From the NCBI GenBank assembly GCA_026706485.1, contig JAPOYR010000005.1, forward strand, positions 1 to 34,338: a DNA stretch of 34,338 nt, read 5' to 3'. Shown piece after piece: positions 1-34,338 of the stretch; positions within the stretch are counted from its first letter, which is position 1, and every line of letters begins with the position of its first letter. Both the position numbers and the translations under genes were made by a program. The notes below the pieces were generated by a model that ran no database searches, was not told where the DNA came from, and saw only the letters and a list, made by a program, of their open reading frames with translations. The stretch comes from Chloroflexota bacterium (GTDB lineage: Bacteria > Chloroflexota > UBA11872).

Positions 1-2
1 CC

Positions 3-917
3 GCGGCGCAGCTCGAGGACGAGGGGTGCTATCCGGTCCAGGGCAACCGCTGGAAGCGGGGGGCGGAGCTATATCTGCCGCTCTACCAGGGCCGGATGAT
101 TCACCAATTCGACCACCGAGCCAACTCGGTCAGGGTCAACCCTGAGAGCACCCACAACCCATACCTCAGCGAAGAGGTCAGCGAAGCTCAGCATGCCGAC
201 CCCGGTTTCCTGCCGCAGTCTCAGTACTGGGTGCCTGGCAAGGACGTTGAGTCAAACCTCCCCGAAACCACAGGCTACACACTCGGATTCCGAGACATCG
301 CTCGCCCGACGGATGTTCGAACGGTGATCGCTTCAATAGTCCCGAGGGCCGGCTATGGCAACACGATTCCCCTCTTAGTCGACAGCTCTGAAGGAGCCTC
401 TGCCCAGCTAGACGAGAAGTCGGCGCTCGACGCAGCGCAGCTGACTTTGCTGGTGGCCAACCTCAACACAGTTTGCCTTGACTTCGTCGCCCGACAGAAG
501 GCTCAAGGCACACATCTCAACTGGTACATCGTCGAACAACTCCCCGTCATCGCATCCGACGCCTACGACCGCCGCTTCGGCGACGTCACCGCCGCCGACC
601 TAGTGCGGGACCACGTGCTGCGGCTCACCTACACCGCCCACGACATGGAGCCCTTCGCCCGCGACCTCGGCTACGGCGGCGACCCGTTCATCTGGGACGA
701 GGAAGACCGCCGCCACCTCCGCGCCCGGCTCGACGCGCTCTACCTCCACCTCTACGGCCTCGACCGCGCCGACGCCGCCTACGTCCTCGACACCTTCCCT
801 ATCGTCCGCAAGGAAGACAAAGGCCAATTCGACGACCAATACCGCACCAAAGACCTCATCCTCGCCTACATGAATGCCCTGGCAGCCGGGGAAACCGAGA
901 CCGTCGTGGCGGTGTAG
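3..917 (+). CDS. Eco57I/type IIG-like DNA methyltransferase, C-terminal part (partial at left edge)
   Basis: The frame is open from base 3 to a TAG at 915-917, so this is the 3' end of a larger gene whose catalytic methylase domain lies outside the window. An internal ATG at 96 is not the real start, because coding continues upstream with AAQLEDEGCYPV. The stretch LPLYQGRMIHQFDHR (around bases 78-122) is a signature I associate with large Eco57I-type adenine methylases, and the tail YVLDTFPIVRKED followed by YRTKDLILAYMNAL is usual at their C-termini. Family knowledge: such proteins are single-chain restriction-modification enzymes or methylases of multi-gene defence systems. Which of these applies cannot be decided without the upstream sequence. 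The next gene starts 12 bases downstream, suggesting co-transcription. Confidence 0.75.
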   Translation, partial: AAQLEDEGCYPVQGNRWKRGAELYLPLYQGRMIHQFDHRANSVRVNPESTHNPYLSEEVSEAQHADPGFLPQSQYWVPGKDVESNLPETTGYTLGFRDIARPTDVRTVIASIVPRAGYGNTIPLLVDSSEGASAQLDEKSALDAAQLTLLVANLNTVCLDFVARQKAQGTHLNWYIVEQLPVIASDAYDRRFGDVTAADLVRDHVLRLTYTAHDMEPFARDLGYGGDPFIWDEEDRRHLRARLDALYLHLYGLDRADAAYVLDTFPIVRKEDKGQFDDQYRTKDLILAYMNALAAGETETVVAV

Positions 918-928
918 GGCAACTACAC

Positions 929-1741
929 GTGCCTAACGACTTGAGACATACGCCAGACACCGACGAACGCATAAGGCAACTGATCCATGTTGGCGCAGAG
1001 ATTTTGGGAGGCACCGCCGGTAGTTTGGCTGAAACGGCAATTGGATTCCTCGTAGCTGGGCCTGCCGGGGCTGCGATCGGCGGCGCGGGCAGCACCGCGA
1101 TTTCCATGGTTCTCCGGAGAGTCGGTGCCGATGTTACCGAGCGCCTGCTGAGCCCACGCGAGCAAGCACGAGTTGGCTTTGTGCTCACAAGCGCAGCTGC
1201 CGAGATTCACAGTCGAAATGAGCAGGGCGAGCCGCTTCGAACCGACGGGTTCTTCGATCCCGGGAATGGAGACCGATCGGATGCTGAAGAAGTCGCCGAG
1301 AGTGTGTTGCTAAGAAGCCAGCGGGAGCCTGAAGAGAAAAAGCTGCCTTACATGGCACATCTTCTGGCAAATATAGCATTCGATACAAAAGTCAATGCAT
1401 ACTTGGCACACCAAATCTCAAAGATTGCTGAGCAATTAACCTACCGCCAATTCTGCATATTGGGGCTTGCGACAATAAAGGACAGCTTTGAGCTCCGTAT
1501 GGTCAACTATAGAGATCAGAATAGGTTCGCAAAAGAATTGCATCAAATATTATATGAATTCCAAGAGCTTCATTCCAAAGAGTATATTCACTTCGCTGAA
1601 AGCGACGGATTTGCAGGTGTTACAAACATTGTTCCCGGAAGAATCACACTTCAGGGACTTGGCAACGACATTTATACGCTGATGGGTCTCTCACTGATCC
1701 CACGCACTGATATAGCCCAAATCGCTGACCAGCTAGGATAG
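929..1741 (+). CDS. Unrecognised 270-aa protein with glycine-rich hydrophobic N-terminal segment
   Basis: GTG start at 929, 12 bases after the methylase stop, so probably the same operon. I do not recognise the family with certainty. Residues about 25-65 are hydrophobic and glycine/alanine-rich (AIGFLVAGPAGAAIGGAG), resembling a glycine-zipper or membrane-inserting segment. The remainder is charged and helical, with a central block EEKKLPYMAHLLANIAFD followed by QLTYRQFCILGL, which looks like a conserved core rather than random sequence. The second half of the gene (from about 1370) is clearly richer in A and T than its neighbours, a sign of a foreign origin. Next to a restriction-type methylase, a membrane-acting defence effector is an inference only. 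Confidence 0.6.
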   Translation: MPNDLRHTPDTDERIRQLIHVGAEILGGTAGSLAETAIGFLVAGPAGAAIGGAGSTAISMVLRRVGADVTERLLSPREQARVGFVLTSAAAEIHSRNEQGEPLRTDGFFDPGNGDRSDAEEVAESVLLRSQREPEEKKLPYMAHLLANIAFDTKVNAYLAHQISKIAEQLTYRQFCILGLATIKDSFELRMVNYRDQNRFAKELHQILYEFQELHSKEYIHFAESDGFAGVTNIVPGRITLQGLGNDIYTLMGLSLIPRTDIAQIADQLG

Positions 1742-2010
1742 CCAGTAGCCTAAGCGGCGCGCCGTCTGGGTGACGCATCCACTGCCGGTCCCACGCGGCA
1801 CACAGCGCGGGCCGCCGCACTCCCCCAAACCACCCAACATGTCACTCCGAGCGCAGCGACGAGTCTCGATTCCCGACCCCGACCGCGAGGTTGAACGCTC
1901 CAGATTCCTCACGTTCGTGCGGAATGACAATTGGGGCGCACGGCGTGGGCCGCCGGAGAGGCCATGGCCCGAGCCGGGCATATATATCAAAATTATCGAT
2001 CTTAGGGTTT
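1742..2010. other. Intergenic stretch between unknown protein and AAA ATPase
   Basis: No coding sequence is supported here. It holds the palindromic intergenic repeat at 1840-1929 and then an AT-rich run (about 1980-2046) that leads into the promoter proposed for the AAA ATPase gene. Confidence 0.5.
1840..1929. repeat. Imperfect palindromic intergenic repeat (REP/MITE-like)
   Basis: The left arm begins TGTCACTCCGAGCGCAGCG and the right arm ends CACGTTCGTGCGGAATGACA; read on the other strand the right arm begins TGTCATTCCGCACGAACGTG. The two ends are therefore an imperfect inverted repeat framing a short core. From general knowledge, repeats starting TGTCATTCCGAGCGNAGCG are widespread in intergenic regions of several bacterial phyla, including Chloroflexota. 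No protein is encoded, so it would move, if at all, by a helper transposase. Confidence 0.6.
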
Positions 2011-2039
2011 TCTTGTAACTCTCCTAATTTCAGTATAAA
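2011..2039 (+). promoter_or_regulatory. Candidate promoter giving a leaderless AAA-ATPase mRNA
   Basis: TCTTGT (2011-2016) and TATAAA (2034-2039) are 17 bases apart. Transcription would start near 2046-2047, right at the ATG at 2047, and no Shine-Dalgarno sequence is present (CTGAGCT precedes the ATG). The AT-rich context stands out from the surrounding DNA. The -35 match is weak. Confidence 0.4.
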
Positions 2040-2046
2040 CTGAGCT

Positions 2047-3243
2047 ATGGACCCGATTCGCAATCCCTTTGCGCCGGGCGCCGGTACGCCGCCGCCGGAA
2101 TTGGTCGGACGCGACGAGGTGCTACAGGCGGCGCATATCGCGCTGCAGCGCACCAGGTTCGGACGCCCGAGCAAGAGCCAGATCATGGTTGGGTTGCGGG
2201 GCGTGGGAAAGACCGTGCTGCTGGACCGCATTCGCGAGGAGGCCGAGGGCGCAGGCATTTTCGCCCTGCGGGTCGAGGCGCCCGAAGACCGCTCGCTGCC
2301 AGCCATGCTGGCGCCGTTGCTCCGAACCGCGTTGCTGCGGATCTCGACCCGCGAGGCGGCGCAAGCCTTGGCCCAACGCGCCCTGCGGGGACTTGCCGGG
2401 TTCGTCGGTGCCCTAAAGGTCAAGTATCAGGACATCACCGTGAGCTGGGAGCTGGAAACCGAACCGGGATTGGCGGACAACGGGGATTTGGAGATCGATC
2501 TGCCGGACTTGCTGGAGGCCGTGGGCGATGCCGCCAAGGCGGCCGACGGCTGCGTGGCGCTCTTCATCGATGAGATCCAATATGTGCCGGAGGATGAGCT
2601 TGCCGCGTTGATTACTGCCCTGCACCGCACGTCGCAGCGGCAGTTGCCCGTCACGATGATTGGGGCCGGCTTGCCGCAAGTGCGCGGCCGCATGGGCAAG
2701 GCCAAGTCGTATGCCGAACGGCTCTTCGAATTCCCCGACATCGGGCCGCTTTCACCGGAAGACGCCAAACGCGCCATCGCCAAACCCGCGCGCGACGAAA
2801 GCGTGGAGATCCAAGACCGCGCGCTCGACGCGATCGTTTCGCAAACCCACGGCTATCCCTACTTCCTCCAGGAGTGGGGGAAGCATCTGTGGGATGTCGC
2901 CGAGGCTTCGCCGGTTGCCGCATCGAGCGTGCACCTCGCCTCCGAGTTGGCCATTGCCGATCTGGACGCGAGTTTCTTCCTGGTCAGGTTCGACAGGCTT
3001 ACGCCTTCGGAGAAACGGTACATGCGGGCGATGGCGGAGCTCGGCGCGGGACCGCATCGTTCGGGTGATATTGCCGACGTGCTGGACCGGCACGTGTCCT
3101 CGCTGGCTCCCACGCGCAGCCAGTTGATCAACAAAGGCATGATTTGGAGTCCCAGTCACGGCGACACCGCCTTTACGGTTCCGATGTTTGACGAATTCAT
3201 GCGGCGCGTCATGCCAGGATCGACTTGGCAGGCCGCCTCGTAA
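2047..3243 (+). CDS. AAA-type ATP-binding protein (ORC/STAND-like, 398 aa)
   Basis: Cytoplasmic P-loop ATPase. The N-terminus NPFAPGAGTPPPELVGRDE is the usual entry to this AAA_16-like family; Walker A is GLRGVGKT (residues 49-56) and Walker B is ALFIDEIQ (about 172-178). After the ATPase core comes GYPYFLQEWGKHLWD, a lid-region motif of the family, and a C-terminal winged-helix-like part (LTPSEKRYMRAMAEL onward). The length is normal for the family. The biochemical role of these proteins is mostly unknown; some accompany toxin-antitoxin or defence loci. It stands alone, between an unknown protein and a decayed gene, behind its own promoter. Confidence 0.85.
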   Translation: MDPIRNPFAPGAGTPPPELVGRDEVLQAAHIALQRTRFGRPSKSQIMVGLRGVGKTVLLDRIREEAEGAGIFALRVEAPEDRSLPAMLAPLLRTALLRISTREAAQALAQRALRGLAGFVGALKVKYQDITVSWELETEPGLADNGDLEIDLPDLLEAVGDAAKAADGCVALFIDEIQYVPEDELAALITALHRTSQRQLPVTMIGAGLPQVRGRMGKAKSYAERLFEFPDIGPLSPEDAKRAIAKPARDESVEIQDRALDAIVSQTHGYPYFLQEWGKHLWDVAEASPVAASSVHLASELAIADLDASFFLVRFDRLTPSEKRYMRAMAELGAGPHRSGDIADVLDRHVSSLAPTRSQLINKGMIWSPSHGDTAFTVPMFDEFMRRVMPGSTWQAAS

Positions 3244-3319
3244 CCCAACCTGATCCGTACGCCCATACGGCCCGGATTCGGCCTGAGGAGCTCAGATCAC
3301 TTCAAGTCTGCGAAGGTCG

Positions 3320-3600
3320 ACGGTGCCCCATCCCACGCGACTTGCCGGTTTGCCGTTGGGTGATTTGGTCGCACCGGTCGGGTGGCAGGCGGGAGTCTGC
3401 CTCACGGCGGGTGAGGTGGAGGAAATGTCTGGACCGCATGAGCGTTCCCCCAGCCCAGCTGCTCTTTGGACTGCCCTACCGTATGAAACTCGTGGATCAG
3501 GTCGGCAGAGGCATCCGCCGCATTCGCGTCGTCTGTCTGCCCGAAGTGTCCCGACAGCGGCACTCGCCGTCGGGGATCCGACCTGAGGTTTTGCATTCGT
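3320..3600 (+). pseudogene. Remnant of an AlbA/RecG-C-like ATP-binding protein
   Basis: In the frame through base 3450 the text LLFGLPYRMKLVDQVGRGI followed by RRIR reads like the conserved C-terminal helix of the AlbA_2/HATPase_c_4 family (typically NPLL..LLYRM.LVEQVGSGI.RIR). Just upstream, in another frame, LAGLPLGDL resembles the PGGLP.GL turn that precedes it. This suggests a short, frameshifted relic. The rest of 3244-4011 shows no supported gene: the long open frames there have no family-like text and no plausible start signals. The identification rests on one motif. Confidence 0.35.
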
Positions 3601-4011
3601 TCTCTCGCCCAAATGTGCGTGATGCCCTCCTATCACTCCATGTGTGGCGTCTGGTCTTCGTCAACCGGGGCGACAGGAACCGGCTGGCTCCTGCTGAATC
3701 GGGGGCCACTCAGCCCGTCGCCTTCCGAAACATATGCTCGCCCGCAGATTGCCGCGGTCGTAGGCCGAAAAAGCCACCAACTCCCTCCGATTGGCCACCA
3801 CCACCGAGCGCGCCGGCAAAGTTGCGATTGATCCCTGCCTTCATACTGGAGACTTGCTGAGCACAGTTCGCCTAACTGCTTGGCGTGTCAGTGGTTTGAT
3901 CTATGGACTCAGGCACTTACCAGAATGCCCCAACGCGGTTCAGCAGCCGGCCACAGGTAGATTCTTCCGCCAAGCGTGTATGACTTACAGTTGCGACATG
4001 GCGCACTCAGC

Positions 4012-4017
4012 GGGAGG
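4012..4017 (+). promoter_or_regulatory. Shine-Dalgarno GGGAGG deciding the start at 4024
   Basis: GGGAGG lies six bases before GTG 4024 in the frame of the PD-(D/E)xK gene. The upstream in-frame ATG at 3976 has no comparable site. Confidence 0.6.
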
Positions 4018-4023
4018 TGCAGC

Positions 4024-5157
4024 GTGGCGGAGCGAATCTACATTGAAGGCCCGGCAGGCGGGCTGGATGCGCTCAACGAGAAGGCCTTTGCGACCGAGGA
4101 CGAGCTGCAGAAGTTGATCGCCGAGCATCCCGAGTTGCTCGACGGAGAGCGGATCACCCCGGGCGACCCCCGCCGCTGGATTGTCATCACGCGCGAAAAG
4201 GGTATCGCTGAAACCTCCGACGCTGGCGCTCGCTGGGCGCTTGATCTCCTGATAGTCGACCAGGAGGCCGTGCCGACGCTAGTCGAAGTCAAGCGAGGAT
4301 CAAGCCCCGAGCTCCGCCGGACCGTCGTCGGGCAGATGCTGGAGTACGCCGCGCACGCCTCGCAAAGTTGGACTGGAGATGAGCTGCGTCAGTGTTTTGA
4401 GAAGACCAGCCACACGTTGGATCTCGACCATCACGACGAGCTTGCGAAGCTGCTGCAGGCGGACGGCGAGCCGGATGTCGAGGGCTTCTGGCAGCGATTA
4501 GTGACCAATCTCAGAGCCAAGAAGCTTCGGTTGATTTTCGTTGCCGACGATATTCCTGATCCGCTGGCACGGGTCGTGGAGTTACTCAATGAGCAACTAC
4601 GCGACATCGAGGTGCTCGCGATCGAAGTCAAGCAGTTTCGCAGCCAGTCGGCCCGTACGCTCGTGCCGCGGGTCCTGGGCAGGACGGCTGCGCGCGTCGC
4701 CAGCGGACGCCGCGCAAACTTGACTCGAGAGGAGTTTCTGCAGCGGTTTTCTGATTTGGCCGAACGCGATGCTGTGAGCCGACTCTTTGGAGCAGCCGTG
4801 ACAGCTGGCGCCGTGCTGGCGTGGGGGCCGAGCGGCGTGAGCATCCGGGGTCACTGCCCGGCCTGGACGCAGTCGGTTTCCGTGGCATGGCTGTTCCCAC
4901 CCGATGTCTCGGGGTGGATGGGGCTTCAAGACATTACCTTTGGCGAAGGAATCTCCGATTACCACCCGGAGCTCGATGAGCGGCTAAGGGCAATCCTCAG
5001 GCGCTGGGTCAAAGCGTTCTCCAGCGACGATTTCTCGGTGATCGTATCCAAGAAAGGGATCCGCGGAGTGACCATCCGCTATGGCGATGCCGCTCGGCAC
5101 ATAGGGCCTCTTGAGAAACGCCTCACCAGTGTGCTTGCCGAGCTCGCGTCGCTTTAG
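4024..5157 (+). CDS. PD-(D/E)xK-type nuclease-like protein (377 aa), first gene of nuclease cassette
   Basis: I choose GTG 4024 over the ATG at 3976 because GGGAGG (4012-4017) sits six bases before it, and the protein then begins VAERIYIEG. The N-terminal third has EDELQKLIAEHPELL, a helix common in front of restriction-like folds, then RWALDLLIVD, VPTLVEVKRG and VGQMLEYAAHA. That is the D...E-x-K plus Q-x-x-x-Y arrangement of RecB/PD-(D/E)xK nucleases. The C-terminal half is unrecognised. The stop is three bases before the next ATG, so it is translationally linked to the EEP nuclease. DNA cleavage is inferred from the motif order. The cassette probably acts on DNA, plausibly in defence. Confidence 0.75.
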   Translation: MAERIYIEGPAGGLDALNEKAFATEDELQKLIAEHPELLDGERITPGDPRRWIVITREKGIAETSDAGARWALDLLIVDQEAVPTLVEVKRGSSPELRRTVVGQMLEYAAHASQSWTGDELRQCFEKTSHTLDLDHHDELAKLLQADGEPDVEGFWQRLVTNLRAKKLRLIFVADDIPDPLARVVELLNEQLRDIEVLAIEVKQFRSQSARTLVPRVLGRTAARVASGRRANLTREEFLQRFSDLAERDAVSRLFGAAVTAGAVLAWGPSGVSIRGHCPAWTQSVSVAWLFPPDVSGWMGLQDITFGEGISDYHPELDERLRAILRRWVKAFSSDDFSVIVSKKGIRGVTIRYGDAARHIGPLEKRLTSVLAELASL

Positions 5158-5160
5158 TCG

Positions 5161-5991
5161 ATGAGCCGGCAGACGGGCACCAAGATTGTCTCCTGGAACA
5201 TCGCCCGCCGCAGTGAGCCCTGGAGGTGGCTGCTTGATATGGACGCGGACGTGGCGCTCTTGCAAGAGGCTGCGGAGCCCCCTGCAGAGGTCGCGTCACG
5301 GGTCGAGATCGACCCGGCGCCCTGGGATGTCTCCGGAGGCGACTGGGACTGGCGCACTGCGGTAGTCAGGCTATCGGACCGGGTCCGCGTGGATTGGATT
5401 AAGTCGGCGCCACTGACAGAGGCCGCGCGGGGTGAATTCGCAGTCAGTTGGCCCGGTACGCTGACCGCCGCCACGGTCACGCCGCCCGGCGGCGAGCCTT
5501 TCATCGTGGTTTCGATGTACGCCTGGTGGGAGAAACCCCACGCCTCAATCGGCGACTGGATCTTCTCGGACGCCGCAGCGCACCGCGTGATCTCCGACCT
5601 TTCCGGATTCATCGGCGATGAGCGCAACCACCGAGTTCTCGCTGCGGGAGACCTTAACAGTTTCCACGGTTATCACCCCCGTGGGTGGGCTTACTGGAAG
5701 GCCCGCTACCAAACGGTGTTCACGCGGATGGACGCGTTGGGCGTGTCACTGGTCGGACCACAGGTGCCGCATGGCCGGCAGGCCGACCCATGGCCAGATG
5801 AGTTGCCCAAGGGCAGCAAGAACGTGCCCACATTTCACTCAAATCGTCAGACGCCGGCGACTGCCACGCGTCAGCTGGACTACGTCTTCGCGTCGCGGGA
5901 GCTAGCCGAATCCGTGCGCGTACGCGCCTTGAACGAGCCTGAGCAGTGGGGGCCAAGCGACCACTGTAGTCTCGAAATAGAAGTGGCATGA
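5161..5991 (+). CDS. Endonuclease/exonuclease/phosphatase (EEP) family protein, copy 1 (intact)
   Basis: A 276-residue member of the Mg2+-dependent EEP (DNase I-like) fold. All hallmark motifs are visible: KIVSWNIA (N13), VALLQEAAEP (E36), AAGDLN (D164, N166), RQLDYVF (D240) and PSDH (D267, H268). Members cleave phosphodiester bonds in nucleic acids or lipids; the substrate cannot be read here. The ATG follows the previous stop by three bases, and the last codons overlap the HNH start as ATGA (5988-5991). The last 178 bases of the gene fall within a 256-base stretch repeated perfectly, inverted, at 22637-22892; the rest is only moderately similar to copy 2. Confidence 0.88.
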   Translation: MSRQTGTKIVSWNIARRSEPWRWLLDMDADVALLQEAAEPPAEVASRVEIDPAPWDVSGGDWDWRTAVVRLSDRVRVDWIKSAPLTEAARGEFAVSWPGTLTAATVTPPGGEPFIVVSMYAWWEKPHASIGDWIFSDAAAHRVISDLSGFIGDERNHRVLAAGDLNSFHGYHPRGWAYWKARYQTVFTRMDALGVSLVGPQVPHGRQADPWPDELPKGSKNVPTFHSNRQTPATATRQLDYVFASRELAESVRVRALNEPEQWGPSDHCSLEIEVA

Positions 5992-6065
5992 AGTTGCATA
6001 GTCCGGGATCGCCATATCGACGCTGGCGCTACCCAGACCCCACCTATTCGTCGCTCCGCTGGCGC
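5810..6065 (+). repeat. Left copy of a perfect 256-bp inverted repeat
   Basis: Base-by-base comparison with the reverse complement of 22637-22892 shows no difference over 256 bases, covering the end of the EEP gene and the start of the HNH gene. The first mismatch on the left is at 5809; on the right the copies diverge completely after 6065. Confidence 0.9.
5988..6065 (+). pseudogene. 5' stump of HNH nuclease gene, truncated at 6065
   Basis: The first 26 codons (MKLHSPGSPYRRWRYPDPTY, then SSLRWR) are identical to the start of the complete HNH gene at 22274-22714. After base 6065 the match stops dead and the sequence becomes the 3' part of a tyrosine recombinase on the other strand. The frame then runs on without meaning to about 6173. 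The gene lost its HNH domain by insertion, deletion or inversion at this point. Confidence 0.85.
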
Positions 6066-6655
6066 TGGCTGCGCTTGCCGCGCACCCGCAGGATCCCCGC
6101 CTCGAGATCCAGGTCGCCCAGCCGAATGTCGGCCAGCTCCGACGCCCGGATGCCGGTGTCGAAGAGCAGATAGAGCATCGCCCGTCCGCGCGCCCGCAAA
6201 CTGGCCGGTCCCGTCAACGCGGCCACCAGCCCTTTGAACTCCTCCGGGGTCAGGGGCTCGATGGGCTTGGTCTTGGGGCGCAGGGGGCTAAACCGCGCCA
6301 GCACGTGCTCCTCGGTGTACTCCTCCCGGTCGAGCCAAGCGGCGAAGGTCCGCAGCACGCGGCCGTGCAGGTTGATGGTGTAGTCGCTCAGCCGTCCGCC
6401 GGCGCGGACGTTGTGATGGTGGGCGAAGCGCACGTGCTCGCCCATCAGGTGCGCCACATAGGCGCGGACTTGGAGCAGGGTGAAGTCGGCCAAGGTGGGC
6501 GCCGCACCGGTGGTCGCCCAGCGCAGGTACGACGCCAGGACCGAGCGATAGGTCTCGATGGTCGTCGGGGCTGCGCCTTCGACGCGCAGCGCCACCAGGT
6601 AGTGGTCGACGGCCGTGTGCAGCGGCAGTTCGTGAACGTTGGTCATGCCCAACAT
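6044..6655 (-). pseudogene. Tyrosine recombinase/integrase, truncated before its catalytic C-terminus
   Basis: ATG at 6655 with GGAGG seven bases before it. It has an N-terminal SAM-like core-binding domain (HTAVDHYLVALRVEG, PTTIETYRSVLASYLRW) and the start of the catalytic domain with box I (LLFDTGIRASELADI, catalytic Arg present), followed by ILRVRGK. The next residues, RSQRQRSDE, come from the inverted HNH stump, and a chance stop ends the frame at 6044. The H-x-x-R box and the nucleophilic Tyr are missing, so the protein should not recombine DNA. It lies at the downstream end of the pilus/transfer gene train, the usual place for an element's integrase. Confidence 0.8.
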
Positions 6656-6866
6656 CGGAGGGCCTCCTCCCGCCCGCGGTCAAGCGACCGTGGGCGCAGT
6701 GGGCGCTCGGTGTGCCCGCCCGTGACCTGCCTGTCGCCTTCAGGGCTAGGGGCCTCCGCCAAGAGCTTTTCCGGTCGTCCCGGCCGCCGAACCTGTTATT
6801 CGGGCGGAGCCGCGCCGACCGACCCAGGCCCCAGACTTGAAGGGCTAGTGGCCTCGGGGCTTAGTA

Positions 6867-7307
6867 CTAGCCACCACCCACAGCGAGGCGCATTGCCATA
6901 TGCCCGGCGACACCGGTGGCGAGAAAGGGAGCAAATGGCAGCACTCTGTGGCACCCCGCTTTTGGCCTACACCACAGGAACACCGGCATGGCTGCGACGA
7001 CTGCAATACCAATAGCGACCACTATGACCACCATCCCGGTACCAATTCCCAGAACGCCCGCGAGCTTGATATCTCCGAGCCCAACGGCGTCGCGCGCAAC
7101 CAGCCGCGGAAGCGCAAGCAGCACCATTCCCAGGCCACTGCCCGCGAGTGCGTCCACCCACCAACCGCCGACTACCGCTAGCGCGCTGGTCGCGACCAGG
7201 CCGGTGACGATGAGCGTATTCGGGATTCGCCGCTCACGGATGTCGGTGATCGAGGCCAACAGCGCGACTCCGAGGGCGACCGAAAGCCCGATGAGCCCCG
7301 GATTCAC
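6867..7307 (-). CDS. tadV: Prepilin peptidase, A24 family (TadV/CpaA-like)
   Basis: A 146-residue inner-membrane aspartic protease that removes the leader from Flp pilin and pseudopilins. The two catalytic-Asp motifs are present: TDIRERRIPN (about residues 22-31) and GLGDIKLAGVLG (about 76-87). Several hydrophobic segments make up the remainder. There is no N-terminal methylase domain, as usual for the short Tad-linked form. It starts with GTG 7307 overlapping the TadC stop (GTGA). It is last in the Tad operon. The 211 bases between it and the integrase hold no gene. Confidence 0.85.
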   Translation of the reverse strand: MNPGLIGLSVALGVALLASITDIRERRIPNTLIVTGLVATSALAVVGGWWVDALAGSGLGMVLLALPRLVARDAVGLGDIKLAGVLGIGTGMVVIVVAIGIAVVAAMPVFLWCRPKAGCHRVLPFAPFLATGVAGHMAMRLAVGGG

Positions 7308-8221
7308 CCAAAGAGTCCCTTGGCGATGCTCAGGAGCATGGGAACAAAGATGAGCAGCATGAACGCGGGCAAGAAAGAAATAGCGATCACGAGTTGGGCC
7401 TTGGCCTCCTGCGACGCCACCGCCGCGTCGACAGCATTCTGCCGCTGGGCCCGCAGTCCCACTTCGTGCTGATTCAGGACGGCCTCGAGCTCCGCACCTA
7501 GCCGGCGCGCCTGCTTGATCGCCAGCACGAAAGCCTCGAACTCGGGTGATCCCAATCGGTCGGACGCCTCTTGGAGGGCCACGGTCAGCGGTACCCCGAG
7601 GCCGTAAGCGGCCATCGTCCGCCGGATCTCACGGACCAGCTCGGTAGATGCCGCGTCCGACGCGTCGTCCTCCACCAGCATGTGCAGCGCACGCTCGACG
7701 CCCATCCCAGTGCTGATCAGTCCACGCAACTCGGCAATCACGTCCGGCACCTCGGCCAGGATCCGCTTGCGACGAGAGGCCTTGCGAGCGTCGATCACGA
7801 TGGAGGGCGCCACGAAGGCCAGGAGCCCCGCGATTGGCGCGCCCACCATCATGGCCGGCACCCAAGGGATCAGAAGGGATAGCGCCGCGCCCACGCTCCC
7901 GCCAAACAACAGCTTCATGGCTACCACGGTCCGCGGCGTCACCCACGCCGACTCAATGCCTGCGTCACGGAGGTCCTGCGCGCTCACCAGGCGCTGATAG
8001 CGACCGATTCGCCGACCGACAACGTCGAGCATCGCGCCGATGTTGCCGGCCATACCCGCGGGTGACCGGTTCACGGCCTGCGAGTCGGACTCCGTCAAAC
8101 GAATCACCCGGCGCTGGCGGGCTCCACCGAACAAGTCGGCGACCCAGCTGAGCGCGACGGATACCAGAATGCTCACGGCACCTGCAGCCGCCATCGCGGT
8201 AATCACTGCTGGGCCGCTCAT
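7304..8221 (-). CDS. tadC: Tad pilus inner-membrane platform protein TadC (T2SS F family)
   Basis: A 305-residue protein starting at ATG 8221, which overlaps the TadB stop as ATGA; the longer upstream frame has no advantage. Architecture: N-terminal membrane segment (AAAGAVSILVSVALSW), a cytoplasmic part, two hydrophobic segments (MKLLFGGSVGAALSLLIPWV, PIAGLLAFVAPSIVI), then the T2SSF domain with DVIAELRGLISTGMGVERAL and ASDRLGSPEFEAFVLAIKQA, and a C-terminal membrane pair. With TadB it forms the platform on which CpaF drives pilus assembly. Confidence 0.87.
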   Translation of the reverse strand: MSGPAVITAMAAAGAVSILVSVALSWVADLFGGARQRRVIRLTESDSQAVNRSPAGMAGNIGAMLDVVGRRIGRYQRLVSAQDLRDAGIESAWVTPRTVVAMKLLFGGSVGAALSLLIPWVPAMMVGAPIAGLLAFVAPSIVIDARKASRRKRILAEVPDVIAELRGLISTGMGVERALHMLVEDDASDAASTELVREIRRTMAAYGLGVPLTVALQEASDRLGSPEFEAFVLAIKQARRLGAELEAVLNQHEVGLRAQRQNAVDAAVASQEAKAQLVIAISFLPAFMLLIFVPMLLSIAKGLFG

Positions 8222-9084
8222 GCTTGCGCTCGAGTGAAGCGGCGCCACAGGTACAGCCCGAGAAGTTCACACATCACGGCTCCGGGGAGCAGCACAAACT
8301 GCCCCAAGGGCTCGTCCATGACGGTGAACGACTCCGGGTTCGTCCCCCGCAGATACAGATGAATGACCGGGATCGCCACGGCAACCACGACAATCTGAAT
8401 CCGCAGGCCGCGAGTCTTGGCCCGCAGGTCCTCGTGCGCGCGGAGGTTGGCCGCAACGGTGGCCTCGAGCCCTTCCAGCGCTGTGACCGCGCGTCGCCCC
8501 GCCACGCCGTGCTCGATGGCCCGTGCCAGCACGCGATAGGCCAGGCGCAGGTGGCGGCCCGGCGTCCGCGCAGCGACCGCAGCCAACGATCCATGGAGTG
8601 GGCGGTCCAACCTGAACCGATTGGCGACCCACGCCAGATCGTCTCGCACCTGCGGCGTCGCCACGCCCTCGGCGGCGGCCCGCAGCGCTTCCATGTAGGT
8701 GGCTCCCGCTCGCAGGTGGGCGCCCAGCAATCGCAGCAGGACGAGCGCCTCACGATCGGCGCGCGCCCGTGCCCGCACCACGGCAGTACGGAGTACCACC
8801 CAAGGAGCGATCGCCCCGACAATTGCACCCACCGGCACGAGCGGCGGAGCGACCAGTCCGCCGATGACCGCACCGACGACGAGCACTCCACCGTTGATGA
8901 CCAGGAAGATCGGCGGCGTCATCGCCACTCCACCCTCATGCAGCTGGTCGGCAAGGCGGCCGAGGCGACGCTGGACCCAGCCGTGCATGGGTGAGTCGGA
9001 GGGCTGGCGGACCGGCATCAACGCCAGCGCGAAAACGACGACGCCGGCCGCAGCAAATCCGGCGGCGACGACGGCGAGATTCAC
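8218..9084 (-). CDS. tadB: Tad pilus inner-membrane platform protein TadB (T2SS F family)
   Basis: A 288-residue paralogue of TadC. GTG start at 9084 overlaps the CpaF stop (GTGA). It opens with a membrane segment (AAGFAAAGVVVFALALM), then a hydrophobic pair (VINGGVLVVGAVIGGLVAPP), the T2SSF domain (VLLRLLGAHLRAGATYMEAL, then FRLDRPLHGSLAAVAAR), and a final membrane pair (IVVVAVAIPVIHLYLRG, LLPGAVMCELLGLYLW). Order CpaF-TadB-TadC-peptidase is the classical Tad order. Confidence 0.86.
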   Translation of the reverse strand: MNLAVVAAGFAAAGVVVFALALMPVRQPSDSPMHGWVQRRLGRLADQLHEGGVAMTPPIFLVINGGVLVVGAVIGGLVAPPLVPVGAIVGAIAPWVVLRTAVVRARARADREALVLLRLLGAHLRAGATYMEALRAAAEGVATPQVRDDLAWVANRFRLDRPLHGSLAAVAARTPGRHLRLAYRVLARAIEHGVAGRRAVTALEGLEATVAANLRAHEDLRAKTRGLRIQIVVVAVAIPVIHLYLRGTNPESFTVMDEPLGQFVLLPGAVMCELLGLYLWRRFTRAQA

Positions 9085-10433
9085 AGCAGCACGCCCTGAA
9101 GCCGCAGCTTGCCCTGGACCTTGGGGCCCGGCTCATACCCGTCACTGGCCTGAAAGCCCACAACGTCGCCTGCCACGCGCTCCGCGCTGAATACCGGCCG
9201 CAGGTCATAGGTCCCGTCTGTCGCCATGCCCGCCAGCTCCATGACTTCGAGCACCGTGCGACGGCCATCGGCGAGCCGTCCCACATAGATCACCAGATCG
9301 AACGCGCGCGCAATGGGCTCGCGCAGCTCTCGCGCCGCGAAATCGCGGTACTCGCGGCGCACCAGCGTCTCGAGTCGTCCCAGGGCGTCGGCCGCCCCAT
9401 TCGCATGAATGGTCGTCCCCGACCCGGCGTGGCCGGTGTTCAGTGCCTCCAGACACACATAGGCCTCGCGGGGGCTACGAATCTCGCCCACCACCAGTCG
9501 ATCGGGCCGCATGCGCAGTGCGTTCGCCAGTAGGTCGGCGACCGACACCGTGCGGTCCTGATAGTCGACGGCCCGCTGACCATGGACGCACTGCAGGCGG
9601 ACCGTGTGGCCCTGGTGGGGCTCCGCCAGCTCGGTAGTGTCCTCGATGATCACCACGCGTTCGGTCGGAGGCACCGCCGCAAGGAGGCTGGCCAGCAGCG
9701 TCGTCTTGCCCGCCCCCGTGGCACCGGCCACAAGCACGTTTAAGCGGGCGCGAACGGCGGTGGCCAGAAACGCCGCCATCGCTTCACTTAACCCGCCCGC
9801 GGTGACCCAGTCCTCAGGGGCCTCTTCGCTTCCGATACGACCTGAGGCTTCGCGTCGCTCCGACCGAAGCGCCAGCCGCACGCGCCGGTGCTTGCGAATG
9901 GAGAGGCAGGGTCCGCCCACCGGCGCGATCACCAGATTGGCCCGGCTGCCGTCGGCCATGCGGGCATCCACGCAAGGGCTCTCCAGCGACAGGTGCCGCC
10001 CCACCAGCGCCGCGATCTTCTCCATCAGCGCCGACAAGTGCTGGGCATTTCGAAACCGCACCGACGTCGGCTCCAGCCGCCCCCGGCGCTCCACCCACAC
10101 CTCTGCCGGGCCGTTGACCAGCACGTCGGTGACGTCGGGGTCCGTCATCAGCAGTTGCAACGGTCCCAGCCCAGCAAGCTCGTCGCACAGGCCCTGAACC
10201 AAGTTCGGATCCGGAATCGCGCGCGGAAATGCCTCGGCGAGATGCGCATGGACAACCGTGCAGATGCGGTCGGTCCGGTCGGGCACGGGACTGAACGGGT
10301 CCAGTACCTGGGGGTCGAGTGTCTGTACCAGCCGCTCGCGCACTTGAGCCAGGAACGCTTCGTCCCTGAGTGTTCCGACCGTTGGCCTAGGGGGCTGGGG
10401 GCGGTCGGTCGTCGCAGCAACCGCTGCACTCAT
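9081..10433 (-). CDS. cpaF: Tad pilus assembly ATPase CpaF/TadA
   Basis: A 450-residue hexameric secretion ATPase of the CpaF/VirB11 group that powers pilin polymerisation in the cytoplasm. Seen: LQLLMTDPDVTDVLVNGPAE (family N-domain), Walker A AGATGAGKTTLL (about residues 235-246), VIIEDTTELAEPH (Asp box), ALRMRPDRLVVGEIR (Walker B region) and NTGHAGSGTTIHANGA (His box). Length and motif order are complete. Its ATG overlaps the CpaB stop as ATGA (10430-10433). Confidence 0.93.
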   Translation of the reverse strand: MSAAVAATTDRPQPPRPTVGTLRDEAFLAQVRERLVQTLDPQVLDPFSPVPDRTDRICTVVHAHLAEAFPRAIPDPNLVQGLCDELAGLGPLQLLMTDPDVTDVLVNGPAEVWVERRGRLEPTSVRFRNAQHLSALMEKIAALVGRHLSLESPCVDARMADGSRANLVIAPVGGPCLSIRKHRRVRLALRSERREASGRIGSEEAPEDWVTAGGLSEAMAAFLATAVRARLNVLVAGATGAGKTTLLASLLAAVPPTERVVIIEDTTELAEPHQGHTVRLQCVHGQRAVDYQDRTVSVADLLANALRMRPDRLVVGEIRSPREAYVCLEALNTGHAGSGTTIHANGAADALGRLETLVRREYRDFAARELREPIARAFDLVIYVGRLADGRRTVLEVMELAGMATDGTYDLRPVFSAERVAGDVVGFQASDGYEPGPKVQGKLRLQGVLL

Positions 10434-11152
10434 GGCCTGCCCTGCACGGTCTGATGCTGGCCAACGGAAGCGCTGCTGGTAGACACGTCAAGACGCTGAC
10501 TGAGCACGAAGGTGCCAGTGGGAATCCGCGCCACGTACCGCGGCACGTCCGCCGCGGGCACCGCCAGCACGGCAGCGCCGATCCGGACGGAGGCTCGGCG
10601 GGCCAAGCTGTCGTCGTCCGCAGGGCCCTGCAGGACCTCGCCGCGGTCGCTGCGCAGCTCCACCAGTAGCACGCCGCGACCGAGCACCTCCACCTGCTGC
10701 GGCACCGATCCGGACAGCGTCCGGTCGGCGGCGGGATCGGGGCTTGCCACCAGAACATCGACGACTTGGGAGGGCGGCACCACACCGCCCAACGCTTGCG
10801 TGGCATCGACCGGGATCGCGATCAGGGCGTGACCTGGTGGGATCGACGCGGCATGCGCCAGCAACGCGGCGCGGCGCGAGTCCGCGAGCTGTCCAGACAC
10901 GATGTACTGCCCGGCCGGAATCGGGCCGGTGGCAAAGGCGCCCACGGCCGCGTCGAGGGAGGTGAGCACGCCGGCCGGACGGGCCGCCGGATTGACCTCC
11001 CGCACGGAAAGGTCACCCGGCGAGAGCCGATCACCGACATCCAATGGCCGTGCTGCCGTGACCACCGGCGCCATTTGCATGCTCTGATAGACCAGCACGC
11101 CGGCGGCGAGACCCAGAAGCAGTCCGACGGCCAACAGCCAGTGCCGTTTCAT
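10430..11152 (-). CDS. cpaB: Flp pilus assembly protein CpaB (SAF domain)
   Basis: 240 residues if started at ATG 11152, which overlaps the preceding TGA and has GGGAGGA about six bases upstream; an in-frame GTG at 11167 would add only five residues. One N-terminal membrane anchor (HWLLAVGLLLGLAAGVLVY), then an SAF domain (AARPLDVGDRLSPGDLSVRE, GPIPAGQYIVSGQL) and an RcpC-like part (GHALIAIPVDATQALGG, VDVLVASPD). CpaB/RcpC usually works with the outer-membrane secretin; no secretin is encoded here, which fits a monoderm cell. Confidence 0.87.
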   Translation of the reverse strand: MKRHWLLAVGLLLGLAAGVLVYQSMQMAPVVTAARPLDVGDRLSPGDLSVREVNPAARPAGVLTSLDAAVGAFATGPIPAGQYIVSGQLADSRRAALLAHAASIPPGHALIAIPVDATQALGGVVPPSQVVDVLVASPDPAADRTLSGSVPQQVEVLGRGVLLVELRSDRGEVLQGPADDDSLARRASVRIGAAVLAVPAADVPRYVARIPTGTFVLSQRLDVSTSSASVGQHQTVQGRP

Positions 11153-12879
11153 CGGTCGTCCTCCCACGTCGTGGCGCCCTGGTAGCGCACAGTCACCGCA
11201 ATCGATCCCTCGAGATCGAAGTCTCGTGTCGTGCCGTCGCCGTAGGTCACCCGGATGCGCGTCCGCAGGTGCAACTCGTACGGCCGGAGTTGGCCATCAA
11301 CGACCGGCGTCACGTCGTTCCATTGCAGCCGGAGGGGCTCATCGGGTCCCCCGCTGGCGCCGGGCTGCGTCCCGCCGGGCCGGTCATTCGCCCCGCGAAC
11401 GAGAGTCCATTGAGTGAGCGCCACGGTCGCCGCGGGATCCGTGGCCGGCGGCTCGACGTTCGCGCGGACCCAGAGATCGATCGGCGCACCGCGCAGCACC
11501 TCGATGGCCGAGAAGCCCTGGACGTTGCCGGTCAGCGCCGATCCCGCCACCACAGGCGCCACGCGAAGGGCGCCGACGGGCGGGTCGTAGGCCGGCCTCG
11601 GCGTTGGCGCCGGAGGCCGAGGAGTATTGGACGGCGTCGGCGACACACGCGGCGGCTGTGGAGTTTCCGGCATCGGCGTCGGCTGATCCGGACCACTGGA
11701 CGGCTGTGGTTTCGGCCCCGGCCGGTTGGTCGGCGTAGGATCCGGTCCTGGATCACCGGGCGGTCTTGGGCCCGGTGGGTTCGTCGGCGTCGGATCCGTT
11801 AGCACGACCGTCGGCGTCGAAGTCACCGTCGGAGTCGGCGTCACCGTCACTGTCGGCGTCAGGCTGACGGTCGCCGTCGGCGTTGGAGAGGTCGTCACGC
11901 CCGTGGTGAATTGGACCCGATCGTCCTGGAAGAACACGATGCTCGTCGGGACAAAGCAGCCGTCCCGCTTGCGGTAATTCTGGTAGTAGGTGCCGGCCAG
12001 GAGTTCGCCGTTCGCGTCACGATTGCGGCCGTTGAAGGCGGCACCGTCGTAGGGGCTGCTTGCGCCCTTGGCGTAGCTGCCCAGATCGACGGCGTAGAGA
12101 TCGTTGGGCCGGTCGTCGGTGACCGTCTCATAGAGAATGCCGTCCTCCGTCTCAGTTTCCTGCGTGCCCGCGTAGTAGTCGGTCACCTTGTAGATGCCGG
12201 ACGGGATGGTGCAGGTCCCGCTGCCTGGTGGCACCGGCGTCGGCGAGGAGGTCGGCGTGGGGGATGCGGCCGGGCGTGGCGTAGCCGTGGGCCTGGGTGT
12301 GGGCGTCGGATGCGGGAGCGCCACCCAGCGGCGCCGCGTCTCGTAGTGCCCGGGCACCGTGACGACCTCTTCCGTCACGTGGTAGCCGTCGATCCAGCGA
12401 CGCTCGGTCGTCCAGTAGCCCGGCACCCAGACCGTGACGACCTCTTCGCGTTGCACCTTGACCCAGCGACCGTGATCCTCCCAGCGCGAGGTGTCGACCC
12501 AGACCTCATAGCTCTCCCAGTGCGACGTATCGACCCAGACCGTGTAGGGCTGCGTGGCGTCGTCGTCCCAGAGCTCCACCCAATGGCCGCTCTCCACCCA
12601 GCGCCTGCGCTCGTCCCAGTAGCCGGAGTCCACCCACACCATGTGGGATTCCCATACGAGTTCCGAAACAATGTTGGTGCGGGTCTCGTATTGGCCCGGT
12701 ACCCAGACGGTGTGGTCTTCCCACCGGCCCGGCACCCAGACCGTCCGGGTTTCGACAAACGGCTCTATCCAGACGGATTCGGTTTCCCAGTAGCCATGGT
12801 CCGCTCGCGCCTCGGCGGCGAGTCCGACTGCCAGAACCAGGCCGAGGACCGCCACCAGACACGAGGTCGCGCGCGGCAT
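11149..12879 (-). CDS. Secreted Trp-repeat protein with Pro/Thr linkers, within the Tad operon
   Basis: A 576-residue protein with a Sec signal peptide (TSCLVAVLGLVLAVGLAAEA, cleavage near ARA-DHG). Residues about 28-195 are roughly eleven imperfect 11-14-residue units built on a W-V-(P/D)-x-(G/S)-x-(W/Y)-x-x-(R/H/E) theme, for example TVWVPGRWEDH, VWVDSGYWDERR, VWVDTSHWESYE and VWVPGYWTTERR. A Pro/Thr linker follows, then a domain with two cysteines (CTIPSGIYKVTDYYAG to CFVPTSIVFFQDDRVQF), a second long TPTPT linker (about 330-430) and a beta-rich C-terminal domain. I do not recognise a named family. Surface location and pilus association are inferred from the signal peptide and its position between the Ig-like protein and CpaB. 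Confidence 0.8.
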   Translation of the reverse strand: MPRATSCLVAVLGLVLAVGLAAEARADHGYWETESVWIEPFVETRTVWVPGRWEDHTVWVPGQYETRTNIVSELVWESHMVWVDSGYWDERRRWVESGHWVELWDDDATQPYTVWVDTSHWESYEVWVDTSRWEDHGRWVKVQREEVVTVWVPGYWTTERRWIDGYHVTEEVVTVPGHYETRRRWVALPHPTPTPRPTATPRPAASPTPTSSPTPVPPGSGTCTIPSGIYKVTDYYAGTQETETEDGILYETVTDDRPNDLYAVDLGSYAKGASSPYDGAAFNGRNRDANGELLAGTYYQNYRKRDGCFVPTSIVFFQDDRVQFTTGVTTSPTPTATVSLTPTVTVTPTPTVTSTPTVVLTDPTPTNPPGPRPPGDPGPDPTPTNRPGPKPQPSSGPDQPTPMPETPQPPRVSPTPSNTPRPPAPTPRPAYDPPVGALRVAPVVAGSALTGNVQGFSAIEVLRGAPIDLWVRANVEPPATDPAATVALTQWTLVRGANDRPGGTQPGASGGPDEPLRLQWNDVTPVVDGQLRPYELHLRTRIRVTYGDGTTRDFDLEGSIAVTVRYQGATTWEDDR

Positions 12880-12882
12880 CGT

Positions 12883-13806
12883 CTAGGACGCCCTTCGGTT
12901 GACCGCAACCCCCGCCCAGAGCTGGTCGGACGCGCGCCCATCGAACACCAGACCCACGGCGATCTGCGTCACGCTCGGATCGGTCAAGAGGGATCGCGCC
13001 TCGTCGCCCATCAGCGTCGACACGTCGTCGAACTCGGTCCCGAGCCAGGCGGCCGGCGGGCCCACGGGCCAGAGCCGGACGGACCACCCACCGTCCTCCA
13101 CCGCGCGGAGCTGACGGGCCTGCGGCCGGACCTGGTCCATCCCGCCCTGGCCCAGGGCATGCGCGATCAGGGTCCGCACGGCGCCGCGCCGCGCGTCGTC
13201 GACCGCGACCGCTGGCCGACCCAGCTGCTCGCGGATCCATGTCACCCAGTCGAGCAGCCGCTGCTCCTGGCGGACCAGTTCGTCCGGATCCGGCTGTACG
13301 ACGGCCCTGGTGGGCGCGACGGGGTCCGCGTCACCGACCACGACGGCAATGGACGCATCGAATGGCGGCAGGACCGCATGCACCCGTGACTGGCCCGGCG
13401 TCCGCCCGGTGACCACGCCGGTCGGTTCGACTGACAGCACCTCGTCGTCAGTCGCAGACCAACGCACCGGGGCGTCCTCGCGGGACGTGCCATCCGCTAG
13501 GGCTGCAACGACCTTGAGTCCGATCCGCTCGCCGACGGCCAGCGTGACCGGCTCGTCCACGCCCGCGGCGATGGTCAGGGCGGTGACGGCGATCCCCGCG
13601 GACGGGGCTGGTGCCTCGTGGCCGGCGGGCGCGACCATAGCCGTCACCGGTGGCGCGACTTGGTCGGATGCCGACCCACTAGCGGAACCAAGCATCCAGC
13701 CGGTCAACGTACTCATCCCTACTGTCATGACGGTCATCGAGGCCACCAGCAGCAACGGCAACCGGACCGAGCGACCAGTGATCGACCGATATCGCGGACT
13801 TCGCAT
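12883..13806 (-). CDS. Membrane-anchored Ig-like (BIG_2) protein of the pilus operon
   Basis: 307 residues. One N-terminal membrane anchor (LPLLLVASMTVMTVGMSTL), a Pro/Ala linker, then a bacterial Ig-like domain with the BIG_2 signature (PVRWSATDDEVLSVEPTG, VVTGRTPGQSRVHAV), a charged helical part (EQRLLDWVTWIREQLGRPAV), and a C-terminal domain ending PSVTQIAVGLVFDGRASDQL plus WAGVAV. That last part vaguely recalls CAP/SCP-like extracellular domains. The gene starts four bases after the TadG stop. A role as a minor pilus component or adhesin is inferred from position. Confidence 0.75.
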   Translation of the reverse strand: MRSPRYRSITGRSVRLPLLLVASMTVMTVGMSTLTGWMLGSASGSASDQVAPPVTAMVAPAGHEAPAPSAGIAVTALTIAAGVDEPVTLAVGERIGLKVVAALADGTSREDAPVRWSATDDEVLSVEPTGVVTGRTPGQSRVHAVLPPFDASIAVVVGDADPVAPTRAVVQPDPDELVRQEQRLLDWVTWIREQLGRPAVAVDDARRGAVRTLIAHALGQGGMDQVRPQARQLRAVEDGGWSVRLWPVGPPAAWLGTEFDDVSTLMGDEARSLLTDPSVTQIAVGLVFDGRASDQLWAGVAVNRRAS

Positions 13807-13810
13807 GGCA

Positions 13811-14314
13811 TCAGCTCCTAGTCATGGCGCTGGCGGCTACCCGCAGCGCCTGGGTATTGGAGAGGCCCGCCAGCCGCAGGAGTCCGGTGCGCACCGGGAC
13901 CTCGGCGCGGATGGACACGGTGGGGGCGGCGGCGGTGCGGTTGCGGATCGGATCAATTCCGCCTGGATTGGTCACGGCGATTTCGGCGGCCCCGGCCACT
14001 GCGGTGGCTGTGGTTCCCGCGATCTGCCGGTCCAGCGGTTGTAGGTTGAGCCGCAGGTATTCGCGGGCGACGCCAGCTGCCGTATCCGCCAGTCGCACCT
14101 TGCCCGTAGCCGCCAGATGGCCGGCGTCGATGTGCCCGGCGGCCACAACGGCGGCCTGTTCCAGGGCATCGACGAACCGCAACCGCTGGACCCTGATCGC
14201 GCCGATGTCGACCACGAGCGCCGCCACCAGCAGGGTCAGGCTGAGCAACGCCAGCGTCATGCCCGAGACGCCGCCGGACTCGTCGGCAAGGGCGGAACGC
14301 GACCACCGAGTCAC
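13811..14314 (-). CDS. tadG: TadG-like pseudopilin
   Basis: 167 residues. The N-terminus ADESGGVSGMTLALLSLTLL followed by VAALVVDIGAIRVQR is the cytoplasmic-lead plus membrane helix of TadE/TadG-like proteins. Then comes a helical stretch rich in Ala (DALEQAAVVAAGHIDAGHL, typical of TadG-like proteins, compare DAAALAGA) and a beta-rich end (PTVSIRAEVPVRTGLLRL). The start overlaps the TadE-like stop (14311-14314). Confidence 0.75.
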   Translation of the reverse strand: MTRWSRSALADESGGVSGMTLALLSLTLLVAALVVDIGAIRVQRLRFVDALEQAAVVAAGHIDAGHLAATGKVRLADTAAGVAREYLRLNLQPLDRQIAGTTATAVAGAAEIAVTNPGGIDPIRNRTAAAPTVSIRAEVPVRTGLLRLAGLSNTQALRVAASAMTRS

Positions 14315-14736
14315 CGGTTCACCTCGCCCCGGGTGGTGAAGTGCGAGCGGAGCGGCACTTCGAGTTCCAGCAGGAAGGGGATGCGAACGCGCTGCGTGCT
14401 TTGCATCTCGACCGTCACCGGCTCGCGCCAGTCCACGGTGGCGGGATGGATCGTGAGTTGCGCGTCGCCGGCCTCCAGCCCGGCGGCGGCCAGGTCTGCC
14501 GCCACCCGGGCGCGAAGAGCAGCGCTATCGCCGCCCTCCTGCGCTGCCTGGCGGGCCGCCGCCGCCGCCACGTGGTTCTGGGCCTGCCAGGCGCCCAGCA
14601 GCTGGGCGAAGGCAATGACGGCCAGCAGAACGGGCACGACGACGAGCATCGCCAGGACCGCCTCGGCGCCCACCGCTCCGTGCTCGGTACCCGGCGCGGC
14701 TCGGCGGCACCGAATCCACCACTGTGACCGGCGCAC
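14311..14736 (-). CDS. tadE: TadE-like minor pseudopilin
   Basis: 141 residues with the TadE signature: a positively charged lead, GAVGAEAVLAMLVVVPVLLA (E is the conserved residue at the start of the helix) and AQLLGAWQAQNHVAAAAARQ. The C-terminal part is soluble (TIHPATVDWREPVTVEM). It is processed by the prepilin peptidase and assists pilus assembly. The start is four bases after the Flp pilin stop. Confidence 0.78.
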   Translation of the reverse strand: MRRSQWWIRCRRAAPGTEHGAVGAEAVLAMLVVVPVLLAVIAFAQLLGAWQAQNHVAAAAARQAAQEGGDSAALRARVAADLAAAGLEAGDAQLTIHPATVDWREPVTVEMQSTQRVRIPFLLELEVPLRSHFTTRGEVNR

Positions 14737-14739
14737 TTC

Positions 14740-14931
14740 CTAAAGCCCGGTCAGTTCCGTCAGGACGCCCTCGAGATAGGTCGATAGACCGTTGTTCCAG
14801 GCCACGATCGCCGCGCCGAAGATGGCCACGCCGATCCCGGCGATCACGATGTATTCGGTGGCGTTGCCGCGCTCGTCGGTGACGATGGCCCGGAGACCGG
14901 CCACCAGCCGGCCTTTGATCTGCACAAGCAT
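14740..14931 (-). CDS. flp: Flp/TadA-type IVb major pilin
   Basis: 63 residues, the standard size. Lead MLVQIKGRLVAGLRAIVTDE, then RGNATEYIVIAGIGVAIFGA. The G/N-A-T-E-Y motif is the cleavage/packing signature of type IVb pilins, with the Glu and Tyr present, followed by a 20-residue hydrophobic helix and a short tail. GAGGA lies six bases before the ATG. It heads the Tad operon; the leader region upstream holds two hairpins (14979-14997 and 15019-15062). Confidence 0.93.
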   Translation of the reverse strand: MLVQIKGRLVAGLRAIVTDERGNATEYIVIAGIGVAIFGAAIVAWNNGLSTYLEGVLTELTGL

Positions 14932-14978
14932 TGGCGTTCCTCGCAGTCGTACGATGGACAGAGGTCGGCGAAGACCAA

Positions 14979-14997
14979 GGCCGCGAGCTTCGCGGCC
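14979..14997 (-). promoter_or_regulatory. Hairpin in the flp leader
   Basis: GGCCGCGA-GCT-TCGCGGCC is a perfect 8-bp stem with a 3-base loop, 48 bases upstream of the pilin ATG. It could stabilise the abundant pilin mRNA or act as part of a terminator pair with the next hairpin. Confidence 0.35.
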
Positions 14998-15018
14998 GGT
15001 CCTCGCGGGTCGGATCCG

Positions 15019-15062
15019 GCGCCGGCGGGGTCGGCAACCACACCTTGTCCCCGCCGGCGCCT
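15019..15062 (-). terminator. Hairpin after replication-relaxation gene (terminator or attenuator)
   Basis: GGCGCCGGCGGGG (15019-15031) and CCCCGCCGGCGCC (15050-15062) form a perfect 13-bp stem with an 18-base loop, starting seven bases after the stop of the upstream gene. No T-run follows on the - strand, so termination strength is uncertain. Confidence 0.4.
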
Positions 15063-15069
15063 CAGTGAT

Positions 15070-15954
15070 TCATGTCGGGCTGCCCTCCTCTAATTCGGCG
15101 CACGGCGGTCGCGCCGTGCGCAATACAGTCTGTCGGTGGTCACTGTTGGCAAACGCGGCCTCCCATACCGGGCCCAGCGGGTTGGCCAGGAACGCTGGCT
15201 CCCAGGCCACCGCAATCCGCAGCACGTGATTCATGTCCCCACCGCGGGCGTCCGCCAACTGGACCAGGGCGGCCTCGACGGCCTGGCGAAGGCTGACCAC
15301 GCGCGAGCGGCGGTTCGTGGTGATGCGAAGTTCGGGAAAGACCGGGAATTCCGAGCGCCACGCGCCCGATTGCCAGAAGCCCGCGTACCGCCGCACTTTC
15401 TGTGCATAGCGGCGGAGCTCCTCCGTGCCGCGGTCAATCTCGAAGAAGAGCCAGTGGTCGCCGGCCGGGTTGCGTACCTGGGCGAGGCCGTCGGGGTTGA
15501 TCACCTGCCACCGTCCGCTCGCCCGGTACCGCATCCGCAGGTGTGGATCGGAGTTCCAGCGCACGAGTTGATGGTCTTCGGTGGACTCCAGAACCTGCCA
15601 GAGAGCGATGAAGCAACGGTTCACCGACAGCTGGTGCCGCGTCCGCTGTGGCGTGAAGGTCTCGGGATCGCGGACGTATGGGATCTGGGCGCGCGGCGCG
15701 TCGTCGATGTGCTCCAGGGCGTCGGCACCCTTGGCCGACAGGCCGTACACGTAGCCGCCGCTGCCACCGCCCACGCCGCCGCAGGCCGACCGGGCCCGCA
15801 CCACGAGGCCCTGCTGGTGGAGCGTCGTCAAGCAGCGCTGACAGGCTCGCCGGCTGACCGGGTGATAGAACACCTGATGCACTTGCGCAGCGTCCATGTA
15901 GCGGTGGGCCCGCAGCAGGCGCAGGACCTGGACCTGGCGGCGGGCCCAGATCAT
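15070..15954 (-). CDS. Replication-relaxation family protein
   Basis: 294 residues. The N-terminal winged helix (VQVLRLLRAHRYMDAAQVHQ, RRACQRCLTTLHQQGLVVRA) and a C-terminal part with HQLSVNRCFIALWQVLE, PDGLAQVRNPAGDHWLFFEID and RYAQKVRRYAGFWQSG match the replication-relaxation (Replic_Relax, PF13814) type found on plasmids, ICEs and phages of Gram-positive-like bacteria. The E-x-D and Y-x-x-x-x-x-R-Y features resemble a degenerate PD-(D/E)xK fold. It probably binds DNA at the element's origin. It follows the coupling ATPase by 208 bases on the same strand. Confidence 0.72.
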   Translation of the reverse strand: MIWARRQVQVLRLLRAHRYMDAAQVHQVFYHPVSRRACQRCLTTLHQQGLVVRARSACGGVGGGSGGYVYGLSAKGADALEHIDDAPRAQIPYVRDPETFTPQRTRHQLSVNRCFIALWQVLESTEDHQLVRWNSDPHLRMRYRASGRWQVINPDGLAQVRNPAGDHWLFFEIDRGTEELRRYAQKVRRYAGFWQSGAWRSEFPVFPELRITTNRRSRVVSLRQAVEAALVQLADARGGDMNHVLRIAVAWEPAFLANPLGPVWEAAFANSDHRQTVLRTARPPCAELEEGSPT

Positions 15955-16162
15955 GGGGAGACCTGCGGAATCAGGATGATAGTTACGCGAGGCGACGGTG
16001 GGGGTTTTGTCAGAACATTAGTCAACGACCGGTAGTTCCCTTGATTCGATATGCTTCGGAATGTCGTGTTCACGACACGACGGTGTCGGGCGGCGAGCCG
16101 ATGTAGCCGGCGATGTAGCGGGCGATGCCGGAACGGCCGTGTCGCCGCGGCTCGCGGAGCAG
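15955..16162 (-). other. Spacer with operator-like palindrome TGTCGTG-TT-CACGACA
   Basis: A 208-base gap between the ATPase and the replication-relaxation gene. Bases 16062-16077 form a perfect 7+2+7 palindrome, about 110 bases before the ATG at 15954. It could be a repressor site or a nick/binding site for the element's own DNA-binding protein. No gene is supported here. Confidence 0.35.
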
Positions 16163-17590
16163 TCACGCCTGGTTCCTCGGATTGCCGGGCACGCCGCCGC
16201 TTGGCCGCGCAGCCAGATCGGCCAGACCGGGCGACTCGTCCGGCGAGTCGTCGGATCCATCGTTCGTTGCCGGGGCACCCTCGGACAGGTCGGCGGTGGA
16301 TTCTCTAGGCTCTGCCTCGGTCTTGGTCAGCGAGCCGTAGCGCGCGGCCACGAGCTCGTCCAGATCCGTCCGCCGTTGCCCGAAGGTCGCACGGGCCTGT
16401 TCGCGAATGCGCGTCGCTCGTCCCGGGTCGCCCGGCGGGATCGGCGGCACTGTGGCCTCGAAGGGTCGGGCCGGCCGGTTGTCGACCAGCGTCTTCACCG
16501 CCATGTGATAGGCCGGCAGGTCGTCCAGCTCCGCCGGGGTCAAGGCCGGTGCCATCTCCATGGCGAAGTGCCGCGTCTGCTCCCGCAGGCCGCCGAACAC
16601 CACGTGCGTGCGGGTGTTGAGCAGTACGCTGCTGATGATGCCGGCCAGCCGGGGCTGCCCGGGGTTCTGCGTGGCCACCGCCAGCCCCACGCCATAGCTG
16701 CGGGAGCGCTCGAAGAAGGCGCCCATGTCGCGTCCGGTGTCCAGGAACTCCTGGAACTCGTCGATGATCGCGAAGTAGGGCGCCCGATCACCGGCCGGCC
16801 GCCGTAGCACCGCCTGCCAAAAGTGCGTCACCAGGATGCTGCCCAGCAGGCGCGACCCGGCGGCGCCCAACGCGGTGTCCGCCTGGTCCAGATTGACCAG
16901 CACGATCTCGCCCCGCTGTAGCACCCCGTCCCAGCGCACCGCCGAGCGCGGTTGCACCAGGATGTTGCGCACCCGCGGGTCTTGCACCAGCATGGCCATC
17001 CGCCGCAGCGCGCCGCCGAACGTCATCTCGAATTGGCGGACCGAGATGCGATCGACCTGATTCCGCCAGTAGGAGCGCAGGAACGGGTCGCTGACGTTGG
17101 GCATCAGGCTCTCGCGCCATTCGCGGTCGATGAACAGCCGCTCTAGGTCGAGCATGGTCGGCTTGATCTGCGGATTGGCGGCCAGGGTGCGGAAGCCGTA
17201 GGCGAATGCCTGCGACATGGAGGTGCCCCAGAGAAAGTCCTCGCCGCGCACCAGCTCGCGCAGCAGCGAGTAGACGGCCATGGCCACGCGGTCTCCCTCA
17301 TCCGCGTCGCGCACGTCGAGGGGGTTCAGGCCCACTGGCCAGTCGGTGTCTGCAAAGTCGAGCGCCACCACGTCCGCCTCACGGCCGGCGGGAACGGCGC
17401 CCAGGAGCGACCGCGCCAGGTCGCCCTTGGGATCCAACAGCAGGACGCCGTGGCCTCGCCGGATGGCCGACAGGGCGAACCAGAATAGGAACGTGCTCTT
17501 GCCCACGCCGGTGGGGCCGACCACGAACAGATGCTTCAGTGCGTCGGCAGGCTTCAATCCATACGTCGCGCCGGCGTGGCGGTCAGCCAT
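16163..17590 (-). CDS. VirD4/TraG-like conjugative coupling-type ATPase
   Basis: 475 residues. Walker A GPTGVGKSTF (residues 25-34), GVLLLDPKGDLARSLL, Walker B YFAIIDEFQEFLDTG (about 274-288), SRSYGVGLAVATQNPGQP and LLNTRTHVVFGGLREQ. This set is the TraD/TraG C-terminal ATPase of type IV coupling proteins and related HerA-type DNA pumps. No transmembrane segment is visible in this protein. The acidic tail (EPRESTADLSEGAP) is probably disordered. The start overlaps the upstream gene by eight bases. Inferred role: moving DNA, or feeding substrate to a secretion apparatus, with the upstream partner as its N-terminal half. Confidence 0.85.
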   Translation of the reverse strand: MADRHAGATYGLKPADALKHLFVVGPTGVGKSTFLFWFALSAIRRGHGVLLLDPKGDLARSLLGAVPAGREADVVALDFADTDWPVGLNPLDVRDADEGDRVAMAVYSLLRELVRGEDFLWGTSMSQAFAYGFRTLAANPQIKPTMLDLERLFIDREWRESLMPNVSDPFLRSYWRNQVDRISVRQFEMTFGGALRRMAMLVQDPRVRNILVQPRSAVRWDGVLQRGEIVLVNLDQADTALGAAGSRLLGSILVTHFWQAVLRRPAGDRAPYFAIIDEFQEFLDTGRDMGAFFERSRSYGVGLAVATQNPGQPRLAGIISSVLLNTRTHVVFGGLREQTRHFAMEMAPALTPAELDDLPAYHMAVKTLVDNRPARPFEATVPPIPPGDPGRATRIREQARATFGQRRTDLDELVAARYGSLTKTEAEPRESTADLSEGAPATNDGSDDSPDESPGLADLAARPSGGVPGNPRNQA

Positions 17591-18329
17591 CGGGCGTTTG
17601 TCCGACGAACAGGTCGGTGTCGACCGGCACCTGACCCCGGCGGGGGCTGTTGCGGATCCACACGCGCCGGCCGCGAAACCCGACGAGGTCGCCCCGAGGC
17701 CGGCCGGTCAGGGCGACGGCTTCTTCAACGCTGGCGGTGAATCTGGCGCCTTGCCAGACCTGTTGCTCCGCGACGGCGCGGAGGTGCGCGCGGCGACGCC
17801 ACGGGCGCCGCGCTACCAGTCTGTTGAACGGGCCGGCGCACTCCTCGAAGACCGCGCGGACCAGCTTGAGGCGGGCGTGGGCACTCCGCCGGTCCGGTGC
17901 CCCAACGACGATGTGCACCTCGAGATCGATCAGGCGATCCCTAACCTTCGCCTCGGCCGCGCCGGCCCCGGCCAACTGTTCGCGCGTGGCGCCTCGCTCC
18001 GTCGGCGTATGCGAATCGCCGGAAAGCAAGAACGCGAGCATTTCGCGCAAGGCCCCGCCAGCGCCGCGGCTGAGGTCTCGCAGCACCTGACCTTGTCCCG
18101 GCCAACGGCCGGCGCGCAGGGACTGGACCGCAGCCCATCCCCACTGATGGGTCCTATCCTTGATGGGGCTGGCGACGGTTCGGATCACAACCAGTTCATC
18201 GGGCCCTAGCCCGTGGAACGCCAGGTCCAGCTGCGGAGCGCCCTCCAGGTCGTCCCACAGTGGCAGCACCCAGGACCGCTTCGGTCGGAGATAGGCGCCC
18301 ACCAGATAGCGGTTCTGGCCCGTGGTCAT
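17583..18329 (-). CDS. Probable partner/N-terminal module of the coupling ATPase
   Basis: 248 residues when started at ATG 18329, which overlaps the preceding stop as ATGA; a longer frame to 18410 exists without support. I know the type from context: in related loci a protein with DRLIDLEVHIVVGAPDRRSA, a FEECAGPFNRLV segment and a final RGDLVGFRGRRVW turn precedes or is fused to the TraG-like ATPase. No catalytic motif is visible. A soluble scaffold or DNA-loading subunit is likely; the function is inferred. Confidence 0.6.
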   Translation of the reverse strand: MTTGQNRYLVGAYLRPKRSWVLPLWDDLEGAPQLDLAFHGLGPDELVVIRTVASPIKDRTHQWGWAAVQSLRAGRWPGQGQVLRDLSRGAGGALREMLAFLLSGDSHTPTERGATREQLAGAGAAEAKVRDRLIDLEVHIVVGAPDRRSAHARLKLVRAVFEECAGPFNRLVARRPWRRRAHLRAVAEQQVWQGARFTASVEEAVALTGRPRGDLVGFRGRRVWIRNSPRRGQVPVDTDLFVGQTPDG

Positions 18330-18706
18330 GTCGTCGCCTCGGGCTGGGATTCGTGGATGGGATCGGGCGCATCGCGCCGCCCAGCGAGCGTCGCGAGCAC
18401 TCGTGGCCACGAACTGCCAATTCGGCGGCGTTCGGCGGCGTCCAGGTGCTCGGCGTAGCCTCGCGCGGCCGTCTGGGTGCGCGAGAGCAGGCCCTCGAGG
18501 CGCCGACGCTCGTGGCGTGCCTTCGCAAGCTGCTGACGAAGGCGCTCAGTCTCGTGGCTGAGGTCGACGATCTGGCCTCGGGCTGCCGCGAGGTCGCGCT
18601 GGGCTTCCGCCGCGGTGTCGACGGCGGCCAGTCGCCGCTCGAGCAGCACCGCCAATCGGTCTCGCTCCTGCTCGACGGCTCGCAGGCGCCCCAGCTGTCG
18701 TGACAC
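18326..18706 (-). CDS. Coiled-coil protein, first gene of the transfer/pilus gene train
   Basis: 126 residues from GTG 18706. Residues about 5-100 have heptad-like spacing with many Leu, Arg, Glu and Ala (QERDRLAVLLERRLAAVDTA, QIVDLSHETERLRQQLAKAR), giving a long coiled coil. There is no signal peptide or membrane segment. Its stop overlaps the next start (ATGA). The start codon is uncertain because only a weak purine-rich run precedes it. It probably scaffolds the ATPase complex. Confidence 0.6.
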   Translation of the reverse strand: MSRQLGRLRAVEQERDRLAVLLERRLAAVDTAAEAQRDLAAARGQIVDLSHETERLRQQLAKARHERRRLEGLLSRTQTAARGYAEHLDAAERRRIGSSWPRVLATLAGRRDAPDPIHESQPEATT

Positions 18707-19158
18707 GGCACATCCGCCTTTCGTCGGTCAGCGGCCTGTAGGCCACCGCCGGACCGGGCGGCATCTCCGGCGCCCGGTTCAGCGGCGTATGGCAACCGTA
18801 GTGGCGCGGGAAACGGCCGGGAATCCAGGATTCCGTAAATCCACGCGGGAGAATTCAGTCGACCTTGGCAGTGAGATTTAACGGGCGGATGGGAAGCTCG
18901 TTCCACGGCTAGCCGGCATCTCTGACGAGCACCGGAATAAGGCCCCGGGCCCGAGCACCCAGGATCGCGACCTTGCCGGCGCACGGGCCGGAATCGTCAG
19001 ACGCGAATTGGCCGCGTAGGGCCGGCACGTCTTCGCCACCGCGCGGTGGTGCGACCGTGCGATTTCAGGCCGAACCCATGTCGTCAGGTGGCCTCCTGGG
19101 CGCTTCCCGACCGGCTAGATGTACTGACCACAGAGCAACTGTGTTGGCGCGTCGAGGG
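18707..19158 (-). promoter_or_regulatory. Non-coding region upstream of the gene train, with palindrome GGAATCC-A-GGATTCC
   Basis: 452 bases with no supported gene. It must hold the promoter of the - strand operon, but no convincing -35/-10 pair was found. Bases 18820-18834 form a perfect 7+1+7 palindrome about 115 bases upstream of the first start codon, a reasonable operator. Confidence 0.4.
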
Positions 19159-21313
<2,155 letters not shown>

Positions 21314-21316
21314 CGT

Positions 21317-21331
21317 GTGTAGTCACTACAC
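21317..21331 (+). promoter_or_regulatory. Perfect 15-bp palindrome GTGTAGTCACTACAC
   Basis: Two 7-base arms around a single C, ten bases upstream of GTG 21341 and three bases from the end of the IS481-type element. It is placed like an operator of the restriction-type gene. Confidence 0.4.
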
Positions 21332-21340
21332 CTAGTCGAG

Positions 21341-21821
21341 GTGATCAAAGAGCACGCGCAAGAGGAGATCTGGATCGACTCGCCGCTGATCGGCTACCGC
21401 AGCCTCGGAAACACGAATCGCGGGGAGATCGGCGAAGAGTTCATCCGCCGGTATCTCCGAGAGCATGGGATCGAAACCGGCAATGGCGGGCGAAAATCCA
21501 AGACCGACTTGCAGATCGGCGAGCGTCGATTTGAGGTCAAGACGGCGTCCTTGGGAGTGAATGGCACGTTTCAGCTCAACCACGTGCGCCTAGGTCGCCG
21601 GTACGACTTCCTGCTGTGTCTGGGCATTTTGCCGGCATGAGATCGTCTTTAACGTGTGGCGGAAGGGCGAGGTAGCCGACGAGCGGGCGGGGCGGCTGGT
21701 GCGCATGGCCGAGGGCCAGTCCGTGACCTACAAGCTCACCAAGAAGTTTGACCACATGCGGCCGATAGGCACGTTGCCCGGTGTCCTGCGCGACGCCCTG
21801 GACCTCCCGCAAGCCCGATGA
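21341..21821 (+). pseudogene. PD-(D/E)xK restriction-type endonuclease, one-base frameshift
   Basis: GTG 21341 (GAGGTG context). Frame 1 gives NRGEIGEEFIRRYLREHGIE, then KTDLQIGERRFEVKTASLG, the D-x(n)-E-V-K nuclease motif, and FQLNHVRLGRRYDFLLCLGI before a premature TGA at about 21638. Removing one C near 21635 restores P-D-E-I-V-F-N-V-W-R and the family-like tail GRLVRMAEGQSVTYKLTKKF up to TGA 21819-21821. So a single insertion broke an otherwise full-length gene of about 160 residues. It could cut specific DNA sites in a phage or defence setting. Confidence 0.65.
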
Positions 21822-21958
21822 CCGCCAAGCGCAAGCGTGGCCGCCCGGTGGTCCACCCGCTCCCGCCGCACATTGACGCGAGCCCGGAGGAGATCGTCCG
21901 CGCGGTGCTGAGCGTGCCGCGCAAGCTCAAGTGGCGCTATCTCGAACGGCGGGACTAG
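21818..21958 (+). CDS. Small protein (46 aa) overlapping the restriction-type gene
   Basis: ATG 21818 overlaps the preceding stop as ATGA. The product starts MTAKRKRGRPVVHPLPPHID and goes on ASPEEIVRAVLSVPRKLKWR to YLERRD. An AT-hook-like KRGRP core is followed by a helix. I have seen similar short proteins beginning with RGRPVV.PLP and ending near KW.YL in phage and element regions; the function is unknown. Start-stop coupling makes it likely to be real. Confidence 0.55.
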   Translation: MTAKRKRGRPVVHPLPPHIDASPEEIVRAVLSVPRKLKWRYLERRD

Positions 21959-22044
21959 CGGCAGTCACGGGCGGCGGCGGGTAAGTGAACCGCGCACGTG
22001 GGTACACACGTACATGATCCCCCTAATTTGACCTTGGGGCGGCG

Positions 22045-22251
22045 CTAGGACATGGCCAGCATCAACAGGCTCAGAACGATGGGCGCGCCCAGCAGCCCCC
22101 ACACCCAGATCGGCGTCGGCTCGCGCTGAGGTGCCGGCACGGCCAGGGTCCACAACAGCCAGTGGCACAGCCACACGAGGACCAGAACCAGCAGCGTGCA
22201 GATCGAGGCGATGAGGTGCCCTAGGTGCGGAAACGTCTCCCTCTCCGTCAA
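22045..22251 (-). CDS. Small membrane protein (68 aa) after the HNH gene
   Basis: TTG 22251 start chosen because it is the first usable codon after the HNH stop at 22274; no good ribosome site is visible, so the start is uncertain. Two hydrophobic helices are clear: HLIASICTLLVLVLVWLCHW and IWVWGLLGAPIVLSLLMLAM, with a short loop between them. As the upstream HNH protein also ends in a membrane helix, the two may act together at the membrane. Confidence 0.45.
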   Translation of the reverse strand: MTERETFPHLGHLIASICTLLVLVLVWLCHWLLWTLAVPAPQREPTPIWVWGLLGAPIVLSLLMLAMS

Positions 22252-22273
22252 CCGAATCGAAGCCGAGCGACGA

Positions 22274-22714
22274 TCAGTACTGCTGGATCGCCAGCAGGAA
22301 CGCGCCGGCGCAGAACACGAGAAGCGCGAAGCTGAGAAAGTTGGCGAGGCTCGGCCCCCGCGCTGGCGGGGAATTCTGCGCCGCCCGCTGCATGGCCTTC
22401 TGCTGCTCGTCGATTGCCAGCCACGCTCTCTTCGTCGCCACGCGTGACGCCCATTTCGGGTGCTGCTCAATGTGACAGTCCCGGCAAAGCGTGATGAGGT
22501 TGTCTGGGTCCCACATCGGACCACCCTGGGTAACGGGCCGGATGTGGTGGGCTTGTAGGCGACCCTCGCGGGTGGGCGATTCGGCACAGATTTGGCAACG
22601 CCACCCCTCACGGCCCCTGACCGCATTCGACAGACGGCGCCAGCGGAGCGACGAATAGGTGGGGTCTGGGTAGCGCCAGCGTCGATATGGCGATCCCGGA
22701 CTATGCAACTTCAT
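22274..22714 (-). CDS. HNH endonuclease with C-terminal membrane helix (complete copy)
   Basis: 146 residues, ATG 22714 overlapping the EEP stop (ATGA). HNH core: WRCQICAESP, LQAHHIRPVTQGG, DNLITLCRDCHIEQHP, i.e. two C-x-x-C zinc pairs framing the H-H...N...H motif. After a charged helix (RAWLAIDEQQKAMQRAAQN) the protein ends with SFALLVFCAGAFLLAI, a single membrane segment, which is unusual for an HNH nuclease. The same gene is cut after 26 codons at 5988-6065. Predicted to cut DNA while tethered to the membrane, with the EEP partner. Confidence 0.82.
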   Translation of the reverse strand: MKLHSPGSPYRRWRYPDPTYSSLRWRRLSNAVRGREGWRCQICAESPTREGRLQAHHIRPVTQGGPMWDPDNLITLCRDCHIEQHPKWASRVATKRAWLAIDEQQKAMQRAAQNSPPARGPSLANFLSFALLVFCAGAFLLAIQQY

Positions 22715-22892
22715 GCCACTTCTATTTCGAGACTACAGTGGTCGCTTGGCCCCCACTGCTCAGGCTCGTTCAAGGCGCGTACGCGCACGGATTCGGCTAG
22801 CTCCCGCGACGCGAAGACGTAGTCCAGCTGACGCGTGGCAGTCGCCGGCGTCTGACGATTTGAGTGAAATGTGGGCACGTTCTTGCTGCCCT
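22637..22892 (-). repeat. Right copy of the perfect 256-bp inverted repeat
   Basis: Reverse complement of 5810-6065 without a mismatch. Here the copy lies inside a continuous EEP-HNH arrangement, so this is the arrangement from which the left copy was derived or with which it recombined. Confidence 0.9.
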
Positions 22893-23541
22893 CGGGCAAT
22901 TCATCCGGCCATGGGTCGGCCTGCCGACCATGCGGCGCCTGCGGGCCAACCAAAGGCAATCTCAACGTGTCCATTCGCTTGAACACCGTTTCGTAGCGAG
23001 CCGCCCAGTACGCACCGGCCGGCCCACCATAGCCATGAAGGATGTTCAAATCACCTGCGGCAAGAATGCGATGGTCGCGCTCTCCACCGATGAAGGCGGA
23101 CAGGTGAGAGACGACGCGGTGCGCCGTGGCGTCCGAGAAGATCCAATTTCCAACCGTAGAGTGGGGATTCTCCCACCAGGCGTACATCGAAGCCACGATG
23201 AAAGGCTCGCCGCCCGGCGGCTTCACCGTGGCGGCGGTCAGCGTGCCGGGCCAGCTCACCCCGAAGTCGCCCCGCTCCGTCTCCGTCAGTGGAACTGAAG
23301 TGATCCAATCCACGCGGACCCGATTCGAGAGTTTGACTACGGCGGTGCGGCAGTTCCAGTTGCCTCCGGATATGTCCCAGGGCGCGGGATCAATCTAGAC
23401 TCGTGACGCGACCTCCGAGGGGGGCTCCGCGGCCTCCTGCAAGAGCGCCACGTCCACGTCCATATTCACCAGCCAACGTCAAGATTCGTTCCGGCGGGCG
23501 ATATTCCAAGAGACAATCTCGGTGCTTGTCGGCCCTCTCAT
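22711..23541 (-). pseudogene. EEP-family nuclease, copy 2, with two nonsense codons
   Basis: Same length to the base (831 nt) as copy 1 and colinear in one frame. A TGA at 23479-23481 stands at codon 21, where copy 1 has Trp, and a TAG at 23395-23397 stands at codon 49, where copy 1 has Glu. Catalytic motifs downstream are intact (LAAGDLN, RQLDYVF, PSDH). A product restarted after the second stop would lack the first strand and the catalytic Glu. The ATG overlaps the stop of the upstream gene (ATGA at 23538-23541), so it belongs to a - strand operon with a different first gene from copy 1. Confidence 0.85.
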
Positions 23542-24350
23542 CGGCTAAAGGGACGCTTATTCGGCAAGCACATTGGTGAGGCGCTCCTTGAGGCGCTCGT
23601 GTTTCGAAGCGAGGGGGACGGGACTATATCCGTGTGCGCCCCAAGGGCAAGGCTCACCCGCTGCCGCACGTTATCGTTCAGGCCAGAGAGTAGCCCGCTC
23701 CCCACCCGTCGCACGTCACTGCCACAGAGTCTCAGCACGGGGTGTACCAGGTGGTCGCCTGCGTCGCTCACCAGCGTGAAGTTCGCACAGTGCCACTCGG
23801 ATCCAAAGTTTGAGTACTCGGTGATCGAGAACGTGTCTACCATTGCCAACTGGCGTGCCAGTAGCTCGGCAACGTCGTCCGGTGCATGGAGCGCCCGTTC
23901 GCCTCAGGCCTCATCCCAGGTCATCGCGACACCCGTCGCGCCGTCGAATCCAACCGAAACCTGAATTTGGCCTTGCGCGTCACCGACGAAAAGCTGGTCG
24001 CTCCCAATAGCCCTCGTGGTGTCTGGTGTCCGGTAGATCATGCCAAAGGACTGTCGCTCAACCATGCACGCCACGGTGATCGACGCACCGTTCGCCGCAT
24101 GATGCTCCGCATACACGACCGGCAACTCCTAGTCCATACGCGGTTTGTACTGCCAGGCAGACCACATCGGCATCACGCGTGGTGCGGCCAACGCGCCAGA
24201 CTGCCACTGTTCCACGCACGGCCAGATTCACGGCTGCCATGCCGTGGCCAGTAACGTGGCGATGGCAACGAATAGCGTCGCCCAAGCGACCGAGTAGCGG
24301 ATGCGGCGCGATTCTGTTGCGTTCGGCGCGCCGCCGTATGGTGCGCCCAA
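23538..24350 (-). pseudogene. Membrane-anchored/exported protein of unknown family with three nonsense codons
   Basis: A single frame of 271 codons runs from TTG 24350 to the TGA at 23538-23540 without any frameshift. It is interrupted by TGA 24228-24230, TAG 24129-24131 and TGA 23904-23906. The N-terminus has a membrane helix (YSVAWATLFVAIATLLATAW); then WSAWQYKPRMD, ELPVVYAEHHAANGASITVA, DQLFVGDAQGQIQVSVGFDG and TFSITEYSNFGSEWHCANFT. The text looks like a real secreted beta-rich protein. No family is recognised. It is coupled to EEP copy 2 by an ATGA overlap. Confidence 0.6.
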
Positions 24351-24461
24351 GGTTCAGTCCTTGTGGACGCGTCCTTCCTCATGCCTATAGCAGCCTAATT
24401 CCCTACCTAGGTTGCACGACTACCCGCACCGAACGGGGCGCTAGGGTACGCCCCTGGTGGC

Positions 24462-24677
24462 CTATTTGAATTTCACGCGTCGGAACGTCTTCCAATGATC
24501 AAACTGCCCACTATCAAACTGTTCGAGATCCAGTCTCTGACACTCCGGACATCGCCGGTCACCCAGCAGCAACGCACTCCGCACGATGTACGTGCCGATG
24601 GGCCATGCGGGACAGTCAGCCCGCCAGTGGGCCAGCCCGCCGCGAGACTTCCGCAGGCGATAGCGACGGCCCCTCAT
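24462..24677 (-). CDS. Small CxxC protein (71 aa)
   Basis: ATG 24677 overlaps (ATGA) the end of a 27-residue hydrophobic frame that could start at GTG 24757 (ALPIVFALGLVGDVTLSPIL, then SACATA). The product is basic at the N-terminus (RGRRYRLRKSRGGLAHWRAD), has LLLGDRRCPECQRLDLEQF with one C-x-x-C pair plus an earlier Cys, and ends HWKTFRRVKFK. A zinc-binding mini-protein is possible. Function unknown; both frames are supported only by the overlap and the non-random text. Confidence 0.4.
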   Translation of the reverse strand: MRGRRYRLRKSRGGLAHWRADCPAWPIGTYIVRSALLLGDRRCPECQRLDLEQFDSGQFDHWKTFRRVKFK

Positions 24678-24781
24678 GCCGTCGCGCAGGCGCTCAGTAT
24701 CGGTGAGAGCGTTACGTCCCCCACTAACCCGAGGGCAAAGACGATCGGCAGCGCCACAGCATCATGTTGTTTCCCCGAGTG

Positions 24782-24974
24782 CTAGCGACGCCCTTTGCCC
24801 AGCAACTCGTCTATAGCGTCCGGGCTATTCCATTCGGCGACCACAGCAAAGATGATGATGATCAGACAGCAAGCCGTGAGAGCCACGAGGACGACTCCGA
24901 GGTCGGTGATGCTCTCGATCCCGGAGCCTCCATGAATGGCCGCGTCCGGGCATTCATCGTACCGCGTATCTCAT
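24782..24974 (-). pseudogene. Cassette A small membrane protein (CCLIII type), frameshifted
   Basis: ATG 24974 with GGAG six bases ahead starts MRYAVR; one base is missing near 24957, after which the frame reads DECPDAAIHGGSGIESITDL, VALTACCLIIIIFAVVAEW and SPDAIDELLGKGRR. Cassette B has the same text at 27253-27450. One membrane helix with two adjacent Cys is followed by a conserved acidic/basic tail. Confidence 0.5.
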
Positions 24975-24999
24975 GGGGCGCTCCACCCCGATCAGAAAC

Positions 25000-25392
25000 T
25001 CACCCACAGGCGAGCGGGCTTTGGCCTAACTCGAAGTCGACGTACTGGCCCTGCACCCAACCGCCGCCCCGAAGCTCCCACCAAGTCTCACCGCCGACAA
25101 TCCTCTCTTCGCCGGTCATTCGTAGGCGCGATCCGGATGGCGCGACGAAAGCCACCTCACCTTCACCCCCCGGTTCCGTGCGCACGTTCAGGCCGCCCCC
25201 TGGCACCACAACGGCAGTCATCAGAGTGGTCGGGGATTCGAAAGACAACACCGAATTCGCGAGCTTGGATCCAGGCAGCGACTCCGAAACCTGACGCATG
25301 AGAAGTGCCGCGCTGACCGTTAGCCACACGAATGCGCCGGTGGCGACGAGCCCCATGCCTAGCCAAGCGCGCCGTTCGATTTCGGTGCTCAT
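25000..25392 (-). CDS. Membrane-anchored bacterial SH3-domain protein (cassette A)
   Basis: 130 residues from ATG 25392. One N-terminal membrane helix (GMGLVATGAFVWLTVSAALL) is followed by an extracytoplasmic SH3_3-type domain: VVVPGGGLNVRTEPGGEGEV, APSGSRLRMTGEERIVGGET, then WWELRGGGWVQGQYVDFE. The N-V-R-x-x-P opening and G-W-V ending are characteristic. Such domains bind cell-wall peptides or glycans. It is absent from cassette B, where the flanking peptide and CCLIII frames lie next to each other. Confidence 0.75.
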   Translation of the reverse strand: MSTEIERRAWLGMGLVATGAFVWLTVSAALLMRQVSESLPGSKLANSVLSFESPTTLMTAVVVPGGGLNVRTEPGGEGEVAFVAPSGSRLRMTGEERIVGGETWWELRGGGWVQGQYVDFELGQSPLACG

Positions 25393-25429
25393 GCGCTGCC
25401 CCGTTCCAAGGGGGGCCGACAGCAACGGC

Positions 25430-25522
25430 TCACCCCACGATGCCGGCGCTAGCCACGGCCGTACCTGCCAGCCAAATCCCGACGACCATCAGGACTGTCG
25501 CTGCTATGAGCATTCGTTTCAT
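25430..25522 (-). CDS. 30-aa hydrophobic peptide, cassette A
   Basis: ATG 25522 with AGGAG seven to eight bases upstream. The product is MKRMLIAATVLMVVGIWLAG followed by TAVASAGIVG: two basic residues, a hydrophobic helix and a short A-x-A-type end, like a bare signal peptide or a small membrane peptide. The paralogue at 27460-27552 has the same length, ribosome site and stop, with mainly conservative changes. That conservation, rather than length, is the reason to call it a gene. Confidence 0.6.
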   Translation of the reverse strand: MKRMLIAATVLMVVGIWLAGTAVASAGIVG

Positions 25523-25544
25523 GGTGGATCTCCTATCTGGTGCG

Positions 25545-26124
25545 CTAGCGCAGCTTCAACTCCCCAAGGCGTTCAAACTCCACCCACCAGGCGACGTTGT
25601 CCGGTAGGTCCGAGATATGGACCACCACCTCACCGGGGGTAAAGACGGCCATCCGTTCACCCACCTCCTTGGCACTGTCCCTGTCGGCAGCGACGTAGAT
25701 GTGGTTCCACGAGCGCACCGACCACCAGGTACCCCCCGAGCCGGTACGGCTGTCTATGTTGGCGGTTGGGATGGTGCCAACCGTCGGCGGATCGTAGTCG
25801 TCGAAATGCACGGTCACCACCCACAGCCCTTCGGTCACCAGTTTGAGGGGGGGCTGGCGCCGAACCCACCCCGTTGACCGTGACAAACTCCTGGAGGGTA
25901 TCCGGCGCTGCCATCGACCCGTCGGCGGGAACCGTCCGCAAAATTTCTGAGGTCACCATGCGCCCGGACAGGTCTGCCTGCATAGCGTTTGAGATAAAGG
26001 TGTTCCAGTCGTTGGTTCGCCGGTAGTCGAGCACACCGACCACCGCCAGCGCGACCAGGGCTCCGGCGACCACCACGGCGGTCAGTCGGAACACCACACG
26101 GTCAAGGCGACCTGTTGGGCTCAT
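25545..26124 (-). pseudogene. Cassette A single-pass membrane protein, frameshifted in a 7-base G tract
   Basis: ATG 26124. The N-terminal helix (FRLTAVVVAGALVALAVVG) is followed by an external part ending frame 1 at VNGVGSAPAPP. On the + strand seven G at about 25847-25853 put the rest in another frame: LKLVTEGLWVVTVHFDDYDP, RSWNHIYVAADRDSAKEVG, FTPGEVVVHISDLPDN and ERLGELKLR. With six G the gene would be open for 193 codons. The paralogue is at 27575-28146. Family unknown. Confidence 0.6.
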
Positions 26125-26150
26125 GGCTCACTCTCTTCGGTTGGCATACA

Positions 26151-26184
26151 CCGGGCCGCTGGGTAGCCGCTCCCAGCGGCCCGG
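26151..26184 (-). terminator. Perfect 13-bp hairpin between first and second genes of cassette A
   Basis: CCGGGCCGCTGGG (26151-26163), loop of eight, CCCAGCGGCCCGG (26172-26184). It lies between the secreted-protein stop and the membrane-protein start, exactly where cassette B has a different hairpin. Attenuator, processing site or terminator; no T-run. Confidence 0.5.
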
Positions 26185-26220
26185 TCGCGTCAGTTACGTG
26201 GGCAGCCAATCATCGGGTAC

Positions 26221-27028
26221 CTAGCAGAACGACTTGGCCCCCGTCGTGACCTTCGGGCTCCCTTTGTTCCCGTTGCCGTACTGCTTCTTCTGGATGTAGC
26301 TGTTGAAGCGAATGCAGACGGCCTCCGGGTCCTCGGTGCCAATCCAGTACTGCTGTTCCTGGATGCGGACGTGGGACTTGTCCTGGTAGTGGCTCTGCCC
26401 ATAGCCGCCACTGACCGTCCAGATGTCCTGAGGGGTTCCGACCCGCGTCATGAAGATCAGACCCTCGAACCACCAGTGGAAGCTCCCCCATACCTGGATC
26501 TTAATCTCCTTGGGCGTCGCCACGATGTTGGTGCCGTCGTAGCACCACTTCGTGCGCGTGTGGTGCACATCGTTGCCCGTCGCCTCGTTTTGGGTGCAGG
26601 GATTGTCGCTCGACAGGGCAACATCGCCCGCCAGTTGGCCGGGGCCACCCTCTGGCGCCGGAATCGTCCTTTCAATGACCGCCAGATCCGGCGTGGGGCC
26701 GAAGGCTGGGAACCCGCCACCGATGCTGACCGGTCCGCGAATCTCCAAGCGACGCAGGAGTTCAGACCCAACTGCTGGCGCGTCTCGGGCCACATCGCGT
26801 TCCAGGTCTGGCGAATGACATCCTCCGACACGGCATCGCCTACCCGAACGGACTCACCCGCTGGCACGACAAAGGTTGGCGGCTCACTGCCAGGAGGCGT
26901 CTGCGCGCTCGCCGCCGGGGCGGGGACCAGCGTGACCAGACAGGCCAGGAGGAGCACCGCCCCGAGACTTCGGTGTCCGACACGGCTCAGGTGAATCCGA
27001 CACGGCTCAGGTGAACGAAGCGAGACAT
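26221..27028 (-). pseudogene. Cassette A secreted WCYDG-motif protein, broken by a 20-bp tandem duplication and a frameshift
   Basis: ATG 27028 with GGAAGGAG ahead; MSRFVHLSRVG then runs into the second copy of a 20-base direct repeat. Without one copy the frame continues HRSLGAVLLLACLVTLVPAP, a normal Sec signal peptide matching cassette B. A second shift near 26780 leads to RRLEIRGPVSIGGGFPAFGP, TKWCYDGTNIVATPKEIKIQ and IRFNSYIQKKQYGNGNKGSP, ending KSFC. Conserved Cys pairs around WCYDG suggest disulphides. Such WCYDG proteins occur as uncharacterised secreted proteins in high-GC Gram-positives. Confidence 0.65.
26976..27015 (+). repeat. Perfect 20-bp tandem duplication
   Basis: TCCGACACGGCTCAGGTGAA occurs twice in direct succession (26976-26995 and 26996-27015) inside the signal-peptide codons of the cassette A secreted protein. 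Twenty is not a multiple of three, so it shifts the frame. Confidence 0.95.
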
Positions 27029-27073
27029 GGCTGTCTCCTTCCTCTGAGCGAGCGCCCTTGCTCACCTGCCGGC

Positions 27074-27102
27074 ACCTTACTGCCGCCCTAGGGGGCTGTC
27101 AA
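27074..27102 (-). promoter_or_regulatory. Sigma-70-type promoter of cassette A
   Basis: On the - strand TTGACA (27097-27102), 17-base spacer, TAAGGT (27074-27079), 46 bases before the ATG at 27028. The spacer and flanks (CCCTAGGG, CCAGAAAT upstream) recur at the cassette B promoter. Confidence 0.6.
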
Positions 27103-27235
27103 TGATTTCTGGACAGCTACGCATCCGCCCATCTACGCTGCGCCGCCAGGCTGGCCGGTGAAGTCGTATTCGTCTCCTAGGTCCCAGTCTCTGGACGCAG
27201 TCGTCGCCACCGGCCGCCCTACTTCGTTTCAGTCT
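27078..27235 (-). repeat. Direct repeat upstream of cassette A (second copy about 29045-29195)
   Basis: The promoter region and about 110 bases beyond it (TTTCTGGACAGCTACGC, CCGCCCATCTACGCTGCGCC, CCGGCCGCCCTACT) recur in the same order upstream of cassette B. The two cassettes arose by duplication including their control region. Confidence 0.7.
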
Positions 27236-27252
27236 TGACCGCTACCGATCGG

Positions 27253-27450
27253 TGGGTGCTAGCGCCGCCCTCTGCCCGGGAACTCGTCTATTGCGTCCGG
27301 GCTACTCCATTCGGCGACCACGGCAAAGATGATGATCAGACAGCACGCCGTGAAAGCCACGACGCCAATCCCGAGGTCTGTGATGCTCTCGATTCCGGAG
27401 CTTCCACAAGTGGCTGCGTCCCGGCATCCATCTTGCCGCGTGGTGCGTCG
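27253..27450 (-). pseudogene. Cassette B small membrane protein (CCLIII type), no start codon
   Basis: The frame reads RDAATCGSSGIESITDLGIG, FTACCLIIIFAVVAEWSSP, DAIDEFPGRGRR and ends with TAG at about 27253, matching the cassette A protein. No ATG or GTG precedes the helix in this frame; it is open back to the TGA of the 30-aa peptide. The SH3 gene that lies between these two genes in cassette A is missing here, so a deletion probably removed the start. Confidence 0.45.
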
Positions 27451-27459
27451 GACCGCGGC

Positions 27460-27552
27460 TCACCCGACGATGCCGGCGCTGGCCACGGCTGTAGCTGCCA
27501 ACCACATCCCGGCAATCATTAGAACCGTTGCTGCGACAAGCCGTCGTTTCAT
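27460..27552 (-). CDS. 30-aa hydrophobic peptide, cassette B
   Basis: ATG 27552, AGGAG ribosome site as in cassette A. MKRRLVAATVLMIAGMWLAA, then TAVASAGIVG. The last ten residues are identical to the cassette A peptide; the rest differs at seven positions, mostly conservatively. It is one of the few parts of cassette B without damage. Confidence 0.6.
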   Translation of the reverse strand: MKRRLVAATVLMIAGMWLAATAVASAGIVG

Positions 27553-27574
27553 TGTGGATCTCCTATCTGCTGCG

Positions 27575-28146
27575 CTAGCGTAGCTTCAATTCGCCGAGGC
27601 GCTCGGACTCGACCACCCACTGCACGTCGTCGGGTAGGTCGGAGAAATGCACCACCACCTCGCCGGGTGTGAATACGGCCATCCGACCCGTCTGCTCCGC
27701 CACCATTGCCCTGTCAGCGGTGACGTAGATGTGATTCCACCGGCGCCCCGACCACGATGCCCCCCTCTACCGGCGACGCTATTGAGGTTCACGCGCGGGA
27801 TGTTGCCAACCTGCGGCGGTTCGTAGCCGAGAAAGTCGACCTAAACGACCCACAGACCCGCCGACAGCAACTCGATGGGCTCCGTGCGCTCCGAGCCGAC
27901 ACCGGCGACGTGTATCAACTCCTGAGTGACGGAGGTAGTCGATTCCGTGAAGCCGTCAGGGAGCTCGCGCACGGGCACGTCATAGACCGGGACTTCCCGG
28001 ATAGTCTCAGACGTCACGATGTTGCTGGTCTCTTCCATGATGGCGATAGTCTGCCGACGCGCTATCTCCCATGAAACGGCGATCCACATGACCGCCGCCG
28101 TCTGGAGGACGACGAGAACCAGCACGGTGGCCGCGAGGTACTTCAT
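27575..28146 (-). pseudogene. Cassette B single-pass membrane protein, stop codon plus frameshift
   Basis: ATG 28146 with GGAGG five bases ahead. N-terminal helix AATVLVLVVLQTAAVMWIAV, then an external part to LLSAGLWVV and a TAG at 27841-27843. The same frame continues DFLGYEPPQVGNIPRVNLNS until a shift near 27765 (beside a run of six C on the + strand), then RRWNHIYVTADRAMVAEQTG, FTPGEVVVHFSDLPDDVQW and ERLGELKLR. Same architecture and C-terminus as the cassette A paralogue. Confidence 0.6.
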
Positions 28147-28165
28147 CGAACCCTCCAGTCAATGC

Positions 28166-28201
28166 CGCCGGGCCGGTGGGCAAATGCCCACCGGCCCGGC
28201 G
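28166..28201 (-). terminator. Perfect 16-bp hairpin between first and second genes of cassette B
   Basis: GCCGGGCCGGTGGGC (28167-28181), loop AAAT, GCCCACCGGCCCGGC (28186-28200), extended by one C-G pair. Same position as the cassette A hairpin, but a different sequence, so the structure rather than the bases may be selected. Confidence 0.55.
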
Positions 28202-28246
28202 CTGCGCTATCTGTAGGCCGCGCTTACACCACCGCGGCTGATGGGA

Positions 28247-28988
28247 TCACAGCGAACGACCTTCGCCGCGGGCGGATGCGTTCCCGTTGCCGTACTGCGT
28301 TTTGTAAATCGTGAGTTCATGGGTGTCTGCGCAATTCTCTATGGAACCACTCCCAATTTTGATCACGACGCAATTGCGCAGGGTGGCTTTCGCCTTGTCT
28401 TTGTGCTTCGTTTTTCCCACGCCGCCATCCGTCCTTTTGATAGAGCGGCTGTGCGTCCACCACGTGCTTGTCCATTGTTCACCGTTTTGCGTCCACCTCG
28501 CCGTGTACGGTCGTCCCGCCGGTCGAGCGCTTGATCCCGCCGGTGATGTACTCACCGTCGTAACACCAGCGGGTGCTTGACTTGAACGTCTTGTTTTCCA
28601 TGTAGGCGTTGTGCGTCGCACATTCGGGCTCATCACCATTCATGAGATGTGAGGCGCCGGATTTCGGTTCTACGACGACTTCAGACTCGACCTCGAGTTC
28701 TCCACTAAATCGTGCACTGATCTTGCGCCGGAATTCTTGAATCCGGTCAAACGCGTCGAGGATTTGTTGATCGGTCATTCGAACTGGGTCTGGCCCACGA
28801 AGTGTCAGCTCTGCGGTCCCGCTGCCGGTTTGGATACGGACGATTTCACTATCTGGGCCGGTTTTGGTGCGCTGCAACTCTGGATTGGCAGCAAGCACGC
28901 CCGACGCGGCCATCGCCAGACAGGCCAAGAGGAGCACCACCCCGAGACTGCGGCGACCAACACGACCCAAGCGTGTGAAGCGAGACAT
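28247..28988 (-). pseudogene. Cassette B secreted WCYDG-motif protein, one frameshift
   Basis: ATG 28988 preceded by AAGGAG. Sec signal peptide MSRFTRLGRVGRRSLGVVLL, LACLAMAASGVLA; then DPVRMTDQQILDAFDRIQEF, ECATHNAYMENKTFKSSTRW-CYDG. Near 28488 the frame shifts and continues TQNGEQWTSTWWTHSRSIKR, then RNCVVIKIGSGSIENCAD, IYKTQYGNGNASARGEG. The motifs C-A-T-H, WCYDG and Q-Y-G-N-G-N are shared with cassette A. Family unknown. Confidence 0.65.
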
Positions 28989-29039
28989 TGGTGTCTCCTT
29001 CCTCTAGGCAGTCACGTCATTGATTGGCTGCCTACCGGG

Positions 29040-29067
29040 ATCGTACTGCGGCCCTAGGGGCTGTCAA
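29040..29067 (-). promoter_or_regulatory. Sigma-70-type promoter of cassette B
   Basis: On the - strand TTGACA (29062-29067), 16-base spacer with the same CCCTAGGG, TACGAT (29040-29045), 52 bases before the ATG at 28988. Confidence 0.6.
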
Positions 29068-29185
29068 CAATTTCTGGACAGCTACGCCACCGCCCATCTA
29101 CGCTGCGCCGCCAGGGCAGTCGGTGAAGTCGGAAACGTCTACGAGACCCCACTCATTGGACGCCCATCGTCTCCCGCCGGCCGCC

Positions 29186-29329
29186 CTACTCTGGACGCGC
29201 GTTCGTGGCCTTACACCGGCTGCAGTTGACTTCCCAGGGGCGCGTGATCTTGATCGCCAACACGCGCCGGCAGCGCCAGCAGCGCGGCTTCTCGTCGGTG
29301 ATGGGTCGCGTCGGTGCCTTGACGGTCAT
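29186..29329 (-). CDS. com: Com-like zinc-ribbon regulator (Mu phage type), 47 aa
   Basis: ATG 29329 overlaps the phage head gene's stop as ATGA. The product has CWRCRRVLAIKITRPWEVNC and CSRCKATN, the C-x-x-C...C-x-x-C layout of Mu Com, which binds mRNA to switch on translation of the mom DNA-modification gene. The usual partner (mom or another gene) is not found downstream; the next sequence is cassette B's upstream repeat. A phage remnant. Confidence 0.7.
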   Translation of the reverse strand: MTVKAPTRPITDEKPRCWRCRRVLAIKITRPWEVNCSRCKATNARPE

Positions 29330-30189
29330 GCGGCCAGGCCAGCAGCTTCGGGAATCACGGGCTCGGCGACGCAGCGGCACTGGATTGGCTGACCGGGATG
29401 CCCTTCCGCCGGCGGCTCATCCCAGCGCTGCGTCGTGCCGTTCAGGGTGGCGTGCGCCGGACGCACGCGCTCGTCTTGCGCGGTGCGCCGCACGTACTGC
29501 TCGATGCCGAGCTGCTCGTGCCGCGCCTTGGTCAGATTGCCGATCGCCTTGTTCGTCTGGTCGCGTGTGATGCGGCGCAAGTTATAGCCCGCGCTCTGGC
29601 CCTTCTCACGCACGACGCGCCGCAGATCCTCCTGGTTGAACGGCTCGGTGCTGAACGCCACGTCGATTTCCACGCGCAGGTCGTCCATCAGGCGTCTGGG
29701 AACCGTGTGGATCAGGTTCAGGTTCACGTTCTCGCGCCGCTAGGAGTCCATGAGCGGGCGGATCGCATCGTCGTTGAGCACGACGGACCGGATATCGACG
29801 CCCAGCGCCGCCCGGAACGTCTGAATCAGCTTGCGGCGGTGGTAGCCCTCGATACGCCGCGCCTGCTTGTTGATCTCCCGCTCTACGGGGCCTATCGCTC
29901 GGGTCGTCAGGATGGGCGTGGCATCGAGCGTGTCGATGGCGTCGGCGACGGCGACGGCGAGACTGAGACCACGCCGAATGCGATTGAGCAGCGGGCGCAG
30001 CAGCACGCGGCGGATCGCTCGCTCGTACTCCCGCTCGTCGCCCTTGCGCGGGTGGATGGGTTCGACGTCCGCCTTGGCAACGCGGCGTGGACGCTCGGTA
30101 AGTCTCGCCGCATAGCGCTCGACCATGAAGTCGATCTGCGCGCCCGTCATCACGACACCCCGCGGCGTCTCGGCCCTGCGGCGCAGCAT
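29326..30189 (-). pseudogene. Phage minor head/head-morphogenesis protein (Mu gpF/SPP1 gp7-like), broken
   Basis: The first part (TGAQIDFMVERYAARLTERP, ILTTRAIGPVEREINKQARR, LIQTFRAALGVDIRSVVLND, DAIRPLMDS) ends at TAG 29740-29742. The second part, in another frame, reads NLNLIHTVPRRLMDDLRVEI, GYNLRRITRDQTNKAIGNLT and HPGQPIQCRCVAEPVI. The last two stretches are the gp7/gpF-type core with its C-R-C end. A Trp codon and an Asn-Val joint explain the break: one stop plus a small indel. The frame is also open further upstream (IPHGIWN), so the 5' limit is not certain. Confidence 0.75.
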
Positions 30190-30235
30190 ATTCCAGATGC
30201 CGTGCGGGATGCGGCGGTGCCCACCCTACCGCGGG

Positions 30236-30535
30236 CGCCGCGACTCAGCCGCTAACCGGTCGGGGCCCCACACGGGATAGGCCAAGGACATCGCCAGGAT
30301 GTGCTGTTCCAGCCACGGCGGCGTCCGTCGTGGCGACTGGAGCGGGCGACGCTGGCGTGGGCGCAGGGCGTCCAAACCCCAGCGCCGCCCGGCTTCCGCC
30401 AACGATAGTAGGTCGAAGAGGGCACGCCCAAGGTCCGACAGGCTGCCCCGACATTGCCCAACTTGTCGACAAGGCCGAACAGCCGTAGCCGGAACCGGTG
30501 GAGTACGTCATCACGGGTCGTGAGCGATGCCTCGC
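30236..30535 (-). pseudogene. N-terminal fragment of an IS481-type transposase
   Basis: In one frame: LTTRDDVLHRFRLRLFGLVD, KLGNVGAACRTLGVPSSTYY, RWRKPG, an HTH of IS481/IS3-like transposases. A shift near 30380 leads to RWGLDALRPRQRRPLQSPRR and WLEQHILAMSLAYPVWGPDR, ending at TAG 30236-30238. The DDE domain is missing. Confidence 0.65.
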
Positions 30536-30679
30536 TTCCATCTCATCGTTTGATCCCGACCAGATAAAGCGGGCACCACTCTCTGGCGTCAGCCCAATCC
30601 GCTGCCAGGTGTCGCGTCTCTTTGGGAAGAGGACAGCCTAGACGCCGGTTGAGGCGCGACGGCCCTGCCGCCATTCACG

Positions 30680-31150
30680 GTCTCACACGCCCCGCCCGGG
30701 TACGCCTGCCCATTCTGCGCCGTTGCAGCCGGCGCCGAGCCCGAGTTCAGCGCCTAGCGTGACGCTCAGGTCATGGTGCGGATCTCAAAGCACCGCAGCC
30801 TCCTGAGCCCGGATAGCCCCGGTAACGACCTGGTGATCCCGCTGGCCCACCACGAGAACATCTATGCGCTCCCCGACGACCTGGCAGCGCGCGTCGCCCA
30901 CGTCGCGCGGCGCGTCGCCATGGCCATGCGTCGTGGCTATCCCTGCGATGGCGTGACCGTGCGTCAAAACAACGAGCCGGCCGGCGGCCAGGACGTCTGG
31001 CACCTGCATACGCACGTGATTCCGCGACACGCGGACATCGGCTCGGCCGAATCGCGCGTCGTGCGCCCGGACGACGCCGAGCGCAGGCGCTCCGCGTAGC
31101 GCCTGCGCAAGAGCCTCGCCGCCCTCGACGACACCCCAGACCTACCCTGA
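30680..31150 (+). pseudogene. HIT-family (histidine triad) protein with two TAG codons
   Basis: One frame runs from about 30684 (SHAPPGYACPFCAVAAGAEP) through TAG 30755-30757 to ISKHRSLLSPDSPGNDLVIP, LAHHENIYALPDDLAARVAH, TVRQNNEPAGGQDVW and HLHTHVIPRH, the catalytic H-x-H-x-H triad. A second TAG at 31097-31099 interrupts before RLRKSLAALDDTPDLP and the TGA at 31148-31150. The first TAG replaces an expected Gln, the second probably Glu or Tyr. HIT proteins hydrolyse nucleotide phosphoramidates. An internal start at 30773 would lose the C-x-x-C end but keep the triad. Confidence 0.7.
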
Positions 31151-31170
31151 GGCCTGGTCCGCCCGAGCGA

Positions 31171-31197
31171 TCGTGGTCGCCGGATCCGCGACCACGA
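31171..31197 (+). terminator. Hairpin downstream of the HIT gene
   Basis: TCGTGGTCGC, loop of seven, GCGACCACGA: a perfect 10-bp stem 21 bases after the HIT stop. No T-run follows. Confidence 0.45.
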
Positions 31198-31337
31198 CAG
31201 CGGGCGTGTCGTCATGAGGATCGTAACGTCGCTGGCGGTTGGAATGCTCAGCTATTCACGCGATATGGAGACGTTGGACGATGTTCCGCTAACTGCTGTA
31301 ACTCTCAACTGACTGCTGGTATGCTGCATGCTGAGGA

Positions 31338-32471
31338 ATGTACGGAAGACGTTCGTTCCTCAGGCGCGGCCTGGGGCTGCTGGCGGGAGGCGCGGCAGGG
31401 GCACTGGTAGGGGGGCTGGCCACCGCATCGGCGCAGAGCGGGCCGGATGGCGCGCCCGACACGCTTCATCCTCCCGCGGACCCCGATCCTTTTCAGCTAC
31501 CGCCGTCCGTCCGCCAATTCATCTGCGAGGCTTCCGAACCGAACCCCAGCGCATGCGGTTGGTGGTCGCGATCTGATCCGCCCACGGCGCCCGAACCGGA
31601 GTCGGTGCTGCAGACCCGGCCGATGCTCACGGTCTACGGCCGCAGTTTCGGCGTGGCCCCGATTCTCGGCAAGCTTGGGGCGCTCAACTCGTTCGATGAC
31701 CTGGAACGCCACGTGGCGCCCTGGGTCGGCGCGATGTCGGAACTCGCCGAGGCGCCCGTCACGGTGGCGCCACACTTGATCTACGGGCTGGCGCGCCCCT
31801 GCCACAGCTCCGACGACACCTGCATGATCTTCCTCGACGCGTCGGGCGTGGATTTGGTCGAGGAGTACATCAAACCGGCGGCGGATCGCGACATGGCCGT
31901 GATCCTCGACAGCCAGATCGGCCGCCTCTCGCCGACCTATTTCATCCGGCGAATGATGGACGCCGGCTTGTTGGCGTATCCCAACGTGCACGTGGCGCTC
32001 GATCCCGAGTTCGCCACACGGCCGGACCAGAACATGCCGGGGCACCCGATCGGCACCCTCTCTGCCACCAGCATCAACCAGGTCCAGGCCCTCCTGGCCA
32101 GGTACGTGCGCGAGGAGGGCTTGTCGCACAAGAAGGTGCTCATCGTGCACCAGTTCGTCGACGACATCACGGATTCCTGGTCGATGGTTCCGGGTAAGCA
32201 GAACATCGAGATCTACCCCGAAGTCGAGCTGGTCTTCGACGCCGACGGCTTCGGCAGTCCGGCCGCGAAAGTGCACAAATACAACGCCATCACCAGCCCG
32301 ACGGCCTACCCCCAAATTGAATGGCGCGGCATCAAGATCTTTCAGCACAACTCGCGCGCCCCCTGGGCGTCGGACACGCCGGTCATGACGCCGCGCCAGA
32401 TTTATGGCCTCGATCCCACATCCAACGGCTGGCGCATGTGGGCGCCGCCGCACCTGGTCGTGGTGGCCTAG
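31338..32471 (+). CDS. Tat-exported protein of unknown function (377 aa)
   Basis: ATG 31338. Twin-arginine signal: GRRSFLRRGLGLLAGGAAGA, then ATASAQ. The mature part has four Cys near the N-terminus and centre (FICEASEPNPSACGWW, ARPCHSSDDTCMIFLD) and a fold text reminiscent of a TIM barrel: LTVYGRSFGVAPILGKLGA, MAVILDSQIGRLSPTYFIRR, NVHVALDPEFAT, KKVLIVHQFVDDITDSWSM and AYPQIEWRGIKIFQHNSRAP. Acidic residues at strand ends would suit a glycoside-hydrolase-like barrel, but I cannot name a family. GAGG is only one base before the ATG, so the message may be leaderless; an extended -10 (TGGTATGCT, 31317-31325) would fit that. It is intact although flanked by remnants. Confidence 0.75.
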   Translation: MYGRRSFLRRGLGLLAGGAAGALVGGLATASAQSGPDGAPDTLHPPADPDPFQLPPSVRQFICEASEPNPSACGWWSRSDPPTAPEPESVLQTRPMLTVYGRSFGVAPILGKLGALNSFDDLERHVAPWVGAMSELAEAPVTVAPHLIYGLARPCHSSDDTCMIFLDASGVDLVEEYIKPAADRDMAVILDSQIGRLSPTYFIRRMMDAGLLAYPNVHVALDPEFATRPDQNMPGHPIGTLSATSINQVQALLARYVREEGLSHKKVLIVHQFVDDITDSWSMVPGKQNIEIYPEVELVFDADGFGSPAAKVHKYNAITSPTAYPQIEWRGIKIFQHNSRAPWASDTPVMTPRQIYGLDPTSNGWRMWAPPHLVVVA

Positions 32472-32529
32472 GCAGTCCTCTTCCCGAGATGTCGCGACGG
32501 GTGGGGCGAATCTCGACGACCTCTGCGCC

Positions 32530-33010
32530 CACACTTTGGCAACCCCAAGGACTTCGGCCGGAGTGCAGCCGTTAGTGCGGCGTCCGGTGTGCGCACGGTC
32601 GTGGTAGTAGTACTGGAAATACTGCGCCAGATCCCGGTGAAGGGCCGTGACGCGGTGGGATCAAGGCACGGGCGAACGTGGGGCGGTAGCACTCCGCGAG
32701 GATGGCTTGGTGGACGCGCCCAACGCAGCCGTTGCTCCGGGGCCGGCCCGCGCGGATCCGCGTGTGCCGCATGCCGGCGTGAGCGAGGGCCTGCCGGAAG
32801 GTGGCGCTATTGAACTCGCTGGCGTTGTCGGTGCTGACGCGCTGGAGCGGCCAGCCATGGCGGGCTGAGTCGGCGGCGACCTGCTGGGCTAAGGCGGCGG
32901 TGTGGCAGGCCGCAGAATTGCGCGAGGTGTTGTGGATGGTGGCCCAGGTATAGCTCGTGCGGATCCATGGACGCACACGCCAGGCACCGGGAGCGAAACC
33001 CTCAATCTGC
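32530..33010 (-). pseudogene. C-terminal (DDE) fragment of an IS481-type transposase, frameshifted
   Basis: TSYTWATIHNTSRNSAACHT, RVSTDNASEFNSATFRQAL (Asp region) and HTRIRAGRPRSNGCVGRVHQ (expected E-R-V-H replaced by G-R-V-H) mark the catalytic domain. Near 32640 the frame shifts to TALHRDLAQYFQYYYHDRAH, TGRRTNGCTPAEVLGV, the usual C-terminus. The N-terminal half is missing. It lies 5' of the N-terminal fragment at 30236-30535 in transcription order, so the two are not simply one interrupted gene. Confidence 0.7.
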
Positions 33011-33122
33011 GCTCAGCCACCCCAGCACCACAAGCCCCCGCGATCATTGAGTCTGTCATGGCAATCTCGGACACTACCGTAGCGCTTGATCATCCAATGG
33101 CATCCTGACAAAATCAGAATCG

Positions 33123-33150
33123 TTGGCAGTCACATTGACCTTAATATTCC
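33123..33150 (+). promoter_or_regulatory. Candidate promoter of the last gene
   Basis: TTGGCA (33123-33128), 16 bases, TATTCC (33145-33150), 24 bases before the GTG at 33175. A weak but well-placed pair. Confidence 0.3.
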
Positions 33151-33174
33151 GAGTAGCTCAGCTGGAGCAGTGCC

Positions 33175-34248
33175 GTGAACAATAAGCAGCACAATGTGGT
33201 GGGTATCATCTACAATCGAGAGCACACGCATTACCTGTATGGTGCCTTCCACATAGTCCGCGGGGAATCACCGCATCAGTGGACAACGAATCCTTTTGTC
33301 GTTTCCAAGCACACGGCGACAGGCGAAGTGTTTGTATACGGTAGCGTCCTCCATATGTTGCTTAAGGTCCTCCTAACGATCGAGAGGCTGAAAGAATTCT
33401 CAAGTCGTGCCGATGCCGTACTTGCGCGAGCGGGCTTGCCAACAAAGGAGCGACCTCTGCCAGTTGGTACTCCCGTAGCCGATCACATCATGGATGACCA
33501 GGAGGAATTGATTGAAGAGGTGATCCTAGTGACTTCAGTGCGCGTTCGCACCCAATCCGAAGTATTCCCGGACCGATTGGTGCCGAACACTGTGCCAGTC
33601 TATGGCTACGATGGTGCGATTGTAGACTCGATTCAGATTCGGCACATTGGAAACTTTCTCGCACACAACCGGTACATCTGTGTACGTGGCGAGCATATTG
33701 TTGATCTCTACTCCGACGAAAGAATCTTGAGTGGCATCGGCCAAATCGGGCTGAAGCTGAACTTCCTGGAATACATCACTCAGATCGAAACGGACGTGCG
33801 GAGTATTACGGTCAAAAACTTGTTGGCTTACTTGCACTGTAAACTGGAGCAGCTGTCCTCATCTTCGGGGAACAAGGAGATGGTTGACCTTCATCAAAAC
33901 CTCTACACCCTGGGCGGTCTCGTAGGCCGTCAATCTGATTCCATTGTCCCTGGCCCGCTGCAGACAATCCTCAGCCGGGCAGCAGCAAACTACTTGGAGC
34001 GCAAGTACCCAAATGAACCTCCGGAGGATGAAGACCGCCAACGTGTCATTATGAAGTGCACCACGCCAAGGTTCGGCTGGGTGCCTGACTTGGATGAGCA
34101 GCGGATTCTGGTTTCTTTGTTTGTGAACGATGATCCTGAAACGCTCATCATGGATTGGGGAGAGTTCTTCCGGGAAATGGAAGCGGCTTACGGTGAGGTC
34201 ACGTTGCTTGAGGCAGCTGGGTTTCCCACTCCTAGTCACGAGGAGTAG
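33175..34248 (+). CDS. Unrecognised 357-aa cytoplasmic protein, less GC-rich than its surroundings
   Basis: GTG 33175, stop TAG 34246-34248. No signal peptide or membrane helix. I do not recognise a family. Segments look conserved: NVVGIIYNREHTHYLYGAFH, TATGEVFVYGSVLHMLLKVL, YGYDGAIVDSIQIRHIGNFL, VRGEHIVDLYSDERILSGIG and RFGWVPDLDEQRILVSLFVN. They suggest an alpha/beta protein. Codon use is more A/T-tolerant than in the pilus operon, and the gene is isolated next to transposase debris, both signs of recent arrival. No Shine-Dalgarno is evident, so the start could lie further in. Confidence 0.65.
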   Translation: MNNKQHNVVGIIYNREHTHYLYGAFHIVRGESPHQWTTNPFVVSKHTATGEVFVYGSVLHMLLKVLLTIERLKEFSSRADAVLARAGLPTKERPLPVGTPVADHIMDDQEELIEEVILVTSVRVRTQSEVFPDRLVPNTVPVYGYDGAIVDSIQIRHIGNFLAHNRYICVRGEHIVDLYSDERILSGIGQIGLKLNFLEYITQIETDVRSITVKNLLAYLHCKLEQLSSSSGNKEMVDLHQNLYTLGGLVGRQSDSIVPGPLQTILSRAAANYLERKYPNEPPEDEDRQRVIMKCTTPRFGWVPDLDEQRILVSLFVNDDPETLIMDWGEFFREMEAAYGEVTLLEAAGFPTPSHEE

Positions 34249-34338
34249 AGGGTGTGGGAGAAGCGGCCCACCGCACGAAGTACGGGTAGTGGGTCACTCT
34301 GATGTTGCACTGCGGTATGGTGACCAGTGGTCCGCTGG

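Follow-up and report, generated by a model that had tools for sequence, protein, structure and literature searches.

We propose that the 14-gene operon described here is part of a two-locus conjugation system, in which a Tad pilus would establish contact between donor and recipient alongside, and not instead of, a VirB4 channel. From gene content and linkage, we consider this reading fairly likely, and some bacteria probably mate with a Tad pilus, since the Tad cluster is stably joined to transfer genes and an export channel is encoded at a co-inherited locus. According to this model, the Replic_Relax protein (RR) would nick and pilot the element DNA, the coupling ATPase would pass the relaxase-DNA complex to the VirB4/VirB6 channel, CpaF, TadB and TadC would extend and retract the Flp pilus so that donor and recipient are drawn together, and a common promoter-proximal palindrome would switch on both loci together. 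For a wider claim we regard the chances as evenly balanced: Chloroflexota and Actinomycetota would share a type of monoderm conjugation system, widespread in both, in which a dedicated Tad lineage with its own CpaF group acts as the mating pilus and is inherited with VirB4, a coupling ATPase and a MOBC-type relaxase, and which in this family occupies two separate loci under one regulatory site.

Structure and conservation of the operon

The DNA analyzed (the window) is one whole contig of 34,338 bases, at whose ends no terminal overlap indicative of a circular contig was found. The operon occupies 18706 to 6867 of the minus strand and comprises 14 intact open reading frames, in the order CC, prt, ATPase, RR, flp, tadE, tadG, Ig, Wrep, cpaB, cpaF, tadB, tadC and pilD (Table 1). 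An earlier note on this sequence had described such a single-strand operon, and it proved to be real: the whole operon was found in the same order in 6 of 19 family genomes from two genera (this genome, G000, and five others), more than chance would give. The overlaps of 4–8 bases that the note ascribed to most genes were confirmed at eight junctions (CC/prt, prt/ATPase, tadE/tadG, Wrep/cpaB, cpaB/cpaF, cpaF/tadB, tadB/tadC and tadC/pilD), and true gaps separate ATPase from RR (208 bases) and RR from flp (138 bases). Compared with G004, a block from 6863 to 19121 is conserved with 91.6% identity over 12,288 bases; in this comparison no stop codons were found in operon genes, and dN/dS was 0.14–0.36 for most of them. 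The IS110 insertion sequence of the window lies outside this block, and insertion sequences flank the operon. A search of the window against Rfam gave no match.

Table 1. Features of the operon region and of the second locus
Feature	Position	Strand	Basis or remarks
Palindromic site TACGGAATCCTGGATTC	18821..18837	-	~115 bases upstream of first gene, ~21 bases before TANNNT box
CC, 126-aa coiled-coil protein, first operon gene	18326..18706	-	coiled-coil matches only; kept in six operons
prt, 248 aa, separately encoded N-terminal half of coupling ATPase	17583..18329	-	homology to fused protein
ATPase domain of VirD4/TraG-like coupling protein	16163..17590	-	Walker A at residues 25-32; weak TrwB, DotL and TraD matches
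ATPase-RR intergenic stretch	15955..16162	-	equal length in six genomes
RR, Replic_Relax protein, MOBC-type relaxase candidate	15070..15954	-	winged helix and nuclease-like domain
RR-flp intergenic region	14932..15069	-	two strong hairpins, about 15018-15061 and 14968-15006
Flp-like prepilin, 63 aa	14740..14931	-	GNATEY motif, hydrophobic helix; kept in six operons
TadE-like pseudopilin	14311..14736	-	Pfam TadE 0.055, under cut-off; synteny
TadG-like protein	13811..14314	-	Pfam Tad 0.011, under cut-off; synteny
Ig-like surface protein	12883..13806	-	weak Pfam Big_2 0.0042; kept in six operons and G023
Wrep, secreted, Trp-rich repeats, Thr/Pro-rich stretch	11149..12879	-	kept in six operons and G023
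CpaB/RcpC	10430..11152	-	Pfam SAF 1e-12, RcpC 1.5e-9
CpaF/TadA motor ATPase, VirB4-linked subfamily	9081..10433	-	Pfam T2SSE 1.7e-43; tree
TadB platform protein	8218..9084	-	Pfam T2SSF 6.6e-7
TadC platform protein	7304..8221	-	Pfam T2SSF 3.5e-12
TadV (pilD) prepilin peptidase, final gene of conserved block	6867..7307	-	Pfam Peptidase_A24 8.2e-12
Truncated tyrosine recombinase, outside conserved block	6044..6655	-	Pfam Phage_integrase 3.3e-10
Second locus	G000:C2, about 44505-56078		VirB4; PrgI/VirB3-, VirB2- and VirB6-like proteins; M23 wall hydrolase; CpaE-like ATPase; ImmA-like/HTH and LuxR regulators; integrase

The first genes of the operon form a putative coupling and relaxase module. CC may be a relaxosome or coupling accessory. 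Judged by homology, prt, termed a partner protein in the earlier note, corresponds to the N-terminal half of the coupling ATPase and has become a separate gene: it is 40% identical to residues 7–249 of a fused 724-aa protein (G014:C73), the ATPase matches residues 261–697 of the same protein, and the two are also fused in G023. The match of the ATPase to Pfam T4SS-DNA_transf was under the cut-off (0.004), and its identity is assigned from position and homology; its plasmid homologues are annotated as 'type IV secretory system conjugative DNA transfer'. Inspection by eye revealed no transmembrane segment in the ATPase or in prt that could be the N-terminal membrane anchor expected of a VirD4/TraG coupling protein, and the AlphaFold2 model of the ATPase (six rows; pLDDT 37) was too low in confidence for use. 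No relatives of the ATPase were found in viral contigs, and a phage search returned distant ATPases only, for example from Bacillus phages G and SPO1-like.

RR matched Pfam Replic_Relax (PF13814) at 2.5e-34 with 119.5 bits (cut-off 25.3), and NCBIfam MobC_subf at 5.5e-6, missing the curated cut-off. Because PF13814 is the family named MobC in CONJscan (PMC5357655), the statement of the earlier note that no relaxase is visible is doubtful. RR is a relaxase candidate, assigned by family name, and would most likely nick the element DNA and pilot it. Five residues (P154, D155, E172, D174 and K186) were invariant in 14 sequences, giving the pattern PD..E-x-D..K. A MOBC relaxase would be expected to combine an N-terminal winged helix with a catalytic core of the PD-(D/E)XK-like kind. 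The best PDB matches of its AlphaFold2 model (pLDDT 79.5) were winged-helix regulators (Z about 12), and matches to nucleases were weak (XisH 2okf and PaqCI, E 0.01–0.02).

The note had also claimed a full Tad set, and this holds for the core components CpaF/TadA, TadB with TadC, CpaB and the prepilin peptidase TadV; TadZ/CpaE and a secretin are absent from the Tad operon of the window. On this gene content, the pilus is a monoderm-type Tad pilus, complete but for TadZ/CpaE. The Flp-like prepilin has no match to Pfam Flp, and its GNATEY motif is one residue short of the published G/XXXXEY spacing (PMC4322843). Wrep, which belongs to no Pfam family, is a candidate pilus-associated surface protein.

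A second locus carrying VirB4

No VirB4 gene is present in the window, as the earlier note had stated; one was found at a second locus of the same genome. In the two-locus layout, its absence from the window is no evidence against conjugation. The VirB4 protein matched NF045971 (CD1110 type) at 9e-58, missing the equivalog cut-off, and the M23 hydrolase was detected at 1.9e-28; matches under the respective cut-offs were obtained for the VirB6-like protein (CD3337/EF1877, 1.2e-5), the PrgI-like protein (0.0046) and the CpaE-like ParA protein (TIGR03815, 3.8e-8). By these assignments, VirB4 and mating-pore proteins of a monoderm FATA-like conjugative T4SS are encoded at this locus, outside the window. 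The VirB6-like gene of G000 contains one in-frame stop, and VirB4 and most of the other genes are intact in relatives. The locus occurred in all six Tad-positive genomes and in G003, and in 0 of the other 12 (6/6 versus 1/13, hypergeometric P about 3e-4, uncorrected for phylogeny); G003 has neither Tad genes nor the coupling ATPase.

These data bear on the proposal of the earlier note that the Tad apparatus is itself the export channel and replaces a VirB-type channel. The operon does lack VirB4, CpaF is a relative of VirB11 (TIGR02788, 7e-61, compared with 2.4e-73 for TIGR03819), and the coupling ATPase, having no visible anchor, could dock on the Tad platform. However, VirB4, PrgI-like, VirB6-like and wall-hydrolase genes are present in the same six genomes and adjoin the Tad genes in relatives, and the element would then hold two machines, which makes this proposal very improbable.

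Linkage in other families and on plasmids

The linkage was examined in a sample of 400 genomes. In G023, from the sister family, a single row contains LuxR, VirB2-like, PrgI-like, VirB4, VirB6-like and fused coupling ATPase genes, followed by flp, tadE, tadG, Ig, Wrep, cpaF, tadB, tadC and pilD. Outside the family, 11 loci of this CpaF subfamily (G023 counted) had enough contig, and VirB4 lay beside Tad genes at 10 of them; in relatives it directly follows cpaB. Clusters in G060 and G383 add an SLT/M23-type hydrolase, a coupling ATPase and Replic_Relax, with an integrase as well in G060; no recognized coupling ATPase was found near the Tad-VirB4 clusters of G244, G209, G365, G081 and G188. Given these five clusters, and G003 with its VirB4 locus but no Tad, the association of the parts is not strictly obligate. 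In the phylogenetic tree, VirB4-linked CpaFs formed one group apart from ordinary CpaFs (support 84/85), and this group together with Replic_Relax could serve as a marker for finding conjugative elements.

On three plasmids of Streptomycetaceae, a region of about 25 kb contains VirB4, Tad and Replic_Relax genes and one for a coupling protein; a plasmid with the full set was typed as 'non-mobilizable' by MOB-suite. The link between Tad and transfer genes postulated by the earlier note is accordingly not confined to this genome, extending over six genomes of two genera, the sister family, further families of the phylum and three actinomycete plasmids, and none of the 19 family genomes has this Tad operon or its CpaF without the ATPase-RR module, a check that the note had suggested. 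A contig scan with short patterns gave one Frankiaceae locus.

A palindromic site common to both loci

Six genomes have the palindrome TACGGAATCCTGGATTC ahead of their Tad operon and seven have it ahead of the VirB4 operon; ATPase-RR elements are also preceded by it. It occurred in 33 copies in the nine genomes with these modules and was absent from the remaining ten, and the reversed pattern, used as a control, had 0 occurrences in the 19 genomes. The palindrome is a candidate shared operator or promoter, and this distribution suggests a regulatory role.

Tad pili are classically adhesins. This role (PMC4322843) would fit a Tad cluster carried as cargo, in other words an adhesion or colonization trait on a conjugative or mobilizable element that is unused in mating, as would six paralogous ATPase-RR elements without Tad, which indicate that transfer modules do not need Tad, and the Tad genes of Embleya, which lie several kb beyond the relaxase gene. 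We consider cargo unlikely, because six genomes have the putative relaxase gene and the pilus genes in a single operon, cpaB is directly followed by VirB4 in relatives, the VirB4-linked CpaFs are a separate group, one promoter-proximal site is common to both loci and a CpaE-like protein is encoded within the VirB4 locus.

Mobility of the loci

In the sister species G009 and G013, rpoB is 98.3% identical; identity is far lower for the Tad locus (77.9%) and the VirB4 locus (79.7%), and therefore both loci have been replaced horizontally. Both are patchy, exchanged and non-core in the family, and the flanks of the operon differ between genomes. By these comparisons, the loci have moved horizontally. 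Integrase genes adjoin the VirB4 locus and are also found in the vicinity of three Tad loci. The truncated recombinase, at which the operon had been said to end, is related to the integrase beside the VirB4 locus (d3-profile match, 7e-45); it was rejected as part of the system because it is outside the block common to G000 and G004, which stops at 6863. Following the earlier note, att and empty sites were searched for and neither was found: direct repeats at the block ends in the six genomes did not exceed 9–12 bases, and the G004 flank recurs in G013, G016 and G010 on contigs other than those with Tad, so that the flanks are non-syntenic and yielded no clean empty site.

The stop codon that interrupts the VirB6-like reading frame in G000, the truncated integrase beside the operon, the flanking insertion sequences and the division of the system over two loci might be taken as signs of a decaying or domesticated remnant, formerly conjugative and since turned into an apparatus for contact or protein secretion, or being lost. 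Such a history seems very unlikely given that all operon genes are intact and their dN/dS is mostly low, that VirB4 and most second-locus genes are intact in relatives, and that sister species have exchanged the loci, which speaks for mobility in recent times.

Comparison with known systems

The combination of a Tad pilus with conjugation genes is a variant of a known arrangement, with a Cutibacterium acnes plasmid and R64 as precedents. Linear plasmids of C. acnes carry a tad locus and homologues of VirB4, FtsK/TraB and TcpC, pilin was detected on the surface, and the authors left open the link between pilus and conjugation (PMC5696575). These plasmids resemble the present system in that a Tad/Flp locus and conjugation genes occur on one monoderm mobile element; they differ in having FtsK/TcpC-type genes, whereas here a VirD4-like ATPase and Replic_Relax are found, and family-wide linkage and shared regulation were not shown there. 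The thin pilus of the IncI plasmid R64, as cited in PMC12102498, is a type IV pilus that the plasmid needs for mating in liquid. It is likewise an element-encoded type IV filament that aids donor-recipient contact beside a T4SS, although R64, a diderm plasmid, encodes a PilV-type pilus and an IncI T4SS, in contrast to the Tad pilus and monoderm-type VirB4 system here.

The monoderm MPF FATA T4SS (VirB4, PrgI/VirB3, VirB6, VirB1 and VirD4) is matched here by a CD1110-type VirB4, PrgI-like and VirB6-like proteins, an M23 hydrolase and a VirD4-like ATPase. Monoderm conjugation systems are thought to act without a conjugative pilus, contact being made via adhesins (PMC12102498), whereas the present system has a built-in Tad pilus and, in this family, genes distributed over two loci. 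If our reading is correct, a Tad lineage belonging to the system in genetic and, seemingly, regulatory terms would provide monoderms with a retractile mating pilus, and the question left open for the C. acnes plasmid would become general and testable. Streptococcal IMEs of class 8 (VirD4 with Rel_PF13814/MobC) similarly place a coupling protein beside a Replic_Relax relaxase, but are mobilizable, pilus-free and equipped with serine integrases (PMC5357655).

In Micrococcus luteus, natural transformation requires Tad genes (PMC4322843); its Flp/Tad pilus is another case of a monoderm Tad pilus connected with the movement of DNA. By analogy, the Tad pilus might import DNA, and the ATPase-RR module would process the incoming DNA or be unrelated. 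However, the M. luteus pilus functions in uptake with ComEA/ComEC and involves no relaxase, coupling ATPase or VirB4 (PMC4322843), whereas the presence here of a relaxase-type protein, a coupling ATPase, VirB4 and an integrase suggests export from an element, and the loci, which are patchily distributed and exchanged, are not core; we give uptake very little credence.

Intergenic regions of the operon

The ATPase-RR stretch contains the box GAATGTTCnGACAAAA at 16005–16020, with GCGTAACTAT downstream of it, and is possibly an internal promoter; among the loci examined, the box was limited to the six operon loci. No oriT was found; for this role, the RR-flp hairpins and the palindrome upstream of the operon are candidates only. 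The hairpins, which could instead be an attenuator or regulatory element, occur in six genomes (DNA folding z -3.5), and the first has its loop in opposite orientations in the two genera.

Tad operon and its coupling module

All fourteen genes of the Tad operon reported in the earlier note were confirmed: they are intact and lie in the reported order on the minus strand of the window, a complete 34,338-base contig from a 3.37-Mb genome in 13 contigs (G000). The truncated tyrosine recombinase that had been taken as the end of the operon lies outside the block conserved with the closest Tad-positive relative (G004); this block spans the complete operon together with the sequence upstream of it, and leaves out IS110 as well. 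We mapped the window proteins by tblastn against loci from the family's genomes and found the identical order CC (coiled-coil protein)-prt (partner protein)-ATPase-RR (Replic_Relax protein)-flp-tadE-tadG-Ig-Wrep (Trp-repeat protein)-cpaB-cpaF-tadB-tadC-pilD in G004, G009, G013, G014 and G016. The fast-evolving prt scored below the tblastn threshold in both G013 and G014; a gene call recovered it in G013, and the gene finder gave no call in G014. Most operon genes showed dN/dS values of 0.14–0.36 between G000 and G004, with higher values for flp and pilD, where synonymous changes are very scarce, and none of the operon genes contained a stop codon in this comparison. The secreted Wrep protein, conserved with the pilus genes, contains repeated Trp-Val motifs as well as a segment rich in Thr and Pro, matched no Pfam family and is possibly a pilus-tip or surface protein.

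Among the 19 family genomes, the operon CpaF and the operon ATPase were distributed alike: each was found in the six genomes with this gene order. Outside these, the only distant CpaF-like match was in G007 and is probably a VirB11. ATPase-RR pairs without Tad genes numbered three in G000; G001, G002 and G014 each had one. Direct-repeat arrays of about 83 bases, which resemble the binding site of the MOBC relaxase TraX, lie between the ATPase and RR genes of Tad-less elements; none was seen in the Tad operon.

RR matched PF13814 (Replic_Relax) at 2.5e-34, a family that CONJscan places in the MobC/MOBC relaxase superfamily (PMC5357655); the earlier statement that no relaxase was visible is revised to this extent. 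MOBC relaxases are restriction-endonuclease-like, with a winged helix at the N-terminus (PMC12857230). In the AlphaFold2 model of RR, a MarR-like winged helix was clearly recognisable (Z about 12), and structure comparison of its second domain gave weak nuclease-like matches to XisH and PaqCI. Residues P154-D155, E172-x-D174 and K186, invariant across 14 relatives, are compatible with a PD-(D/E)XK site but do not establish one. The coupling ATPase is a distant relative of TrwB, DotL and TraD with no visible membrane anchor; those of its relatives that lie on plasmids carry annotations for conjugative DNA transfer. Because a single 724-aa protein of G014 (contig C73) holds both sequences, and a fused form is also present in the sister-family genome G023, prt is identified as the N-terminal half of the ATPase. 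Distant homologues of the coupling ATPase (23–26% identity) occur in large Bacillus phages (phage G gp156; SPO1-like).

A second locus encoding VirB4

No VirB4 gene lies in the operon, as the earlier note had observed; using a profile of VirB4-like proteins (A5), we found one elsewhere in the same genome. VirB4 of this type (about 615–645 bits) was present once each in G000, G003, G004, G009, G013, G014 and G016, and other, higher-scoring types were found in G004, G007, G008 and G014. One gene set was common to all seven loci (see the table). This locus was present in 6/6 Tad-positive vs 1/13 Tad-negative family genomes (hypergeometric probability 7/27132, calculated by hand and ignoring kinship), and in G016 about 47 kb of a single contig separates the two loci. 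Because the VirB6-like gene of G000 contains a single in-frame stop, this strain may be helper-dependent or inactive; the copies of its relatives are intact.

Features of the window and of related elements (G000:C2, contig 2 of genome G000)
Feature	Location	Description
Tad operon	window 18706 to 6867	14 genes
Conserved block	window 6863-19121	91.6% identity with G004
Wrep gene	window 11149-12879	
RR-flp hairpin	window 15018-15061	
Inverted repeat	window 5119-6071 / 22631-23583	950 bases, 85% identity
Third repeat copy	G000:C11:199488	
tRNA-Arg(tct)	window 24286-24371	
Duplications	window 24779-24967/27256-27441, 25426-25800/27456-27829, 26936-27223/28916-29190	amid small ORFs
About 83-base repeat arrays	G000:C10:370344-370891; G000:C7:82957-83421; G001:C31:303814-304269; G002:C48:41295-41829	
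c13 copies	G009:C26:12926; G000:C2:33101; G004:C35:274443 and others	
VirB2-like	VirB4 loci	110 aa, signal peptide and hydrophobic helices
PrgI-like protein	VirB4 loci	
VirB4	VirB4 loci; G000:C2:47789-50158	NF045971 9e-58; TraC and AAA_10 domains
VirB6-like	VirB4 loci; G000:C2:46452-47714	421-aa membrane protein, CD3337/EF1877 mobilome family
M23 peptidase	VirB4 loci	
CpaE-like ParA protein	VirB4 loci	
ImmA-like, HTH_3, LuxR regulators	VirB4 loci	
XerC/D-like integrase	near VirB4 locus in most of the seven	

Linkage in other families and on plasmids

In G023, LuxR, VirB2-like, PrgI-like, VirB4, VirB6-like and fused coupling ATPase genes are followed directly on one strand by flp, tadE, tadG, Ig, Wrep, cpaF, tadB, tadC and pilD. 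Tad genes followed by VirB4 were also found outside the family (G383, G234, G060, G244, G209, G365, G081 and G188); in G060 and on contig C119 of G383, the genes after VirB4 are those for an SLT/M23 wall hydrolase (or its homologue), a coupling ATPase and Replic_Relax, with an additional tyrosine integrase in G060. Some Tad-VirB4 clusters showed no recognised coupling ATPase nearby. Among the matches listed, ordinary CpaFs were never closer than 20 kb to a VirB4 (positions compared by eye), and the same-contig pairs in G355, G288 and G187 were at least 190 kb apart. In the tree, the VirB4-linked CpaFs clustered as a single group (support 84/85). Embleya sp. NBC_00896 has a linear plasmid, NZ_CP108778.1, on which genes for PrgI, VirB4, a conjugative DNA transfer ATPase and a replication-relaxation protein are followed in the same direction, after several kb, by SAF/CpaB, CpaF, TadB/TadC and TadE/TadG; the same parts were found on two more Streptomycetaceae plasmids (NZ_CP108785.1 and NZ_CP081497.1). 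MOB-suite typed two of these three plasmids as 'non-mobilizable'. Judged from sequence, the Tad and VirB4 sets appear to be one machine rather than two.

In such a machine, RR, as the predicted relaxase, would nick at oriT, the split coupling ATPase would hand the relaxase-DNA complex to the VirB4/VirB6 channel, and the CpaF-driven Tad pilus would make contact between donor and recipient and then draw it in. The proposed contact role would be analogous to that of the type IV pilus of R64, which serves contact in liquid mating according to work cited in PMC12102498. The Tad pilus would then fill the pilus gap of monoderm conjugation systems. Cutibacterium acnes plasmids are known to carry a tad locus and conjugation genes on one element, with the link between the two left open by the authors (PMC5696575). 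In the open-access literature, we found no description of a Tad lineage that accompanies a VirB4-VirD4-MOBC system in several families, or of the two-locus form.

A shared palindrome

The palindrome TACGGAATCCTGGATTC precedes a TANNNT box by about 21 bases. It was found upstream of the Tad operon in 6/6 genomes (G016 with a single mismatch), ahead of the VirB4 operon in 7/7 and also ahead of ATPase-RR elements. Allowing at most one mismatch, we found 33 sites in nine family genomes, every one of which carries one or more of these modules, and no site in the ten others; the reversed control pattern was absent from the family. Most remaining sites precede the small gene c18 of the integrase module, a Replic_Relax fragment or a c13-type small HTH gene, with two sites in G014 left unassigned. 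We infer that TACGGAATCCTGGATTC is an operator. The LuxR and HTH_3 genes are candidate regulators, as is c13, because close copies of it were seen only in the seven genomes that have this VirB4 locus. The c13 family (about 150 aa) has many copies or fragments per genome, some with TACGGAATCCTGGATTC ahead, and could be an element-borne regulator family. Between RR and flp, a hairpin has a 15–16-base loop, TCGGCAACCACACCT, which is inverted between the two genera with the stem kept, possibly representing an invertible loop or an ssDNA hairpin.

Mobility and flanking regions

The sister species G009 and G013 share 98.3% identity in rpoB and 95–98% in flanks and integrase modules; identity drops to 77.9% for the Tad locus and 79.7% for the VirB4 locus. 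In one or both of these species, both halves have thus been exchanged for versions from outside. The search for att repeats and empty sites proposed in the earlier note yielded neither att repeats nor a clean empty site at the element ends and flanks, and the flanks vary from genome to genome. In the window, the operon and its insertion sequences are flanked by the two arms of an inverted repeat, which contains a gene of the endonuclease/exonuclease/phosphatase family. Next to tRNA-Arg(tct), an area of small ORFs contains duplicated segments, which are related to stretches in elements of G004 (contig C27) and G008 (contig C36).
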